From contig NZ_JANKHH010000001.1 in the NCBI RefSeq assembly GCF_024626475.1, positions 456,281 through 520,280 of the forward strand: a stretch of 64,000 bases of DNA, in the 5' to 3' direction. The position numbers were made by a program, and so were the translations under genes. Origin of the DNA: Parerythrobacter lacustris (GTDB lineage Bacteria; Pseudomonadota; Alphaproteobacteria; Sphingomonadales; Sphingomonadaceae). Below are positions 1 through 64,000 of the stretch, piece by piece. Under the pieces are notes generated by a model. The model did not search any database, was not told the DNA's origin, and was given only the letters and a program-made list of their open reading frames with translations. Numbering within the stretch: position 1 is the stretch's first letter; the number at the start of each line of letters is the position of its first letter.

Positions 1-39
1 CCTCGGGAAGCGCCACGCGCTCCCCGCTGTTCAGAGGGA

Positions 40-858
40 TCAGCGCAGCAACGAGAGAACGTTCTGCTGGCTCTGGTTGGCCTGTGCCAGCATCGCGGTC
101 GATGCCTGGCTCAGGATCTGCGCCTTGGCGAGCGCGGTCGTTTCGGCCGAGTAGTCGGTGTCGACGATCCGCGAACGTGCATCGCTGAGGTTGGTCGAAT
201 TGGTGGTCAGGTTGTTGATCGCCGATTCGAGCCGGTTCTGGCCGGCACCCAGCGTGGCGCGGGTGGCGCTGATGTCGTCGAGCGCATTGTCGACATTGGT
301 GATGGTGGTCGCCGCTGCCGTGGTGGAAGTGACGTCGAGTGCCGTGGCGGTCAGGTTCGTGCCGTCGATACCGACACTGGTGAGATCGACCGTGTTGGTC
401 GCGTCGGTCGCGATGGTCACGGTGACGTCGGTGCCCGCCGTGGTGCTGAACAGCGTCACGCCGTTGAACTCGGTGTTGGCGAGAATGTCGCTGATCTGCG
501 CCTGCAGCTCGTCCACTTCGGCATCCATGTAGCCGCGGTCGGAAGCCGAGTAGGTCTCCGTCTTCGACTGGACCGCCAGTTCACGCACGCGCTGCAGCAT
601 GTTGCTGACCTCGTCGAGCGCGCCTTCCGCCGTCTGCGCCAGCGCGATGCCGTCGTTGGCGTTGCGCACGCCCTGTTTCATCGCACGGATGTCGGCGGTC
701 ATGGTGGTCGAGATGGCGAGGCCTGCGGCGTCGTCCTTGGCGCCGTTGATGCGCTTGCCGGTCGACAGGCGTTCCATGGCGACGGCCTGCATGCGATCGG
801 CCATGCTCGAAGCATTGGAAGCGCGCAGGGCGCTGATGTTGGTATTGATAACGGCCAT
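40..858 (-). CDS. fliC: Flagellin
   Basis: Structural subunit of the flagellar filament, secreted through the flagellar export apparatus encoded beside it. The 272-residue product begins MAVINTNISALRAS and ends QQNVLSLLR, the hallmark N- and C-terminal D0/D1 helices that polymerise into the filament core. The middle, roughly residues 135-195, is short and Thr/Val/Ala-rich, so the exposed domain is minimal. An in-frame ATG 54 bases upstream exists, but the chosen ATG at 858 has a good AGGAG ribosome site and starts exactly at the conserved flagellin N terminus. It is transcribed divergently from the regulator gene at 1065. Its cap (fliD) and chaperone (fliS) lie at the far end of the cluster. 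Family assignment is certain; which flagellin paralogue it is cannot be told from one copy. Confidence 0.97.
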   Translation of the reverse strand: MAVINTNISALRASNASSMADRMQAVAMERLSTGKRINGAKDDAAGLAISTTMTADIRAMKQGVRNANDGIALAQTAEGALDEVSNMLQRVRELAVQSKTETYSASDRGYMDAEVDELQAQISDILANTEFNGVTLFSTTAGTDVTVTIATDATNTVDLTSVGIDGTNLTATALDVTSTTAAATTITNVDNALDDISATRATLGAGQNRLESAINNLTTNSTNLSDARSRIVDTDYSAETTALAKAQILSQASTAMLAQANQSQQNVLSLLR

Positions 859-1064
859 GATGGGTCTCCTGGTTGAATTCAGACTGGTCTGTGTCGCTGC
901 CGGCCTGGGCAATGGACCATGCCGGTTGACACCCCAAAGAGCGGCCAGAGGATCGCGGGTTTAAGGGCAATGAAAGCGAGGCAAGTGGCCGGAAGATAGG
1001 TACTTCTACCCGGTATTAACTTTAGCCTTCCTTGGCCGCTCGTGGGCCATTTCCCCCTTGAAAC

Positions 1065-2336
1065 ATGGTTTACGGGGGTCATCCGATGGTACGGGCAAAC
1101 AGCACCGATGCGGCACGGAAAAAACATTCCGGATTGGTGGAATACGCCGGGGCCATGCTCGCCAACTGGCCGGATGACAGCGAGATCGCCCTGGTGGATG
1201 CCGGGGCCGGACCGCCTTCCCCTCGTGGAGGACGGGCGATCGCATTGCGCCGCGCCGAATGCGGATCGATCGGGCGACAAGCCGATGGCCGGTATCTCCT
1301 GTGCTACGCTAAGAGCGACGAAACAGCCGCCCGGGCCGCGCTGGTTGCTGCCTGCGCGCACAATGGCATGCCGGTTGCCGCCGATACCGGCACGCTCGCC
1401 ATGCTCACCCTTGCCGCCCGCGTGGCGCAGAGCAATATTCCGGTGCTGGTCGAAGGACCGACCGGGACGGGCAAGGAAGTTCTCGCCCGGTTCCTCCATC
1501 GGGCGAGCGGACGGGCCGAGGCTCCGTTCGTAGCGGTCAATTGCGCCGCCATGCCCGAGGCCATGCTCGAAGCGATGCTGTTCGGCCACCGCAAGGGTGC
1601 CTTTACCGGTGCCAGCGAGGCGGCCGAAGGCTTCTTTCGCGCAGCGCACGGCGGCACCCTGTTGCTCGACGAACTGGGCGAGATGCCGCTGGCGCTGCAA
1701 GCCAAGCTTCTGCGCGCCTTGCAGGAGGGCGAGGTCGTGCCCCTGGGCGCGACCCAGCCGGTCAAGGTGGATGTGCGGGTGATTGCCTGCACCAACCGCA
1801 GCCTGCCCGACGAAGTGGCTGCAGGCCGCTTCCGGGAAGATCTATATTATCGCCTCGCGGTCTTTCCGCTCCGGCTCGATGCCTTGCGCGAACGGCGCGA
1901 CGATATCGCCCCGCTCGCCTTCGCCATGCTGCTGCGCCACGCGGAGATGAAGCAAGGTCCGCGCTGGATCGTGGCGGACGCGCTGTCCGCGCTCGAAGGG
2001 CACAGCTGGCCGGGCAATGTGCGCGAACTGGAGAATGTGATCCGCCGCGCGCTGGTGCTGGCCGGTACGGCGGAGCGGATCGAGGCCGAACATATCGTTT
2101 TCGACCGCCCCGTGGCCACCGTCGAGCAGGGTGAAGCCCCCGCCGCGATCGGCGACGGCAAGCTGCATGCCATCGCCCGCCATTCCGAGGCGAGGGCGAT
2201 CCTGGATACGCTCGACCGGCATGACGGTAATCGGCTGGCGACGGCGCGATCGCTCGGGATATCCGAACGCACGCTGCGCTACCGTCTCGCCTCGATGCGC
2301 GAGTCCGGCATGCTGGCCGCAGGAGGTGCGCGATGA
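1065..2336 (+). CDS. Sigma-54-dependent flagellar transcriptional regulator, FlbD-like
   Basis: Enhancer-binding activator expected to remodel sigma-54 RNA polymerase at flagellar promoters. The 423-residue protein has an N-terminal region of about 110 residues that does not show a convincing phospho-acceptor receiver. An AAA+ domain follows, with Walker A GPTGTGKE near residue 131, the sigma-54 contact loop GAFTGA near 178 and Walker B LLLDELGEM near 203. A Fis-type helix-turn-helix at the C terminus ends near SISERTLRYRL-like sequence (GISERTLRYRL). An in-frame ATG at 1086 is an alternative start. The gene overlaps fliE by 4 bases, so it heads the basal-body operon. Its position next to flagellin and fliE resembles FlbD of Caulobacter or FleQ-type regulators; orthology is inferred, so no symbol is assigned. 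Confidence 0.9.
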   Translation: MVYGGHPMVRANSTDAARKKHSGLVEYAGAMLANWPDDSEIALVDAGAGPPSPRGGRAIALRRAECGSIGRQADGRYLLCYAKSDETAARAALVAACAHNGMPVAADTGTLAMLTLAARVAQSNIPVLVEGPTGTGKEVLARFLHRASGRAEAPFVAVNCAAMPEAMLEAMLFGHRKGAFTGASEAAEGFFRAAHGGTLLLDELGEMPLALQAKLLRALQEGEVVPLGATQPVKVDVRVIACTNRSLPDEVAAGRFREDLYYRLAVFPLRLDALRERRDDIAPLAFAMLLRHAEMKQGPRWIVADALSALEGHSWPGNVRELENVIRRALVLAGTAERIEAEHIVFDRPVATVEQGEAPAAIGDGKLHAIARHSEARAILDTLDRHDGNRLATARSLGISERTLRYRLASMRESGMLAAGGAR

Positions 2337-2704
2337 GCGTGATCCCGCCCGCCGGCAGTGCCGGAGCCTTGCAGCAGGTGCTCGCACTGCGCCAACAGGT
2401 GCTGCAGCAGTCCGACGCCCTGCGCGGCCTGCGCGAGGCCGGGGCGACCGACGCCGCCGGACAGACCGCCTCCGCGCCCGCCGGTGGCGGCTTTGCCGAT
2501 ACGCTGCGCTCGACGCTCGAACAAGTGAACCAGGTCCAGGCGAAATCGGCCGACATCACCGCCGCTTACGAACGCGGCGAAGTGACCGATGTCGCGCAGG
2601 TGATGCTGGCGCGGCAGGAATCGAGCGTCGCCTTCGAGGCAACCCTGCAGGTGCGCAACAAGCTGCTCAGCGCGTATCAGGAAATCATGCGGATGGGGGT
2701 CTGA
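2333..2704 (+). CDS. fliE: Flagellar hook-basal body protein FliE
   Basis: FliE joins the MS ring to the proximal rod and is among the first proteins exported by the flagellar type III system. The 123-residue product has the usual layout: a variable N-terminal third, then a conserved C-terminal helical region including ADTLRSTLEQVNQ and QVRNKLLSAYQEIMRM. The ATG overlaps the upstream stop in an ATGA junction and is preceded by a near-perfect AGGAGGTG ribosome site, which settles the start. It lies 3 bases before fliF, its structural partner. Confidence 0.96.
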   Translation: MSVIPPAGSAGALQQVLALRQQVLQQSDALRGLREAGATDAAGQTASAPAGGGFADTLRSTLEQVNQVQAKSADITAAYERGEVTDVAQVMLARQESSVAFEATLQVRNKLLSAYQEIMRMGV

Positions 2705-2707
2705 TAG

Positions 2708-4345
2708 ATGGCCGAGTCCACCGCCCTTGCCCCGTCGCGGCTCGATGGAGGCGACCGCCTGTCCCTGTCCGATATGGGCGACAGTTTCGGTTCGCGCTTG
2801 CAGGGCCTGGCCGCGCAGCCTGCGATCCGGCGCGCACTGCCCGCGCTTGCGGGGGTCGGCCTGCTGGCGGGCGCAGCCGTGCTCTACCTCGCGCTGGCGA
2901 GCGAGCCGCAACGCGTGCTCTACACGACCCTTTCGGATGGCGAACGCGCTGCGGTGGTCAGCTCGCTGGAAACCGCCGGGATCGCGTTCGAGATCGACCC
3001 GGCAACGGGCATGCTGTCGGTGCCCGAAGACGAACTCTACCGCGCGCGCATGGTGGTCGCGGCGGACGGCGGGCTGGTGAGCCCGGACAATTCGATCGAA
3101 CTGCTCGATTCCATCCCCTTGGGTTCGAGCCGGACCCTTGAAGGGGAACGCCTGCGCAATGTGCGCGAGCAGGAACTGGTGCGGACGATCGAGGAAATCG
3201 ACAGCGTCGAGAGCGCGCGGGTCCATCTCGCTTCGCCCGAACGATCGGTCTTCGTGCGGGAGAATGTCGCCCCGAGCGCATCGGTGATGCTGCGGCTCGC
3301 GCGCGGACGCAGCCTGTCTCCCGACCAGGTCGCTGCGATCGTCAACCTCGTCGCCGGCTCGGTGCCCGGCCTCTCGGTCGCCGATGTGCGGGTGGCGGAC
3401 CAGCACGGCCGGTTGCTTTCTCAGACGGGAGGCGGAGCAGGCGATCATCTGGAACTGCAGCGGGCGTTCGAAGACAAGCTGCAATTGCAGGTGTCGCAAT
3501 TGCTCACCCCGCTGGTCGGGGCAGAGAACTTCTCCAGCCAGGTGCAGGTCGAACTCGACATGGCCGAGGTGACCAGCGCACGCGAAAGCTATGATGACAG
3601 CGGTGTGGTCCGGTCCGAAAGCCAGAGCTCGTCGAGCCAGGGCGGGGAGACGCTGGCAGGCGGCATCCCCGGCGCGACCAGTAACACGCCGCCGCCGGGT
3701 GCGACGCTCGAACAGGGCGCGCCGCAAGGTGGCCAGCCGAACGACTCCGCCAATCCGCAGTCGGGTCAGGAAAGCGCCCAGCGCGTTTATGAGGTTGGCC
3801 GCGAGGTCGCGGTCTCGTCGACCCGGCCGGGCGGTGTGCGGCGCATTACGGTGGCCGTCGTGCTCAGCGCCAAGGCCGTTCAGGCGATCAAGCCCGCCAC
3901 TGCGGCCCAGGTGCGCGAACTGGTCGAATCGGCTGTCGGAGCGAGCCTCGAGCGCGGCGACAAGGTGACGGTCATCGCCGGCGCATTCGACCCGGTAAAG
4001 GAAGAGGAGACGCCGTTCTACCAGACCGGCTGGTTCGACATGGCGATCCGCTATGGTTCGGGGCTGCTGGCGGTCCTCCTCGCCCTGCTGCTCGGGGTCC
4101 GTCCGATCCTCAAGGCGCTGCGCCGGGAGCGTGCGACCGATGAGGATGCGGACAACAGCAATGGCGAGCCCATAGCCGAAGCCGACGAACAGGCCGCAGC
4201 CGGTGCAACGCCCGTCTCGGCTCAGCAGACCGATCTGGGCGAGCAGGTCGACCTTGCCCGCCGCCTTGCGGCCGAACAGCCCGAGCGTGCCGTGGTGGCA
4301 TTGAAGCGGATGCTGGCTACTCCGGCCGAAGGGCGCGGCGCATGA
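2708..4345 (+). CDS. fliF: Flagellar MS-ring protein FliF
   Basis: Inner-membrane ring subunit on which the rotor and export gate assemble. The 545-residue protein has a first membrane helix near residues 47-66, a large periplasmic ring-building region (YscJ/FliF fold, from about residue 70), a low-complexity Ser/Gly/Gln/Pro-rich linker around residues 300-355, and a second membrane helix near residues 445-465. A cytoplasmic tail for FliG binding follows. Length and topology fit the family. The start has a purine-rich GGGGG site upstream, and the gene overlaps fliG by an ATGA junction, matching the stoichiometric FliF-FliG interaction. Confidence 0.97.
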   Translation: MAESTALAPSRLDGGDRLSLSDMGDSFGSRLQGLAAQPAIRRALPALAGVGLLAGAAVLYLALASEPQRVLYTTLSDGERAAVVSSLETAGIAFEIDPATGMLSVPEDELYRARMVVAADGGLVSPDNSIELLDSIPLGSSRTLEGERLRNVREQELVRTIEEIDSVESARVHLASPERSVFVRENVAPSASVMLRLARGRSLSPDQVAAIVNLVAGSVPGLSVADVRVADQHGRLLSQTGGGAGDHLELQRAFEDKLQLQVSQLLTPLVGAENFSSQVQVELDMAEVTSARESYDDSGVVRSESQSSSSQGGETLAGGIPGATSNTPPPGATLEQGAPQGGQPNDSANPQSGQESAQRVYEVGREVAVSSTRPGGVRRITVAVVLSAKAVQAIKPATAAQVRELVESAVGASLERGDKVTVIAGAFDPVKEEETPFYQTGWFDMAIRYGSGLLAVLLALLLGVRPILKALRRERATDEDADNSNGEPIAEADEQAAAGATPVSAQQTDLGEQVDLARRLAAEQPERAVVALKRMLATPAEGRGA

Positions 4346-5346
4346 CTGCCTCCGCCCAGCTCTGCAACGCCGATCGCGCGGCTGTCATTCTGATGCTGAT
4401 GGACGACGAGGAGGCGGTCGACCTTCTCGGGCGTCTGGAGCCGGAAGAATTGCAGCTGATCGGCCAGAAGATGGTCGCGCTGGGCGATGTCGGTCCGGAG
4501 CGGATCGCGGGTGCGATCGAAGGCTTCGTCCGGCTGGCAGACGACAGGACCCTCCCGGCGCAAGACCGCCCGGCGCAGCTGCGCGAGCGGATGAACCGCG
4601 CGCTGGGCGAGGTGAAGGCCGAATCGATGATGCAGCGTATCGGCACCGAGGAGCGGGCGCGCTCGCTGGAGATTGCGCGCTGGCTCGCGCCCTCGGTGCT
4701 GGTCGGGCTGGTCGAGGGCGAGCACCCCCAGGCCATCGCCGTTCTGCTGTTGCTGCTGGAGGCCGAACCCGCGGCGGAACTTCTCTCGCTGCTGCCACCA
4801 GCACTGCAACCCGATCTCGTCGAACGGATCGCGCGGATGCGGCAGGTGTCCGGACTGGCCCTTGAGTTGCTCGAAGAAGTTCTGACCGAACGGATATCCC
4901 GCAAGTTCGGCCGCGCCGCGATCGAGCTGGGCGGCGCGCGCGAGGCTGCCGAGCTGATCAACCTCTCTGCTCGCCCGGTCGGGGCGACGGTCATGCCGGC
5001 GATCGCAGGCAGGGACGCCGCGCTCGCCAAGGCGATCGAAGCGGAGATGTTCACCTTCGAGATGCTGTTCGCTCTCGATGCCATGGCGATGGGGCGCCTG
5101 CTGCGCGATGTCGAGAACGAGGTTCTGGTCGATGCGATGAAGGGGCTCGAGGAAGAGCAGCGCGAGCCGTTCTTCGCCGCCATGTCCAGCCGCGCGGCGG
5201 ACGGGGTGCGCGACGAAATCGAAATGCGCGGCCGTGTGAAGCGGGAAGATGTCGTGCGGGCCCAAACGGCGATCATCGCCATCGCGCGCCGCCTGGCGGA
5301 CGATGGCGAAATCAGTCTCGGAGCGGACGATGGCGAGTTCGTTTGA
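4342..5346 (+). CDS. fliG: Flagellar motor switch protein FliG
   Basis: Cytoplasmic C-ring protein that transmits torque from the stator to the rotor. The 334-residue product shows the FliG middle-domain signature EGEHPQAIA near residue 130 and a charged C-terminal torque domain (LLRDVENEVLVDAMKGLEEE). The N-terminal domain begins NADRAAVILMLMDDEEA, which fits FliF-tail binding. It overlaps both fliF and fliH, so translation is probably coupled along the C-ring and export-ATPase genes. Confidence 0.96.
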   Translation: MTASAQLCNADRAAVILMLMDDEEAVDLLGRLEPEELQLIGQKMVALGDVGPERIAGAIEGFVRLADDRTLPAQDRPAQLRERMNRALGEVKAESMMQRIGTEERARSLEIARWLAPSVLVGLVEGEHPQAIAVLLLLLEAEPAAELLSLLPPALQPDLVERIARMRQVSGLALELLEEVLTERISRKFGRAAIELGGAREAAELINLSARPVGATVMPAIAGRDAALAKAIEAEMFTFEMLFALDAMAMGRLLRDVENEVLVDAMKGLEEEQREPFFAAMSSRAADGVRDEIEMRGRVKREDVVRAQTAIIAIARRLADDGEISLGADDGEFV

Positions 5347-5968
5347 ATCGCTTTTCGGCGGTACCGCTGCGCTGGACGCATCCCGCTCGCCTGCTCCGGC
5401 AACGGGTGCATGGTTCGCACGGATTGCGGACGATCAGACATTTCGCCCGCTCGCCCATTTTGGACAGCGGAGCGCTACCGCCGCGACCCCTGCCGCTCCC
5501 GATCCCATCGACGCCGTCACTGCCGACGCCTTGGCCGACGCGGAAGCGCGCGGCAGACAAGCGGCGTTGGCGGAAATGGCGAACGAGGGAGCGGCAAGGG
5601 CGGCCCTGAAGCTGTCGCTCCAGCGGCTCGACGACAATCTGCAGGAGGAACTCGGTCTCCGCATTGCCGAGACGGTCGCCGCCCTGTGCGAACATACAAT
5701 CGCGCCGCTCGCAATCGACCGGTCGGCCTTGCGGGCGCGCGGCCTTGCTGCAGCCGCGCTGCTGCGCGAGGGAATCGAAGCAACCTGCCTGCGCTTGCAT
5801 CCCGACGATATACCGCTGCTCGATGAAGACTTCGCTGCCCGCTGGCCGATCGAGGCCGATGCGCGGCTCGAGCGCGGCACCCTCCAGTTCGATACCGCCG
5901 AAGGGGCGGTGCGCGACGGGCCGGCGGAATGGCGCGCGGCTCTGCATGAGGCGCTCGGACTGTGCTGA
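5330..5968 (+). CDS. fliH: Flagellar export ATPase regulator FliH
   Basis: Likely negative regulator and stator of the FliI export ATPase. The open frame extends 27 codons upstream into fliG, but the ATG at 5330 (MASSFESLFGG) is preceded by a GGAG site and gives a normal 212-residue protein. The sequence is Ala/Arg-rich with a predicted helical, coiled-coil-like middle (about residues 65-110) and a C-terminal globular region typical of FliH/YscL. Sequence conservation in this family is low, so the call rests partly on position between fliG and fliI. Confidence 0.85.
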   Translation: MASSFESLFGGTAALDASRSPAPATGAWFARIADDQTFRPLAHFGQRSATAATPAAPDPIDAVTADALADAEARGRQAALAEMANEGAARAALKLSLQRLDDNLQEELGLRIAETVAALCEHTIAPLAIDRSALRARGLAAAALLREGIEATCLRLHPDDIPLLDEDFAARWPIEADARLERGTLQFDTAEGAVRDGPAEWRAALHEALGLC

Positions 5969-7311
5969 GCCTGCTCGAAGGGGAGCTGGCGCGGATGCGC
6001 AGCGCGGCGAGCGCGCTCGATTTCGCGCCCAGGCGTCTCGGCCGGATCGTCAGCTGCGACGGCGGGCTGATCGGCGTCTCGGGGCTCGATGCGCCGATCG
6101 GGACCCTGTGCCGGGCGGAAGCAGCGCCGGGTCATGAGGCTCCGGCGGCCGAAGTGATCGGATTTCGCGGAGGATTGAGCCTGATGATGTTGCTGGGCGA
6201 CACGGTGCGCCTGCAACCGGGCGCACTGGTCCGAGCCGAAGGCCATCCGGGCATCGTGCGGGTCGGTGAAGATTTCCTCGGCCGCGCGGTCGATGCGCTG
6301 GGGCGACCGATCGACGGTCTCGCGCCGCTGAAGGCAAGCCAGGAATGGCCGCTGGACGGGGTGCGCGAAATGACGCTCGACCGGGCGTCGGTGATCGAGC
6401 CATTCGACTGCGGCATCCGCGCGATCAATGCGCTGGCAACGCTCGGGGTCGGCCAGCGGGTCGGAATCATCGCCGGATCGGGCGTGGGCAAGTCGACCCT
6501 GCTCGACATGGTGCTGCGAGGATCGGAATGCGACATCGTCGTCGTCGGCCTGATCGGCGAGCGTGCGCGCGAGGTTTCCGATTTCATCGGTCGGCATATG
6601 CGCGGGGAGCGCCGCCGCCGGACCGTCCTTGTCGCGGTTCCCTCCGACCACGCGGCAAACCTGCGGCTGCGCGGCGCGCAGTTCGCCACCTCGCTGGCCG
6701 AATATTACCGGGCGCAGGGCAAGCGCGTGCTGCTGGTGCTCGATAGCCTCACCCGCGTGGCGCACGCCGCGCGCGAGCTGGCGCTGTCGCTGGGTGAAAC
6801 CGGCGCATGGCGCGGCTACCCCCCTTCATCGCTGGCGGTGCTGACAAAGCTGATCGAGCGTGCCGGGAATTCGCACCGCAGCGGCGGATCGATCACCGGG
6901 ATCTACTCGGTGCTGGCGGACGGTGATGACCAGACAGACCCGGTGGTCGATACGGCGCGCGCAATCCTCGACGGGCATATTGTGCTCAGCCGCGAAATCG
7001 CCCGGCGCGGCCGCTACCCGGCATTCGATATGCCCGCATCGCTCAGCCGGGTAATGGCCGATCTGGTCGATCCGGACCATCGCCGCAACGCCGATGCTTT
7101 GCGCGCGCTGATTGCCGCGCACGAGAGTAACCGCGACCTGCTGATGATGGGGGCCTATCGCGCCGGAAGCGATCCGCTGCTCGACCGCGCGCTCGCCCTG
7201 CAGGGGCCGATCGAGGCCTTTCTGTCACAGGAACAGTTCGACCGGATTTCATTGGGCGAAAGCGTCGCGACGATGGCCGGGATCATGGAGACAACCGATG
7301 CCGCGCCGTAA
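5962..7311 (+). CDS. fliI: Flagellum-specific export ATPase FliI
   Basis: Soluble F1-beta-like ATPase that energises and primes export of rod, hook and filament proteins. The 449-residue protein carries Walker A GSGVGKST near residue 172, the family-typical GRAVDALGRPIDG before it, and a Walker B region VLLVLDSLTRVAHAARE. It starts with GTG at 5962 inside the fliH stop region. The overlap suggests coupled synthesis with its partner FliH. Confidence 0.97.
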   Translation: MLSLLEGELARMRSAASALDFAPRRLGRIVSCDGGLIGVSGLDAPIGTLCRAEAAPGHEAPAAEVIGFRGGLSLMMLLGDTVRLQPGALVRAEGHPGIVRVGEDFLGRAVDALGRPIDGLAPLKASQEWPLDGVREMTLDRASVIEPFDCGIRAINALATLGVGQRVGIIAGSGVGKSTLLDMVLRGSECDIVVVGLIGERAREVSDFIGRHMRGERRRRTVLVAVPSDHAANLRLRGAQFATSLAEYYRAQGKRVLLVLDSLTRVAHAARELALSLGETGAWRGYPPSSLAVLTKLIERAGNSHRSGGSITGIYSVLADGDDQTDPVVDTARAILDGHIVLSREIARRGRYPAFDMPASLSRVMADLVDPDHRRNADALRALIAAHESNRDLLMMGAYRAGSDPLLDRALALQGPIEAFLSQEQFDRISLGESVATMAGIMETTDAAP

Positions 7312-7714
7312 GCTCGAGCTGCTCGAACGCCTAGCGCGGCTGCAGAAGGTCGAGCGTCTATGTGCCGCTACGCAAGCCGCCGAGGCGCAGGCGGTCCATC
7401 GCAAACTGGAAGCGCTCCATCTGCGCAGCACTGCGGTCGCGAGCGGCATCGGCGCATGGCGTTTGGCGATGAGCGGCGACGACTTCGCCCGCCAAGTCAC
7501 TTTCGCCGGCGGGGTGCAGCGGATCTGCAGCGCAACCGCCGAGGAATCGCGCAAGGCCGAGCGCGAAGCGCAAGATGCGCTGGTCACGCTGCGCCAGGCC
7601 GAGCGGCGTCACGACCTGGTCGGCGAGCAGGTCGCGGCGCAGCAATCCCGGATCGCCACCATCGTCGAGGTCCGCGAAGTGACCGGTCTGGCACGAAACT
7701 TGAAGAGCCGCTGA
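7298..7714 (+). CDS. fliJ: FliJ-like flagellar export chaperone
   Basis: A 138-residue, almost entirely helical protein rich in Arg, Ala, Glu and Gln, with heptad-like spacing throughout, as expected for FliJ, the coiled-coil stalk protein that links the FliI ring to FlhA. It overlaps fliI by 14 bases and precedes fliK, the standard fliJ position. Sequence motifs in this family are weak, so the call depends on size, coiled-coil character and synteny. Confidence 0.8.
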   Translation: MPRRKLELLERLARLQKVERLCAATQAAEAQAVHRKLEALHLRSTAVASGIGAWRLAMSGDDFARQVTFAGGVQRICSATAEESRKAEREAQDALVTLRQAERRHDLVGEQVAAQQSRIATIVEVREVTGLARNLKSR

Positions 7715-7747
7715 CATGTCCAGCCGAACCACAAGGGGTGCAGCAAG

Positions 7748-8971
7748 GTGAGCCCGATTTCGACCAGCCCTGCGATCTCCGGGCTACCCCTCGCGCCTTC
7801 CGGTGCGACGGCTGCTCTCGCCGTAAGCGATGCCTTGCCCAACCTGTTTTCGCTCGCGCTGGGCGGCACCGCGGCGGGTGAGGCAGGGGCGGAATCCCTC
7901 ACCGGAACAACGGGAGAGGGCAACGAGCCACCGCCCGGCGGCAAGCTCTTGCCGGTCACAAGCGGCAACGGGTTGCCGCCCATGTCGGCCGGTCCGATTG
8001 CGCCGAATAATGCGAAGGCGTCCGCCCCGGTGGACGCAGGGACGATCGACCGGCACGGTGCCGGGGATTCGACAGGCGATGCGAGCGCAGGCTCGGTCTC
8101 CGCCGATGCCGCGGTGGACCAAGGCTCGCCGCCCCCCGAACCACCGGCAACGACAGCTCCGGTGTCCGTGCTGCCGGTTCTGCTCGCTGATCTGGCGGGA
8201 GCCTCGCTCCCTGCCGGTCAAACACCCGCCGACCCGGCAGCAGCGATTGTGCCGGGCACGATGGCATCTGGCGATCCGGGGCAGAGCCCGACCGACGAGG
8301 CAAGCAGCGTCGCAGTTTCGGCTGCCTCCCTGCCCAAAGCGGTTCCGGCCGCAGTTGCCCCGTCTTCCCCAGAGCCGGAGGCGACCGATGACGCCACGGT
8401 GCAGCCGAAAGATCCCCGACAGGCGCCGACACTTCCGGCCGCAGCTTCCGCCGGGACCACGGCGGTGTCCATTCAGCCCATCGCGTCCACTCCTCCGCCC
8501 GGCCCCGCTGCTCCCCAGGCAGGCCCGGTGCCCGGCGATCCGCCTGCGGTCCCGCGTCACGAATTCGCGCAATTGGTCGAGAAATTGGCGGAGGCCCGCG
8601 AATGGGCCCGGCCTGGACGGGCGGAAATGCAGCTTGCGCATCGCGAGTTCGGGCCGGTGTCGATGCAGTTTGAAATCAACGGTCAGGCGCTGAAGGTGGC
8701 ACTGTCCAGCCCGCACAGCGGGTTCGTCGCCGCCGCCCAAGCCGCCATGGCGGACGGGCCGCGCAGCGACAGTGGTGGACCACGGCAAGATAGCGCCGCG
8801 CCGTTCCACCATCCGGGGTCCGGCCAGTCCCCGACCACCGATGCCCAGACCCAGCGTCAGCAGGGACAGGCCCCGTATCGCCGCGAGCGTCCCGAGGGAG
8901 AGCCCCTTTCCCGTCATGACAACCAGGAATCAGCGCCCCGCCGGACCGATGCGGGCGGCCTGTTCGCCTGA
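7748..8971 (+). CDS. fliK: Flagellar hook-length control protein FliK
   Basis: Secreted ruler that measures hook length and triggers the substrate switch in FlhB. The 407-residue product has a long low-complexity region (about residues 15-275) rich in Ala, Pro, Ser, Thr and Gly, then a conserved C-terminal domain (residues 275-345) containing AEMQLAHREFGPVSMQFEI and QALKVALSSPHSGF, typical of the FliK hook-control domain. The tail is Gln/Arg-rich and polar. The start is GTG at 7748 after a CAAGGGG/CAAGG purine-rich stretch. The disordered N-terminal half is normal for the family. Confidence 0.9.
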   Translation: MSPISTSPAISGLPLAPSGATAALAVSDALPNLFSLALGGTAAGEAGAESLTGTTGEGNEPPPGGKLLPVTSGNGLPPMSAGPIAPNNAKASAPVDAGTIDRHGAGDSTGDASAGSVSADAAVDQGSPPPEPPATTAPVSVLPVLLADLAGASLPAGQTPADPAAAIVPGTMASGDPGQSPTDEASSVAVSAASLPKAVPAAVAPSSPEPEATDDATVQPKDPRQAPTLPAAASAGTTAVSIQPIASTPPPGPAAPQAGPVPGDPPAVPRHEFAQLVEKLAEAREWARPGRAEMQLAHREFGPVSMQFEINGQALKVALSSPHSGFVAAAQAAMADGPRSDSGGPRQDSAAPFHHPGSGQSPTTDAQTQRQQGQAPYRRERPEGEPLSRHDNQESAPRRTDAGGLFA

Positions 8972-8991
8972 GCCGCCAGAGGAGACGAAAA

Positions 8992-9579
8992 TTGAGCAAA
9001 TCCAAGAAGACTGACGAGAGCGCCGAAGCAAAGCCGAAGTCCGGCAAGCTCAAGCTGATCGTGGGTATGGTGCTGCTGCTGGGTGCGGGCGCGGGCGGGA
9101 CTTATGGTGCGGTCGCGGCGGGCCTGCTGGGCGGCCATGCAGGGGAGGCCAAGCCCGATGTCCCGCAGCTGGTCGCGAAGGATGGAGAGGATCCCTACGC
9201 TCCGCCAGCGGAAGGAAAGGGCGAGGCACCCGAGATCGTTCATGGCGAGGGCGGCAGCGAATACCGCACCGCCTACTACAATTTCGAAGAGAGCTTCACC
9301 TCCAACCTCAAGGATTCCGCCGGCTTGCTGCAAGTGAGCCTGAGCGCCTCGACCCGTCATGACGGGAGGGTGATCCAGTGGCTCGAGCTGCACGAACTCG
9401 CGATCCGCTCGGCGATCCTGATCGAACTGGCCGACACGCCGGAAGACGATGTCTATTCGGTCGAAGGCAAGGAACGGTTGAAGAAACGCCTCGTGCTGGC
9501 GATCAACCGGGTGCTCAAGGAAGAGGAAGGTTTCGGCGGCGTCGACGCGGTCCACTTCCAGGGGTTCATCGTCCAGTGA
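8992..9579 (+). CDS. fliL: Flagellar basal body-associated protein FliL
   Basis: Single-pass inner-membrane protein that surrounds the stator and supports motor torque. The 195-residue product has a Lys-rich cytoplasmic head, one membrane helix near residues 19-42 and a periplasmic FliL domain with YYNFEESFTSNLKDSAG and the later KKRLVLAINRVLKEE. The best start is TTG at 8992, because a GAGGAGACGAAAA ribosome site lies just upstream. The stop overlaps the GTG of fliM. Confidence 0.93.
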   Translation: MSKSKKTDESAEAKPKSGKLKLIVGMVLLLGAGAGGTYGAVAAGLLGGHAGEAKPDVPQLVAKDGEDPYAPPAEGKGEAPEIVHGEGGSEYRTAYYNFEESFTSNLKDSAGLLQVSLSASTRHDGRVIQWLELHELAIRSAILIELADTPEDDVYSVEGKERLKKRLVLAINRVLKEEEGFGGVDAVHFQGFIVQ

Positions 9580-10490
9580 GGCCCGAAGGTGTTCTTGTCG
9601 CCGAACGGCCTCTGGCGCGGCATAGCGAGCGCCTGGTCCGGCGCACACCGGATGCGGGCGAAAGCGGGGCAATGCTGTGCGCGGCGCTGCCGCGGATTGA
9701 ACATGCTTTGGCGGATGCGCTGGCGGATCTGATCGGAGCGAGGCCTCAAGTCGCCTGCGCCAAGGTCGAACGGACCACTGCCGCGCGACTGCACAAGCTG
9801 GTCGATGCCGTTGCGGTGAATTGTCTGTTGGCCGAAGCCGCCACCGAACTGGTGGTTCTTTCGCTCGGTTACGCCGATGCCCTGATGCTGACCGATCAGG
9901 TGTTCGGTGGTTCGGGCGCGCGGCCCGGTGTTCGGCCCGAGCGCCTCTCGGCCTCGGCCGACCGGGTCGCCGACCGCCTCTCTCCGCTGGTCGGAGAAGC
10001 CCTGGCCGGCGTGTTCGATCGCGGTGAGCCGTTGCAACCCGCAGCACGCTGCGATGTGCTGGGCAAGTTGGTAAGCGCGTCCGACCCGGGCGAGTTCTTC
10101 CTTCTTGCTGTCACGGTCTCGCGCGACGGGCAGGGTGACTGGGGCATGCGGCTGGTCCTGCGGCCCGAACAGGCTGCACGCTTGCTGCATGGCGCACGGC
10201 GCACCGGCGGATCGTCCCGAAGCGGCGACGCCGATAGCCCCGAGGCAGACCGGATGCCCGGTGTGGCCATGCCGCTGACGGCAGTTCTGGGCGAAATTCG
10301 CGCACCGGTTGCGCGCCTCGCCAGACTGGCGCCGGGCGATGTTCTTCCTCTGGCGATCTCGGGGCAGGCGCGCCTGCGGGTCGGCGGCATCGAGATAGCA
10401 CGCGGCCAGATCGGCGCGACCGATGGCCAGCTCGCGCTGCGCCTTACGCATATTGCATGGACGGAAAAGAGGCATGGACATGACGGATAA
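9576..10490 (+). CDS. fliM: Flagellar motor switch protein FliM, divergent
   Basis: C-ring protein between FliG and FliN. The 304-residue product has a CheC-like middle domain (about residues 25-190, with QVFGGSG as the counterpart of the usual GG motif) and a C-terminal SpoA domain (residues 230-300, DVLPLAISGQARLRVGG). The start is GTG at 9576, overlapping the fliL stop. The N-terminal EIDALL-type CheY-binding peptide that normally begins FliM is not present; the protein begins VRPEGVLVAERPLARHSERL. Sequence is divergent, but position between fliL and fliN and domain order support the call. Confidence 0.85.
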   Translation: MRPEGVLVAERPLARHSERLVRRTPDAGESGAMLCAALPRIEHALADALADLIGARPQVACAKVERTTAARLHKLVDAVAVNCLLAEAATELVVLSLGYADALMLTDQVFGGSGARPGVRPERLSASADRVADRLSPLVGEALAGVFDRGEPLQPAARCDVLGKLVSASDPGEFFLLAVTVSRDGQGDWGMRLVLRPEQAARLLHGARRTGGSSRSGDADSPEADRMPGVAMPLTAVLGEIRAPVARLARLAPGDVLPLAISGQARLRVGGIEIARGQIGATDGQLALRLTHIAWTEKRHGHDG

Positions 10491-10749
10491 ACTGCAAGCG
10501 CTCGACTTCATTCGCGATGTCGAGGTGGCCGTGAGCGTCGAGCTCGGCCGCACCCGGATGCCGCTGAGGCAGGTGCTCGAGCTGGGGCTCGACGCGGTGG
10601 TCCCGCTCGACCGGCAAGTCGACGAACTGCTCGACATCTATGTCAACGGCACCGCGATCGCCCGGGGCGAGGTTATCACCGAAGGGGATCGCTTTGCGCT
10701 GCGCATTGTCGAGCTGGCAGGCGACCGGCGGCAGGGGGAGGCGGCCTGA
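10480..10749 (+). CDS. fliN: Flagellar motor switch protein FliN
   Basis: SpoA-domain protein at the base of the C ring. The 89-residue product is nearly all SpoA domain: VEVAVSVELGRTRMPLRQVL, then GLDAVVPLDRQVDELLDIYV and GEVITEGDRFALRIVEL. An ATG lies at 10474, but AGAGG is only one base from it, whereas the ATG at 10480 has it 7 bases upstream and is preferred. It overlaps fliM by 11 bases and fliO by one. Confidence 0.94.
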   Translation: MTDKLQALDFIRDVEVAVSVELGRTRMPLRQVLELGLDAVVPLDRQVDELLDIYVNGTAIARGEVITEGDRFALRIVELAGDRRQGEAA

Positions 10750-11027
10750 TGGTCTGGTATGTGATCAAGCTGGTTCTGCTGCTGCCGCTGCTCGGCGGGA
10801 TGATCTGGGGCAGCCTGTGGCTCGCGCGCAAGGCGCAGACCGGGCTCGGTCAGCGACTGGGCCAGCACAATGCGGCGAAATCGGCCCGGCTGGTGGAAAC
10901 GACCATGCTTTCCCCCGGCATGCGGCTGGCGGTGGTCGAGTTCCACGGCCGCGAGATTCTCGTCGGGGCGACCCGCAACGGGCTCGTCCGGCTCGCCGAG
11001 GCACCGGCCCGCGGAGAGCGTGCATGA
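10749..11027 (+). CDS. fliO: Flagellar biosynthesis protein FliO
   Basis: Small inner-membrane protein that helps the FliP ring assemble. The 92-residue product has one N-terminal membrane helix (VIKLVLLLPLLGGMIWGSLW, residues 5-24) and a short cytoplasmic domain with SPGMRLAVVEFHGREILVG, the conserved FliO core. It overlaps fliN by one base (TGATG) and fliP by four. Its length is at the short end for FliO, as in other alphaproteobacteria. Confidence 0.9.
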   Translation: MVWYVIKLVLLLPLLGGMIWGSLWLARKAQTGLGQRLGQHNAAKSARLVETTMLSPGMRLAVVEFHGREILVGATRNGLVRLAEAPARGERA

Positions 11028-11806
11028 CCCGCCGTATCCTGCTGATCGCGCTCGCCGCTCTGCCGCTGGCCCTGCTGCCCGATCTCGCCCATGCGGCTGC
11101 AGCGGTGGCGACCCCGCCGGCGGGTGTCGGCGGCGCGCTCGAACGCGCGCTCGACGGTGCGGCGGGCGGGGAGGGGACACCGCTCTCGCTGTCGCTGCAG
11201 GTCCTGCTGGTCATGGGCCTGCTCACGATCCTGCCCGCGCTGGTGCTGATGATGACCAGCTTCACCCGCATCATCATTGTGCTGGCGATCCTGCGCCAGG
11301 CGCTGGGGCTCCAGCAGTCGCCGCCGAACCAGGTTCTGATCGGCCTGTCGCTGTTCCTTTCGCTGTTCATCATGGCCCCGACCCTGGAAGAGGTGAATGC
11401 ACAGGCGATCGAGCCCTATGCCGCCGGGCAGGTCGAGGCGGATGTGGCGATCGAGCGCGCGGGCGATGCCTTCGCCACCTTCATGATCCGCCAGACCCGC
11501 GAGACCGATCTGGCGATGTTCGCCGACATGGCGGGGCAGGGCAGCTTCGCCGACGCCGAAGAGATCCCGTTTTCGATCCTGCTGCCCGCTTTCGTCACCA
11601 GCGAGCTCAAGACCGCATTCCAGATCGGCTTCATGCTGTTCCTGCCGTTCCTCGTGATCGATCTGGTGGTGGCGAGCGTCCTGATGAGCCTCGGCATGAT
11701 GATGATGTCGCCGACCATCGTCTCGCTGCCGTTCAAGCTGCTGCTGTTCGTCCTGATCGACGGCTGGGCGCTGTTGATGGGCTCGCTCGCGATGAGTTTC
11801 GGATAG
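11024..11806 (+). CDS. fliP: Flagellar export gate protein FliP
   Basis: Core pore subunit of the flagellar export gate (FliPQR). The start is the ATG at 11024 overlapping the fliO stop. The 260-residue product begins with a cleavable signal peptide (MTRRILLIALAALPLALLPD, cleavage near HAA), as in most FliP proteins. Four membrane helices follow, and the conserved stretches MTSFTRIIIVLAILRQALG and PFKLLLFVLIDGW are present. Confidence 0.97.
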   Translation: MTRRILLIALAALPLALLPDLAHAAAAVATPPAGVGGALERALDGAAGGEGTPLSLSLQVLLVMGLLTILPALVLMMTSFTRIIIVLAILRQALGLQQSPPNQVLIGLSLFLSLFIMAPTLEEVNAQAIEPYAAGQVEADVAIERAGDAFATFMIRQTRETDLAMFADMAGQGSFADAEEIPFSILLPAFVTSELKTAFQIGFMLFLPFLVIDLVVASVLMSLGMMMMSPTIVSLPFKLLLFVLIDGWALLMGSLAMSFG

Positions 11807-11820
11807 CGGAGGGCTGGAAG

Positions 11821-12096
11821 ATGGACGAGACCGCTTCGTTCTTCGCGCTGGTCGACCGGATGCTGTGGACCACCGCGCTGGTGGCCGGGCCGATCCTGCT
11901 CGCCGCGCTGGTTGTCGGCCTGCTGGTCGGGGTGATCCAGGCCGCCACTTCGGTCAACGAACAGACGCTGACCTTCGTGCCCAAGCTGGCGATCGTCGCC
12001 GTTGTGCTCGTGCTGATGGGCGCGAGCATGCTGGGGCTGGTGGGGGATTTCGCGCGCGAGATATTCGCCCAGATTGCCGGAATCGCCGGACAGTGA
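11821..12096 (+). CDS. fliQ: Flagellar export gate protein FliQ
   Basis: Small helical-hairpin subunit of the export gate. The 91-residue product has two membrane helices (about residues 17-40 and 52-75) joined by the conserved ATSVNEQTLTFVPKL. The ATG follows a GGAGG site 14 bases after fliP. The stop overlaps the GTG start of fliR. Confidence 0.96.
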   Translation: MDETASFFALVDRMLWTTALVAGPILLAALVVGLLVGVIQAATSVNEQTLTFVPKLAIVAVVLVLMGASMLGLVGDFAREIFAQIAGIAGQ

Positions 12097-12875
12097 TCCT
12101 GCCCGATTTCGGCCTCGGTGTGTGGGAAACCCACCTGTGGCACCTTGTCTTCGTGCTGGTCCGGATCGGGGCAGCGATGCTTGCCGCCCCGGTCTTCGGA
12201 TCGCGGCTGGTGCCGATGCAGGTGCGCACAGTGGTGGCGGTGGCGCTCGGCATTTTCGTGCTCAACTGGGTGCCGGTGCAATTGCCCGAGGACATGCTGG
12301 CCCTGCCGACGCTGGTCAGCCTGCTGTCCGAAGCGGTGATCGGCTTCACCTTGGGCATGGTGTTGCAAATTTCCTTTGCCGCGCCGCTGATCGCGGGCGA
12401 GCAGATCGCCGGCGGTATGGGCATGGCGATCGCCACCGCGGTCGATCCGTCGAGCGGCAGCCAGTCGGGGGTGGTCGGGCAGTTCTTCACCATCGTGATG
12501 ACGCTGGTGTTCCTCGCCACCGGGGGCCACCTGCTGTGGATGCGCCTGCTGGTCGAAAGCTACACCCTGCTACCGCCGGGCAGCGATATGGCGATGGCTG
12601 ATCGTGGCTGGCTGGTCGCGAGCTTCTTCACCCAGGCGCTGGCGACCGCCGTGGCGATTGCGCTGCCGATCGTGCTTGCGCTGTTGCTGGTCCAGCTGGT
12701 GACCGGGGTGATCAGCCGCTCGGCACCCTCGCTCAACCTCTTCGCGCTCGGCCTCCCCGCTAGCGTGCTCGCCGGTCTGGCTGCGCTGATCGCGGCAGTG
12801 CCTCTGCTCAACGAGCAGTTTGTTGCGCTGTCGCTCGAAGCGATCGAGCTGGCCGGAATGGCCGTCACGCCATGA
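12093..12875 (+). CDS. fliR: Flagellar export gate protein FliR
   Basis: Inner-membrane gate subunit that completes the FliPQR pore with FlhB. The start is GTG at 12093, overlapping fliQ, giving a 260-residue, six-helix membrane protein. Family features include RIGAAMLAAPVFGSRLVPMQ near the N terminus, GEQIAGGMGMAIATAVDPSSG in the middle and a hydrophobic C terminus. It overlaps flhB by an ATGA junction. Confidence 0.96.
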   Translation: MILPDFGLGVWETHLWHLVFVLVRIGAAMLAAPVFGSRLVPMQVRTVVAVALGIFVLNWVPVQLPEDMLALPTLVSLLSEAVIGFTLGMVLQISFAAPLIAGEQIAGGMGMAIATAVDPSSGSQSGVVGQFFTIVMTLVFLATGGHLLWMRLLVESYTLLPPGSDMAMADRGWLVASFFTQALATAVAIALPIVLALLLVQLVTGVISRSAPSLNLFALGLPASVLAGLAALIAAVPLLNEQFVALSLEAIELAGMAVTP

Positions 12876-14005
12876 GCGAGAGGCCGGCCGGAGAGAGGTC
12901 TCATGCGCCGACCGAGAAGCGGCTGCGCGATGCGATCGGCAAAGGCAACGTCCTGCGCTCGCGCGAGGTCGCCACGGCGGCGGCGGTCGGAGCAGGGGCG
13001 CTGTGGCTCAAGCTGGCGGGGAGCTGGATGTTCGGGCGGCTGGAAAACGCTGCCCAGTCCAGCCTGTCGTTCGACCGCGAACGGCTCGAGCGGTTCGAGC
13101 CGGGACAGATGATGCAGGATCTGGCCTGGTCGAACCTCGTGCCCGTCCTGACGCTGGGCCTCGCAGTGATTGCGGTCACGCTGGCGGCGCAACTGCTGCC
13201 GGGGCGCGGTGCATGGGTAATCGGCAATGTCATGCCCAAGGCCTCGCGGATCGATCCCTTCGCCGGGCTCAGGCGCATGTTCGGTGCGCAGGGCTGGATC
13301 GAGCTGGGCAAGAGCCTCGTCAAGCTGGCGCTGCTCGGCGCGATCGCGTGGTACTGGGGCGTCGCGCATTTGATGGAGGTTCTGTCGCTCGGGCGCGGCG
13401 AGCTGACCGGACAGCTTTCCGCCGCGTGGGATGCGATGTCTTCACTGCTCGGATTGCTGGCGGCCGGCCTGCTGGTGATCGCGCTCGGCGACTGGCCGAT
13501 CCAGTATGTGCGCAGGATCTCGCAGCTCAGGATGACCGGGCAGGAACTGCGCGACGAACACAAGGAGCAGGAAGGCGCGCCGGAGAAAAAGGCGGCGATC
13601 CGCCAGCGCCAGCGCGACATGGCGCGCGGCAGCGTCGCCCCGGCGATGCAGAAGGCGCAGTTCGTCCTGACCAACCCGAGCCACTTTGCCGTCGCCATGG
13701 CCTACGATCCGGCAGTGGCGAGTGCGCCCTATGTGCTGGCCAAGGGGCGCGGCGAGAAGGCGCTGGCGATGCGCGAACTGGCGCAGGAAATGGCGGTGCC
13801 GACGCTCGAATATCCGGTGCTGGCCCGAGCGGTCTATTTCACCACCCGCGAACAGCAGATGATCCGGGCGGAACTCTATTCCGCCATCGCTAGCGTGCTC
13901 GCCTTCGTGATGTCGCTCAAACGCGGGGAAGCCCCGGCCCGCCCCACGATCGACGTCCCGCTGGAGCTCCATTTCGACGCCGAAGGCAGGGTACAAGTCT
14001 CTTAA
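12872..14005 (+). CDS. flhB: Flagellar export switch protein FlhB
   Basis: Membrane protein that sets export specificity, changing from rod/hook to filament substrates after self-cleavage. The 377-residue product has four membrane helices (about residues 30-215) and a cytoplasmic domain. The cleavage motif is N268-P269-S270-H271 in place of the usual NPTH; cleavage between Asn and Pro should still be possible. The N-terminal segment EKRLRDAIGKGNVLRSREV is typical. It closes the tightly overlapping export-gate block; fliD follows after 30 bases. Confidence 0.97.
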   Translation: MSERPAGERSHAPTEKRLRDAIGKGNVLRSREVATAAAVGAGALWLKLAGSWMFGRLENAAQSSLSFDRERLERFEPGQMMQDLAWSNLVPVLTLGLAVIAVTLAAQLLPGRGAWVIGNVMPKASRIDPFAGLRRMFGAQGWIELGKSLVKLALLGAIAWYWGVAHLMEVLSLGRGELTGQLSAAWDAMSSLLGLLAAGLLVIALGDWPIQYVRRISQLRMTGQELRDEHKEQEGAPEKKAAIRQRQRDMARGSVAPAMQKAQFVLTNPSHFAVAMAYDPAVASAPYVLAKGRGEKALAMRELAQEMAVPTLEYPVLARAVYFTTREQQMIRAELYSAIASVLAFVMSLKRGEAPARPTIDVPLELHFDAEGRVQVS

Positions 14006-14035
14006 TCCTGCGCCTCGCGTGCCGTCCTTCCGGGC

Positions 14036-15475
14036 ATGGAAACCACAACCACCTCTTCGATCGTTGGCGCACTGGGCGGCGGCAGCGGTGTCGACATGGT
14101 CAAGCTTGCCGAGGACCTTGCCAAGGCGCGGTTCCTCTCGCCGCTTGCCCAGCTCGAAGATCGGAGCGAACAGCTCGAAGCGCGCATTTCCGGGGCCTCG
14201 ACCCTGCGCAATCTGCTTGGGCAGCTTGCCAGTGCGCTCGGCGACCGCATCCGCACCGGCGATCTTGCGCCCGCCGCAAGCCTGACCAACCCCACTGTCG
14301 CGCAGGCATCGGTGCTGGCGGGCAGCAGCGGGCGGGGCAGCTTCTCGCTCGAAGTCACTACGCTTGCGAGCGCCCAGATCCTTGCCGGCAACAGCTATTC
14401 CGCCGCCACCGATCTGGTCGGCGAAGGGCAGTTGACGCTGCGCTTCGGCACCATCGACGGCGGCGGCTTTACTGCCGACGGCGTTGCCGCCCCGCTTGTG
14501 ATCGATGTATCCGCCACCGATACGCTGGCCGATGTCGCGGACCGGATCCGTACCTCGGGCAGCGGGCTTAACGCCTATGTCGCCAACACCGGCAGCGGGG
14601 CAAAGCTCGTGATCAAGGGCGAAGAGGGTGCGGCAAAGGCCTTCGTGGTCGAGGCTGCAGGCGCCAGCGCCAGCGGAGGGACGCCCGCCGCCGGGAATAT
14701 CGATTTCCTTGCTTGGACCCCGCTCACCGATACCGGACAGCTCAGGGCATCGGCTGCAGACGCCGCATTCCTGTTCGATGGCGTGGCGATGACGAGCGCA
14801 GGAAACAAGGTGACCGGCCTGCCCGGCGGGCTCGTGCTCACGCTGACCGGCACCAATGCGGGGGCACCGGCGCAGATCGCCTTTGCCGACCGCAGCACCC
14901 GGATCGCCTCGGCAATGGGCGATTTCGTCGCCGCGCTGAACGAGATCGCCAATGCGCTCGAAGAGCTTGCCGCACCGCAAGGGGGCGAACTCGGCAACGA
15001 TCCCGGCGCGCGCGCCCTGAAGCGCGCACTCGCCAGCCTGACCACGCAGGTGGTGATGCCCGGTGCCGCCCCGGGCGAGCCCTCGACCCTCGCCGATCTG
15101 GGCGTGGTGCGCACACGCGAGGGCAAGTTCCGCCTCGACGGCGAGCGCCTGAACAAGACGCTGGCGGACAATCCGGCGGCGGCGGGCGCGATGTTCACCA
15201 CCGGCCTCCACGGGGTTTATGCCAGCCTCGACAATCTGTCCCGCGCGGCCGGCAGCCGCACCGACCCCGGTGCGCTGGGCGGCTCGATCGCGCGCTACAC
15301 CGACCAGCTTGCCCGGCTGGACGACCGGCGGGCGAAATTCGCCGAGCAGCAGGAAATCCTCCGGGCGCGACTGGTGAAGGACTTCGCCGCCGCCGACCGG
15401 CGGGTGTCGGCTTCGCAGTCGACCCTGTCCTTCATCCAGGCGCAGATCGCGATCTGGACCGCGCCGCGGGGCTGA
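14036..15475 (+). CDS. fliD: Flagellar filament cap / hook-associated protein 2 FliD
   Basis: Cap protein at the filament tip that folds incoming flagellin. The 479-residue product starts with SSIVGALGGGSGVDMVKLAE, the conserved FliD N terminus, followed by coiled-coil and beta-rich domains and a C-terminal helical region (residues 380-470) containing LARLDDRRAKFAEQQEILRA. The ribosome site is weak. fliS begins one base after its stop, the usual fliD-fliS pair. Confidence 0.95.
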   Translation: METTTTSSIVGALGGGSGVDMVKLAEDLAKARFLSPLAQLEDRSEQLEARISGASTLRNLLGQLASALGDRIRTGDLAPAASLTNPTVAQASVLAGSSGRGSFSLEVTTLASAQILAGNSYSAATDLVGEGQLTLRFGTIDGGGFTADGVAAPLVIDVSATDTLADVADRIRTSGSGLNAYVANTGSGAKLVIKGEEGAAKAFVVEAAGASASGGTPAAGNIDFLAWTPLTDTGQLRASAADAAFLFDGVAMTSAGNKVTGLPGGLVLTLTGTNAGAPAQIAFADRSTRIASAMGDFVAALNEIANALEELAAPQGGELGNDPGARALKRALASLTTQVVMPGAAPGEPSTLADLGVVRTREGKFRLDGERLNKTLADNPAAAGAMFTTGLHGVYASLDNLSRAAGSRTDPGALGGSIARYTDQLARLDDRRAKFAEQQEILRARLVKDFAAADRRVSASQSTLSFIQAQIAIWTAPRG

Positions 15476-15476
15476 C

Positions 15477-15845
15477 ATGCTGCAGACCCTCGATCCCGCA
15501 AAAGCCTATCGCATGGTCGATTTCGACGCCCGCGTTGGCGGGCTGGCAGGGCCCGACCTCGTCCGGCTGTGCTTCGAAGAGATAGATGCGGCGCTCGACC
15601 GCGCGCTATGGGCGCATGACCGGCAAAGGACGGAACTGCGATACAAGTCGCTCGAGCGAGCGCAGCTGGGCGTGTCCGCCCTGCTGCTCGGCCTCGACCG
15701 GAGCCATCCGGCGGCAGCATCGCTCGATACCTTCTACCGCTCGTTGGTCACCCGGCTGATGGCCTCGCGCCGCGCCTTCGACCCGGCGGACGTGGCCGAA
15801 GTGCGCCGCGACATGGCGGACGTCCGTCAATCCTTCTTCGGCTAG
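15477..15845 (+). CDS. fliS: Flagellin export chaperone FliS
   Basis: Cytoplasmic chaperone that binds the C terminus of flagellin and prevents premature polymerisation. The 122-residue helical product fits FliS in size and in features such as LVRLCFEEIDAALDRAL near residues 29-45 and a C-terminal DVAEVRRDMADVRQSF. It is the last gene of the plus-strand flagellar run; the convergent sugar transporter ends 10 bases later. Confidence 0.9.
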   Translation: MLQTLDPAKAYRMVDFDARVGGLAGPDLVRLCFEEIDAALDRALWAHDRQRTELRYKSLERAQLGVSALLLGLDRSHPAAASLDTFYRSLVTRLMASRRAFDPADVAEVRRDMADVRQSFFG

Positions 15846-15855
15846 CGCGCGGTCG

Positions 15856-17151
15856 TCAGGCGGGCCTGCGCGCGAAGATGCCGAACCCGGCGATGATCGC
15901 GTAGCAGATGATCGGAATAATCATCGCCAGCGCAAGGTTGCCTCCGTTTGCATCAGCCACGATCCCGTAAAGCAAGGGCACGACGGCGCCCCCGCAGATA
16001 GCAACGTTGATGATGCCGGAGCCGTCCGCCGCGCGCGGACCGAGCTTTTCGCAGGCAAGCGAGAAGATCGTAGGGAACATGATCGAGTTCATCAGGCCCA
16101 CTGCGAGCAGCGAATAGGCCGACAATTCGCCGTTTGTATTCGTCGAAATCAGGATCAACAGGATCGCGCCGACCGCGTTGAAGGCAAGGATCTTGCCGGG
16201 GCTGAATATGCGGAGAAAATACGATCCGATGAAGCGACCGACCATTGCACCACCCCAATAAAGACCGATCATCCAGCCGATAACGCTTTCAGGCTGCCCG
16301 AGAACCCAGTCTTGTGAGAGGTAATTGATGATGACCGATCCGATGGCGACTTCGCCGCCGACGTAGAGAAAGATGCACAGCGCACCGAGCCCGAACCGGG
16401 AGCGTTTCAAGAGATCAAGGCCGGCCAATCCTTCTGAGGCCTCATGCTTCTCGCCCTTCAAGCGATTGCGGAACATCCATACTGCCGCCGCCACCAGCGC
16501 GATCAAGGCGGCAACACCGAGATAGCCCTGCCAGATGGCTTCGCTTTCGGCCTGCCGATAGGCCTCGAGCGCCGCACCGGAAAGCTGGTCAGCGGTAACA
16601 TCGGCGAGGCTGCCGAGGATCACCGCCGCGCCGACAATCGGAAAGACCGTCGTGCCGAGCGAGTTGAACGCCTGCGCGAACGTCAACCGGCTATGGGTCG
16701 TGGCGGGTGGTCCGAGGAGGCTGATCAGCGGGTTCGCCACCACCTGCACGATCACCACGCCGCTGGCGAGGATGAAAAACGCGGCGAGGAACAGCGGGTA
16801 GGTCACATACTGGCTCGCCGGAATGAACAGCAAGCAGCCGGCGATCATGGTCAGCAACCCCGCCACCGCGCCGCGCATATAGCCGAGTTTCTTGACCAGC
16901 TTCGCACCCGGAATACCGATGATCGCGTAAGCGGCGAAGAAACAGAACTGCACCAGCATCGCTTCGGTCCAGTTCAGCGTAAACAGCTCCTTGAGCTTCG
17001 GGATGATGACATCGTTGAGCGAGGTGATGCCACCGAAGATGAAGAACAGTCCGAACACGAAGTAATTCAGCCCCGGCGCATCGATCTGGGTGCCGTGGTC
17101 TTCCAAGGGATTGGGATCCGTGCTCGACGAAACACCCGGTGCCATTGCCAT
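15856..17151 (-). CDS. FucP-type sugar:proton symporter (MFS)
   Basis: Inner-membrane transporter of the fucose/glucose/galactose (FucP/GluP) branch of the MFS. The 431-residue protein has about twelve membrane helices, with FGLFFIFGGITSLNDVIIP at the first helix and VIVQVVANPLISLLGPP in the fourth, both typical of this branch. The ATG at 17151 has a GAGGGGATTAGAG site upstream. It lies 115 bases downstream of the GH3 glucosidase gene on the same strand, so it probably imports the glucose or short glucans that enzyme releases. The exact sugar is inference. Confidence 0.9.
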   Translation of the reverse strand: MAMAPGVSSSTDPNPLEDHGTQIDAPGLNYFVFGLFFIFGGITSLNDVIIPKLKELFTLNWTEAMLVQFCFFAAYAIIGIPGAKLVKKLGYMRGAVAGLLTMIAGCLLFIPASQYVTYPLFLAAFFILASGVVIVQVVANPLISLLGPPATTHSRLTFAQAFNSLGTTVFPIVGAAVILGSLADVTADQLSGAALEAYRQAESEAIWQGYLGVAALIALVAAAVWMFRNRLKGEKHEASEGLAGLDLLKRSRFGLGALCIFLYVGGEVAIGSVIINYLSQDWVLGQPESVIGWMIGLYWGGAMVGRFIGSYFLRIFSPGKILAFNAVGAILLILISTNTNGELSAYSLLAVGLMNSIMFPTIFSLACEKLGPRAADGSGIINVAICGGAVVPLLYGIVADANGGNLALAMIIPIICYAIIAGFGIFARRPA

Positions 17152-17266
17152 CTCTAATCCCCTCGCGTGTCGGCCGCCCCTTGGTGCGTGGCGTTGCCGT
17201 GGTTTGGTTGCTCAATGCGGCCGCAGTGGCGGCCTGTCCAAATGTATACCTATGCAATCCCCGGTT

Positions 17267-19648
17267 TCAGAACGAGCACGCCGTCCCCTCGGGCAATTCC
17301 TGCCGCGCGATCGAGGCGATCTGCAACTTGAGTTCGCCGGTCGAGCGGATTTCGATGCTGTCCCCCAAACCCGGGGCGCATTGGCCGGTCAGGATCATCT
17401 CGCGCCAGCCCTTGCCCGCCCCGACCAGCAGGTCCGAAGTGATATCTATCGTCGACCCGCCGACGGTCACTGTGACCGAACCGGTGGGGTTGTTCGGCAC
17501 CGAATAAGCGATCCGGTAGTCTCCGCTTCCTTGCCCGCTTTGGCCGATAACCAGCGCCGATCCGGGCGCGAAGGTGATCTCGCGCGCGTCTTCCTGCCGG
17601 GTGCGGTCGATGCCGCGCGCCATGATCCCGTTAGCCTCGCCGCGCAGGCCGGGCAGGTTGGTACCGCCCGCGCTGGCGGTGATATTGGCCGCGAGACGAC
17701 CCGTCTCGAACCAGGCGTTCGAGGGTCCTTCGTTGAGGAAGCCGCAGGTCTCGTCGAGCGTGCCTAGGCCACCCGGCCGGTCGAGCGACAGGCCATAGCC
17801 GCGCGCGAACAGCGCGCCATCCGGCCCGTTGACCGGGTTGCCGTTGCACGCCGCAGGCCAGCTGAACGACAGCCGCCCGGACGCTTCCCTCTTGCCGAAC
17901 AGAATGTCCGCCACGCCCGCGCCCTCGCTGCCCGGCAGCCAGCTGGCGACGAAAGCGTCCGAGGCGTTGATCTCGCGGTTCACCCACAGCGGCCGGCCGG
18001 AGAGGAACACCGCGACGGTCGGGATGCCAGCCGCCGTGAACTTCCGCAGTTGCTCGAGGCCGGCTTCCTTGCGGAACACCATCGTCTTCTGGTCGCCGTA
18101 GAATTCCGCATAGGAATCCTCGCCGAACACCACGATTGCCACATCTGGTTTGGCGGCGAAGCTTCCGTCCGGCGAAAGCGTTGTGGTGCTGCCCTGCGCC
18201 TTCGCCTCGGCTGCGATCCCGGCCCAGATCGAGGTCGCGCCGGGGAAATAGTCGTTGGTGAGTTCCGGACCGCCCTGCCAGGTCAGCGTCCAGCCGCCCG
18301 CCGCCTGCCAGATCGCGTCGGCGCCTTCGCCGGTGACGAGGATCTTCGCGCCCGGCTTCAGCGGCAGCACGCCGGTGTTCTTGAGAACGACCTGCGACTT
18401 CGCCACCGCTTCGCGCGCGATCGCGCGGTGGGCGGGTGAGCCGATCACCGAAAGATCACCGCCGAGCCCGCGCTCCGACGGTCTTGCAGCATCGGCATCG
18501 AGCAGACCCGCGCGCAGCTTGACCCGCAATATCCGGCTCACCGCGCGGTCGAGCGTCGCCATAGGGATCGTGCCATCTTCGACCTGCGCGACGAGGTTTG
18601 CGTGCAGCGCCTTCCAGTCGTCGGGCACCATGTAGATGTCGAGCCCGGCCTTGAGCGACTGCGCGCAATCGCTGACCGTGCAGCCCTTGACCTGGCCGTG
18701 CCCGTTCCAGTCGCCGACCACCAGCCCGTCGAAACCCATTTCGTCGCGCAAGACGCCGGTCAGCAAGGCTTCGTTGCCGTGCATCTTCTCGCCGTTGATC
18801 GAATTGAAGCTGGCCATCACGACCTGCACCCCGGCTTCGATCGCGGGCGGGTAGGGCACGGCGTGGATCGTCTTGAGCTGCGCGATGTCGCCGTTGACGT
18901 CGCCGGTATCGATCCCCTGGGTGGTTCCGCCGTCGCCGAAGAAGTGCTTGGCGGTGGCGATGACCCGGCCCTTGCCGAGGAAGTCCGCCTCGCCTTTCCT
19001 GCCTTGCAGGCCTTCGACGAGAGCCTCGCCTAGCTTCGCGACGAGCTGCGGATCTTCGGAATAGCTCTCGTAGCTCCGGCCCCAGCGGTCGTCCTGCGCT
19101 ACCGCCACGGTGGGCGAGAAATTCCAGTCGATGCCGGTCGCTTCGATCTCCGCAGCGGTTGCCTCGCCGATGCGGCGGACCAGTTCGGCGTCACCGGTTG
19201 CGCCCAGCCCGATGTTGTGCGGGAAGATCGTCGCGCCGATCACATTGGTGTGGCCGTGCACCGCATCGGTGCCCCACATGGTGGGGATCACAGGCTCGCC
19301 ACCGGGGAGCGGCTTGACCGATGCGTCATACATTTCGTCGGCCAGCCTGAGCCATTCCGCTGCAGGTGCGAATTCATCGCCATAAGGGCCGCCATTGCCG
19401 CCGTTGAGATAGCTGCCGAAGCGGTAGCGCTCCATGTCCTCGGCAGTGAAGGAATTGATCTGCGGCTGGATCAGCTGGGCGACCTTGCGCTCCAGCGACA
19501 TCCGCCGCAGCAGGTCGGCGACGCGATCGTCTTCCGGGAGCGGCGCGGCATCCGCAACCGGTGAAACACTCGCCGGCGCATCGACCGATGGCGTTGCACA
19601 TGCTGCCAGTGCGAGACAGGCCGCCAGCGCTGCGGAACCGCGATACAT
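17267..19648 (-). CDS. Glycoside hydrolase family 3 beta-glucosidase (lipoprotein)
   Basis: Retaining exo-acting beta-glucosidase expected to trim beta-1,3/1,4-glucan oligosaccharides in the periplasm. The 793-residue protein starts with a lipoprotein signal whose lipobox LAAC ends at Cys17. The GH3 N-terminal barrel carries the nucleophile Asp313 in LVVGDWNGHG and the substrate-binding stretch VIATAKHFFGDGGT. The (alpha/beta)6 sandwich domain follows from about residue 430, and a C-terminal beta domain of about 130 residues ends the protein. The ATG at 19648 has a GGAGGGG site, and a LacI-type palindrome lies 21 bases upstream. Together with GH16 and the TonB receptor it indicates laminarin-type glucan use. 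Confidence 0.93.
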   Translation of the reverse strand: MYRGSAALAACLALAACATPSVDAPASVSPVADAAPLPEDDRVADLLRRMSLERKVAQLIQPQINSFTAEDMERYRFGSYLNGGNGGPYGDEFAPAAEWLRLADEMYDASVKPLPGGEPVIPTMWGTDAVHGHTNVIGATIFPHNIGLGATGDAELVRRIGEATAAEIEATGIDWNFSPTVAVAQDDRWGRSYESYSEDPQLVAKLGEALVEGLQGRKGEADFLGKGRVIATAKHFFGDGGTTQGIDTGDVNGDIAQLKTIHAVPYPPAIEAGVQVVMASFNSINGEKMHGNEALLTGVLRDEMGFDGLVVGDWNGHGQVKGCTVSDCAQSLKAGLDIYMVPDDWKALHANLVAQVEDGTIPMATLDRAVSRILRVKLRAGLLDADAARPSERGLGGDLSVIGSPAHRAIAREAVAKSQVVLKNTGVLPLKPGAKILVTGEGADAIWQAAGGWTLTWQGGPELTNDYFPGATSIWAGIAAEAKAQGSTTTLSPDGSFAAKPDVAIVVFGEDSYAEFYGDQKTMVFRKEAGLEQLRKFTAAGIPTVAVFLSGRPLWVNREINASDAFVASWLPGSEGAGVADILFGKREASGRLSFSWPAACNGNPVNGPDGALFARGYGLSLDRPGGLGTLDETCGFLNEGPSNAWFETGRLAANITASAGGTNLPGLRGEANGIMARGIDRTRQEDAREITFAPGSALVIGQSGQGSGDYRIAYSVPNNPTGSVTVTVGGSTIDITSDLLVGAGKGWREMILTGQCAPGLGDSIEIRSTGELKLQIASIARQELPEGTACSF

Positions 19649-19668
19649 CCCAACCCCTCCGATGACAA

Positions 19669-19686
19669 TTTGGGAACGTTCTCAAA
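19669..19686. promoter_or_regulatory. LacI-type operator upstream of the GH3 gene
   Basis: TTTGGGAACGTTCTCAAA is a near-perfect palindrome centred on AACGTT (one mismatched pair), just upstream of the GH3 ribosome site. Related sites occur between the TonB receptor and halogenase genes. This is the geometry of LacI-family operators, and two LacI-family genes are in the island. Binding is inferred. Confidence 0.65.
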
Positions 19687-19721
19687 GGTGATTGGCATGG
19701 ACTGCTGGCTAAATCAAGCGG

Positions 19722-20909
19722 CTATCGCGCTCGCGCCATGGTCGCGAGCATGGCGCAGGCGACTGCGGCCAGCACCGCCATCAGCGCGAACATGCCCGAA
19801 AAGCCGAACCGGGGCACCAGGGCGATCGTCATGACCGGCATGATCAGCGAGGGTATCGTATTGGTGAGGTTGAAAATGCCGAGGTCCCGGCCCCGCCTTT
19901 TCGGGGCTGGCAAGACCTGGAGCACCTGGCTCGAATGTTGGGCGAGGAACACGCTCGCAGCAAGGCTGAAGATGAAATAGCCAACGATTGCCGGAACGAC
20001 CCCATGGGCCAGCGCCATGACCACAAGGCCAATGGCCGAGAATCCGGCTGCGACCGCCAGCGGCGCGATCGGCCTCCCCGTCCGGTCGGCCCATCTGCCC
20101 GCCGCGAAGGAGAGCGGGATGGCGGTCAGCAGCACCAAGCCGAACAGGCGCGCAGTGTCGCTGTCGGTGAAATCGGGTATGAAGCTCCGCAACCAGAAGA
20201 ACAGATAGGCGAACAAGGCCGCCTCGGCGATCTGGACCAGCAGCCGCGCCGCCCACATCTTTGCCACGGTCGATGGTGAGGAGATAACGCGCGGCAAGTC
20301 TTTCTCGGGTGCGTCGTCCATCAGATGCGGCATGGGGTGCGGCTTGCCGAACAGCAGCGCGGGGAGCACCATTGCCACGACCAGTGCGGCAACTAGGACC
20401 AGTCGCGCGTCGGGGCCGGCAAGACCGGGGTAGGTCACCAGCGCACTGCACGAAGCACCCAGCGCCGGGGCAAAGGCGAGCAATCCGCCAAGCAATCCCT
20501 TCTGCCGGTCGGGTACGCAATCCCCGGCCCAGGCCGCAAGCGGGGCGAGCATCATGTTGAGCGTGACCTGCCAGCAGAACACCAGCGCGATCAGTCCGGT
20601 AAGACTGGTCGCCTGCGCCATCGCGACAAGCAGCAGCGATGACCCGCACAGGCCCAGCGCGATCCAGCTCCGTCGCCGCCGGGTCAGGTCGCTCAGCCAG
20701 CCGAAGGCGATGTTGGTCGCGCTGGCAGCAATCGCCCCGCCGAAGGTCACCATGGCAAGCCATTCGACATTGTCGTTGCCCGAAAGTGCGTTGACCCGCA
20801 GGGGCAGCAGGATGGTTAGGAAGGGGACATAGGCGACCGCCCCGCCGGCGGCGGCAAGGCCATAGAGCAGCAGGAAGCGCAGGCTTTGCCGCGGCCCGGG
20901 ATCATCCAT
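19722..20909 (-). CDS. MFS transporter, probable sugar uptake
   Basis: A 395-residue inner-membrane transporter with about twelve helices and the MFS loop-2 motif variant GWLSDLTRRRRSW. The sugar-transport assignment comes from context: it overlaps the upstream lacI gene by 8 bases and is the last gene of the GH16-lacI-MFS run. It resembles the glycoside/sugar MFS carriers often found with TonB receptors in sphingomonads and Caulobacter. The substrate cannot be read from the sequence. Confidence 0.85.
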   Translation of the reverse strand: MDDPGPRQSLRFLLLYGLAAAGGAVAYVPFLTILLPLRVNALSGNDNVEWLAMVTFGGAIAASATNIAFGWLSDLTRRRRSWIALGLCGSSLLLVAMAQATSLTGLIALVFCWQVTLNMMLAPLAAWAGDCVPDRQKGLLGGLLAFAPALGASCSALVTYPGLAGPDARLVLVAALVVAMVLPALLFGKPHPMPHLMDDAPEKDLPRVISSPSTVAKMWAARLLVQIAEAALFAYLFFWLRSFIPDFTDSDTARLFGLVLLTAIPLSFAAGRWADRTGRPIAPLAVAAGFSAIGLVVMALAHGVVPAIVGYFIFSLAASVFLAQHSSQVLQVLPAPKRRGRDLGIFNLTNTIPSLIMPVMTIALVPRFGFSGMFALMAVLAAVACAMLATMARAR

Positions 20910-21966
20910 CGGCAGGGCGGGCGGGCGGCGCGGTCGATTCGCGCACGATCAGCGAGCCCTCGACCGCCATCGCCTCGCCGGCGGAGGCGGGATCGTCTGC
21001 CCCGTCGATCAGCAGCTCGACCGCCTTCGAAACCGTCTCGGCGATCGGCTGGTCGATCGCCGTCAGCGGCGGACGGGTGAAGCGCACCACCGGGGTGTTG
21101 TCGAAGCTGACCAGCGAGAGGTTGTGCGGGATCGCCAGACCCATGTCGCGCGCAACCTCCATCGTGCCGAGGCTCATCTGGTCGTTGCTGGCGAGGATCG
21201 CCGTCGGCCGGCTCGCTTGCCGCAGCAGCTTGCCCGCCGCCCGCACGCCCGAATCGAAGCTGAAATCGCCCACGGTGTAGAGGTCTTCGACATCGAGTCC
21301 CGCCCCGGCCATTTCTGCCCGCCAACCTTCCTCGCGCCGGGCGCTGAGCGAATATTCCGCCGGCCCGGCAATGAAACCGATCCGCCTGTGACCCAGTTCG
21401 AGCAGGTGCCGGGTCGCTTTGCGGGCGGAACTTTCGTCGCTCATGGTGAGCGCGAAACCCGGCCCTTCAGCCCGGGTGCCGATGCGGGCGAAGGGGATCT
21501 GCTGCTCCGCCAGCAGGCCGGTGATCAGCGGGTTTTCCGAGTGCGGCGGGGTCAGGATCACGCCATCGGGCTGCAATGCCGCAATCGCTGCGCCCAGCTC
21601 GCGCTCGACATGGTCGTTATGCGTGTCGACCAGTTCGATGATCATGCGATAGCCATACTCAGCGCATTTGAGCATCCCGCCGAGCAGCATCTGGTCGACC
21701 CAGTCACCGCCTTCGCGCTTCTGCCAGTCGGCGATGGTGCGCTCGCGGTCGTTGAGCGCGAGGATGAGATAGGACTTGGCCCCGCTCATCCGCTGCGCCG
21801 CGATCGAGGGAACATAGCCGAGCCGCTCGATCGAGGCCTGCACCCGGTCGCGCATGGCCGGCCGCACGTTCGGGCCGTCGTTGATTACGCGGCTGACGGT
21901 TTGCAGCGAAACGCCCGCGTCGGCGGCAACATGCTTGATGGTTACGGCCTGCTTGCGCCGGGCCAT
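20902..21966 (-). CDS. LacI-family transcriptional regulator
   Basis: DNA-binding sugar-responsive repressor, 354 residues. The start at 21966 (MARRKQAVTIKHVAADAGVS) places the LacI helix-turn-helix GVSLQTVSRVINDG at residues 18-31 and the hinge after GYVPSIAAQRM. A periplasmic-binding-protein-like effector domain fills residues 65-335. The open frame runs on upstream through the GH16 gene, but only this start gives the family N terminus. It sits 2 bases after GH16 and overlaps the MFS gene, so it is probably the local regulator of the glucan island and a candidate for binding the AACGTT-centred palindromes. Confidence 0.93.
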   Translation of the reverse strand: MARRKQAVTIKHVAADAGVSLQTVSRVINDGPNVRPAMRDRVQASIERLGYVPSIAAQRMSGAKSYLILALNDRERTIADWQKREGGDWVDQMLLGGMLKCAEYGYRMIIELVDTHNDHVERELGAAIAALQPDGVILTPPHSENPLITGLLAEQQIPFARIGTRAEGPGFALTMSDESSARKATRHLLELGHRRIGFIAGPAEYSLSARREEGWRAEMAGAGLDVEDLYTVGDFSFDSGVRAAGKLLRQASRPTAILASNDQMSLGTMEVARDMGLAIPHNLSLVSFDNTPVVRFTRPPLTAIDQPIAETVSKAVELLIDGADDPASAGEAMAVEGSLIVRESTAPPARPADG

Positions 21967-21968
21967 GC

Positions 21969-22991
21969 CTAGTCCCCACTTCCAGACGCACAGGTCTGCC
22001 CCGACGAGGGAGCGGGATTGCATTGCCAGATCCGCACCCAATCGACTTCCATCCGCTTGGGGTACCCTGTTTCGGCCACGCCTCCAAGACCCCTTTCTTC
22101 GGGCAGACCGCCGCCGATCGCAAGGTTCAGGATGAGGTGGAAACGCTGGTCGAACGGGGCATTGGCGTGGTCCGCATTGTCGCTCCACCAGGCATCGGCT
22201 TCCTTGCGGGCAAAGACATTGCCGTCGAAAGTCCACTCGATCACCCCCGGCGACCAGATGATGCCGTAGGTATGGAACTGTTCGTCGAGCACCGCCGGGG
22301 CATGCATTTCGCTGCTGTTGAGCGCGTTGCCCGGCCAGAGCCCGCCGAAATGCAGCGTGCCGAGGATCGTGTTCTCCCTGCCGCCCGGGCATTCGGCGCA
22401 AGGCACGCCCAGGTTGACGGCCTCGAGAATGTCGATCTCCCCCGAAGCCGCCCAAGTGCCGTAGGTATTGTCTTCCGGCAGCATCCAGATGGCGGGCCAG
22501 GTGCCCTGCCCCTGCGGCAGCTTCGCGGAAATCTCGATCCGGCCGTAGCGCCACGCCGCCTTGCCCTGCGTCAGCAGTTTGGCCGAGGTGAAAGGCTTAG
22601 TCGCCCGACCTTCGCCGTCCGGCTGGCTGGCGCGCATATGCGGCGGAAAGGCAGGGCCAGTGTGAGTCTGCTTGCGCGCGGTTATGACCAGCGCGCCGTT
22701 TTCGATTCCGGCGTTGGAGGGATCGTCGACATAGCACTGGCGCTCGTTATTGCCGCCGCCCCAGCAATCGACCGCGAAGCCCCATTTTGTGCGATCGATC
22801 TGCGGGGCGTCGAATTCGTCCGACCATGTGAGCTCCCAGCCGGCCTCGTTCGCCGGCGCGCGGGCTTCGCCAGGTACTGGCAGGCTGACCTGCTCGATGA
22901 CCTTGGTCTGCCTCCCGTCGGTCGCGGTGCAGGCCGTTAGCGGGACCACCGCGAACGCGAGCGAAAGGAAGCGGTATGGGTTCACGGACAT
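21969..22991 (-). CDS. Glycoside hydrolase family 16 endo-beta-glucanase (lipoprotein)
   Basis: Retaining endo-beta-1,3(4)-glucanase, probably laminarinase-like. The 340-residue product has the catalytic GH16 motif EIDILE at about residues 184-189 and the usual upstream ISAKLPQGQGTWPAIWMLPE. A lipoprotein signal with lipobox LTAC is near the N terminus. The open frame allows a start 12 codons earlier, but the ATG at 22991 (MSVNPYRFLSL) has a GAGGAG purine run just upstream and gives a proper signal peptide. It is followed within 2 bases by lacI. Exact linkage specificity is not visible. Confidence 0.92.
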   Translation of the reverse strand: MSVNPYRFLSLAFAVVPLTACTATDGRQTKVIEQVSLPVPGEARAPANEAGWELTWSDEFDAPQIDRTKWGFAVDCWGGGNNERQCYVDDPSNAGIENGALVITARKQTHTGPAFPPHMRASQPDGEGRATKPFTSAKLLTQGKAAWRYGRIEISAKLPQGQGTWPAIWMLPEDNTYGTWAASGEIDILEAVNLGVPCAECPGGRENTILGTLHFGGLWPGNALNSSEMHAPAVLDEQFHTYGIIWSPGVIEWTFDGNVFARKEADAWWSDNADHANAPFDQRFHLILNLAIGGGLPEERGLGGVAETGYPKRMEVDWVRIWQCNPAPSSGQTCASGSGD

Positions 22992-23024
22992 CTCCTCGTG
23001 GGTGCTGCATACCGCCGCCAGCGG

Positions 23025-23063
23025 CAAAGAAAAGCGGGCCCCTGTCGCGAAACAGGGGCCCGC
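23025..23063 (-). terminator. Rho-independent terminator after the TonB receptor
   Basis: A perfect 12-bp stem (23034-23045 with 23052-23063, arm GCGGGCCCCTGT) and a 6-base loop is followed on the minus strand by TTTTCTTTG. It lies 28 bases beyond the receptor stop and before GH16, so receptor transcription probably ends here or is attenuated, giving less GH16-lacI-MFS message. Confidence 0.85.
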
Positions 23064-23090
23064 CTTCGTACCTAGCCTTGCGGTTCGCCC

Positions 23091-26000
23091 TTAGAAGTCG
23101 AAACGCGCCAGGAAAGTGAAGCGGCGATCGTTGCGGAAGGCCGAGCGGGTGATCCGCGTCCCGTCGAAGTCGACCACCTGCGAGGTTTCGGTCACGTCGT
23201 CGAGCAGGTTGACGCCCTGCACGCCGAGTTTGAGGAAGTCGGTGACCGAATAGAAGATCGATGCGTCGAGCTGGCCGGTCGCTTCCTGATAGATCGGCGA
23301 GAACGGGAAAATGTCGTCGCGCGGGGTGATCAGGAATTCGTCGCGCCAGTTGTAGGCGGCGCGTGCCGACAGCGGGCCCTTCTCGTAGAACAGGGTCGCG
23401 TTGACGGTGTGTTTGGAAACACCCTGTAGCGGCTGCGAGGAGGCGAACAGGCTGCGGTTCTGCACCAGATCGGCGTTGGAGAAATCCCCGCCGTCGACAT
23501 AGGTATAGGTACCGGAAAACCCGAGGCCGGACAGCAGGCCGGGCAGGAAATCGTAGGTCTGCTGATAACCCAGCTCGAAACCCTTGAGCGTGCCGCCCAG
23601 CGCATTCTCGGGCCGCCGCACTTCGACTTCCGCCGTGGCTCCGTCGGGTGCGGTGAAGGTTACGATCGGCAACCCGGTGGTCACGATCCCTTCGATATCC
23701 TTCAAAAAGGCCGACAGGGTCAGCGAGCCGACGTCGTCGAAATACCATTCCGCCGACAGGTCGTAGCTCCACGATTCGATCGGCCGCAGCCCGCGGTTGC
23801 CGGTGTTGAGGGTGAACAGCGGTCCGGTGGCCTGCGTCCCCCCATTGATCAGGTTGGCGGTATTGTCGGTGATGCCACCGCCCGACCGGTAGAGGCTCGG
23901 GTCGGGGCGTGAGATGCCCTTCGATGCGGCAAACCGGAACAGCAGCCCGCCGCCGACGTCCAGCTTCGCATTGAAGCTCGGCAGCCAGCTTTCGAACACC
24001 ACATCATCGCTGACGTCGATTACATCATTGGTGAAGGCCGCCAGGAACTCGGGCAGGCGCGAAGCCGGGAAAGCGGCGTTGCAATAGCCCGGCGTGGGTT
24101 GCCCCTGCGGCACGAAGCCGCAAGAGGCCTGCAGTTCGGCCAGCGTCAGTACGCCGTCGCGATTGCCGGCGGGGCCGTTGTCGATGCCATCGACCCGCGG
24201 GAATCCGACCACGCCTTCGGTCTCGTAAGTCGTTTCGACATAGCGCAGACCGAAATTGCCTTCGAGCACCCAGCCATTGTCGAAGTCCAGACCGTAGTCG
24301 ATGCGGCCGTAGGCCGCCTTGGTGTCTTCCACCTGCACGTTGATTTCATTCGCGCAGAAGGGGTCGCATCCGGCGCGTCCCCGGACCCCGAAGAACGGGT
24401 TGGGAGTCTGCGAGAAGACGTTGATCTCGCGCGCTTGGGCAGCCGAGGTTCCCGCGAGATATTCGCCGAGGAAATCGTCACCCCCGAAGAAGAACGCGCC
24501 GCCGAGCGGGATCGGCGCGTTGCCGCGCTGGAAGCCGTCGGCGAACGGCGAACGGAAGTTAGAATAAGTCGGAAAATCATCGACATAGGCACCGCCCGCG
24601 ATGGCGAATTCCTGTCCGGGCAGTCCGGTGAAGAACCGGCCCGGCTGGAAACCGCCTGTGGCAGCGCAGCCCGGACCCGCATTCCACGGGGCGCAGCCCG
24701 CACGGCCGGCCCAGGGCGCCGAGAGGTTGCCCCAGGTGCTGAAATTGGTGTCGCGGTTGATCCGCTCGCGCTCGGCCCAGCGCGCGCCGAAGCGGGCGCT
24801 CTTGAAGAAGCCGGTGTCGCTGATGTCGTATTCGACGTCGGCCTTCACGCTCTTCAGTTCGCCTTCGTTGCGCTCGATGCTGTCGAGCAGGAACCAGTAA
24901 TAGGTGCTGTCCCCGCTGGTAAAATAGTCGGACGGCGCACCCGGAGGGGCAAGGAACTCGATCTGCGGCGTCGATCCGGTGGCGTCGATCGCGATATTGG
25001 CCCAGCTGTTCATCGCACCGATGACCGAATCGCGGCTCAGTTCGGAATTGATCTGCTGCGCCTCGAAATTGAACCGCAGCCGATCGGAGGCCTCCCAATC
25101 GATGTCGATCGAGAAATCCTCGGTGGTTGCATCGGTATCTCGCTGGAAGCGCAGGGTTTCGAGCGGGATGCCGCCGCGCCCGAACGGATTGGCGTAAGCG
25201 TCGCCGATCCGCTGCGAGAGGACACCGCGCTGGAACACGCCGTTCGCGTCGAATTCCCACGTGCTGCCCGCAGCCGGGACCGGGAACAAGGCATCGTCGT
25301 TGACCTGCGCGAGGATCGCGTATTCGTCGGTGAAGAACTGGGTATCGGCCCGCAGCCATTCGAACGTGACGAGGAATTCGCGGCCGGGGCTCTCGTACTG
25401 GAGCACCGCCGACCACGCTTCGCGGTCACGATCGAGTGTGGTGGTGCGCACGCCGGCGCCCTTGGGCACGATCACCGTGTTCGGAGGCGGGAAATTCGAC
25501 GGATCGAACCCGGTCGGATTGCCGACACCGCCCGAGTTGACGCCGGTCGTGCGAATGCACGGGCCGGTGAGCGTGTCGGCGCGGTAGCAAGGATCGGTCA
25601 GCTGCGATGCGTCGGTCCGGCTGATCAGTTCCGACTTGGTATAGCCAAGCTGGATGCCGATCGAGCCCGCGTCGCCTTCGAAGGTCGTCGATCCGAGAAG
25701 CGAGAAACCGCCCGACCATTCCTCGGCAAGGTCGCCCATGGTCGCTTCGATCGAGCCGGACAGGCGCGTTCCGCGGCTGTCGAGTGGCTTGCGGGTGACG
25801 AGGTTCACCGTGCCCGCAATGCTGCCCTCGATCATGTCTGGGGTGACGTTCTTGAACACTTCGACCCGGCCGAGCAGTTCCGGCGAAACGTCGTTGAAGC
25901 TCAGCACCGTGCCGCCATTGGCGGAGAAGATATCGCGACCGTTGAGCTCCGAGCGCACGAACGGCAGGCCGCGGACGATCACGCCGGTCCCTTCGACCGA

Positions 26001-26375
26001 GAAGCGGTCGGGGTCGCTGGTCTTCTCGAACCGGCCGATATTGACGCCCGGAATACGCTGGAGCGTTTCGGCGACCGAGCGGTCGGGCAAGGCACCGATA
26101 TCCTCGGCAGTTACCGCGTCGACAAAGGTGTCGGCATCGCGCTTGATGTTCTGCGCGCTTTGGAGCGAGGCGCGATAGCCGCTGACGATGATCACATCGC
26201 CATCGTCTGCCGCCGCCTCTTCGGCCGCTTCTTCGCCGTCAGGTGCGTCCTGCGCGGCAGCCGGGGTGGCGAGCGCGAGGCAGATCGCCAGGCTCGACGC
26301 TGTACCGAGAGCCCACCGGCGCCGGTCCGATTCGGAATCTAAATTGCGGAAATCGCGAGACACATACCCCTCCAT
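23091..26375 (-). CDS. TonB-dependent outer-membrane receptor
   Basis: Large outer-membrane active transporter, 1094 residues, of the oligosaccharide-receptor type common in sphingomonads, Caulobacter and Xanthomonas. A signal peptide ends near LATPAAAQD (about residue 42). The plug domain (about residues 65-190) contains FVDAVTAEDIGALPDRSVAE and LQRIPGVNIGRF. The remaining 22-strand barrel ends in Phe (FLARFDF). A GTG at 26363 preceded by GGAGGGG is a strong alternative start (1090 residues). Glucan oligosaccharides as substrate are inferred from the GH16, GH3 and transporter neighbours. Two LacI-type palindromes lie upstream. Confidence 0.93.
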   Translation of the reverse strand: MEGYVSRDFRNLDSESDRRRWALGTASSLAICLALATPAAAQDAPDGEEAAEEAAADDGDVIIVSGYRASLQSAQNIKRDADTFVDAVTAEDIGALPDRSVAETLQRIPGVNIGRFEKTSDPDRFSVEGTGVIVRGLPFVRSELNGRDIFSANGGTVLSFNDVSPELLGRVEVFKNVTPDMIEGSIAGTVNLVTRKPLDSRGTRLSGSIEATMGDLAEEWSGGFSLLGSTTFEGDAGSIGIQLGYTKSELISRTDASQLTDPCYRADTLTGPCIRTTGVNSGGVGNPTGFDPSNFPPPNTVIVPKGAGVRTTTLDRDREAWSAVLQYESPGREFLVTFEWLRADTQFFTDEYAILAQVNDDALFPVPAAGSTWEFDANGVFQRGVLSQRIGDAYANPFGRGGIPLETLRFQRDTDATTEDFSIDIDWEASDRLRFNFEAQQINSELSRDSVIGAMNSWANIAIDATGSTPQIEFLAPPGAPSDYFTSGDSTYYWFLLDSIERNEGELKSVKADVEYDISDTGFFKSARFGARWAERERINRDTNFSTWGNLSAPWAGRAGCAPWNAGPGCAATGGFQPGRFFTGLPGQEFAIAGGAYVDDFPTYSNFRSPFADGFQRGNAPIPLGGAFFFGGDDFLGEYLAGTSAAQAREINVFSQTPNPFFGVRGRAGCDPFCANEINVQVEDTKAAYGRIDYGLDFDNGWVLEGNFGLRYVETTYETEGVVGFPRVDGIDNGPAGNRDGVLTLAELQASCGFVPQGQPTPGYCNAAFPASRLPEFLAAFTNDVIDVSDDVVFESWLPSFNAKLDVGGGLLFRFAASKGISRPDPSLYRSGGGITDNTANLINGGTQATGPLFTLNTGNRGLRPIESWSYDLSAEWYFDDVGSLTLSAFLKDIEGIVTTGLPIVTFTAPDGATAEVEVRRPENALGGTLKGFELGYQQTYDFLPGLLSGLGFSGTYTYVDGGDFSNADLVQNRSLFASSQPLQGVSKHTVNATLFYEKGPLSARAAYNWRDEFLITPRDDIFPFSPIYQEATGQLDASIFYSVTDFLKLGVQGVNLLDDVTETSQVVDFDGTRITRSAFRNDRRFTFLARFDF

Positions 26376-26416
26376 CGCAGAAATTTGCTTTCCTACATTG
26401 ACCCACCTACGCCCGA

Positions 26417-26432
26417 TTGGGAGCGTTCACAA
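26417..26432. promoter_or_regulatory. LacI-type operator A, receptor/halogenase intergenic region
   Basis: TTGGGAGCGTTCACAA matches the GH3-promoter palindrome at 14 of 16 bases. It lies about 42 bases upstream of the receptor ATG, where it could overlap the receptor promoter. Regulation by one of the two local LacI proteins is inferred. Confidence 0.6.
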
Positions 26433-26438
26433 GCGCGA

Positions 26439-26454
26439 AAATGAACGTTCACAA
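26439..26454. promoter_or_regulatory. LacI-type operator B, receptor/halogenase intergenic region
   Basis: Contains the perfect 10-bp palindrome TGAACGTTCA (26442-26451) within AAATGAACGTTCACAA. Its centre is 22 bp from that of operator A, two helical turns, which suits cooperative binding or control of both divergent promoters. Confidence 0.55.
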
Positions 26455-26564
26455 TTTGCCCGTTGACTGTTAGAAAGCTGCAACACTCCCGTCTTGCCCG
26501 TATCGCTTGCGGGCAGGGAATCTGGGGGTAGACTGGTGCCCCTGCGGGAAGGATCGGACAAGGC

Positions 26565-28073
26565 ATGGCTATCGAGAGGATCGTGATCGTTGGGGGCGGT
26601 ACTGCCGGCTGGATGACCGCCGCCGCCCTGTCGCGCGTGGCGCAAGGCAACGATGTCACGATCACCCTGATCGAGTCCGAGATGATCGGCACCGTCGGGG
26701 TGGGCGAGGCCACCATCCCGCCCTTCGTCGAATTCAACCAGCTGCTCGGGATCGACGAGCGCGAACTGATGGCCGAGGCGCAGGCGAGCTTCAAGCTGGG
26801 CATCCAGTTCGTCAACTGGGGCAAGATCGGCGACAGCTACATCCACCCGTTCGGCGCCTATGGCTACCAGATGGGGGGCATCGCCTTCCACCAGGTGTGG
26901 CACCGTTTCCGGCAGGCTGGGGACAAGCGGCCGATCCAGGTCTACAATCTGGAGACCATGGCCGCCTATTTCGGCAAGTTCCTGCGGACGGAGGACTACA
27001 ACAAGCGCGACGACCTGCCGCCGATCAACTACGCCTATCACATCGACGCGACGCGCTATGCGAAGTTCCTGCGCGGCTACGCCGAAAAGCGCGGGGTCAT
27101 CAGGCGCGAAGGGCGGGTGACCGATGCGACTATCGACGGCGAGAGCGGCTTCGTGGCGTCGGTGACGATGGAGGATGGCGAGGTAATTCCGGGCGATCTG
27201 TTCGTCGATTGCTCGGGTTTTCGTGGGCTGCTTATCGAGCAGGCGCTCCATACCGGCTACGAGGACTGGCGGCACCTGCTGCCCTGCGACCGGGCCGTCG
27301 CGCTTCCGTGCGAGCGAGAGGACGGCAGCGGTCCCCCGCCCTACACCCGCGCGACCGCGCATCGCGCGGGCTGGCAGTGGCAGGTCCCGCTGCAGACCCG
27401 CAACGGCAACGGCCATGTCTATTGCAGCGAGCACATGTCCGACGACGAGGCGCTCGATATCCTGGTCAAGAACATGGCGGGCAAACCCGCAGCGGAACCC
27501 AACTTCCTCCGCTTCGTGACCGGGCGGCGCAAGAAGTTCTGGAACAAGAACGTCGTCGCGATCGGCCTCGCGGCGGGGTTCATGGAGCCGCTCGAATCGA
27601 CTTCGATCCACCTGATCCACACCGGCATCAACAAGCTGATCGCGGTGCTCTCGCTCGACGGGATCACGCAGACGCAGGAGGATAGCTTCAACCGGCTGAC
27701 GGCCAAGGAATACAACCGCATCCGCGACTTCCTGATCCTGCATTACAACGCCACCGCGCGCGACGATTCCGAGTTCTGGAACTACGTCCGGACGATGCCG
27801 GTACCCGAAACGCTGACCGAGAAGATCGAACTGTTCAGGGCCAACGGGCAGATCTTCCGCGAGGAAGACGAGCTGTTCACCGAAACCAGCTGGGCGGCGG
27901 TGATGATGGGGCAGGGCATCCAGATGGCCGGGCACAACCCGGTGGCGGATTCGATGACCCCGGCAACGATCAAGGGCGAGCTCGATGAAATGGAGAAATC
28001 GATCCGTTTCCTGGTCGAGAACATGCCGCTGCATGGCGAATACCTGGCGAAGTATTGCCCCACGCGGATATAG
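26565..28073 (+). CDS. Tryptophan-halogenase-family flavoprotein
   Basis: FAD-dependent halogenase family, 502 residues. The dinucleotide-binding motif GGGTAGW is at residues 10-16. The lysine that forms the chloramine in PrnA-type enzymes is present (Lys77 in ASFKLGI), as is the conserved glutamate (Glu344 in EPLESTS) and the W-x-W-x-(I/V)-P signature (Trp270/Trp272, WQWQVP). All catalytic landmarks are therefore kept. The gene diverges from the TonB receptor and precedes a second lacI. Homologues next to glycan TonB receptors are frequent in Caulobacter and sphingomonads, and their real substrate is unclear; tryptophan should not be assumed. Confidence 0.9.
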   Translation: MAIERIVIVGGGTAGWMTAAALSRVAQGNDVTITLIESEMIGTVGVGEATIPPFVEFNQLLGIDERELMAEAQASFKLGIQFVNWGKIGDSYIHPFGAYGYQMGGIAFHQVWHRFRQAGDKRPIQVYNLETMAAYFGKFLRTEDYNKRDDLPPINYAYHIDATRYAKFLRGYAEKRGVIRREGRVTDATIDGESGFVASVTMEDGEVIPGDLFVDCSGFRGLLIEQALHTGYEDWRHLLPCDRAVALPCEREDGSGPPPYTRATAHRAGWQWQVPLQTRNGNGHVYCSEHMSDDEALDILVKNMAGKPAAEPNFLRFVTGRRKKFWNKNVVAIGLAAGFMEPLESTSIHLIHTGINKLIAVLSLDGITQTQEDSFNRLTAKEYNRIRDFLILHYNATARDDSEFWNYVRTMPVPETLTEKIELFRANGQIFREEDELFTETSWAAVMMGQGIQMAGHNPVADSMTPATIKGELDEMEKSIRFLVENMPLHGEYLAKYCPTRI

Positions 28074-28133
28074 TCGAAAGGCTTGCAATCCGCCGGGACG
28101 CGGGTGATTGACGGGTCGGGTTCGGAGAGGGTC

Positions 28134-29159
28134 ATGACACGCAACGCGCCGCGCTACCGCGTTACATCATTCGACGTTGCTGCCGCAGCGGGGGTCAGCC
28201 AGTCGACCGTTTCGCGCGCGCTCGCCGGATCGAGCGCGATTACCGAGGAAACTCGCGCCCGGGTTGTCGCCGCTGCCGAACAGCTGGGATATGTCGTCGA
28301 CGCCCGTGCTGCCATGCTCCGCCGTGGCCGGACCGGAACGATAGCGGTGGTGGTGATCTGCCGCACGGGCGAGGCCGCGTCCGACATCAACCCGTTCTAT
28401 TTTTCGCTGCTCGGTTCGGTCAGCGCCGCGGCGGCCGAACAGGGCTACGAGACGCTGGTCTCGTTCCAGTCGGCGCGGGAATCGCTGTTCGGCCGTTACG
28501 AGGAACGCGGGCAGGCCGACGGGGTGATCGTGATCGGCACCACCACCAACGATGCCGCGTGGGAATATTTTCGCGGTCTCGACGACAAGGGAGCGAACCT
28601 CGCCTTCTGGGGCTCGCCGTTCGACGACCTCGAGTGGGTGCGGTCGGACAATTTCGAGGGCGGGCAGATCGCGACACACACGTTGATCGAGGCCGGGTAT
28701 CGCCAGATCGTCCATATCGGGACGCGGGTTTCCACCCAGCGCCAGTTCGAGGAACGGTATGACGGCTATGCCGCCGCGATGGCAAAGGCCGGGCTCGCGC
28801 CGCAGATCGAAGTCATCGACGAGACCGCCGACCGCGAATCGCAGGGGCGCAAGGCGGTTGCCGCGCTGGTCGAGAAGGGCACCGCTTACGATGCCCTGTT
28901 CATCGCCTGCGACGCCATTGCGCTGGGCGCGCTCGACGAACTCGGTCGGCGCGGGATTTCGGTGCCAGGCGACTGCGGCGTGATCGGCTTCGACGGAATC
29001 CGTGCGGGAACCTACAGCAACCCGCCGCTGACCAGCATCGAGCCCGATTTCGAAACTGCCGGCGCGCAACTGGTCCGCACGGTGCTGGGCGAACAGCGCG
29101 AGGCGAGCGAGCGCCGGGTGCCGGTGCACCTGCTGCGGCGCGGCAGCGTCAGGGCCTGA
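28134..29159 (+). CDS. LacI-family transcriptional regulator
   Basis: Second LacI-type regulator of the island, 341 residues. The ATG at 28134 follows GGAGAGG and gives MTRNAPRYRVTSFDVAAAAG with the helix-turn-helix GVSQSTVSRALAGSS at about residues 20-34. The effector domain ends with EPDFETAGAQLVRTVLGE. A TTG start 17 codons earlier is possible but lacks a ribosome site. It lies 60 bases after the halogenase gene, probably cotranscribed. It overlaps the convergent aldo/keto reductase by 11 bases. Its effector is unknown. Confidence 0.92.
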   Translation: MTRNAPRYRVTSFDVAAAAGVSQSTVSRALAGSSAITEETRARVVAAAEQLGYVVDARAAMLRRGRTGTIAVVVICRTGEAASDINPFYFSLLGSVSAAAAEQGYETLVSFQSARESLFGRYEERGQADGVIVIGTTTNDAAWEYFRGLDDKGANLAFWGSPFDDLEWVRSDNFEGGQIATHTLIEAGYRQIVHIGTRVSTQRQFEERYDGYAAAMAKAGLAPQIEVIDETADRESQGRKAVAALVEKGTAYDALFIACDAIALGALDELGRRGISVPGDCGVIGFDGIRAGTYSNPPLTSIEPDFETAGAQLVRTVLGEQREASERRVPVHLLRRGSVRA

Positions 29160-30168
29160 CGCTCAGCTTGATCTCGCCCTGCGGCATGCCGAAGATGCCC
29201 AGCACCGGGTGCGGCTGGTAGGGCTTTTCGAGCCGGCGGATCTCTTCTGGGCTGAGCGCGACATCGAGCGCTGCAACGGCATCGTCGATATGATGCGCCT
29301 TGGTCGCGCCGATAATCGGGCTGGTGACTTCGGGCTTGTGCAGCACCCAGGCCAGCGCGATCTGCGCCATCGGTAGCCCGCGCTCCTTCGCCAGCGCTTC
29401 CACCGCCTCGACGATCTGCCGGTCGTTTTCCTGCGTCCGCGAATAGAGCGCCTTGCCCACCAGATCACTCTCGGACCGGTCGGTCTGGCTATCCCACGGA
29501 CGGGTGAGTTTGCCGCGCGCCAGCGGGCTCCACGGCATGACCGCGATATTCCTGTCGGCGCATAGCGGTAGCATCTCGCGCTCTTCCTCGCGGTAGAGCA
29601 GGTTGACGTAGTTCTGCATCGAAACGAATTGCTTCAATCCGGCGCTTTCGGCCAGGTGGAGCATTTTCTGGAACTGCCAGGCGAACATGCTCGAAGCGCC
29701 GACATAGCGCACCTTGCCGCTGCGCACGATTGCATCCAGGGTTTCGACGATCTCTTCCATCGGGGTATTCGGATCGAGCCGGTGGATCTGGTAGAGATCG
29801 ATGTAATCGGTGCCGAGCCGCCGCAGGCTGTCGTCGACCGCATGCATCAGCGCCTTCGCCGACAGTCCGCCGGTGTTGGGTGCGTCGCGCCAGCGAAAAA
29901 ACGCCTTGGTCGCGATCACGATCTCGTCGCGGTGGGCCATCTCCTTGAGCAGCTTGCCGGTGATCTCTTCGCTGGTGCCGCCCGAATACATGTTGGCGGT
30001 GTCGAAGAAATTGATCCCCGCCTCGAGCGCCTGACGGAAGAACGGGCGCGCGTCGTCTTCGCCCATGGTCCAGTCGTGCCCCTGCGCCGCCGCATCGCCA
30101 AAGCTCATGCACCCGAGGCACAGCTTGGAGACGGTGAGGCCGGTGTTGCCGAACTGGACGTATTTCAT
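29149..30168 (-). CDS. Aldo/keto reductase
   Basis: NADPH-dependent oxidoreductase of the AKR superfamily (YajO/Tas-like branch), 339 residues. The catalytic tetrad is visible: Asp and Tyr in FFDTANMYSGG, Lys in IVIATKAFF and His in LYQIHRLDP. A C-terminal cofactor-phosphate stretch SPIIGATKAHHIDDA is also present. The open frame extends 357 codons upstream over the divergent gene, but the ATG at 30168 with AGGAA upstream and the family start MKYVQFGNTGLTVSKLCLG decide the start. Substrate unknown. Confidence 0.92.
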   Translation of the reverse strand: MKYVQFGNTGLTVSKLCLGCMSFGDAAAQGHDWTMGEDDARPFFRQALEAGINFFDTANMYSGGTSEEITGKLLKEMAHRDEIVIATKAFFRWRDAPNTGGLSAKALMHAVDDSLRRLGTDYIDLYQIHRLDPNTPMEEIVETLDAIVRSGKVRYVGASSMFAWQFQKMLHLAESAGLKQFVSMQNYVNLLYREEEREMLPLCADRNIAVMPWSPLARGKLTRPWDSQTDRSESDLVGKALYSRTQENDRQIVEAVEALAKERGLPMAQIALAWVLHKPEVTSPIIGATKAHHIDDAVAALDVALSPEEIRRLEKPYQPHPVLGIFGMPQGEIKLSVRP

Positions 30169-30240
30169 GCGCGGGTTCCTCTGCTCCGGTGGCAGGCTAG
30201 CAGTCTGGCTATGGCGGGCAATAGGCGAACCCGCTTGCAG

Positions 30241-30260
30241 ATATAAAGAAACCTTTATAT
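30241..30260. promoter_or_regulatory. Palindromic operator at the aldo/keto reductase / arsR promoter
   Basis: ATATAAAG, four bases, CTTTATAT: a perfect 8-bp inverted repeat in otherwise GC-rich DNA. It ends on the arsR start codon and contains TATAAA on both strands, so it overlaps likely -10 elements in both directions. ArsR-family proteins bind AT-rich palindromes of this kind; autoregulation is inferred. Confidence 0.7.
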
Positions 30261-31269
30261 GTCGCTCTCGATGCGTATCGAAGCGATCATGCGGGCGCTT
30301 GCCGACCCTACGCGGCTGCGGATCATGCGGCTGCTGTCCGCCATGGAGTTGGCGGTGGGTGAGCTGGCGCAGGTGCTCGGGCAAAGCCAGCCGCGCGTCT
30401 CGCGTCATGTCGGCATCCTGTGCGATGCGGGCCTTGCCGAGCGTCACCGTGAAGGCAGCTGGGTGTTCCTGCGCGCCGCTATCGGGCCGGAACGCGGCAA
30501 TGTGGTGGGCGAGGCGGTCGCGCGGTTGCTGGCCACGGCGGAACGCGAAGACCCCGAGTTTGCGGTCGCCTGCGAGGACGACCGGCGCCATCTCGCGACT
30601 ATTCGCGCTGCGAGGGAAAAGAGCGCCGAGGCCTATTTCGCGCGCCATGCGGAAGACTGGGACGAGCTGCGCAGCCTGCACAGTCCGGATGGCTTGGTCG
30701 AAGCGCGACTGGCTTTCGCGTTGGGCGATATGCCGCTCGGCCAGTTGCTCGATGTCGGTACCGGGACTGGGCGGATGGCCGAGCTGTTTGCCGACCGCGC
30801 CGAGCGGATCGTCGCGCTCGACAAGAGCCTCGATATGCTGCGGATCGCGCGTGCCAAGCTGCAGAACCTGCCCGCCGACGGGGTCGAATTGGTGCAGGGG
30901 GACTTCGCCGCGCTGCCCTTTGCCGCGCAAAGCTTCGACACGGTGCTGCTGCACCAGGTGCTCCATTTCGCGCAGGATCCGTCGGTCGCACTGACCGAAG
31001 CGGCGCGGGTCACCCGGCCCGGCGGGCGGATCGCCATCGTCGATTTCGCCGCGCACGAACGGGAAGATTTGCGCGAACGCTATGCCCATGCCCGGCTCGG
31101 CTTCACCGACGGCGCGGTCCGTACCTTGCTGTCCGAAGCGGGCTACGAGCCGGACGAGCCCATCGCGCTCGAAGAGGGCGAGCTGGTGGTGAAGATCTGG
31201 CTCGGCACCCGCCAAGGCGCGCCGGTGAGCGCAAGGCACAATTCAACCAACAGGAAAGTCGCACCGTGA
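30259..31269 (+). CDS. ArsR-family regulator fused to SAM-dependent methyltransferase domain
   Basis: 336-residue fusion. Residues 1-95 are an ArsR winged helix (RALADPTRLRIMRLLSAME, QSQPRVSRHVGILCDAGLAE). Residues 140-300 are a class I methyltransferase fold with the SAM motif LLDVGTGTGRMAELF near residue 163. It heads metF-metH with a GTGA overlap, so it probably tunes methionine synthesis by sensing SAM or SAH, as proposed for similar ArsR-methyltransferase proteins (SahR-like; recalled, not checked). No ribosome site precedes either the ATG at 30259 or that at 30271. The first lies about a dozen bases from a TATAAA element and may be leaderless. Confidence 0.88.
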   Translation: MSLSMRIEAIMRALADPTRLRIMRLLSAMELAVGELAQVLGQSQPRVSRHVGILCDAGLAERHREGSWVFLRAAIGPERGNVVGEAVARLLATAEREDPEFAVACEDDRRHLATIRAAREKSAEAYFARHAEDWDELRSLHSPDGLVEARLAFALGDMPLGQLLDVGTGTGRMAELFADRAERIVALDKSLDMLRIARAKLQNLPADGVELVQGDFAALPFAAQSFDTVLLHQVLHFAQDPSVALTEAARVTRPGGRIAIVDFAAHEREDLRERYAHARLGFTDGAVRTLLSEAGYEPDEPIALEEGELVVKIWLGTRQGAPVSARHNSTNRKVAP

Positions 31270-32189
31270 CCCCCACGCTCGACCAGATGCACGAAGCGCG
31301 CACGGCGCTCGACAGCCCGTTGTTCAAGGGGCTGCCGGGCGATATCGATGTGTCGTTCGAATTCTTCCCGCCCAAGACCGACAAGATGGGCGAGACGCTG
31401 TGGCAGAGCGTCGAGACGCTGAAGCCGCTCGGCCCGCGTTTCGCCTCGGTCACTTACGGTGCCGGAGGCTCGACCCGGGAGCGCACCCACGAACAGGTCG
31501 TGCGCATCCAGCAGGAGGCAGGCATCCCCGCCGCCGCGCATCTCACCTGCGTCGGGGCGACCAGAGAGGAAGTGAACGCGGTCGCGCGACATTACTGGGA
31601 CGAGGGCATCCGCCATATCGTCGCCTTGCGCGGCGACTCGCCGGAAGGCCGCTACACTCCGCATCCCGGCGGCTATGCCAATGCGGTCGAGCTGATCGCG
31701 GGCCTGAAAGAGGTCGCCGATTTCGAGATTTCGGTCGCCGCCTATCCCGAGGTCCATCCCGACAGCCCCGATGCCCAGTCGGATATCGACAATCTGAAAG
31801 CCAAGTTCGATGCCGGGGCGACGCGTGCGATCACCCAGTTTTTCTTCAACACCAAATGCTTCTTCGAATTCCGCGACCGCGCGGCGGCGGCCGGGATCGG
31901 CGGGGAGATCGTGCCCGGCGTGATGCCGGTGCTCAGCTTCGCCGCTGTCCAGCGGATGAGCGGGCTGTGCGGCACCGCAATCCCGGCATGGATGGAAGGG
32001 CTGTTCGACGGGCTCGACGAGCGCCCCGAAGCGCGCCAGCTGGTCAGCGCCACCATCGCCGCCGAACTGTGCCGCCGGCTCTATGCAGGCGGGGTGCGGC
32101 AGTTCCACTTCTACACCCTCAACCGCGCGGAGCTGAGCTACGCGATCTGCCACATGCTGGGCATGCGCCCGAAGGAGAATGCGGCATGA
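31266..32189 (+). CDS. metF: 5,10-Methylenetetrahydrofolate reductase
   Basis: FAD enzyme that reduces methylene-THF to methyl-THF, the methyl donor for MetH. The 307-residue product is a TIM barrel with the MetF features VSFEFFPPKTDKMGETLW near the start, VTYGAGGST, VALRGDSPEG and TQFFFNTKCFFEFRDRA. The start is GTG overlapping the stop of the regulator gene. It is followed by an ATGA overlap with the first metH half, so methyl-THF production and use are encoded together. Confidence 0.97.
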   Translation: MTPTLDQMHEARTALDSPLFKGLPGDIDVSFEFFPPKTDKMGETLWQSVETLKPLGPRFASVTYGAGGSTRERTHEQVVRIQQEAGIPAAAHLTCVGATREEVNAVARHYWDEGIRHIVALRGDSPEGRYTPHPGGYANAVELIAGLKEVADFEISVAAYPEVHPDSPDAQSDIDNLKAKFDAGATRAITQFFFNTKCFFEFRDRAAAAGIGGEIVPGVMPVLSFAAVQRMSGLCGTAIPAWMEGLFDGLDERPEARQLVSATIAAELCRRLYAGGVRQFHFYTLNRAELSYAICHMLGMRPKENAA

Positions 32190-33232
32190 ACGCGCGCGAC
32201 GAACTGCTGGCCGAGGCGGCGCAGCGCATCCTGATCAAGGATGGGCCCTACGGCACTGCGATCCAGAACGCGAAGCTGTCCGAGGCAGATTACGCGGGCG
32301 AGACCGGGCTGAGCCATGACCAGAAGGGCAACAACGATCTCGTCAACCTGACCAAGCCGCTGGTGATCCGCGCGATCTGCGACGAATATCTCGCTGCGGG
32401 CGCGACCGTGCTCGCGACCAACACCTTCAACGCCAACCGTATCAGCCAGGCCGATTATGGCGCCGAGCATCTGGTGCGGGAGATCAACATCGCCGCCGCC
32501 AAGGTGATCCGCGATGCCTGCGCCGATGCGACCGCAAGCGACGGGCGCAAGCGCTTCGTCTGCGGCGCGATGGGGCCGACCAACAAGACGCTCTCCCTCT
32601 CGCCCAATGTCGAGGACCCAGGCTATCGCGAAGTGACGTTCGACGAGATCGTCGATGTCTACCGCGAACAGGCCGCCGCGCTGATCGAAGGCGGGGTCGA
32701 TTTCGTCTTGATCGAGACGGTGTTCGACACGCTCAACTGCAAGGCCGCGATCATGGCAGTCAAGCAGCTCGAGGCGGAACTCGGCCGCGATATCCCGCTG
32801 ATGATCTCGCTCACGCTGACCGACCTGTCGGGCCGCAACCTGTCGGGCCACACGGTCGAGGCGTTCTGGTACACCGTACGCCATGCGAAACCGGTGACCA
32901 TCGGGCTCAACTGCAGCTTCGGCGCGGAGCAATTGCGCCCGCATGTCCAGCTGCTATCGGGCATCGCGGATACGCTGCTTATGGTCTACCCCAACGCTGG
33001 TCTGCCCAACGAACTAGGCGAGTACGACGAGCTGCCCGAAACCACCGCCGCGCTGGTTCGCCAGTGGGCCGAAGGCGGGCGGGCAAACATCCTCGGCGGA
33101 TGCTGCGGTTCGACCCCGGCGCATATCGCCGCCATCGCGAAGGCGGTGGAGGGGCTGGAGCCGCGTGCGGTCCCCTCGCTCGAACCCAAGATGCGCCTTG
33201 CCGGGTTGGAGCCGTTCACGATGGCAGCATGA
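32186..33232 (+). CDS. metH: Methionine synthase, homocysteine-binding subunit (MetH N-terminal half)
   Basis: Homocysteine S-methyltransferase domain of cobalamin-dependent methionine synthase as a separate 348-residue protein. Zinc ligands are Cys243 (IGLNCSFGAE) and Cys306-Cys307 (LGGCCGSTPAH). The ATG at 32186 overlaps metF by four bases with GAAGGAG upstream. The rest of MetH is the next gene, so methionine synthase is made from two polypeptides, as in several alphaproteobacteria. A hairpin-rich repeat separates the two genes. Confidence 0.95.
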   Translation: MNARDELLAEAAQRILIKDGPYGTAIQNAKLSEADYAGETGLSHDQKGNNDLVNLTKPLVIRAICDEYLAAGATVLATNTFNANRISQADYGAEHLVREINIAAAKVIRDACADATASDGRKRFVCGAMGPTNKTLSLSPNVEDPGYREVTFDEIVDVYREQAAALIEGGVDFVLIETVFDTLNCKAAIMAVKQLEAELGRDIPLMISLTLTDLSGRNLSGHTVEAFWYTVRHAKPVTIGLNCSFGAEQLRPHVQLLSGIADTLLMVYPNAGLPNELGEYDELPETTAALVRQWAEGGRANILGGCCGSTPAHIAAIAKAVEGLEPRAVPSLEPKMRLAGLEPFTMAA

Positions 33233-33239
33233 CAATACG

Positions 33240-33320
33240 CGTCATCCCAGCGAAAGCTGGGATCGGCATCCGCAGACGCCGAGCAAGCCGAAACAGATCC
33301 CAGCTTTCGCTGGGATGACG
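33240..33320. repeat. 81-bp inverted-repeat element between the metH halves
   Basis: Two 25-bp arms (33240-33264 and 33296-33320) are perfect reverse complements around a 31-bp spacer. Each arm contains its own hairpin, CCCAGCGAAAGCTGGG, a 6-bp stem with a GAAA loop. This is the shape of small dispersed repeats seen between genes in alphaproteobacterial genomes. It begins 8 bases after the stop codon and ends 10 bases before the next start. In RNA it could stabilise or partly terminate the operon message. Confidence 0.9.
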
Positions 33321-33330
33321 GAAAGACAGA

Positions 33331-35961
<2,631 letters not shown>

Positions 35962-35970
35962 GCCCGATTC

Positions 35971-37170
35971 CTAGGCGTCGCGTCCTTTCAGCGCGTCCAG
36001 CCGCTTGAGCATGGGCGTAACCATCGGGATCGTCAGCATCGTGCTCGCCACCGCCATCAGCAGCAGCGCGGTGAAGGCGGTGTTGGTGATGATCTGCTTG
36101 TCGAGCAGGATGTTGGCGAAGATGATCATGATCAGCGCCTTGGTCTGGAGCAGCCAGCCGATCAGGCTGGCCTCACCCTTGGCCCAGCCGAGGATGCGCC
36201 CGGCCAGAGCGACCCCGATCAGCTTGCCGGCGACCGCCGCAAGCAGCAGCGCTGCGGCGGCCGCGAACACCACGGTCCCGCCCACGTCCCACTCCGTCCG
36301 CAGACCGGTCGAGAGGAAGAACACCGGCATGATCGTCAGCAGCACGACATTGCGGAACCGGTCCATCGCCTCGTGGCCGTACCAGTCGGCGTCGAGCACC
36401 ACCCCGGCGAGGAACGCTCCGACCATGAAATGCATGCCCGACCAGTCGCCGGCGAGGCCGCACAGCGCAAGCCAGATCAGCCCGACTGGCCAGCGGTCCT
36501 GCTGCGACAATCGCACCATCAGCCGCCGGATCAGCCAGGTGGCGATGGCAAAGCCGACCAGGAACACCAGCTGCCGCCCGATCCGCTCCCAATCGAGCAG
36601 GATCAGCGCCAGCACGCCCCAGATGGCGATATCGTCGAGGCTGGCATAGCGCAGTATACGCTGGCCCAGCGGCTCGCGCAGGATGGCGAGCTTTTCCATA
36701 AACAGCACGAGGATCGGCAGGGCGGTCACGGCACAGGCCATGCCGAGGCCGACGATCACCTGCCAGGTCGCGCCTTCCGGCCCCTGCCAACCGGGCCAGC
36801 GCAGGATCAGCAGCGCCGCCAGCGAGCCGAGCAGCAGCGGCATGCCCAGCGCGAGGCCGGCGGTGATCGAGGTTTCGCGCCGGTGCTTCCATGCCTGTGA
36901 CAGGTCGAGTTCGATCCCGGCGATCCACACGAACAGCATCACCGCCCACACCGCCACGCCGTTGAGCATGCCGATGACCTCGGGGCGGAACACGAAGGCG
37001 TAATACTCGGGCATGGCGGCGCCCAGCACTCCGGGGCCAAGCAAAATCCCGCCTACGATCTGGACCACCACCAGCGGGGCGAAGTATTCGGTCCTCAACA
37101 GCCGCCAGAACAGCCACGGCAGCGCGAAGATGATCAGCAGCGCGATCAGGTAAAATTCGTTGATGGTCAT
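35971..37170 (-). CDS. Cation:proton antiporter, CPA2 family
   Basis: Inner-membrane sodium or potassium/proton exchanger-like protein of 399 residues with about 11-12 helices. Typical CPA2 stretches include VQIVGGILLGPGVLG, FVWIAGIELDLSQAW, MHFMVGAFLAGVVLDADW and MPVFFLSTGLRTEW. No C-terminal TrkA-N (RCK) domain is present, so it is shorter than KefB/KefC. The start at 37170 has a GGGGG site; an ATG 8 codons upstream is possible. Ion specificity is not readable. Confidence 0.9.
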   Translation of the reverse strand: MTINEFYLIALLIIFALPWLFWRLLRTEYFAPLVVVQIVGGILLGPGVLGAAMPEYYAFVFRPEVIGMLNGVAVWAVMLFVWIAGIELDLSQAWKHRRETSITAGLALGMPLLLGSLAALLILRWPGWQGPEGATWQVIVGLGMACAVTALPILVLFMEKLAILREPLGQRILRYASLDDIAIWGVLALILLDWERIGRQLVFLVGFAIATWLIRRLMVRLSQQDRWPVGLIWLALCGLAGDWSGMHFMVGAFLAGVVLDADWYGHEAMDRFRNVVLLTIMPVFFLSTGLRTEWDVGGTVVFAAAAALLLAAVAGKLIGVALAGRILGWAKGEASLIGWLLQTKALIMIIFANILLDKQIITNTAFTALLLMAVASTMLTIPMVTPMLKRLDALKGRDA

Positions 37171-37293
37171 GCTGCCCCCAATGTTCCAGAGCATCTGCGG
37201 CGATTAGGAACGCATTGCAACCGGACTGTTCGGACGATCGAGCAAGCTTGGGCCTGTTGCGATGCAAGGTCACGATTTGTTGTGCTTTGATCG

Positions 37294-38325
37294 ATGGACC
37301 GCGCTAATCCCGCCGCAATGTCAGCGGTAGTTCACGAAAATCCGGTGGAAACCGGCGGGCGTCTGCCAGAAGTCGCATGCCTGCACGAATTCTGGGCCGC
37401 GCATGTGCAAGGCGGGATGCCGGTCCAGCAGATGATCGAGCGGTTGCTGCTCAGCACTCTGGGCTTGGGCAATCTGCAGACTTACCGCTTCCTCCGATCC
37501 GGACAGCCCGCCTTTGCCGAGTTCGAGGACTGGATTGTGGCAACTGCCGGCCTGCCCGATTCCAACACCCTTTCGCGCTATCACGGCTGGCTGACCGATT
37601 TGCCGCCGAGCATCGAGGCGCAAGCGGAGCTGGCCGAGGTCGATGCTATGCCTCCGGCGCTGAGCGAAGATGATCTCGCGCATTGGGAGGAACACGGTTT
37701 CGTCGTCCTGCACAATGCGATTACCGGACCGGAAGCGGCTGCGTTGTGCGAGCTGGTGTGGCAGCAGGCGGGCGGTCGCCCAGATGAGCCGGACAGTTGG
37801 TACAGTGAGCGCGAGGGCGGGATCATGCTCGCCTGCTATCAGCATCCCGCGCTCGAAGCGGCGCGGCGTTCGCCCCGCGTGCGCAAAGCTTTCGCACAGC
37901 TGTGGGGCACTGCGAATTTGTTCGTGACGATCGACCAGCTCGGCTTCAACCCGCCCGAGAGGGAGGGGCATCCCTTCGCCGGGTCCGACCTGCACTGGGA
38001 CGTCAGCCTTGCCGCCCCGGTGCCGTTTGCGACGCAGGGCGTGCTCTATCTGTCCGATACCTCGGCCGATCAGGGCGCGTTCCGCTGCGTCCCGGGGTTT
38101 CACCGCACGATCGACGCATGGGTTGCCGGGCTCGGTTCGGCAGACCCGCGCGCGATCGATCTGCACGACCGGGAGCATTACGTCGAGGGGCGGGCGGGCG
38201 ATCTGGTGATCTGGCACCAGGCGCTGCCGCACGGGGCGAGCCCCAACCGTTCCGACAAGCCGCGGCTGGCGCAATATGTGAACCTCTATTCGCCCGACAT
38301 GGTGATCCGCAGCCGCTGGCGCTGA
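37294..38325 (+). CDS. Phytanoyl-CoA dioxygenase-family protein
   Basis: Non-heme iron, 2-oxoglutarate-dependent oxygenase family, 343 residues. The double-stranded beta-helix begins near residue 115 (HWEEHGFVVLHNAI). The iron triad is visible as His234-x-Asp236 (DLHWDVSL) and His313 (LPHGASPNRSDKPR), with the following Arg for 2-oxoglutarate. The first 110 residues form an extra domain I do not recognise. An alternative ATG lies at 37318, and neither start has a clear ribosome site. Substrate unknown; it stands alone before the glycine riboswitch. Confidence 0.85.
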   Translation: MDRANPAAMSAVVHENPVETGGRLPEVACLHEFWAAHVQGGMPVQQMIERLLLSTLGLGNLQTYRFLRSGQPAFAEFEDWIVATAGLPDSNTLSRYHGWLTDLPPSIEAQAELAEVDAMPPALSEDDLAHWEEHGFVVLHNAITGPEAAALCELVWQQAGGRPDEPDSWYSEREGGIMLACYQHPALEAARRSPRVRKAFAQLWGTANLFVTIDQLGFNPPEREGHPFAGSDLHWDVSLAAPVPFATQGVLYLSDTSADQGAFRCVPGFHRTIDAWVAGLGSADPRAIDLHDREHYVEGRAGDLVIWHQALPHGASPNRSDKPRLAQYVNLYSPDMVIRSRWR

Positions 38326-38379
38326 AGGTGGCAAAACCGCGCATCGCCGATTGACCACGGCACGCGAATCGCGCAGGGC

Positions 38380-38419
38380 GGTCCGGTCTTCCGGCAGGAG
38401 CGATTCTGCCGGACGGACC
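38380..38419 (+). other. GC-rich stem-loop abutting the glycine riboswitch
   Basis: Two nested stems: GGTCCG (38380-38385) with CGGACC (38414-38419), and CCGGCAG (38391-38397) with CTGCCGG (38406-38412). Its 3' arm shares two bases with the P1 stem of aptamer I. No U-run follows, so it is not an ordinary terminator. It may insulate the riboswitch or process the upstream message. Confidence 0.5.
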
Positions 38420-38599
38420 AGCGGGAGAGACCTTGCCGCAAGGCAGGGCGCCGAAGGAGCAACCGCCCCGGAATCTCTCAGGCCAAAGGACCGCTGGACC
38501 GGCTGACACTCTGGAAAGCGTCGCTGCTTCGCGCAGGGACCACCGAAGGAAGAAGTGCGGCGCATCCGCTGCATGAAGCTCTCAGGTTTCCCGACAGAG
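38418..38599 (+). promoter_or_regulatory. Tandem glycine riboswitch
   Basis: Two glycine aptamers in series upstream of gcvT. Aptamer I (38418-38497) is closed by CCAGCG/CGCTGG and has the signatures GCCGAAGGAGCAA and AATCTCTCAGG. Aptamer II (38509-38599) is closed by CTCTG/CAGAG and has CACCGAAGG, GAAGCTCTCAGG and CGACAGAGG. The short linker and order match the classic cooperative glycine riboswitch, which turns on the glycine cleavage operon when glycine is abundant. About 48 bases remain to the gcvT start for the expression platform; no clear terminator is seen there, so control of translation is plausible. Confidence 0.95.
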
Positions 38600-38647
38600 G
38601 GGGCGGTGCCGCGCTTCAACCCGAAGCCGGCGGAGTCGGGGACTGTG

Positions 38648-39790
38648 ATGAGCGATATCGATACCGGTACGGACGATGAAGTGATCGAGGTGGGCACGTT
38701 GCCGCTCGATGCGTGGCACCGCGCTCAAGGTGCGCGGATGGTGCCTTTCGCCGGCTATCACATGCCGATCCAGTACGAGGGGATCGTTGCCGAGCACGAA
38801 TGGACCCGCACCAGCGTAGGGCTGTTCGATGTCAGCCATATGGGGCAGCTGCTGCTGTCCGGGCCCGATCTCGACGCGGCGGTCGAGGGGGTGCTGCCGA
38901 TCGATCTTTCGACCCTCAAGCTCGGCCAGCAACGCTATTCGCTGCTGCTCGATGACGAAGGCGGCGTGCTCGACGATCTGATGGTCTCGCGCTGGCCCGA
39001 GCATCTCTATCTGGTGGTCAATGGCGCGACCAAATGGGATGATATCGGCCATTTGCGCGAGCACCTGCCCGACGAGATTACCCTCAACCACCTCGAGGAC
39101 CGCGCGCTGCTCGCGCTGCAGGGGCCGAAGGCGGCGGATGCGCTGGCGCGGCACGCGACGGGGGAATATTCCCTGTCCGACCTCACTTTCATGAAGTTCG
39201 GCCGCTTCACCCTTGCCGGACATGAGGTGACCATCGCCCGCGCGGGCTACACCGGCGAGGACGGGTTCGAGATATCGCTGCCGGCGGATGCCGCAGAGGA
39301 AATCGCCACGCTGCTGTGCGGCGAGCCCGAGGTGAAGCCCATCGGCCTCGGTGCGCGGGATTCTCTCCGCCTCGAAGCGGGCTTGCCGCTTTACGGTCAC
39401 GACCTCTCGCCCGAAACCTCGCCGATCGAGGCGGGGCTGGTGTTCGGGATCAACAAGCGTCGCCGGACGGAAGGCGGCTATCCGGGGGCCGAGCGGATCA
39501 ACCGCGAGATCGCCGAAGGCACGGCGCGCAAGTGGGTCGGTCTCAGGCTCGAAGGCCGGATGCCCGCGCGCGAAGGTGCCGAGGTTTTCGCGGGCGACAC
39601 CAGGGTCGGCACTGTGACCAGCGGCGGCTTCTCGCCTTCGCTCGGCTACCCCATCGCCATGGCCTATGTCGCCGCCGAACACGCCGCAACGGGCACCGCG
39701 CTCGAAATCGAAGTCAGGAACAAGCGTCTCGCCGCCACGGTGGTACAGGCGCCCTTCGTACCGCATCGCTACTACCGAGGGAGCAAGTAG
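38648..39790 (+). CDS. gcvT: Glycine cleavage system aminomethyltransferase (T protein)
   Basis: Transfers the one-carbon unit from lipoyl-bound aminomethyl to tetrahydrofolate, releasing ammonia. The 380-residue protein shows [20 protein letters not shown] near the N terminus, [10 protein letters not shown] and [16 protein letters not shown], all standard GcvT features. The frame is open 31 codons upstream through the riboswitch, but the ATG at 38648 is the first that gives the normal N terminus. gcvH starts one base after its stop. Confidence 0.96.
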
Positions 39791-39791
39791 A

Positions 39792-40163
39792 ATGGCCCGT
39801 TACTTCACCGACGAACACGAATGGATCGATGTCGATGGCGACAATGCCACGGTCGGCATTACCGACTATGCGCAAGGTCAGCTGGGCGACATCGTCTTCG
39901 TCGAGCTGCCCGCCACCGGCACCATGCTCGAAAAGGGCGGCGATGCGGCGGTGGTCGAAAGCGTCAAGGCGGCAAGCGACGTCTATGCCCCGATCAGCGG
40001 CGAGGTGATGGAAACCAACGACGCACTCGAAGACGATCCCGCACTGGTCAACACCAGCCCTGAGGAAGACGGCTGGTTCTTCAAGATGACCGTTGGCGAC
40101 AAGGGCGAGCTCGAAGGGCTGATGGACGCCAAGGCGTACAAAGCGTTCTGCGACGAGCTATAA
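39792..40163 (+). CDS. gcvH: Glycine cleavage system H protein
   Basis: Lipoyl carrier that shuttles the aminomethyl intermediate between P, T and L proteins. The 123-residue product carries the lipoylated Lys59 in [10 protein letters not shown] and the conserved [20 protein letters not shown]. The ATG has a GAGGGAG site upstream. It lies in the gcvT-gcvH-gcvPA-gcvPB operon, with an unrelated gene inserted after it. Confidence 0.97.
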
Positions 40164-40165
40164 CG

Positions 40166-40978
40166 ATGTGGGCGGCGCCGCAGAATCTGGCCGAGTGCCA
40201 TCTGCTGGTGGCGGTCCCGCTCTATGACGGGGCGCAGGGGCCGTTCCTGCGCTCGCTGCTCGCGCTGACCGGAGTTGCGCGTGCGCGGGAACTGAAACTG
40301 AGCGTCGCTCTGCTGACCCATCAGCCGTCGATCAACCGCGCGCGCAATTCGCTGATGACCAGCTTTCATGACGGCAGCTACACCCACATGCTGTTCGTCG
40401 ACGGGGACATCGGATTCAACGCGGACGAGGTCATCGGGCTGGTCGAGGCGATGCTGGCCGACCAAGCCCGCGCGATCATCGGCGCGCCCTGTCCGAAGCG
40501 GCTGATCAACTGGCAAACCGTCGCCGCAGCGGTGCAGAAGGGATTGGCGCAGGACAATCCGGCGGACCTGGAGAAGTTCGCCGGGGATTTCGCCTTCGAG
40601 CTGCTCGATCCGCTTGCGCAGATCGCGCTCGACCGACCGGTCGAGCTGGCCAAGCTCGGCACCGGGCTGATGCTGATCCGCCGCGATGTTGCCGAGGTGC
40701 TGCGCGCCGCGCACCCTGAATACGAATACCGGCCGAACCCGGTCGAGCGTGCGGCCAGCGGATTGAGTGAAACGGCGCACGCTTTCTTCCAGCCGATGAT
40801 CGAACCCGACACGCAAAAACTCCTGTCCGACGACTATGCCTTTTGCCGCCGTGCACGCGATGCCGGCTTCCGTATCTGGCTCGCGCCGTGGATGCGCACA
40901 ACCCACACCGGGCCGGCGACATTCTCCGGTTCGCTGGTCGATCTCGCCCGACTTTTCCCTTCCTCCCAAACCGAGTGA
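40166..40978 (+). CDS. Glycosyltransferase-like (GT-A fold) protein within the gcv operon
   Basis: 270 residues with features of a GT-A nucleotide-sugar transferase: an N-terminal [10 protein letters not shown] strand, [10 protein letters not shown], and the metal-binding-like [10 protein letters not shown] (DGD in place of DxD) at about residues 74-83, followed by IIGAPCPKR. The C terminus has [20 protein letters not shown], also usual in such enzymes. No signal or membrane helix is seen. It starts 2 bases after gcvH and ends 4 bases before gcvPA, so it is cotranscribed and presumably glycine-controlled. A link to glycine metabolism is not known; acceptor and donor are unknown. Confidence 0.75.
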
Positions 40979-40982
40979 TCCC

Positions 40983-42344
40983 ATGCGCTATCTGCCCCTG
41001 ACCGATACCGACCGCGGCGAAATGCTCGCGAAAATCGGCGTGTCGTCGATCGACGACCTGTTTGTCGATGTGCCCGAAGAAGCGCGGCTCACCGGCCCGA
41101 TCGAAGGCCTGCCGCTCCACGCCAGCGAGATGGCGGTCGAAAAGCACATGCGGCGGCTGAGCAAGAAGAACCTCGCCGCGGCCGATGCGCCGTTCTTTCT
41201 CGGGGCGGGGGCCTATCGCCACCATATCCCGGCGAGCGTCGATCACATCATCCAGCGCGGGGAGTTCCTCACCGCCTACACGCCCTATCAGCCGGAGATT
41301 GCGCAGGGCACGCTGCAGATGCTGTTCGAATTCCAGACCCAGGTCGCGCGGCTCTATGGCTGTGCGGTCGCCAATGCCTCGATGTACGACGGCTCGACTG
41401 CTTGCTGGGAAGCGGTGGCGATGGCGCATCGGGTGACCAAGCGCAAGCGGGTGGTTCTCTCGGGCGCGCTGCATCCGCATTATGCCGAAGTCGTCCGCAC
41501 CATGGCCAAGTTTACCGACGACGAGATCGCCGACGCCCGTCCATCGATGCAGCCCGATCCTGACCTGGAAGGCCTGATCGGCCGCATCGACGACGCGACG
41601 AGCTGCGTCGTGGTGCAGTATCCCGATATTCTGGGGCGTCTGTCGGACCTGTCGCAGATTGCCGAGGCCGCGCATGCGAAAGGCGCGCTGCTGGTGGTGG
41701 TCAACACCGAACCGGTCGCGCTGGGGATGGTCAAATCGCCGGGCGAGCAGGGCGCGGACATCGTGGTGGGGGAAGGCCAGTCGATCGGCGTCGGCCTTCA
41801 GTTCGGCGGGCCGTATCTCGGCCTGTTCGCGGTGCGCGATCCCAAGCATGTGCGCCAGATGCCGGGCCGCCTGTGCGGCGAAACGGTGGATGCCGAGGGC
41901 AAGCGCGGTTTCGTGCTGACGCTGTCGACCCGCGAGCAGCATATCCGCCGCGAGAAGGCGACCAGCAACATCTGCACCAACAGCGGGCTTTGCGCGCTGG
42001 CCTTCAGCGTTCACATGACCTTGCTGGGTGAGAAGGGCCTGCGCCAGCTTGCGTCATGGAACCACAGCCTCGCCTGCACCGCCGCCGAACGCCTGGTCAA
42101 GGTACCGGGAGTCGAGCTGCTCAACGCCACTTTTTTCAACGAGTTCACGATCAGGGTCGGTCGCGACGCGCGCGAGCTGGTGCGGCTGCTCGCCGACAAG
42201 GGCATATTGGCCGGGGTCTCGCTCGGAAGGCTCTATCCTGATTCGGAGGGCCTCGACGACGCCCTGCTGGTCGCGGTGACCGAAACGACCAGCCACGAGG
42301 ACATCGAAGTGCTGGCGGTCGCGCTTAAGGAGGCCCTCGCATGA
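40983..42344 (+). CDS. gcvPA: Glycine dehydrogenase (decarboxylating) subunit 1 (P protein alpha)
   Basis: Alpha half of the PLP-dependent glycine decarboxylase in its two-subunit form. The 453-residue product has [18 protein letters not shown] and [18 protein letters not shown] near the N terminus and [19 protein letters not shown] later, the expected GcvPA signatures. The ATG at 40983 follows the GT-like gene after 4 bases. The stop overlaps gcvPB. Confidence 0.97.
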
Positions 42345-43963
42345 ACAGCCCCAACGCATCCGGATGGAAGCCTGAAATGACCCCCGCAGACGGCGAAGGA
42401 CCCGAAACCCTGACCGGCAACCGCGCCCTCATGCTGGAGGAACCGCTGATCTTCGAACTCGGCAATGCCGAAACCACCGGGGTCGATTTTCCGATCGAGG
42501 ACGGAACGAACGCCTCGCTGGGCAATGTGGTGGAAACGGTCATCGACGAGGTGTTCTACCGGATGGCCGCCTTCGATCGCCGCGATTCCATCGGCCTGCC
42601 GGGGCTGTCGGAACCGGAGACGATCCGCCACTACACCCGCCTCAGCCGCCAGAACTATGCCATCGACCTCGGACTGTTCCCGCTCGGCAGTTGCACGATG
42701 AAGCACAATCCGCGGCTCAACGAGAAAGTCGCGCGGATGCCCGGATTTGCCGATGTCCATCCGCTGCAACCGGTCGAGACTGTGCGCGGCGCGCTGGAGG
42801 TGATCAACGAGCTGGCGCACTGGCTGATCGAACTCACCGGAATGCACGGCGTGGCGATGAGCCCCAAGGCGGGCGCGCATGGCGAGCTGTGCGGCATCCT
42901 GTGCATTCGCGCCGCGCATGAGGCGCGCGGCGATGCGCGCAAGGTGATTCTCGTGCCCGAAAGCGCGCATGGGACCAACCCGGCGACCGCTGCCTTCGCG
43001 GGCTACGAGGTCGAGGATATCCCGGCAACCGCCGAGGGCCGGGTCGATCTGGAAGCATTGAAGGCGAGGCTGGGGCCGGACGTTGCGGGGGTGATGATCA
43101 CCAATCCCAACACCTGCGGTCTGTTCGAGCGCGACATGAAGGCGATTTCCGACGCGGTCCACGCTGCGGGCGGCTACGTCTATTGCGACGGGGCGAACTT
43201 CAACGCCATCGTCGGCAAGGTGCGTCCGGGCGATCTCGGGGTCGATGCAATGCACATCAACCTGCACAAGACCTTCTCCACCCCGCACGGCGGCGGCGGC
43301 CCCGGATCGGGGCCGGTCGTTCTATCGGAAGCGCTCAGCCCGTTCGGCCCGCTGCCATATACCGCGCGCACGAAGGATGGCGTGGTGCATCTGGTTGAAG
43401 AAGAAACCGCCGACGCGTTCTCCGAAGAACATTTCGCCGGGAAAATGCAAAGCTTCGGCCGGATGACCGCGTTCCACGGGCAGATGGGCATGTTTACCCG
43501 CGCGCTGACCTATATCCTCAGCCATGGCGCAGACGGCCTCAAGCAGGTGGCGGAAGACGCAGTGCTCAACGCCAACTACATCCTGCGCAGCATGGAGGAC
43601 CTGCTCGACGCGCCGTTCGGGGCGAGCGGGCCGTGCATGCACGAGGCGCTGTTCTCCGACGCCGGGTTCGGCGGCGGGTTGTCGACGCTCGATCTTGCCA
43701 AGGGGCTGATCGACGAGGGCTATCATCCGATGACGGTGTACTTCCCGCTGGTGGTCCACGGCGCGATGCTGGTCGAGCCGACCGAGACCGAGAGCAAGCA
43801 TTCGCTCGACCAGTTCATCGCCGCCTTCCGCCATGTTACGGAGCGCGCGAAGGCGGGTGACGAGGGTCTGAAACAAGCCCCCTATTACGCACCGCGCCGC
43901 AGGCTCGACGAGACGCAGGCCGCGCGCAAGCCGGTGCTGGCGTGGAGCGAACCGGAGGCGTGA
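42341..43963 (+). CDS. gcvPB: Glycine dehydrogenase (decarboxylating) subunit 2 (P protein beta)
   Basis: Catalytic half of the P protein that decarboxylates glycine and loads the H protein. The 540-residue product holds the PLP lysine at Lys310 in [17 protein letters not shown], and the conserved [17 protein letters not shown] and [12 protein letters not shown]. The ATG has a TAAGGAGG ribosome site and overlaps gcvPA by 4 bases. Last gene of the riboswitch-controlled operon. Confidence 0.97.
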
Positions 43964-44062
43964 GGCTGCCAACATGCGGGGTTGCCAAGGCGGCCCCGCT
44001 TCCGCCACAAGGCGCGGCAAGCACAGCATAATCCTGGGTCGCGCAATTCCGAGAGGACGGAT

Positions 44063-46123
44063 TTGGGCGAGAGCGCAAAAGTGAGTTTTGTCCGGCGCGG
44101 CTGGCGCAATGTGCGCGAGGCCGGCCCGCGCCGGCTTGCGCTGACCATCGTCCTGCTGCTCGCTGCACTCGTGGTGGCGCGGTTCAGCTGGTCGATGCTA
44201 GGGCTGAGTCCGGCAGAGGCCGCCTTCTACGATATCCGGGCCTACACTGCGGCGTCGCGCGCCGCCGTCGATCAGGACCCGCGGATCGTACTTGTCGAAT
44301 ACGACGACGATGTGTTGAGTGAGCTCCCGCAGCGCCAGCCGCTTGATCGTCGCGTGTTGATTGCAGCGCTGCGAAATCTCGACACGATGGGAGCCAAGGC
44401 GATCGGGCTGGACATCATCTTCGACCAGCCCCAACCGCAGGACGAGGAGCTGATCGAACTTCTGCGGTCGATGAAGACGCCGGTTCGAATCGCCTACCTT
44501 TCAGGCGAAGTGGCAGACGAACACATCATCTGGAAGCAACAGGATAATCTCGACAAATTTATGGCGAGGCTTGAAGGGAGCGATGCGAGGCCGGTCAACG
44601 TCCTGCAGCAAAACAGCTTTGGCGTAACTCGGCTGTTCCCACCGCTCGACGACCGCCTGCCGCCGCTGATGGCGCGTTCGATGTTGGAAGCGGGCGGCGA
44701 GGGTTCGAAGACTATGCCCGGATACACCGGCGCGATCCGTTTCCGGCTAGGTTCGCGCGACGGGCAGGACGATACGGCCGAAAGTGGCAAGTCTGCAGTG
44801 TCCGAGCCGCTTTATCCTGCTTTTCCTGTGACCCTTTTTGCGGACCCCGAGATTGCATCAGGCTTCACCGAGATGGTCCAAGACCGATATGTTCTGGTTG
44901 GGAGCAATCTCGTAGATGTCGACCGGGTGTCGACTACCTTGACCAATGGAACCGGTTATCGCCCGCCCGGCATGTGGGTCCATGCTGACATGATCGCGCA
45001 AATGCTCGATGGGGCAGAACTGCCGAAGCCCCCGCCAATCACGCTTTGGTTACTTGCCTTCCTATTCGTGACCATGGCGATCCTGACTGGCTTGCTCGAA
45101 TGGGGAAGCTGGCGAATCTATGCGCTGTTCGGTGCGCAGTTTGCAATTATGCTTGGTATCCCGTTCGTGCTGCACTTTCAGGGTATCGACACCTACGGCT
45201 TGCCTGCGATCGGCTGGCTTGCCGGGTGGATCATCGCCTTCACCGCGGTCACTTCCGCCGCCCGGGCGGCTGGCGCGGTGCAGCGCAATTTCGCGCAGGG
45301 CGCGCTCGGCAAGTATCTGCCCCGCGAAATGGCGAAAGAAATCATCGACAACCCCGAGCTGCTCGCGCTGCACGGCGAGAAGAAGGCGATCTACGTCCTC
45401 TTCTCCGACCTCGAGGGGTTCACCAAGATGAGCCACGCGATCACCCCGGAAATGGTCGCCAAGCTGCTCAACCGCTATCTCGAAATGCTCAGCCAGGTGG
45501 TGCTCGACCATGGCGGGGTGATCGACAAGTTCGTCGGCGATGCGGTGGTCGCCTTCTGGGGCGCGCCGATCGCCAAGGACGACGATGGAACGCGCGCGGC
45601 CAAGGCGGGGTACGCGGTGTGGCAGGCGGGCGAGGCATTCCGCGCCGAGGTTGCCGCGATGGACCCGAACCTGCCCAAGATCGGCAAGACCCGCGTCGGG
45701 CTGCACTATGGCGAGGCGGTGGTGGGCAATTTCGGCGGCGACACGCGGATCCAGTACACCGCGCTGGGGGATAGCATGAACACCGCCGCGCGGCTCGAAG
45801 CGGGCAACAAGGCGCTCGATTCCAGCGTCATGGCAAGCCGCGAGTTCGCCGAACGCTCAGGTCTCGACTGGTGGCGCCCGATGGGGCGCATCGTGCTGCG
45901 CGGGCGCGCCCAGCCGGTCGATATCATGGAACCCGCCCCCGATTTTCCCGTCGAAGACAGGAAGGTCTTGCTTCAGGCCATGATTTTGTCGGAAAAGAAC
46001 AATACCGATGCGGTCGAACTGATAGAGAAGGTCTCTGCACGGCATCCGGAGGACGCGGCGCTTGCCAATCTGCTGCACCGGATGCGCAATCTTGGCGAGG
46101 GAAATGCCTATGTTCTCGGGTAG
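44063..46123 (+). CDS. CHASE2-domain class III adenylate/guanylate cyclase
   Basis: Membrane-bound nucleotide cyclase, 686 residues from the TTG at 44063, chosen because GAGAGGA lies 6 bases upstream; the frame is open to 43982. One N-terminal helix (about residues 24-44), a periplasmic CHASE2 sensor (about 50-320), three closely spaced helices (about 325-395) and a cytoplasmic cyclase domain (about 430-600). Metal-binding Asp449 (FSDLEGF) and Asp493 (VGDAVVAFWG), the purine-selecting Lys489 and NTAARLE are all present, so it should be active; the Lys/Thr pair suggests ATP as substrate. Its cyclic nucleotide could act on the cNMP-binding oxidoreductase at 60606. Confidence 0.93.
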   Translation: MGESAKVSFVRRGWRNVREAGPRRLALTIVLLLAALVVARFSWSMLGLSPAEAAFYDIRAYTAASRAAVDQDPRIVLVEYDDDVLSELPQRQPLDRRVLIAALRNLDTMGAKAIGLDIIFDQPQPQDEELIELLRSMKTPVRIAYLSGEVADEHIIWKQQDNLDKFMARLEGSDARPVNVLQQNSFGVTRLFPPLDDRLPPLMARSMLEAGGEGSKTMPGYTGAIRFRLGSRDGQDDTAESGKSAVSEPLYPAFPVTLFADPEIASGFTEMVQDRYVLVGSNLVDVDRVSTTLTNGTGYRPPGMWVHADMIAQMLDGAELPKPPPITLWLLAFLFVTMAILTGLLEWGSWRIYALFGAQFAIMLGIPFVLHFQGIDTYGLPAIGWLAGWIIAFTAVTSAARAAGAVQRNFAQGALGKYLPREMAKEIIDNPELLALHGEKKAIYVLFSDLEGFTKMSHAITPEMVAKLLNRYLEMLSQVVLDHGGVIDKFVGDAVVAFWGAPIAKDDDGTRAAKAGYAVWQAGEAFRAEVAAMDPNLPKIGKTRVGLHYGEAVVGNFGGDTRIQYTALGDSMNTAARLEAGNKALDSSVMASREFAERSGLDWWRPMGRIVLRGRAQPVDIMEPAPDFPVEDRKVLLQAMILSEKNNTDAVELIEKVSARHPEDAALANLLHRMRNLGEGNAYVLG

Positions 46124-46838
46124 AAAAATTCGCAGTTCGCTGCTCATCGCGGGCGTTGCCACAGGGCTGGTGCTGGCTGGCGGCGCTCAGGCGGGTGTGG
46201 TGGTCAAATCGAGCGGGCCGTCCGCCGGCCAGTATCCGCCGGGCAAGAAGCTCGACGATGCCAGCTCGGTCACCCTCAAGCCCGGCGATACGCTGACCAT
46301 CCTCGCCGACGGCGGTACCCGTGTCATTTCCGGTCCGGGGACGCACCGCGTCGCTGCACGCGGAACCAGCCGCCGAACCACTATGGCCACCCTTACCCAG
46401 CAGCGTCCCAAGGAGCGGCGGATTCCCACGGCGACGCGCACTGGCGCTGCCTTGGGGACTGCCCCGGCTTCGAACCTGTGGCAGGTGGATGTCACCAAGT
46501 CGGGTGCTATGTGCTTGCCCGATCTTTCCGCGCTGACTTTCTTCCGGCCAGGCGGGGACCAGCCGTCGACCTACATGCTGACGGCTCCCGGAATGATCGA
46601 GCATATTCACGTCGCGTTTCCGGCCAATGAATCGCTTGTCGACATGGATTCGGATACGCCTACGGTGAAGGAAGGGGTCGACTATGTCCTGACCGGACCG
46701 GGAGGCGAATCCTCCGTCATCTCGTTCAAGACGCTGGCCGAGCCCGCCACGACGGGGGAGGCGCTGGGGCTGCAGTTGATGGAAAACGGGTGCGAATCGC
46801 AATTGGAGCTTCTCACCGCCAAGATGATGCCGCAATAG
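46104..46838 (+). CDS. Exported protein of unknown function, paired with the CHASE2 cyclase
   Basis: 244 residues from the ATG at 46104, which has GCGAGGG upstream and overlaps the cyclase gene. A signal peptide (SSLLIAGVATGLVLAGGAQA) ends near residue 28. The mature part begins with a beta-rich stretch (DASSVTLKPGDTLTILADGG, THRV) reminiscent of FecR-like or LysM-like exported proteins, then a basic Arg/Thr-rich linker and a C-terminal domain with two Cys (AMCLPDL and NGCESQL). I do not recognise a named family. Translation coupling suggests it may supply or modulate the periplasmic signal sensed by CHASE2. Confidence 0.75.
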   Translation: MPMFSGRKIRSSLLIAGVATGLVLAGGAQAGVVVKSSGPSAGQYPPGKKLDDASSVTLKPGDTLTILADGGTRVISGPGTHRVAARGTSRRTTMATLTQQRPKERRIPTATRTGAALGTAPASNLWQVDVTKSGAMCLPDLSALTFFRPGGDQPSTYMLTAPGMIEHIHVAFPANESLVDMDSDTPTVKEGVDYVLTGPGGESSVISFKTLAEPATTGEALGLQLMENGCESQLELLTAKMMPQ

Positions 46839-47110
46839 AACTTCGATTGGCCGAACCGGGTCGCACGGCCCTGCCGACACGCCACAAGGCGGCGCAGGAA
46901 CCAGGACTGCAGTTGATCCCGCAGAGGGTCCCGCATGGGCGCGGGGCTGCGGGATACCGGGAGGCAATGGGACGTGCGATACCGAGACCGCACCGCAGCC
47001 AGGTCGGGGCATGGAGCCGGCCGCTGCGCTGATTTAGCAGAATCACCGAATCCCCCCTTGCGGCCTCGCGCCGATTGCCTAGTCTGCGCGGCTGGGGGGT
47101 ATGTGTCGTG

Positions 47111-48499
47111 ATGCGGTTTGGGGGAAAAGCCTTCGTCCTAGGCGCTCTGCCATTGCTGGCAGGGCTGGCCTTGCTCGCCGGTGGGGGATCGAGCGCCGAC
47201 GCGCAAGCGAACGGGGCGCGGATCGAAGGCGTTGCCTCATGCGCGGGATCGACCTGCCACGGCCGCGCCGAGGGCAATGGCGACGCCGTCCGGCAAGACG
47301 AGATCGCCACCTGGCAGGAGCCATCCTCGGCCAGCGGGGCGCACAGCCGCGCCTATGCGGTGCTCTCCAGCCCGCGCGGCAGGCAGATCATTGCCAGCCT
47401 GACGAGTTCGGGCAACTACAAGGAATCGGACTGCCTCGGCTGCCATACGACCTACAAGCCCGAAGTCGCCAAGGGCGCGCGCTACCAGGAATCGGACGGG
47501 GTCGGCTGCGAGAGCTGCCACGGCCCGGCCTCGGGCTGGCTCGCCTCGCACTATGTGCTGAGCGACGGCGACAATTCGCGCGTCACACATGCCTCGAACG
47601 TCGCGCGCGGGATGACCGATCTCACCAAGCCGCGGGTGCGCGCCAATGTCTGCCTCGACTGCCACTACGGCAGCGAGAAGACCGGCCAGTTCGTGACCCA
47701 TGCGATGATGGCTGCAGGCCATCCGCGGGTGACTTTCGAGCTCGACCTGTTTTCCGCGCTCCAGCAGCATCATGATGAGGACGCCGACTACACCGGCAAG
47801 CGCATGAAGCCGGCGACCGACAGCGTGCGCCTCTGGGCAGTCGGTCAGGCCGAAGCCGTTGCGCGCTCGACCGAGCTGTTTGCCGGTCCGCGCGGAGCGA
47901 AGGGCGTCTTTCCGCAATATTATTTCTACGACTGCCACAGCTGCCACCGAACGATCACCGATGCCGAGCAGCGGCGGCTGACCTTCGAAACCAACCCGGG
48001 CCGCCCGATCGAGTTCGGGCAGGCCCCGTTCAACGACGAGAACATCATCATGCTGTCCTCGGTCGCGCGGGCGCTTGCCTCAGGCCAGGCCGCGTCGTTC
48101 GATTCGGCGAGCAAGGCGTTCCACGCCGCGATGGGCGAAGGGCGGGCGGAAGCGCAGGCGGCGGCGCTACGGCTCAACCGCGAAGCCAACGCCCTGGCCG
48201 GTGCGCTCGACCGGGATTTCGACGGCAACGATGCCTTCACGGTGATCCAGAAGATTTCCGACACCGCGACCGCGCCGCGCTTCACCGACTACACCGGTTC
48301 TTCGCAAGCGGTGATGGCGGTCGATACGCTGCTCAACGCGCTGGTGCGCGATGGCCGGATCACCACCGGTGCGGCGGCGAGCATCCGGGCGGATATCAAT
48401 GTCGCCTATGGCGCGGTGCGCAGCCCCGAGAGCTACAAGCCGGTCCAGTTCCGCGCCGCCCTCGCCCGGGCAACCGGCGCGATCGGAAGGCTGCGGTAG
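47111..48499 (+). CDS. Pentaheme cytochrome c, cytochrome c554-like
   Basis: Periplasmic multiheme cytochrome of 462 residues. After a signal peptide (LGALPLLAGLALLAGGGSSA) come five heme-attachment motifs: an atypical CX4CH (CAGSTCH) and four CXXCH (CLGCH, CESCH, CLDCH, CHSCH). Order and spacing resemble the cytochrome c554 family of multiheme electron carriers. The C-terminal 180 residues are helical and heme-free. The ATG at 47111 is preceded by GGGGGGTATG. The 272-base gap before it shows no clear promoter. First gene of a plus-strand cytochrome/outer-membrane operon; likely shuttles electrons in the periplasm. Its redox partner is inferred. Confidence 0.88.
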   Translation: MRFGGKAFVLGALPLLAGLALLAGGGSSADAQANGARIEGVASCAGSTCHGRAEGNGDAVRQDEIATWQEPSSASGAHSRAYAVLSSPRGRQIIASLTSSGNYKESDCLGCHTTYKPEVAKGARYQESDGVGCESCHGPASGWLASHYVLSDGDNSRVTHASNVARGMTDLTKPRVRANVCLDCHYGSEKTGQFVTHAMMAAGHPRVTFELDLFSALQQHHDEDADYTGKRMKPATDSVRLWAVGQAEAVARSTELFAGPRGAKGVFPQYYFYDCHSCHRTITDAEQRRLTFETNPGRPIEFGQAPFNDENIIMLSSVARALASGQAASFDSASKAFHAAMGEGRAEAQAAALRLNREANALAGALDRDFDGNDAFTVIQKISDTATAPRFTDYTGSSQAVMAVDTLLNALVRDGRITTGAAASIRADINVAYGAVRSPESYKPVQFRAALARATGAIGRLR

Positions 48500-48500
48500 C

Positions 48501-50480
48501 ATGCGGCGTTCGGGCAGGATCTGGTGCCTTTCGGCCTCGCTCGCTCTGGCCCTGTCGGGCTGTGGCGGAGGCGGCGGAAGCAACCCGAGCCCGATCGGCG
48601 GAACCCCGGCGCCGTCACCGACCCCGCCGCCCAGCGGGCGATTGTTCGCCGACCCCGCGCTCGAATCGCTGACCACGGGGGATGTGCAGCGCATCATTGC
48701 ACAAGCGGCGGGGGAGGCTCAGGCGCGGAACCTGCCATCGACCATCGCGGTGACCGACCGGGTGGGCAATGTGCTCGCGGTGTTCCGCATGAACGGCGCG
48801 CCGCAGACCACGCGGATCAGCACACGCCAGATCGGCGGGCTGGCGACCGCGGCCGAAACGGTCGGACTGCAAGGCACCGATGTTCCGGCATCCGCCGCCG
48901 CCATCGCCAAAGCTATAACCGGCGCCTATCTGTCGAGCGGCGGCAATGCCTTCTCCAGCCGCACCGCGAGCCAGATCGTGCAGGAGCATTTCCCGCCCGC
49001 GCCCAACACCGTCGGGCTGGAGAGCGGGCCGCTGTTCGGGGTGCAGTTCAGCCAGCTGCCCTGTTCCGACCTGTCGGAACGGTTCAATCCGGCGGGCGGC
49101 ACCGGTGCGCTGATCGGTCCCAAGCGCTCGCCACTCGGCCTGTCGGCCGATCCGGGTGGTTTTCCGCTGTACAAGAACGGCGTTGTCGTCGGCGGAATCG
49201 GTGTCGTGGGTGATGGCGACTACGGCTTCGACCCGAATATCCTCGACATCGAGGTCAATGCCGAAGAGGCGATCGCGCTGGCCGGCATCCAGGGCTTCGC
49301 ACCGCCACCGGAAATCCTCGCCGACCGCATCCCGGTCGATGGCACGACCCTGCGGTTCAGCGACATGACGGTGGCCGATCTCAGCCCGCTGCAAGCCAAC
49401 TTCGGCGCGATCAACGGTTCGGCCGGCACGCTCATTCCGGTGACGGCGTACACCGACGGGACGATCCGCCCCGGTACCGCCTATGGCACCGAAGCCTCCG
49501 GTGTGCGGCGCACCACCGCCGCCGAGTTCGCCCTGCCCGATGCCTATGTGCTGACCAACGGGGCGGGCACCGGGCGCTATCCGATCCGCGGCGGGACCGA
49601 CGCGGCCTTGGTCGGCCAGCCGCTGACCGCCGCCGAGGCACGCGCGATCCTCGAGGAAGCCTTCACCGTGCTGTCGCGCGCGCGGGCGCAAATCCGTCGG
49701 CCGCTCGACAGCCGGATGCAGGCGACCATCAGCTTGGTCGATTCGCAAGGCGCGATCCTCGGCATCGTGCGTTCGCCCGACGGGCCGATGTTCGGCACCG
49801 ACGTGTCGTTGCAGAAGGCGCGCACGGCGACGTTCTTTTCCAATTCGGTCGCTGCCGCGCAGATGAGCGCCTTCGCGCCGAGCGCGCCCTATGTGCAGCG
49901 CGTGCGGACCTTCCTGGGCGATGCCAACGCGCTGACGGGGAACTTCGCCTTTGCCGACCGTTCGGGCGGGAACCTCGCGCGACCTTATTTCCCCGATGGG
50001 GAAGTGGCGCAATTGCCCGGGCCGCTTTCGGTCGAACAGTCTTCGAAATTCAGTCCCTTTGCGGTCGGGCTCCAGTCGGACCTGATCGAAGACAATGTCG
50101 TCCAACACGTCGTCCATATCGTCACCAACGGCGGTGCGGCGGACACCCCGCGCCGCTGCACCGGCATCCCGCAGAACAACCGGCTCGCCAACGGCATCCA
50201 GATTTTCCCCGGCTCGGTACCGATCTACCGCGGCAACACGCTGGTCGGCGGCATCGGCGTGTCGGGCGACGGGATCGATCAGGACGATATGGTCAGTTTC
50301 CTCGGGGCGCATAACGGAGGCCTGCGGGTCGGCGGTGTCGGTAACGCGCCCAACGCTATCCGGGCGGACCGGATCGTGGTCCAGCTCGGCAACAACCGGC
50401 AGGTTCGCCTGCGTTATGTCAGCTGCCCCTTCGCGCCGTTCCTCGACACGGCGCAGCAGAATGTGTGCGAGGGGCTGTAG
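48501..50480 (+). CDS. Lipoprotein with two GlcG/HbpS-like domains
   Basis: 659-residue lipoprotein: signal peptide with lipobox LSGC ending at Cys21, then a Gly/Pro/Ser-rich linker. Two GlcG/HbpS-type domains follow. Domain 1 has VQRIIAQAAGEAQARNLPST, AVTDRVGNVLAVFRMNG and FPLYKNGVVVGGIGVVGDG. Domain 2, from about residue 375, has ATISLVDSQGAILGIVRSPD and VPIYRGNTLVGGIGVSGDG. HbpS proteins of this family bind heme, so a heme-handling or redox-sensing role beside the cytochromes is plausible. It starts one base after the cytochrome stop and is followed directly by the barrel gene. Function is inference. Confidence 0.82.
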   Translation: MRRSGRIWCLSASLALALSGCGGGGGSNPSPIGGTPAPSPTPPPSGRLFADPALESLTTGDVQRIIAQAAGEAQARNLPSTIAVTDRVGNVLAVFRMNGAPQTTRISTRQIGGLATAAETVGLQGTDVPASAAAIAKAITGAYLSSGGNAFSSRTASQIVQEHFPPAPNTVGLESGPLFGVQFSQLPCSDLSERFNPAGGTGALIGPKRSPLGLSADPGGFPLYKNGVVVGGIGVVGDGDYGFDPNILDIEVNAEEAIALAGIQGFAPPPEILADRIPVDGTTLRFSDMTVADLSPLQANFGAINGSAGTLIPVTAYTDGTIRPGTAYGTEASGVRRTTAAEFALPDAYVLTNGAGTGRYPIRGGTDAALVGQPLTAAEARAILEEAFTVLSRARAQIRRPLDSRMQATISLVDSQGAILGIVRSPDGPMFGTDVSLQKARTATFFSNSVAAAQMSAFAPSAPYVQRVRTFLGDANALTGNFAFADRSGGNLARPYFPDGEVAQLPGPLSVEQSSKFSPFAVGLQSDLIEDNVVQHVVHIVTNGGAADTPRRCTGIPQNNRLANGIQIFPGSVPIYRGNTLVGGIGVSGDGIDQDDMVSFLGAHNGGLRVGGVGNAPNAIRADRIVVQLGNNRQVRLRYVSCPFAPFLDTAQQNVCEGL

Positions 50481-52619
50481 ATGCCGTCGCCGCTGATCCT
50501 GCCCCTGATCCTGCACGCGGCGGCCCCGCTGCCGCAGCCGGTGCCGGAGGTGGATCGGGCAGCTTCCCCGTTCGATGCCGCATTCGGCGATTTCGCCTTT
50601 GCGCCCGGAGTGGTGACCGCTGCGCGCGCGCAGGCCCGGCCGGTCAGTTTTGCGGAGGCGTTTGCGCCGTTCAGCCAGGTGCGGCCGGTGGTCGATGCGG
50701 GATATCTCGGCGCGCTGTCGCAGCCCGAGCCCGAGCGGCAGCGACCGGGCGGCGGCGAGCCGGAAGAAGAGGTCCAGGCCGAACCCGCTCAGCCCGCATT
50801 CGAGGTCGAGCCCTCCGCCCCGCCGCCGGTCGATACGCAGAACGAGCTGGAGGATCGGCGCCGCCCAGGCTTCAACAGCCGGTTGCCCGACCGGATCGAC
50901 CAGACCAACGAAGGCGCGTTCCGCGCGCCTCCGCCCGAGGCCTTCATCGAGGCTGACGGCATTCCGATTCCCGATCGCTGGCGGTTGTTGCAAACGCTCT
51001 GTCCGCCCAAGGACCAGCGCAACAACCCCGATGCTTACGGCATTTTCACTTCGCTGAAGTACAATTGCACCGCGAAGACCGATCCCTACGGGCAGAATGT
51101 GCTCAAGGGCGACCGCCCGCTGCCGCCGGGCAAGCGGCCCGGGTTTCTCAAGGGCGACGACTGGTTCTTCATCGTCAATGCGATCAGCGATACGGTGTTC
51201 GAACCGCGCACCTTCCCGATCCCTGTCGGTGTCCAGACCACGCAGGACCCCGACCGGCTCGATGTGTTCGGCAACGATTTCAGCCCGGTGCTGTCGCAAA
51301 GCTTCATTTTCGGCGCGGCGCTGCTCAAGGGCAACACCGCCTACAAACCGCCGACCGTCGAATATCGTGTCACCTTCGCCTACAACCTCAACTACGTCGA
51401 TGTGCCCGAACGGCGCGTGCTGTTCGTCGAGCCGTCCAAGCCATCGCACCGGTTCGACCAGTTCCTCGGGGTGCAGGAGGCCTTCGTCGACTATCACATC
51501 GGGCGCTACGACAACGACCGGTACGACTTTATTTCGGTGCGCGCGGGCATCCAGCCGTTCCAGGCCGATTTCCGCGGCTTCCTGTTCAACGACAGCCAGC
51601 TCGGCATCCGGCTGTTCGGCAATCGCGACAACAACCGCTTCCAGTTCAACCTCGGCGCGTTCTGGCGGCTGGAGAAAGACACCAACAGCGGGCTCAACAA
51701 TGTAACCCGCATGCCGCGCGACGATTTCCTGTTCATCGCCAACGCCTATCGCCAGGATTTCCTGATTCCCGCGCTGACCAGCCAGGTGACGCTCGCCTAC
51801 AACCGCAACCGCGAGGCGGACGATATCGAGATCGACGACAACGGCTTCCCGGTCCGCCCGGCGCTGCTCGGCAGCCTGCGCGGGCGCGAATACGATGTGT
51901 TCTATCTCGGCTACAACGCCGACGGCCGGCTCGGCCGGATCAACGTCACCGCCAGCGCCTATGCCGCGCTGGGAGAGGACCGCAACAGCTTCTTCACCGA
52001 TCGCCCGGCGGATATCGAGGCGTTCTTTGCCGCTGCCGAGCTGAGCTACGACAAGGACTGGATGCGATTCCGCCTGTCGGGCCTCTATCAGAGCGGTGAC
52101 AGCGACCCGTATGACGACAAGGAAACCGGGTTCGACGCGGTGTTCGAGAACCCGGTCTTCGCCGGGGCGGATACGTCCTACTGGATCCGCCAGACGATCC
52201 CCTTCGCGGGCGGCGGGCGGGTGATCAGCGTCAACGGGCGCAACGGCATCCTCAACACGCTGCGCAGTTCCAAGGAACAGGGGCAGTCGAACTTCAACAA
52301 CCCCGGCCTGATCCTGCTCGGCGCCGGGGCCGATTTCGATCTCACCCCCGAATTCCGCATCTCGGCCAATGCCAATCACCTGTGGTTCGAGAACACCGCG
52401 ACGATGGAGGCACTGCGCAACGAGGGCACGATCCCGAAGGATATCGGCTGGGACCTGTCCGCCGCCGCGATCTGGCGCCCGCATGCGAACCAGAACATCG
52501 TATTCCGCCTCTCGGCCGCCACGCTCCTTTCGGGTGACGGCTTCCGCGACCTGTTCGACAACCTGGGCAACGACGACAAGTTCTACTCGGTGCTCGCCAA
52601 TGTGATCCTGACCTACTGA
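50481..52619 (+). CDS. Large outer-membrane beta-barrel protein
   Basis: 712 residues. The N terminus is a short hydrophobic stretch (LILPLILHAAA) that may be a weak signal peptide, followed by a Pro/Glu-rich linker (about residues 75-120). From about residue 225 onward, alternating aromatic/hydrophobic strands run to a terminal Tyr (VLANVILTY), as in outer-membrane barrels inserted by Bam. Stretches such as YRVTFAYNLNYVDVPERRVL and FQFNLGAFWRLEKDTN fit. It has no TonB plug. It is immediately followed, with one base overlap, by a ten-heme cytochrome, a pairing like the porin-cytochrome conduits MtrAB or PioAB, though sequence similarity cannot be tested here. Confidence 0.8.
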   Translation: MPSPLILPLILHAAAPLPQPVPEVDRAASPFDAAFGDFAFAPGVVTAARAQARPVSFAEAFAPFSQVRPVVDAGYLGALSQPEPERQRPGGGEPEEEVQAEPAQPAFEVEPSAPPPVDTQNELEDRRRPGFNSRLPDRIDQTNEGAFRAPPPEAFIEADGIPIPDRWRLLQTLCPPKDQRNNPDAYGIFTSLKYNCTAKTDPYGQNVLKGDRPLPPGKRPGFLKGDDWFFIVNAISDTVFEPRTFPIPVGVQTTQDPDRLDVFGNDFSPVLSQSFIFGAALLKGNTAYKPPTVEYRVTFAYNLNYVDVPERRVLFVEPSKPSHRFDQFLGVQEAFVDYHIGRYDNDRYDFISVRAGIQPFQADFRGFLFNDSQLGIRLFGNRDNNRFQFNLGAFWRLEKDTNSGLNNVTRMPRDDFLFIANAYRQDFLIPALTSQVTLAYNRNREADDIEIDDNGFPVRPALLGSLRGREYDVFYLGYNADGRLGRINVTASAYAALGEDRNSFFTDRPADIEAFFAAAELSYDKDWMRFRLSGLYQSGDSDPYDDKETGFDAVFENPVFAGADTSYWIRQTIPFAGGGRVISVNGRNGILNTLRSSKEQGQSNFNNPGLILLGAGADFDLTPEFRISANANHLWFENTATMEALRNEGTIPKDIGWDLSAAAIWRPHANQNIVFRLSAATLLSGDGFRDLFDNLGNDDKFYSVLANVILTY

Positions 52620-55600
52620 TGCCCTTCCTGCGCCAAATGCTCTTCTGGATCGCCGCCGCCACGCTGGCCGGGGCGATGATCTTCGCCACCCAGGGCGAGG
52701 CCGCCGAAAAGGTGCGCAAGGTCGAGCGCGACTACAGCAAGATCTGGAAAGAACCCGCCCCGGTCCAGCAGCCGGGCAAGACCGAAGGCGAGCAACTGGC
52801 GGCGGTCGCGCGCAAATCCGACGGCTGCCTCAGCTGCCACGAAGGCAGCGATGTCCCGTCGATGCACGAAACCCCGGCGGTGCAGCTCGGCTGTGTCGAT
52901 TGCCACGGCGGCGATGCGTCGGTCACCGGCAATCCCAAGCTGCCTTATGACAGCGACCACAACTTCAAGCAGATGGAACTGGCGCACGTCCTTCCCGAAT
53001 ATCCGGACGACTGGCACGGCACTTCGGCCAACCCCAAGCGTAGCTACACCCTGCTCAACCGCGAAGCGCCCGAATTCATCCGGTTCGTGAACCCGAGCGA
53101 CTACCGCGTGGTGCGCGAGGCCTGCGGGGCCTGCCACATGCCGATCATCGAAGCGGGCGAACGTTCGATCATGGCGACCGGGGCGATGCTGTGGGGCGGT
53201 GCGGCTTACAACAACGGAATTCTGCCGTTCAAGAACTACATCGTGGGCGAAGCTTTCACGAGGGATGGGCAGCCGGCCAGGCTGCTCTCGCCCGGTGCCC
53301 CCCCGGGAACCCTGACCGAGAACCAGAAGGCGCGCGGCGCTCTGGAAGCGCTCTATCCGCTGCCGACCTGGCAGGTGGTTCCACCGGGCGACGTGTTCCG
53401 CGTGTTCGAGCGGGGCGGGCGGACGATCAACCCGGCCTTCCCCGAAATCGGCCTGCCCAACCCGACCGGCAGCATCCAGCGGCTGGAGGAACCGGGGCGG
53501 CCCGATCTCAAGCAGTCGAACCGCGGCATGGGCACCGGACTGCGCGTCGCGATCCCGGTGCTCAACATCCACAAGACCCGGCTCAACGATCCCTTCATGT
53601 GGTACATGGGCACCAACGACCAGCCGGGCGATTATCGCCATTCGGGCTGCGCCGCGTGCCACGTGGTCTATGCCAACGACCGCGAACCGCGCCACTCGCT
53701 GACCTATGCCCAATACGGGCGCGACGGCCAGTCGATCACGCAGGACCCGACGATCTGCAACAAGACCGAACCCAAGCATGATGATGGTGGTCATGGCGAG
53801 AAGGCCGGCCACGGCGATGCCGATCATGGCGGCAGCGATCACGCGACGGAGCCATCCGGCCACGGCGCGCTGAGGCAACCTGCGGGGGGCAAGTGCGCCT
53901 CGCCCGAAGCGATCGCCGAGGCGGCAGAGAAGGCCGACGACGATCCGGCGGGCAAGATTGCGCACCAGCGCGAAAAGGGCCATCCGCTCAAGCACGTGTT
54001 CACCCGGTCGATCCCGACCGCGCAGTGCATGAACTGCCACATGCACCAGCCGAACATCTTCCTCAATTCCTACCTCGGCTACACCATGTGGGACTACGAA
54101 TCCGACGCGCCCTTCATGTGGCCGAAGGAACAGAAATACCCCACAGCGGAGGAAGTGCGCGCGGTGACCGACCGCAATCCCGAAGGCGCAAGCCCCAAGG
54201 GCAATTGGGCGGACATCGATTTCCTGCGCAATGTCTATGACCTCAATCCGCAGCTGAAACACACCCAGTTCGCCGATTATCACGGCCACGGGTGGAACTT
54301 CCGCGCGATCTTCAAGCGCGATCGTGAGGGCAATCTGCTCGACAAGGATGACAACATCATCCCCCACGACGATCCGGAGAAATGGCGCAAGGAAGGCGAA
54401 GGCAAGTTCGTCGACGTGAAGACCAATCCGGGCAAGACGGTCCACATGATGGACATCCATGCCGAGAAGGGGATGCAATGCGCCGACTGCCACTTCGCGC
54501 AGGACAGCCACGGCAACGGGATGATATATGGCGAGGTCGCCAACGCGATCGAGATCGGGTGCAAGGACTGCCACGGCACGGCGGACGCCTATCCGACGCT
54601 GCGCACCAGCGGCCCGGCAGCTCCTCCCAAGGGGCACGATCTCTCGCTGTTGCGCAATCCGGACGGACAGCGGCGGTTCGAATGGGTGTGGGATGACAAC
54701 GGCCAGCGTGCGCTGGTGCAGCGCTCGATCATCGATCCGAAGCTGAGCTGGACGGTCAGCCTGACCAAGGACAGCGCCGATCCCGACAGTCCCTATTTCA
54801 ACGCCAAGTCCGCCCGCGCCAAGCTGGTCAGCGCAGACAGCGCAGGGGCCGAGGTGATGGAGTTCGGGCCCGATGTCCCGACCGACAAGCGCGCCCACCG
54901 CGACGAGAATATGGCGTGTTTCACCTGCCACCTGTCATGGACGACATCGTGCGGCGGCTGCCACCTGCCGATCGAGGCCAACTGGAAGACCAAGGACCAC
55001 CATTACGAGAACGGTTCCACCCGCAATTTCGCGACCTACAACCCGCAGGTCGCGCGCGACGAGATGTTCCAGCTCGGCAAGCACCAGACGACCAAGGGCA
55101 ACCAGATCGCGCCGGTCCGCTCGACCTCGGCGCTGGTGCTGAGCTCGACCAACATCAATCGCGAGCGGATCTATGTCCAGCAGCCGCCGATCTCATCGAG
55201 CGGCTACAGCTCGCAGGCTTTCGCGCCACATTTCCCGCATACGGTGCGCAAGACCGAGACCAAGAAATGCTCGGACTGCCATATCTCCGATCAGGGCGAC
55301 AACAATGCGATCATGGCGCAGACGCTGCTGCTCGGGACCAATTTCGTCAATTTCGTCGGGCTCAACGCGTGGACCGGCGAGGAACGCGGGTTCGAAGCGA
55401 TCCGGGTGACTGAGTGGGACGAACCGCAAGCGGTGCTCGGCTCCTACCTGCACAAATACGCCTATCCCGATTACTACAACCAGTTTGTCGATGAAAACGA
55501 CCGCGAGCTGAAGAACTGGGTGCGCGGCAAGACGTTCGACGAGAGCCTCTCGGGCGAAACCCAGGCCTTCGAGGAGTTCGCCAATGTCCACGAGGGGACG

Positions 55601-56836
55601 AGCGACCGGGTCGGTTGCCTGCAACTGCGCGGCGAATACATGTTCGTGGCCGAGGGCAAGGGCGGCTTCCGGGTCTACGATGTCGCCTCGATCGCCAACA
55701 AGGGCGTGAGCGAACGGATCATCACCGCGCCGTTCAGCTCGATGGGGCATGACACCCACGTGAAGAGCGCCAATGCAACCTGCATGGCGCTCGCCACCAA
55801 CCAGCCGATCAACCCGCTGCGCAACACCAAGGCGATGCAGGAAGCCAACCAGGAGCAGCCCTTCCTGCCGATCTACAACTACGCGGTGATCAGCGATAGC
55901 GAGGAGGGCATGATCCTCGTCAACGTCAACACCATGGCCGACGGCGAATTCCGCAACAACAAGCTGGAGCGGTTCGAATTCGCAAATGGCCAGACGGCGT
56001 GGAACGAGAACGGTGTGCTGACCGGGGCTCGCCATGTGCAGCTGGCCGGCGAAGTGGCCTATTTCTCCACCGACCGCGGTCTGGTGATGGTCGACCTCAA
56101 GGATCCGGCCAATCCGGTGGCCAAGCTGGTCGATCTGCCCGGGGCGAAGTCTTCGGCGATCCAGTTCCGCTATCTGTGGGTGGCCGATGGCAGCGGCCTC
56201 AAGCTGTTCGATGTCACCGACCTGCGCAACCCCGTGCCGGTGCCGCGGGGGAACATCGCCATCCCGGGCGCGCAGCGGCTCTACCTCGCGCGGACCTATG
56301 CCTATGTCGCCGCGAAATCGAACGGGCTGGTGATCGTTGACATGACCCGGCCCGAAGCCCCTGCGATCTATCGCAAGGTCCAGCCCGACGGGCAGCCCTA
56401 CGACAGCACGCTCGGCGGCAGGTTGATCGATACCGAGGACGTGATCGTCGCCTCGACCAATGCGTCGCAGTTCGCCTATGTTGCGGACGGGCGCGGCGGG
56501 ATGAAGGTGCTGCAACTGACCAGCCCGGACAGCCAGCCCAATTTCTACGGCTTCAGCCCGGCGCCGATGCCAGAGCTCATCGCCTGGGCGCGCACCAAGT
56601 CGCCCGCGATCGCGATGAGCAAGGGCCTCGACCGTGACCGTGCGGTGGACGAGACCGGCGGCCAGATGGCAGTGTTCGGCCGGCTGGGTTCACGCCCGTT
56701 CAACCGCGAGGAAATGGAAAAGCTGTTCAAGCGCGGCGAGGCGTGGACCGTCTCCGACGAGGTCGACATGCGCGGCTGGGTGGGCAAGGGCGGCAAATAC
56801 CTGCGCGCCGATGCGAAGGGTTCGGTGGAGTATTGA
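52619..56836 (+). CDS. Decaheme cytochrome c with C-terminal LVIVD-type beta-propeller
   Basis: 1405 residues. A signal peptide (LFWIAAATLAGAMIFATQG, cleavage near residue 28) is followed by ten CXXCH motifs at about residues 69, 91, 169, 343, 469, 619, 647, 766, 777 and 883. A histidine-rich insert (about residues 386-416) may bind metal. From about residue 985 the sequence turns into beta-propeller repeats of the LVIVD kind (GGFRVYDVASIA, GLVMVDLKDPANPVAKL, GLKLFDVTDLRNPV, GLVIVDMTRPEAPAIY). The propeller could dock to the barrel or face outside. Last gene of the plus operon. I do not know a characterised protein with this combination; role in electron transfer is inferred from the hemes. 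Confidence 0.88.
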   Translation: MPFLRQMLFWIAAATLAGAMIFATQGEAAEKVRKVERDYSKIWKEPAPVQQPGKTEGEQLAAVARKSDGCLSCHEGSDVPSMHETPAVQLGCVDCHGGDASVTGNPKLPYDSDHNFKQMELAHVLPEYPDDWHGTSANPKRSYTLLNREAPEFIRFVNPSDYRVVREACGACHMPIIEAGERSIMATGAMLWGGAAYNNGILPFKNYIVGEAFTRDGQPARLLSPGAPPGTLTENQKARGALEALYPLPTWQVVPPGDVFRVFERGGRTINPAFPEIGLPNPTGSIQRLEEPGRPDLKQSNRGMGTGLRVAIPVLNIHKTRLNDPFMWYMGTNDQPGDYRHSGCAACHVVYANDREPRHSLTYAQYGRDGQSITQDPTICNKTEPKHDDGGHGEKAGHGDADHGGSDHATEPSGHGALRQPAGGKCASPEAIAEAAEKADDDPAGKIAHQREKGHPLKHVFTRSIPTAQCMNCHMHQPNIFLNSYLGYTMWDYESDAPFMWPKEQKYPTAEEVRAVTDRNPEGASPKGNWADIDFLRNVYDLNPQLKHTQFADYHGHGWNFRAIFKRDREGNLLDKDDNIIPHDDPEKWRKEGEGKFVDVKTNPGKTVHMMDIHAEKGMQCADCHFAQDSHGNGMIYGEVANAIEIGCKDCHGTADAYPTLRTSGPAAPPKGHDLSLLRNPDGQRRFEWVWDDNGQRALVQRSIIDPKLSWTVSLTKDSADPDSPYFNAKSARAKLVSADSAGAEVMEFGPDVPTDKRAHRDENMACFTCHLSWTTSCGGCHLPIEANWKTKDHHYENGSTRNFATYNPQVARDEMFQLGKHQTTKGNQIAPVRSTSALVLSSTNINRERIYVQQPPISSSGYSSQAFAPHFPHTVRKTETKKCSDCHISDQGDNNAIMAQTLLLGTNFVNFVGLNAWTGEERGFEAIRVTEWDEPQAVLGSYLHKYAYPDYYNQFVDENDRELKNWVRGKTFDESLSGETQAFEEFANVHEGTSDRVGCLQLRGEYMFVAEGKGGFRVYDVASIANKGVSERIITAPFSSMGHDTHVKSANATCMALATNQPINPLRNTKAMQEANQEQPFLPIYNYAVISDSEEGMILVNVNTMADGEFRNNKLERFEFANGQTAWNENGVLTGARHVQLAGEVAYFSTDRGLVMVDLKDPANPVAKLVDLPGAKSSAIQFRYLWVADGSGLKLFDVTDLRNPVPVPRGNIAIPGAQRLYLARTYAYVAAKSNGLVIVDMTRPEAPAIYRKVQPDGQPYDSTLGGRLIDTEDVIVASTNASQFAYVADGRGGMKVLQLTSPDSQPNFYGFSPAPMPELIAWARTKSPAIAMSKGLDRDRAVDETGGQMAVFGRLGSRPFNREEMEKLFKRGEAWTVSDEVDMRGWVGKGGKYLRADAKGSVEY

Positions 56837-57061
56837 CCCCAGGCTGCGGTGCAGTTTCCGCTGTCCTGCAGCGGTGCGCGCGGGGAAAGGCAATAAAGCG
56901 CGCAGGAGGTCCACCGCGCCAGGGTTTTTTTGCCGCCCCCCGCAGGGGGGGGCGCCCGGACCCGATCACAGAACGGTGGCGCTATTTGGTCGCGCAGTCA
57001 GTATCTTAGAGATTGCGCGGCTGTCTGAGCGGGTGCCAACTTCGTCAAGCGGTCGGCAACT
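56837..57061. other. Intergenic region between convergent cytochrome operons
   Basis: 225 bases with no gene. It holds a CCGCTG/CAGCGG stem near 56858, a T7 run near 56926 after a weak GCGCG/CGCGC stem, and a 7-bp GC hairpin (GCCCCCC/GGGGGGC) near 56935. The T run may end plus-strand transcription, but the stem before it is poor; on the minus strand no U-run follows a hairpin. Confidence 0.4.
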
Positions 57062-57910
57062 TCACTGCCGTTCGCGGAACATGTCCTTCATCATCGGCTT
57101 GAGGTGTTCGCCGTAGAACGCCAGCACATCCCAGTTGTTGGTCTTCTCGTAGTGGCTGACCAGCGATTGCCCGTCCCACCTATGCAGCGCGTAGGTCGCC
57201 GGTTCGGTGGTGATAAGGTCGCGGTTGTCGGCGCGGTTGGGGTCGACCGGGCGCAGGTCGAGCGAGACCAGCGGCGCGACCGACGGCGTAACCCCCAGCG
57301 GCACGCCGTGGAACGTCGTCATGATCGGGCGGTGCAAATGGCCGCAGTGGATCGCCAGGATCTGGTCATGCCCGGCAATCGCCTCGGCGAAGTTGGCGAT
57401 CCACTCCTCGTCCGGCGCGGGGTCCATCCAGTCGACCCCGGATACGACCGGCGGATGGTGCATGAAGATCAGAGTCGGCATGCCCGCGTTCGCCTCGAGC
57501 TGGCTGCGCAGCCAGTCGCGCCGCGCGTGGCAGAACGCCCCGCCGTGCCGCCCTACCTCCAGCGTATCGAGCATGATGAGCAGCAGCCCGTCCTGCTGAT
57601 GGGTGTAATGGATGAATCCGCCCTCGGTCGGGGTGTCGGGGAAAGCATGGAGCAGGCCTTCGCGGCTGTCGTGATTGCCGACCATCGGCAGGATCGGACA
57701 GGTCACCCGTTCGAGCAGCGCTGCGGTCTTCTCGAAGCTGTCCAGATCGCCATGGTCGGTCAGGTCGCCTGACAGCACCAGCAGGTCGATCGGGTTCGGC
57801 TGGGCAAGCAGGCGGTCGAGCGTCTTGCGAAAGCGGATGCGGTTGAGTTCCTCCGGCTTCGCATCCGGATCGAAACCGATATGGATATCGGTCATCTGCG
57901 CTACCAGCAT
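57062..57910 (-). CDS. Calcineurin-like metallophosphoesterase, CpdA/Icc-like
   Basis: 282-residue dinuclear-metal phosphoesterase with the full motif set: QMTDIHIG, VLSGDLTDHGD, VGNHDSR, FMHHPPV and HCGHLHRP. Size and motif spacing fit class III cyclic-nucleotide phosphodiesterases (CpdA). The ATG has AGGGGG upstream and lies 19 bases after the FHA-cytochrome gene, so it is the fourth gene of the operon that also encodes a protein with two cyclic-nucleotide-binding domains. Hydrolysis of cAMP is therefore a reasonable but unproven role. Confidence 0.85.
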   Translation of the reverse strand: MLVAQMTDIHIGFDPDAKPEELNRIRFRKTLDRLLAQPNPIDLLVLSGDLTDHGDLDSFEKTAALLERVTCPILPMVGNHDSREGLLHAFPDTPTEGGFIHYTHQQDGLLLIMLDTLEVGRHGGAFCHARRDWLRSQLEANAGMPTLIFMHHPPVVSGVDWMDPAPDEEWIANFAEAIAGHDQILAIHCGHLHRPIMTTFHGVPLGVTPSVAPLVSLDLRPVDPNRADNRDLITTEPATYALHRWDGQSLVSHYEKTNNWDVLAFYGEHLKPMMKDMFRERQ

Positions 57911-57929
57911 CGAGCCCCCTGCCGCCGCG

Positions 57930-59729
57930 CTAACCGGTTTTCCGGGTGATCATCGCGACCTGCTTGTCCCTAGCATCCTTCCGGCGTTCGGGAACCCCCC
58001 CGGGTTTGGGGTGGTAGGAATGGCACATGGCGCAGCTCGAAGGAACCGGGGCCTGTCGCGCCTTTTCGCCCAGATGGCAGTCGCGGCATTCGGCGATCTT
58101 GGGCATCAGCAGGTCTTCGGACGTTTTCGACACATCCGCCGCGTGGCAGCTGATGCAGGTTTCCTCGCCCTGCCGCTGGCCGCCCTCGATCTTCTCGAAC
58201 GCGGCATCGCCATGCGATTTGTGGTCGAACCAACTATGCTTGAGGAAACTCTGGTTGAGATAGACCGGAACCACATCGGCACGCCCGCCCCGCGTGGTCG
58301 GGATATGGCATTCGCCGCACACGCCCTTGGGGCTCAGCGCCTGGTTGATGCCGATATAGTTGCGCGAAGGGCGGCCGAAGTCCTGGTAGAAGCGCTGTCC
58401 CTGCGCATAGTCGCCCGGTCGCTGCCTGCCGGTGGTGATCGGGCGGCGCGGTGCGCGGTCCATCGCGGCGAGATCGGCGCGCATCTGGTCGACGTCGCCA
58501 TGGCGCAGGGTGCGGAAAGTGTCGCCGACCTTGTCGTAGACCAGGCTGTGGCAGGCCTCGCAGGCTTCCTCCATCTCGACCGGCTTGAAGCCATAACGGT
58601 CGGCGGTGGGCTCGTGGCAATCCTTGCATTCGAGCGCCGGGCCATAGTCGCGCTTCGAGCCGATATTGCCCGCCATCCGCGCCACCCCGCCGGTCTTGCG
58701 CAGGTGCAGTTCGTGCGGGAATTTGAGCCCGTTCTGTTCGACGATCGGCTTGTCGAGCGAAAGCCGCGTCGTCTTCTTGCTGCCGAGCTCGCCATAGAAG
58801 ACCGCGCTCAGCTGCGGGTGCGCGGTGCCGAAATCGGCCGCGTTGGCCAGTTGCGTATCCTTCAGGCGGGTGTCCATCCCGTCATGGCATTCGGCGCAGA
58901 ATTTCTGCGGCGTCGGTTCCATCCGCCCCGCGCCCTCGTGCTCGGTGTGGCAGGTGGTGCAATTTCCGGGTCCTTCCTTGCCGAAAGTCTCGGCCACCGC
59001 CCACAGAAACTGGTCACCGCGCGACATCGGGCCGCGGCTGGTCAGCTGGCGATCGATCTTGGCGTGGTCGTCGATCTTCTCGTGGCAGGTGAGGCAGGTC
59101 TCGTCGCGTACCGAGACGAAGGCATCGACGTGGCACGCCTCGCAATTATCCTCCAGCCCGTGGTGCTTGACGCTGAGGTCGCCGGTGCTCCAGCTTGCGT
59201 CCATGATCGTCTGGCCGGGCTTCTTGTAGTCGGGTTCGACCCGTTCGCGGGTCAGGTTGGTGTAGATCGGCACCGCGAGGAAGGCGAGGAGCACCGCGAT
59301 CAGACCGGCCCACGCCATCGCGCGCTTGCTCGGCAGCGCGGAGGCGAGTTCGAAGCCCTTGGCCGCATCGGTTGCGGGCTTGTCTTCCTTCTGGGTGATG
59401 ACGATGGTCACCGGCCCGTCGCCGTCCTGCGTCACGGCGAGCCGGTAGCTGGCAAAGCCGAGCTCGACCCCTTCCTGCGGCTTGAAGGTCGCCGAGGTCG
59501 TGGTCCGCCCGTCGACCGTGAAGCCGAGCGTCCCGACCGCCTCTGCCGTGAGCTGCCCGCCGGTCGCCGGATCGATCCGGGCATGTTGCTGCTCAACCGC
59601 GAGGTCGGGCAGGTGGATGTCGTTCTCCGCCGCGCGGCCGATGGTCAGGCTGTCCTGCGCCAGTTCGCGGTCGCGCACGATCTCGCGCCCGGTTGCGGTG
59701 AAGTCGATGGTGCGGATCAGGAACGCCAT
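57930..59729 (-). CDS. FHA-domain / membrane-anchored decaheme cytochrome c fusion
   Basis: 599 residues from the ATG at 59729, which has GAGAGG upstream. Residues 20-100 form an FHA domain (LTIGRAAENDIHLPD with Gly31-Arg32, Asn36-Asp37, then His49). The usual Ser and Arg before that His are replaced (VEQQHARI), so phosphothreonine binding may be altered. One membrane helix follows (about residues 138-157), then a periplasmic region with ten CXXCH motifs: CEACH, CLTCH, CTTCH, CAECH, CKDCH, CEACH, CGECH, CISCH, CRDCH and CAMCH. The FHA domain should face the cytoplasm and the hemes the periplasm. It lies 10 bases after the cytochrome b-like gene. I know of no characterised FHA-cytochrome fusion. 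Confidence 0.9.
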   Translation of the reverse strand: MAFLIRTIDFTATGREIVRDRELAQDSLTIGRAAENDIHLPDLAVEQQHARIDPATGGQLTAEAVGTLGFTVDGRTTTSATFKPQEGVELGFASYRLAVTQDGDGPVTIVITQKEDKPATDAAKGFELASALPSKRAMAWAGLIAVLLAFLAVPIYTNLTRERVEPDYKKPGQTIMDASWSTGDLSVKHHGLEDNCEACHVDAFVSVRDETCLTCHEKIDDHAKIDRQLTSRGPMSRGDQFLWAVAETFGKEGPGNCTTCHTEHEGAGRMEPTPQKFCAECHDGMDTRLKDTQLANAADFGTAHPQLSAVFYGELGSKKTTRLSLDKPIVEQNGLKFPHELHLRKTGGVARMAGNIGSKRDYGPALECKDCHEPTADRYGFKPVEMEEACEACHSLVYDKVGDTFRTLRHGDVDQMRADLAAMDRAPRRPITTGRQRPGDYAQGQRFYQDFGRPSRNYIGINQALSPKGVCGECHIPTTRGGRADVVPVYLNQSFLKHSWFDHKSHGDAAFEKIEGGQRQGEETCISCHAADVSKTSEDLLMPKIAECRDCHLGEKARQAPVPSSCAMCHSYHPKPGGVPERRKDARDKQVAMITRKTG

Positions 59730-59739
59730 GGCCCGCCTC

Positions 59740-60606
59740 TCACCAGTAATAGAACACGCTGACGACATGCGCGGTGAGCGCGGCGATCAGCAGTATGGTT
59801 GCGGGGATGTGGATGAACAGCCAGACCTCCAGCAGCGCCTTGTAGCGCATGTGGCGGCGGATCTGGTCGAGCTGTGCCTGCCGCCGCGCGAGCAGCGAGC
59901 GGACCTTGTCCGCCGCTTCGTCGCCGCCGGTGCCGTCGAAGGCGCGCAAGGCCTTGCGGGTGGCGCAGCGGGGGTATTTGCCGGTCAGGCGGGCGAGGAA
60001 TCCGGCCTTGAACACATCCTGGTCGAGCGCGGCGATGACGACATCGGCCAGATGCCGGTCGAGCGGCTGCGCGGCCGTTTCGAGCTGGCGGTCGAGCGCG
60101 TCGAGCCCGTCGACCATCTGCTCGCGCGTCATCTCGCGCCGGTTGTTCGACAGCGAGCGGGGCAGCACCGAATAGACCACGATCCCGTAGATGCCCGACA
60201 ATATCACCAGCATCATCAGCGCCCAGGCCAGCGTGTGCACGTTCCAGCCGAGCTGGAAGCCGGTGTGCCAGGTGCCGATCACGATCAGCGCCAGCCCGAG
60301 ATAGACATGCGCGCTGGTCCAGCCCTTGAGGCTGAAATACTTCTCGCTCATCTTGCGCTTGCGCACGCCGAGCAGCGAGAGCCACAGGATCAGCAGCAGC
60401 CCGATGGTGCCGAGCGTATAGCCGTACCAGGTGCCGCCGTTGTGGCGCGGTTCGACATCGACCAGGAAATAGCTGACTACCACCGTCAGCATCAGCACCG
60501 TCGCGATCTTGAGCCAGCGGAAACCCCGGTGCGCGAGGAAGCTCTCGTGGTCGGTGTCGCGGCGGCGATCGTGGAACGCGAAGTTGGCTTTGGGCAGGCT
60601 GGCCAT
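59740..60606 (-). CDS. Membrane cytochrome b-like protein
   Basis: 288 residues with about five membrane helices: near residues 31-50, 70-90, 105-125, 130-150 and the last 25 residues. Histidines placed for b-heme ligation lie in SAHVYLGLALIVIGTWHTG, NVHTLAWALMM, EVWLFIHIPATI and TAHVVSVFYYW. A cytoplasmic loop rich in Arg and Asp (about residues 155-250) separates the helix groups. The start overlaps the stop of the flavoprotein gene by one base, and the FHA-cytochrome follows 10 bases later. It is the natural inner-membrane link between the Fe-S flavoprotein and the periplasmic hemes. Heme type is inferred. Confidence 0.8.
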   Translation of the reverse strand: MASLPKANFAFHDRRRDTDHESFLAHRGFRWLKIATVLMLTVVVSYFLVDVEPRHNGGTWYGYTLGTIGLLLILWLSLLGVRKRKMSEKYFSLKGWTSAHVYLGLALIVIGTWHTGFQLGWNVHTLAWALMMLVILSGIYGIVVYSVLPRSLSNNRREMTREQMVDGLDALDRQLETAAQPLDRHLADVVIAALDQDVFKAGFLARLTGKYPRCATRKALRAFDGTGGDEAADKVRSLLARRQAQLDQIRRHMRYKALLEVWLFIHIPATILLIAALTAHVVSVFYYW

Positions 60607-63146
60607 CAGTCGGCGTCCTCCTGCACGAGCTTGGTGAAGGTGAGGAATTTCTCCGGCGCGACGCGGATCGCGGCACCCGTGGGGCAGGCGCGTACACAAG
60701 CCGGCCCGCCTTCGATGCCCGAACACATATCGCATTTGATCGCCAGCTTGGCCTGCTCGACGCCCGCCTCCTCGGCCTTCTTCTTGCGCCATTTGTAGGG
60801 CGCTTCACCCGGCCCGGGGCCGCGCCCGAACAGCAGCCAGCTGAGCAGCGAGGGCTTGGGCGGGGGCTTCGCATCGAGCCGGATCACCCCATAGGGGCAG
60901 TTGCGCTGGCAGTTGCCGCAGCCGATGCATTTCTCGTCGATGAAGACCTCGCCGTCGGCCCCGCGCTTGATCGCGTTGGGCGGACAGTCGGCCATGCAGT
61001 GCGGGTGCTCGCAGTGGCGGCAGGAGGTCGGCACGTGGAGGTGGGCGTAGGTCGTCCCGGCTTCGCGATCGAGTCGGCTCAGCCCCTCGTGGCTGTCGGC
61101 GCAGGCCTTCTCGCAATTGTCGCAGCCGACGCACAGCGTCTCGTCGATCAGCAGCACGTCGGTCGCTTCGCCGATGCCGTTGTCGATCAGGAACTGCGCG
61201 GTCTTGGAATAGAGGTCCACCGCGCCGCCGAAGCTGTGCTTCTGGCTTTCGATGAAGCTGTTGACCTCGCGCCGCGATTTCATGTCGCGCCGCGCGCGTT
61301 CGAGCAGCTTGGGATGCTTGTCGAGCACCTGCTTGAACGCATCGCCGTTGATCTTGATCACTTCGGACTTGATCGCTGCCTTGACCGTGGCGGTGCGCTT
61401 GCCGCCGTCGAGCAGCGCCATTTCGCCGACATAGGACCCGGCGGGGAGGTAGGACAGGAACACCGGCTTGCCGCCGATATCCTTCTCGACGATCATCGAG
61501 CCGACGCGGACGACATAGATGTCGTTGCCCTCGTCGCCTTCCTTCAGGATTGCCTCCCCGGCCGGAACGCGGACGATTTCGGAGGTGTCCACCACCTCGC
61601 GGATATCGTCCGACTTGAGGCCCGAGCCGAACATCTGGAGAAGCTGGCGCTCGGTCGAGATGCGTTCGATTGCCTTCTTCGCCGTCGGCACCTGCGACTG
61701 CAGCTTGAGCGCGGCGAGGCGCGAAATCTCGACTACGATGGTGTCTTCCGCCGCACGGATCGTCGCGCCGCGGCGGCGGCCAGAGATTAGCCCGACTTCG
61801 CCGAAAATCGATCCGCATTCGATCGGGATGGTGATCGACGGGTCTTCCGGATTGACCTCGACCGCGACCGAGCCGCTGGCGATGCCGAACAGCGAGTTGC
61901 CCGGCGCGTTGCGCTCGAAGATCACCTCGCCCTTGCGGAAGAACTTTGCTTCGGATTCGAGCATGAACTCGCGCATCTGCAGCGGGTTCATGCCGTTGAG
62001 GATCGAGACGTTCGCGCGCAGGAATTCGAGCCAGTCCTCGGTGCTGCGGCCCGCCGGCAGGTCCTTGAACTTGGCGACCATGATCGGTTCGTCGGCCGGC
62101 TTCAGCTCGGTGTTGCCGTTGATGAACTCGATAACGTCGTAGCCCTGGTTCATGCAGTGCTTGATCAGCGGATAGCCCGCCAACGCACCGATCACGAAGA
62201 TGCCCGGGGTGGTCGATTCGAACACCGGCGAGAGCTTTGGGAAGGCGTTGCGATCCTCGCTGGCGAATTCGATCCCGCATTCCTCGACGAACATGCGCGG
62301 CGGGGCGGAGCCGATGCGGGCGATGATCCGGTCGCAGGGGATGCGGATCTCGCCGTCGCGGGTGGTCAGGGTGATGAAGCCGGGTTCGATTTCCTTGGTT
62401 TCGCTCTCCAGCCGGATCATGAGCTTGCCGGAATCGTGATCGGCCTGAAGCGCCTTGACGTTGGCATCCTTGGCGGTGGGAAAATCGGTGCTGCGGTTGA
62501 GGATCGACACGGTGTTGCGCTGCGCCGGGTCTTCGGCGAGGCCGCGCGCATTTTCGATCCCAGCGTCACCGGTACCGACGATCACGATATGCTCGTCGAC
62601 ATACTCGGTCGGATCGTCGAGCTGGTACTGCACATGCGGCAGGTCCGCGCCGGGGCAGCGCATCCGGTTGGGATTACCCTGCGTGCCGATGGCGAGGACG
62701 ACATTCTCGGCCATCACCTTCTCACCATTGGTCAGCTCGATCTCATAGGGCGGCTGGTGGCGCTGGATTTCCTTGGTCGTCTTGCTGCCGTCGCGCCCGC
62801 GCATCACGATGGTGTGGACGCTGCCGGGGATCGCGGGGCCGGTGCCCCTGATCGCCTTGGCTTCGGCATGGTATTTGACGTTGACCTTGTATCCGGCGGT
62901 CTGCTCGTCCCACTTGCCGAGGATCACCTCGCGCTTGCCCGCGTCGAAATCGCAGTCCGACCGCAGCACCAGATTGCTGGGCGTCGCCATGACGTGCTTG
63001 CCCTTCTGGTACTTGTAGATCGTGTCCGAGAGGTGGTCGGTCTTCTCGAGCAGCACGTGGCTCAGGCCGAGCGCAGCCGCCCGGGCAGCGGCGCTGAGGC
63101 CGGCCGGTCCCGATCCGATAATGGCTACGCGATACGTCTCCGGCAT
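60606..63146 (-). CDS. Flavoprotein fused to two cyclic-nucleotide-binding domains and a four-cluster ferredoxin
   Basis: 846-residue cytoplasmic fusion. Residues 1-350 are a thioredoxin-reductase-like FAD/NAD(P)H oxidoreductase with GSGPAGLSAA near residue 11 and a second Rossmann motif VGTGDAGIENA, but no redox CXXC. Two cNMP-binding domains (about residues 385-505 and 510-640) follow, with phosphate-cassette motifs FGEVGLISGRRRGATI and VGEMALLDGGKRTATV. The C-terminal 180 residues carry four 4Fe-4S Cys sets: CVGCDNCEKAC, CRHCEHPHCMADC, CIGCGNCQRNC and CDMCSGIEGGPACVRAC, like the DmsB/NrfC electron-transfer subunits. First gene of the minus operon. It probably passes electrons from NAD(P)H to the membrane cytochrome b under cAMP or cGMP control; that path is inference. 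Confidence 0.9.
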   Translation of the reverse strand: MPETYRVAIIGSGPAGLSAAARAAALGLSHVLLEKTDHLSDTIYKYQKGKHVMATPSNLVLRSDCDFDAGKREVILGKWDEQTAGYKVNVKYHAEAKAIRGTGPAIPGSVHTIVMRGRDGSKTTKEIQRHQPPYEIELTNGEKVMAENVVLAIGTQGNPNRMRCPGADLPHVQYQLDDPTEYVDEHIVIVGTGDAGIENARGLAEDPAQRNTVSILNRSTDFPTAKDANVKALQADHDSGKLMIRLESETKEIEPGFITLTTRDGEIRIPCDRIIARIGSAPPRMFVEECGIEFASEDRNAFPKLSPVFESTTPGIFVIGALAGYPLIKHCMNQGYDVIEFINGNTELKPADEPIMVAKFKDLPAGRSTEDWLEFLRANVSILNGMNPLQMREFMLESEAKFFRKGEVIFERNAPGNSLFGIASGSVAVEVNPEDPSITIPIECGSIFGEVGLISGRRRGATIRAAEDTIVVEISRLAALKLQSQVPTAKKAIERISTERQLLQMFGSGLKSDDIREVVDTSEIVRVPAGEAILKEGDEGNDIYVVRVGSMIVEKDIGGKPVFLSYLPAGSYVGEMALLDGGKRTATVKAAIKSEVIKINGDAFKQVLDKHPKLLERARRDMKSRREVNSFIESQKHSFGGAVDLYSKTAQFLIDNGIGEATDVLLIDETLCVGCDNCEKACADSHEGLSRLDREAGTTYAHLHVPTSCRHCEHPHCMADCPPNAIKRGADGEVFIDEKCIGCGNCQRNCPYGVIRLDAKPPPKPSLLSWLLFGRGPGPGEAPYKWRKKKAEEAGVEQAKLAIKCDMCSGIEGGPACVRACPTGAAIRVAPEKFLTFTKLVQEDAD

Positions 63147-63263
63147 CAGTCCCCCCGAGGTGATCCCGCGACCCTATGTTCTGTTGTCGAATCATCATAG
63201 GCAATATGCGTCAAACCTCCAGAGGCAATTGCCGCAAACGCCCATGGTTGTTAGCAATCGGGA

Positions 63264-64000
63264 ATGGAAGACCAGAAAACGGATTCGCCGCCCGCTGCCG
63301 ATGCCAAGGAGAAAGGCGTTTCGCGCGGCGGTTTGGCGCTGCTCGGCGTCGGCGCTGCGCTCCTCGCGGGGGTGGTCGGCTGGAACGCGCTCAAGGACGG
63401 CGGGGAAGAGCCAGCGCCCGTCGTTGCCGCCGAGGGCGCACCTCTCACCCTCGAGCAGTTGCGCGAGCGCGCGGAGGCCGATCCGCTCAATTCGGAAGCA
63501 TGGACCGAACTGGGTTTCGCTTTGTCGGACACCGGCGACTTCGCCGGTGCGGCGCGCGCCTATCGCCAGGCGATCGAGGGCGACAAGGACAATGCCGCGC
63601 TGTGGTCGGCGCTGGGCGAGATGCGCATCTATGCCGAGGAGAGCAATCCGATGCCGCCTGGCGCGCTGATGGCTTTCCAGAAGGCTTTCGAGCTCGACCC
63701 GACCGATTACCGCGCGCGCTATTTCCTCGCCGTGCAGAAAGACCTGACCGGCGATCACGAAGGGGCCATCGCCGATTGGCTCGCTCTGCTTGAGGATACC
63801 CCGGCGGGCGCGCCGTGGGACGAGAACCTCCAGCGCACGATCGAGCAAAGCGGCAAGAAGTACGGGATCGAGACCGCGAGCCGGATCGCCAAGGCCACTT
63901 CGGCAAGGCCCGAAGCGCCGCAGCTGACGGCCGGCAACGCCATTCCCGGCCCGAGCCAGCAGGACCTCGAAGGGGCGAGCGCCATCCCGCCGGGCGAACA
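63264..64000 (+). CDS. CcmI/CcmH-like TPR protein of cytochrome c maturation (partial, runs off the edge)
   Basis: Open from the ATG at 63264 to the end of the window, at least 245 residues, no stop seen. After a polar N terminus a membrane helix (LALLGVGAALLAGVVGWNAL, about residues 24-43) anchors a periplasmic TPR domain: LRERAEADPLNSEAWTELGF, AGAARAYRQAIEGDKDNAAL, ALMAFQKAFELDPTDYRARY and GAIADWLALLEDTPAG. This architecture fits the C-terminal part of CcmI/CycH, which presents apocytochrome c for heme ligation, a fitting neighbour for about 25 heme sites. It diverges from the flavoprotein gene after 117 bases. Confidence 0.8.
   Translation, partial: MEDQKTDSPPAADAKEKGVSRGGLALLGVGAALLAGVVGWNALKDGGEEPAPVVAAEGAPLTLEQLRERAEADPLNSEAWTELGFALSDTGDFAGAARAYRQAIEGDKDNAALWSALGEMRIYAEESNPMPPGALMAFQKAFELDPTDYRARYFLAVQKDLTGDHEGAIADWLALLEDTPAGAPWDENLQRTIEQSGKKYGIETASRIAKATSARPEAPQLTAGNAIPGPSQQDLEGASAIPPGE

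Follow-up and report, generated by a model that had tools for sequence, protein, structure and literature searches.

The ext clusters of Geobacter have been described as outer-membrane conduits with roles in the reduction of metal oxides and of selenite and tellurite (PMC6148476, PMC5877670). Pcc conduits possess barrels with 18–22 predicted strands, and the survey describing them does not mention Alphaproteobacteria or sphingomonads (PMC4245776). In the MtrCAB, PioAB, and MtoAB systems, the gene for a decaheme cytochrome adjoins a gene for an outer-membrane barrel. The same arrangement is found in Parerythrobacter lacustris, within the 64,000-nucleotide stretch of DNA analyzed here (the window), where the decaheme cytochrome is additionally fused to a beta-propeller.

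The fusion gene (52619..56836, + strand) is an intact open reading frame whose GC content at the three codon positions (0.62/0.45/0.85) strongly indicates coding. By motifs, profile, and model, it encodes a ten-heme c-type cytochrome of 1405 aa with a C-terminal seven-bladed propeller, roughly four times larger than MtrA. The fusion is a cell-envelope protein with a Sec-type signal peptide recognized by sequence and hydropathy (approximately residues 1–28, hydrophobic from 6 to 24, with the junction QGEAA-EK; 52619..52702, +). It lacks a conserved lipobox cysteine, as no Cys precedes heme 1 in 60 of 76 relatives. Ten CXXCH motifs are located at residues 70, 92, 169, 344, 470, 621, 648, 767, 778, and 884, in agreement with the ten hemes of the original prediction, and the same number was present in each of the complete relatives examined from two classes, so that this feature is not due to chance. 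The heme domain comprises approximately residues 60–905 (52796..55333, +; motifs, alignment, and hhalign) and contains 13 further His conserved in at least 14 of 15 sequences, which are candidate distal ligands and could provide the ten hemes with bis-His ligation. With ten hemes spread over ~850 residues, heme density is low, and the alignment revealed large conserved non-heme stretches as well as a His/Gly-rich insertion (residues ~380–450; 53756..53968, +) that varies in length and is missing in most relatives beyond Sphingomonadaceae. Searches for a near sequence relative among solved structures returned only a spurious His-rich match and, with profiles, none; a PHROGs search gave no match.

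The propeller begins directly after heme 10 and covers approximately residues 910–1348 (55346..56662, +), as delimited by AlphaFold2 and fold comparison. The Pfam LVIVD profile (PF08309) matched the fusion with E = 4e-12 and 45.7 bits (cut-off 20.2), with the best-scoring blade at residues 1219–1249 (56273..56365, +), and it matched each of the 15 sequences in a diverse alignment comprising the fusion and 14 relatives. Within the propeller, C1000, C1055, and H1139 are invariant. The AlphaFold2 model was built on a shorter orthologue, Sphingomonas caeni L125, without its first two hemes; the propeller was the best part of this model (pLDDT mostly around 90), and the heme part was modeled at low confidence (pLDDT mostly < 60). 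The modeled propeller aligned with PpgL over 298 residues (Z 29.3, rmsd 2.8), and many other seven-bladed propellers aligned as well. A closed beta-propeller fold is hence predicted for the fusion. Profile search and structure prediction both bear out the LVIVD-type propeller that had been proposed at the C-terminus, although its size is nearer to 440 than to the suggested 400 residues. The propeller would form the docking or substrate-binding face of the fusion.

The cytochrome itself is of a known kind. Comparison of the heme domain to ExtM by hhalign yielded a probability of 99.9% (E = 6.4e-37) with hemes 1 to ~9 in register, and the NCBIfam model for ExtM (NF040943) matched the fusion with E = 1.2e-17 and 63.4 bits, which is far below its equivalog cut-off of 800 bits. 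At the sequence level, the heme domain is a remote ExtM homologue, and this homology rules out a wholly new cytochrome. Three loci (L063, L190, and L198) encode ExtM-like relatives without a propeller. ExtM differs from the fusion in having 12 hemes, whereas all complete fusion members have ten, and the ExtM model lacks a fused propeller. The ext cluster of Geobacter sulfurreducens (extHIJKLMNOPQS) resembles the present locus in comprising genes for a barrel, a non-cytochrome lipoprotein, a pentaheme cytochrome, and a 10-heme cytochrome, and cytochrome b and Fe-S proteins are encoded in both clusters (PMC5877670, PMC6148476). However, it contains a rhodanese where the present locus has an HbpS lipoprotein, and a Rieske/b pair where the latter has a FAD/cNMP/[4Fe-4S] entry. 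Because of the ExtM link, we also considered the NADH-dependent, membrane-bound tellurite reductase of Erythromonas ursincola (62 + 55 kDa, PMC5488091), but the fusion is too large for these sizes, with ~155 kDa as estimated from its length.

The barrel gene (50481..52619, +) encodes 712 aa with a Pro-rich, variable N-terminal part, a modeled barrel domain at approximately residues 228–712, and a C-terminal Tyr. Its AlphaFold2 model (pTM 0.71, mean pLDDT 69) has 18 strands and aligned with AlgE over 358 residues (Z 25.0, rmsd 3.3) and with OprD/Occ (Z 21–24). The protein thus models as an 18-stranded barrel of the AlgE/OprD type, not as MtrB/PioB-like; for MtrB, MtoB, and PioB, 28 strands are predicted (PMC4245776). 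By sequence family, Alginate_exp matched only 4 of 47 barrel members (best E 0.017) and left the barrel of the window unmatched. MtrB_PioB (PF11854) had no match in the whole genome or among the 47 barrel relatives, ruling out a conduit of the Mtr/Pio type. Resemblance to Pcc lies in a strand number within 18–22 and in periplasmic multiheme cytochromes with 5–14 hemes in the same cluster, which applies to the pentaheme gene with its five hemes (PMC4245776). Unlike in Pcc, the large cytochrome carries a propeller and no lipoprotein outer-membrane cytochrome is encoded, which is also true for some Pcc clusters (PMC4245776). Linkage of barrel and fusion is strict: the two co-occur in an identical set of 75 out of 296 genomes of the order and are adjacent in all 59 long named loci. 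The barrel stop codon TGA (52617–52619) shares its final A with the fusion ATG (TGATG), confirming the proposed one-base overlap, and the same −1 spacing was found in 52 of 76 named relatives. The conduit originally envisaged is thus supported in part: genetically, the fusion is strictly linked to an outer-membrane barrel, but the barrel is not Mtr-type, the cytochrome belongs to a known kind, and the fusion, lacking a lipobox, gives no sign of surface exposure.

The neighboring genes encode further redox proteins. Upstream of the barrel gene lies a gene for a lipoprotein with HbpS-like domains (48501..50480, +; domain match and lipobox), which likely starts at residue 51 of the ORF 48351–50480. 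It is the sole predicted lipoprotein of the cluster, is devoid of heme motifs, and has the lipobox LSGC followed by Gly, which suggests a location in the outer membrane. A periplasmic, c554-like pentaheme cytochrome (47075..48499, +; motifs and domain match) is recognizable by four CXXCH motifs and a conserved CX4CH at residue 56; its gene was present in 59 of 59 long loci. On the opposite strand, motifs and domain matches revealed a protein with a cytoplasmic FHA domain, one transmembrane helix (150–168), and a decaheme periplasmic domain (57930..59768, −). At higher coordinates on this strand are encoded a four-helix cytochrome b identified by alignment (59740..60606, −; longest ORF to 60792), whose two conserved His pairs 14 apart, H109/H123 and H275/H289, constitute a diheme-b pattern, and a cytoplasmic flavoprotein (60606..63146, −; domain match) with a pyridine-nucleotide oxidoreductase domain, two cNMP-binding domains, and 16 Cys for four [4Fe-4S] clusters. 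Two additional genes encode a metallophosphoesterase (57062..57910, −), nearest by comparison to the cyclic-nucleotide phosphodiesterases SpdA, CpdA, and Rv0805, and a CHASE2–class III nucleotide cyclase (43982..46123, +; domain match). The latter is a lineage-specific neighbor that adjoins the cluster in some lineages only, and is the likely source of the cyclic nucleotide for the chain.

The propeller fusion is found again in hundreds of genomes. Other families, among them distant Alphaproteobacteria, and a second class have the genes in a single operon of one orientation, in the order FAD/cNMP/four-[4Fe-4S] protein, diheme cytochrome b, FHA-decaheme cytochrome, HbpS lipoprotein, barrel, and fusion, and in distant taxa the pentaheme gene is usually located near this operon. 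Across numerous aerobic sphingomonads as well as other Proteobacteria, a seven-gene electron-transfer chain is conserved that is apparently undescribed. As judged from sequence, all redox modules required across the inner membrane and periplasm are encoded. The locus is best read, by analogy to the Geobacter Ext and Pcc conduits, as a chain driven by NAD(P)H and gated by cyclic nucleotides that leads to the outer membrane. NAD(P)H would donate electrons to the cytoplasmic FAD/four-[4Fe-4S] protein, which would be switched on or off by its cNMP-binding domains. Electrons would then cross the inner membrane via the diheme cytochrome b, pass to the FHA-anchored decaheme cytochrome, and reach the ten-heme domain across the periplasm, with the pentaheme cytochrome as the probable carrier. 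This domain, which would sit at the outer-membrane barrel and the HbpS-type lipoprotein, would finally serve an acceptor located at the outer membrane or outside it. The NAD(P)H-side entry favors this outward flow, in line with established thermodynamics. We give about even chances to the fusion being the redox component farthest out in a trans-envelope chain. The complete picture is more tentative, i.e., a gated conduit widespread in aerobic Alphaproteobacteria and in a second proteobacterial class, with the propeller docking an ExtM-like domain to the 18-strand barrel and thereby providing Sphingobium, Novosphingobium, and Erythrobacter with a hidden extracellular electron route. Counter to a conduit, the fusion lacks a lipid anchor and a clear export route to the surface, and the AlgE/OprD-like barrel, as modeled, may be too narrow for a large cytochrome. 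If the conduit is real, hundreds of sequenced species deemed ordinary aerobes carry a full NAD(P)H-to-outer-membrane electron route whose first protein is itself under second-messenger control. The range over which electron transfer across the envelope is known would widen past metal-respiring specialists, and the uncharacterized ExtM-type cytochromes would gain a tractable system in laboratory bacteria that are harmless and genetically accessible.

The strongest rival, which we consider possible but doubtful, is a reductase that acts in the periplasm and is supplied through a selective channel. The same NAD(P)H chain would serve the fusion to reduce a soluble compound (an oxyanion, a quinone-like, or a humic compound) in the periplasm; the barrel would admit this compound, the HbpS lipoprotein would bind it, and no electrons would cross the outer membrane. 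This fits the nearest folds of the barrel, which are substrate channels, the missing lipobox of the fusion, its enzyme-like low heme density and conserved non-heme stretches (residues 230–340), and the role as a selenite/tellurite channel proposed for ExtI of the related Geobacter cluster (PMC5877670). However, we identified neither a catalytic site nor an odd heme ligation in the fusion, and strict barrel linkage and gene overlap fit a physical complex, too. Inward uptake, i.e., oxidation of an external donor like Fe(II) or Mn(II), appears unlikely. Porin–cytochrome conduits such as MtoAB and PioAB do run both ways elsewhere (PMC10654088, PMC10734462), and Gallionellaceae iron oxidizers have a possibly related 10-CXXCH protein annotated as Forkhead-associated (PMC10734462, table 1), yet the cytoplasmic entry, a flavoprotein of the NAD(P)H type, carries four Fe-S clusters, electron transfer from Fe(II) to NAD needs energy input, and the cluster encodes no quinone or oxidase link. 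It is very improbable that the chain merely signals the envelope redox state to the cytoplasm via its FHA and cNMP domains. Such sensing would suit the FHA domain carried by the decaheme cytochrome, the pair of cNMP-binding domains, and the neighboring cyclase and phosphodiesterase, but a pure sensor with ~25 c-type hemes, two b hemes, and four Fe-S clusters would be expensive, and the cyclase is not adjacent in all lineages.

The new parts are the propeller fusion and the surrounding chain. Within the open-licence literature, preprints excluded, we found no description of an LVIVD or other propeller with a multiheme cytochrome or of sphingomonad multiheme cytochromes, consistent with the initial view that such a fusion is not a described conduit type; extracellular respiration in these mostly aerobic organisms was likewise not found in the literature searched, which speaks against a conduit. 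Earlier examples of propellers near multiheme cytochromes are proteins of their own, like the NHL propeller protein DFE_0451 of Desulfovibrio ferrophilus, encoded by a separate gene (PMC9769857). DFE_0451, hydrazine synthase, and cytochrome cd1 share with the fusion the combination of beta-propeller and c-type hemes (PMC9769857, PMC12758564, PMC10654088). Hydrazine synthase alpha differs in its six-bladed, N-terminal propeller and two hemes, and cytochrome cd1 in having only one c heme. At locus L203, an NHL gene is located beside ExtM-like cytochromes.

The open reading frame at 52619-56836 (+ strand) shows a clear coding signature and encodes a fusion protein of 1405 aa with a signal peptide. 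It contains ten CXXCH motifs, none beyond residue 890, which agrees with the ten hemes counted in the original prediction; exactly ten were also found in every complete relative examined. The predicted one-base overlap with the outer-membrane barrel gene (50481-52619, + strand) is present as well, with barrel stop and fusion start combined in TGATG, and the same spacing occurs in 52 of 76 named relatives. A C-terminal LVIVD-type propeller had also been proposed. The LVIVD repeat PF08309 matched residues 1219-1249 over the curated cut-off (E = 4e-12) and was matched by all members of a diverse alignment (15/15). We complemented this by modelling a shorter orthologue from Sphingomonas caeni with AlphaFold2 (L125; residues 88-1287, comprising hemes 3-10 and the C-terminus). 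Confidence was limited to the C-terminal part (pLDDT mostly around 90), for which fold comparison with seven-bladed propellers gave a Z of 29. This propeller maps to residues about 910-1348 of the fusion and directly follows heme 10. The description of the fusion was thereby confirmed, while its interpretation as a conduit component is only partly supported. The fusion has no lipid anchor, and therefore no result supports surface exposure. Between hemes 4 and 5, the protein carries a His/Gly-rich insertion (53756-53968), which varies among sphingomonads, is missing in most other families, and possibly binds metal.

Full relatives of the fusion were found in 75 of 296 genomes of the same order, and the barrel occurs in the identical 75. 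A scan with one genome per species yielded at least 593 relatives, the best 80 of which all belong to sphingomonads or unclassified relatives (Sphingobium, Novosphingobium, Erythrobacter, Sphingomonas, and others). In the class-level set, 29 of 385 genomes contained matches, including three of the same family, and two more were found in addition. Relatives from other alphaproteobacterial families and from a second class of the phylum (12 of 321 genomes) share 58-71% identity over the best stretch. Comparison of 59 named loci, each of at least 20 kb, revealed genes for a pentaheme cytochrome, an HbpS-like protein, the barrel, and the fusion adjacent in that order in all 59. A second block (phosphoesterase, FHA-decaheme protein, cytochrome b, and FAD/cNMP/FeS protein) lies nearby in 44 loci and is convergent in 43. 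In distant families and the second class, both blocks are merged into one series of genes with the same orientation (FAD/cNMP/FeS, cytochrome b, FHA-decaheme, HbpS, barrel, fusion); the pentaheme gene is usually found in the vicinity. The same genes in two independent arrangements provide strong evidence that both blocks serve one function. Eight distant loci (L167, 3535-3987, and seven others) additionally encode a small exported protein of ~150 aa near the cluster, which is a possible further member; the loci checked for its position (e.g., L155) have it between the genes for FHA-decaheme and HbpS.

In the flavoprotein (60606-63146), a pyridine-nucleotide oxidoreductase domain is combined with two cNMP-binding domains, whose GE motifs are conserved, and with 16 cysteines at a spacing that fits four [4Fe-4S] clusters. 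Cytochrome b shows a diheme-b pattern, as two of its helices carry conserved His pairs spaced by 14 residues. The FHA-decaheme protein (57930-59768) consists of an FHA domain, one membrane helix, and ten hemes; a Forkhead-associated protein with 10 CXXCH is listed for 27 genomes in a Gallionellaceae survey (PMC10734462, table 1). In the pentaheme protein, four CXXCH are accompanied by one conserved CX4CH, and a lipobox is present in 59 of 67 relatives of the HbpS-type protein. A CHASE2 nucleotide cyclase (43982-46123) and a phosphoesterase (57062-57910) most similar to cyclic-nucleotide phosphodiesterases adjoin the cluster in the window and in some other lineages. Cyclase, phosphodiesterase-like enzyme, and cNMP-binding flavoprotein surround one chain, as if a cyclic nucleotide gated electron entry.

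Gene content, fold, and linkage of this chain were established computationally, and its best reading is an envelope electron transfer resembling Ext and Pcc (porin-cytochrome conduit) systems. Direction, cNMP control, barrel contact, and acceptor are what we infer: electrons would pass from NAD(P)H via FAD/Fe-S, cytochrome b, FHA-decaheme, and pentaheme proteins to the ten-heme domain at the barrel, cNMP control would act at the entry, and the propeller would form a docking or substrate face. Tyr or Phe is the last residue of 71 of 72 barrel sequences, and the folds nearest to the barrel are AlgE and OprD-type channels. No match to the Mtr/Pio-type family MtrB_PioB was obtained for the window protein, the genome, or 47 barrel relatives. 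The 18 strands of the barrel model lie within the 18-22 reported for Pcc barrels (PMC4245776); such a barrel may nevertheless offer too little room for a large cytochrome, and a channel plus a periplasmic reductase, instead of a trans-outer-membrane electron route, therefore stays a serious alternative.

Regarding Ext-like transfer, the heme domain matched NCBIfam ExtM weakly (E = 1.2e-17), and three propeller-less relatives (L063, L190, and L198) matched it far better. Aligned at the profile level (probability 99.9%, E = 6e-37), the fusion family and these three relatives have their hemes in register and share non-heme residues (e.g., GDYR..GC..CH..Y, DPTI, and paired motifs around hemes 6-9), by which the heme domain is judged a remote relative of ExtM. 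Thirteen conserved His outside CXXCH would suffice for bis-His ligation. In addition to a barrel and an Fe-S protein, the Geobacter extHIJKLMNOPQS cluster, which includes ExtM, encodes a cytochrome b as well as pentaheme, 12-heme, and 10-heme cytochromes, and mutation of extI affects selenite/tellurite reduction (PMC5877670); a strain keeping extHIJKL alone retains partial Fe(III) and Mn(IV) oxide reduction (PMC6148476). Such Ext/Pcc-like transfer is already known, whereas the open-licence papers searched contained no earlier description of the propeller fusion or the cNMP-linked entry, which are new relative to that literature.

In a 76th genome of the 296 (G086), a related cytochrome was matched only weakly. 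At its locus L203 (22-1266 and 2350-7463), an NHL-repeat propeller gene neighbours two genes for ExtM-like multiheme cytochromes, all encoding separate proteins; the propeller association may therefore predate the fusion, although this is suggestive only. One genome of the second class (G1270) carries two cluster copies on separate contigs (L186 and L187), each with a divergent cyclase gene. Fusion copies also occur on plasmids, where their annotation reads hypothetical protein or multiheme c-type cytochrome. In Sphingobium herbicidovorans (L149; 515-8668 and 28128-29807), the cluster, which has genes for ShlB/FhaC-type two-partner secretion at its flanks, is carried by a conjugative plasmid of 959 kb.

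Follow-up and report, generated by a model that had tools for sequence, protein, structure and literature searches.

A predicted trans-envelope electron conduit centered on an FHA-domain decaheme cytochrome in Parerythrobacter lacustris

Most of what is known about extracellular electron transfer comes from organisms that reduce or oxidise metals. In Shewanella, the decaheme cytochrome MtrA is not known to have an FHA domain or a membrane anchor, and it sits in the barrel of MtrB. Another system, PCC4, is a predicted porin-cytochrome system (He et al. 2017, PMC5566968), which is described as consisting of a porin, cytochromes with 4, 5 and 10 heme-binding sites, a membrane protein and a pfam13247 Fe-S protein; the paper's main text does not mention FHA. 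In a pangenome of the Gallionellaceae, a "Forkhead-associated protein" with ten hemes (cluster 403, 27/87 genomes) is listed under "Other" as a table line, without context or function (PMC10734462). This line was the only hit of our literature search for FHA or forkhead domains with multiheme cytochromes, a search that had most subscription papers outside its reach. FHA-like domains are also present in ring proteins of type III secretion systems (T3SS), where mutants of PrgH in the phosphothreonine-like residues of the FHA domain were unaffected in secretion, and deletion of the domain led to immature assemblies (PMC3635987).

Here we analyzed a stretch of 64,000 nucleotides from P. lacustris (the window), which encodes an FHA domain fused to a decaheme cytochrome (FHA-decaheme). 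We propose, with a probability of roughly two in three, that this protein, anchored in the inner membrane, forms the periplasmic link of a trans-envelope electron conduit and that its FHA domain serves as a phospho-blind dock. This model is built on the observed domain anatomy, conservation, gene linkage and co-occurrence.

The FHA-decaheme and its degenerate binding site

The protein and its N-terminal domain are encoded as follows.

57930..59729, minus strand: FHA-TM-decaheme cytochrome, 599 aa; FHA domain 1-110, helix ~135-160, ten CXXCH motifs at 196-570
59400..59729, minus strand: FHA domain, residues 1-110; loop E46-Q47-Q48-H49, invariant G31-R32

The open reading frame starts with MAFLIRT and contains a single hydrophobic helix (137-155 from sequence, 135-160 in the AlphaFold model). 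The ten CXXCH motifs account for all 20 cysteines of the protein, while shuffled versions of the sequence contained 0.022 such motifs on average and 2 at most. Ten additional histidines outside the motifs (H189, 222, 264, 304, 339, 342, 410, 503, 506 and 573) are conserved in 42-44 of 44 aligned homologues. Since this provides one further histidine per heme, the protein probably carries ten bis-His, six-coordinate c-type hemes that would serve electron transfer and not catalysis. Judged from its sequence, the protein thus has the CXXCH motifs, distal ligands and export expected of a multiheme c-type cytochrome, and CcmF is encoded in the same genome (Ccm present). The FHA-helix-decaheme architecture was kept in all 44 homologues, which come from Sphingomonadales as well as from further classes of Pseudomonadota; the proteins of loci L077 and L079 have only nine CXXCH motifs because their tenth site is CX4CH. 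No homologues were found in the IMG/VR search and none in the PHROGs search.

Since the attachment of c-type hemes is a periplasmic process and the protein has a single helix, we infer that the FHA domain is cytoplasmic. In line with this, the helix is preceded in the 44-homologue alignment by Lys or Arg at position 135 (most members) and by an Arg136 that never varies. A periplasmic N terminus, which would have contradicted the preliminary description of this locus, was not indicated.

The fold of the N-terminal domain was recognized by several approaches. The Pfam FHA model matched residues 29-79 above its cut-off (25.0 bits vs 20.7), and 23 of 26 family members matched it at E<=0.01. A family profile made from these 26 members found the FHA domains of GarA (1.7e-8) and OdhI (2.8e-8) in the PDB. 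In the AlphaFold model, residues 1-110 have a pLDDT mostly above 90, and the PDB matches listed for them are FHA domains, including OdhI (4.2e-6), with VIA Z ~10 and an rmsd of 2.3-2.9 over ~90 residues; the decaheme part was modelled with low confidence, and the structural matches are confined to residues 1-105. The preliminary description had seen an FHA fold tied by a single helix to ten c-type heme motifs and had suggested both the profile search and the comparison of residues 1-110 with FHA templates; Pfam, profile, model and the CXXCH count all bear out this anatomy.

The binding site of the domain is degenerate. The sequence V-S-R-R-H-A of GarA aligns with V-E-Q-Q-H-A in the loop of the window protein, confirming the earlier observation of Glu-Gln-Gln in place of Ser-Arg-Arg. 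The loop Ser is found in three of the 44 homologues (L029, L030, L077) and the next Arg in none of them, whereas Gly-Arg is present in 44/44, His49 in 33/44, Asn in 21/44 and Asn or Asp at position 73 in 38/44. The canonical phosphothreonine-binding set (Gly-Arg, Ser-Arg, His, Asn) is thus not found in this family, and every member retains an FHA domain with the invariant Arg yet without Ser-Arg. By its sequence, the domain appears to be an FHA member by fold and not a canonical phosphothreonine reader. Because this degeneracy extends to the entire family, a recent loss of Ser-Arg in this strain was rejected. The earlier suggestion that phosphothreonine binding had been lost was therefore right about the residues missing from the site, but they are absent family-wide rather than lost here. 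With Arg32 invariant and His49 and Asn/Asp73 mostly conserved, the pocket may still accommodate a phosphate, a carboxylate or an acidic group on a partner.

The same residues (Arg32, His49, Asn/Asp73) and the intact fold would also agree with a working phosphopeptide reader that has an unusual loop and couples protein phosphorylation to the conduit, and Pkinase genes are indeed present in 10 of the 21 carriers tested (absent in 11). However, the genome of P. lacustris (100% complete) contains no Pkinase-family (Hanks Ser/Thr) kinase at E<=1e-5 and no second FHA domain, and the loop Ser is missing even in the kinase-rich carriers outside the class, G424 (38 kinases; L073) and G626 (8 kinases; L076). 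Since the family lacks Ser-Arg and this genome lacks both a Hanks kinase and another FHA domain, phosphothreonine reading or phosphorylation signalling through the domain is unlikely; the earlier proposal that this locus links Ser/Thr phosphorylation with electron flow found no support, and a reader with an unusual loop is a very improbable reading.

Another function of the domain could be to drive the self-assembly of rings or oligomers without holding a cytoplasmic subunit. The Pfam model of the T3SS FHA-like domain, Yop-YscD_cpl, outscored FHA (30.2 vs 25 bits) on residues 15-98, although it remained just below its own cut-off of 33.2 bits, and 24 of the 26 members matched it; furthermore, T3SS ring proteins share the layout of a cytoplasmic FHA domain, one helix and a periplasmic part. 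We nevertheless regard self-assembly as unlikely, because the protein has no periplasmic ring-building domain and its sequence gives no sign of oligomers. What fits best as a proposed role is phospho-independent docking or assembly: the FHA domain would tie the soluble cytoplasmic subunit described below, or else a second copy or some other subunit, to the membrane part, much like the FHA-like cytoplasmic domain of T3SS ring proteins. This agrees with the assembly tether that the preliminary description had put forward as its alternative.

The core module and the putative electron path

The genes on the same strand around the FHA-decaheme gene are the following.

60606..63146, minus strand: cytoplasmic subunit, a pyridine-nucleotide/FAD oxidoreductase with two cNMP-binding domains and 16 conserved Cys (four [4Fe-4S])
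59740..60606, minus strand: inner-membrane di-heme-b protein, 288 aa, five TM helices, two WX3HX13H motifs and SGIYG
57062..57910, minus strand: metallophosphoesterase, downstream gene, retained mainly in Sphingomonadales

The genes for the FAD/cNMP/FeS subunit, the five-helix b-heme protein and the FHA-decaheme are adjacent and in this order in nearly all loci. Neither this operon, nor the outer-membrane half, nor the link to predicted porin-cytochrome systems figured in the preliminary description. The motifs of the b-heme protein (W96-X3-H100-X13-H114, SGIYG at 137-141 and W262-X3-H266-X13-H280) are highly conserved, with His, Trp and Gly present in 43/43 and Ser in 42/43 sequences. In two genomes outside the class, a single polypeptide comprises both the FAD/cNMP/FeS subunit and the b-heme protein (L077:4844-8203 and L079:3046-6420), so the two appear to work as one complex.

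For this module we infer an electron path with its direction, a partner for the FHA domain and gating by cyclic nucleotides. Electrons from NAD(P)H would enter the cytoplasmic subunit at FAD and its four [4Fe-4S] clusters, pass to the two b hemes of the membrane protein and from there to the ten bis-His c hemes of the FHA-decaheme. A c554-type cytochrome would then deliver them to an outer-membrane porin and a second decaheme cytochrome with LVIVD repeats, and on to an external acceptor. The two cyclic-nucleotide domains of the cytoplasmic subunit would probably gate the conduit.

Electron flow through the conduit could also go inward. Electron uptake by metal or cathode oxidation, with external electrons reaching quinone or NAD(P)+, is compatible with the same anatomy, and it would suit both the prediction of PCC4 for Fe(II) oxidisers in the published description (PMC5566968) and the decaheme "Forkhead-associated protein" of Gallionellaceae iron oxidisers (PMC10734462). 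With a cytoplasmic NAD(P)H/FAD/FeS subunit, however, outward is the downhill direction. Furthermore, many carriers are Sphingomonadales that to our knowledge are not metal oxidisers, and we consider uptake somewhat unlikely compared with the outward path.

A gene for a CHASE2 and adenylate/guanylate cyclase protein (43982-46123, plus strand) lies near this module with its two cNMP-binding domains. Gating by this cyclase was considered and rejected: the only similar genes close to the module (27-29% identity) belong to L078 and L093, two loci of a single genome, G525, and with the neighbourhood conserved nowhere else the link between cyclase and module is weak. Between the cyclase and c554 genes lies an uncharacterised ORF of 258 aa (46062-46838, plus strand) with no NCBIfam match. 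Elsewhere in the window, a methionine synthase of 876 aa (33331-35961, plus strand) starts with the pterin-binding domain; as the homocysteine domain is missing from this ORF, the enzyme is probably split over two genes. The whole module is also carried by a megaplasmid, pMSHV of Sphingobium herbicidovorans (L084), and the FHA-decaheme was found in 12 Sphingobium plasmid records, one of which is typed as conjugative.

Two outer-membrane halves on one core

The candidate outer-membrane half in the window is encoded on the strand opposite to the core.

47108..48499, plus strand: c554-type cytochrome with four CXXCH and one CX4CH
48501..50480, plus strand: HbpS-like lipoprotein, lipobox LSGC
50481..52619, plus strand: outer-membrane beta-barrel, ~18 strands, C terminus ...ILTY
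52619..56836, plus strand: secreted decaheme cytochrome with LVIVD repeats (LVIVD-decaheme), 1405 aa, partner by co-occurrence

In the majority of distant relatives, the genes for HbpS, porin and LVIVD-decaheme adjoin the core. The model of the porin is a barrel, with AlgE as the closest match (2.7e-16). The MtrB barrel has 26 strands; with ~18 strands in its model, the window porin would be narrower and may not sheath a cytochrome. The LVIVD-decaheme is weakly related to the ExtM model (a cytochrome of a selenite/tellurite operon), which it matched with 63 bits at a cut-off of 800.

The two decahemes co-occur across genomes. Among 398 genomes of the phylum, 15 encode the FHA-decaheme, and the LVIVD-decaheme occurs in 11, without exception among these 15 (Fisher p 1.6e-18), and in the family of the window's genome both decahemes are present in 8 genomes and neither in 11 (p 1.3e-5), with counts and p values uncorrected for kinship. 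The two halves co-occur even where they are unlinked in the genome (G608, G653, G481). No match to the LVIVD-decaheme was found in the carriers G289, G314, G423 and G424, the contig of G424 stopping after the porin gene. The c554 gene is present in 20 of 22 FHA-decaheme carriers and in none of 7 non-carriers.

A second type of outer-membrane half was found in loci L041 and L051, where genes for a c554-type cytochrome (four CXXCH), a five-CXXCH cytochrome and a different porin follow or face the same core. The five-heme protein and the porin of L041 have no match in the P. lacustris genome, and this porin has no similarity to that of the window; BLASTP of the L041-type porin and five-heme protein against the window porin and LVIVD-decaheme detected no similarity. 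The L041-type porin and five-heme protein co-occur in the same four carriers (G060, G105, G160 and G258), of which G160 has one FHA-decaheme and both outer-membrane halves. With two dissimilar outer halves on the same core, both present in G160, the core resembles a hub whose outer parts can be exchanged. We tentatively consider it possible that these loci represent a family of cyclic-nucleotide-gated conduits from NAD(P)H to the surface, in which one hub held by a phospho-blind FHA domain is combined with two unrelated, exchangeable outer-membrane halves.

Comparison with known systems

The SctD proteins (PrgH, MxiG, YscD) share with the FHA-decaheme a cytoplasmic FHA-like domain without the conserved phosphothreonine site, one helix and a periplasmic part, and their FHA-like domain has a role in assembly. 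They differ in having periplasmic ring-building domains and a T3SS context, whereas the periplasmic part of the FHA-decaheme is a decaheme cytochrome. With MtrA of the Shewanella MtrCAB system, the common feature is a decaheme link in a trans-envelope conduit; the family profile weakly matched chain 6r2q_A (8.7e-5), which we take to be MtrA, though the molecule name in the record differs. The Gallionellaceae cluster 403 protein and the window protein have an FHA annotation and ten heme motifs in common, a likeness by annotation.

The greatest overlap is with PCC4. The window shares with it a five-helix inner-membrane protein with SGXXG and two WX3HX13H motifs, a pfam13247 Fe-S gene upstream of the membrane protein as in Subgroup II (Fer4_11, 2.3e-11, in 60606-63146), and ten-heme and four-CXXCH cytochromes. 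It differs in having neither a five-heme cytochrome, which leaves the 4/5/10 set of PCC4 incomplete, nor a PCC4-type porin, as judged from the L041 proteins; in place of the PCC4 outer half it has an unrelated porin, the HbpS-like lipoprotein and the LVIVD-decaheme. L041 and L051 have every part described for PCC4: cytochromes with 4, 5 and 10 CXXCH, a porin, the membrane protein and the Fe-S protein. Compared with PCC4 by its published description, the FHA-decaheme is most likely its ten-heme protein.

These loci encode a complete predicted path from NAD(P)H to the outer membrane, with nucleotide-binding domains, in Sphingomonadales and other Pseudomonadota, in some cases on megaplasmids, and the decaheme "Forkhead-associated protein" of iron oxidisers, listed so far without a role, gains a likely place in a machine. 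To summarize, the predicted conduit class (PCC4) and the tabulated FHA-heme combination were already known, and what this analysis adds is the proposed position of the FHA-decaheme as an inner-membrane hub, the family-wide degeneracy of the FHA site and the two unrelated outer-membrane halves on one core.
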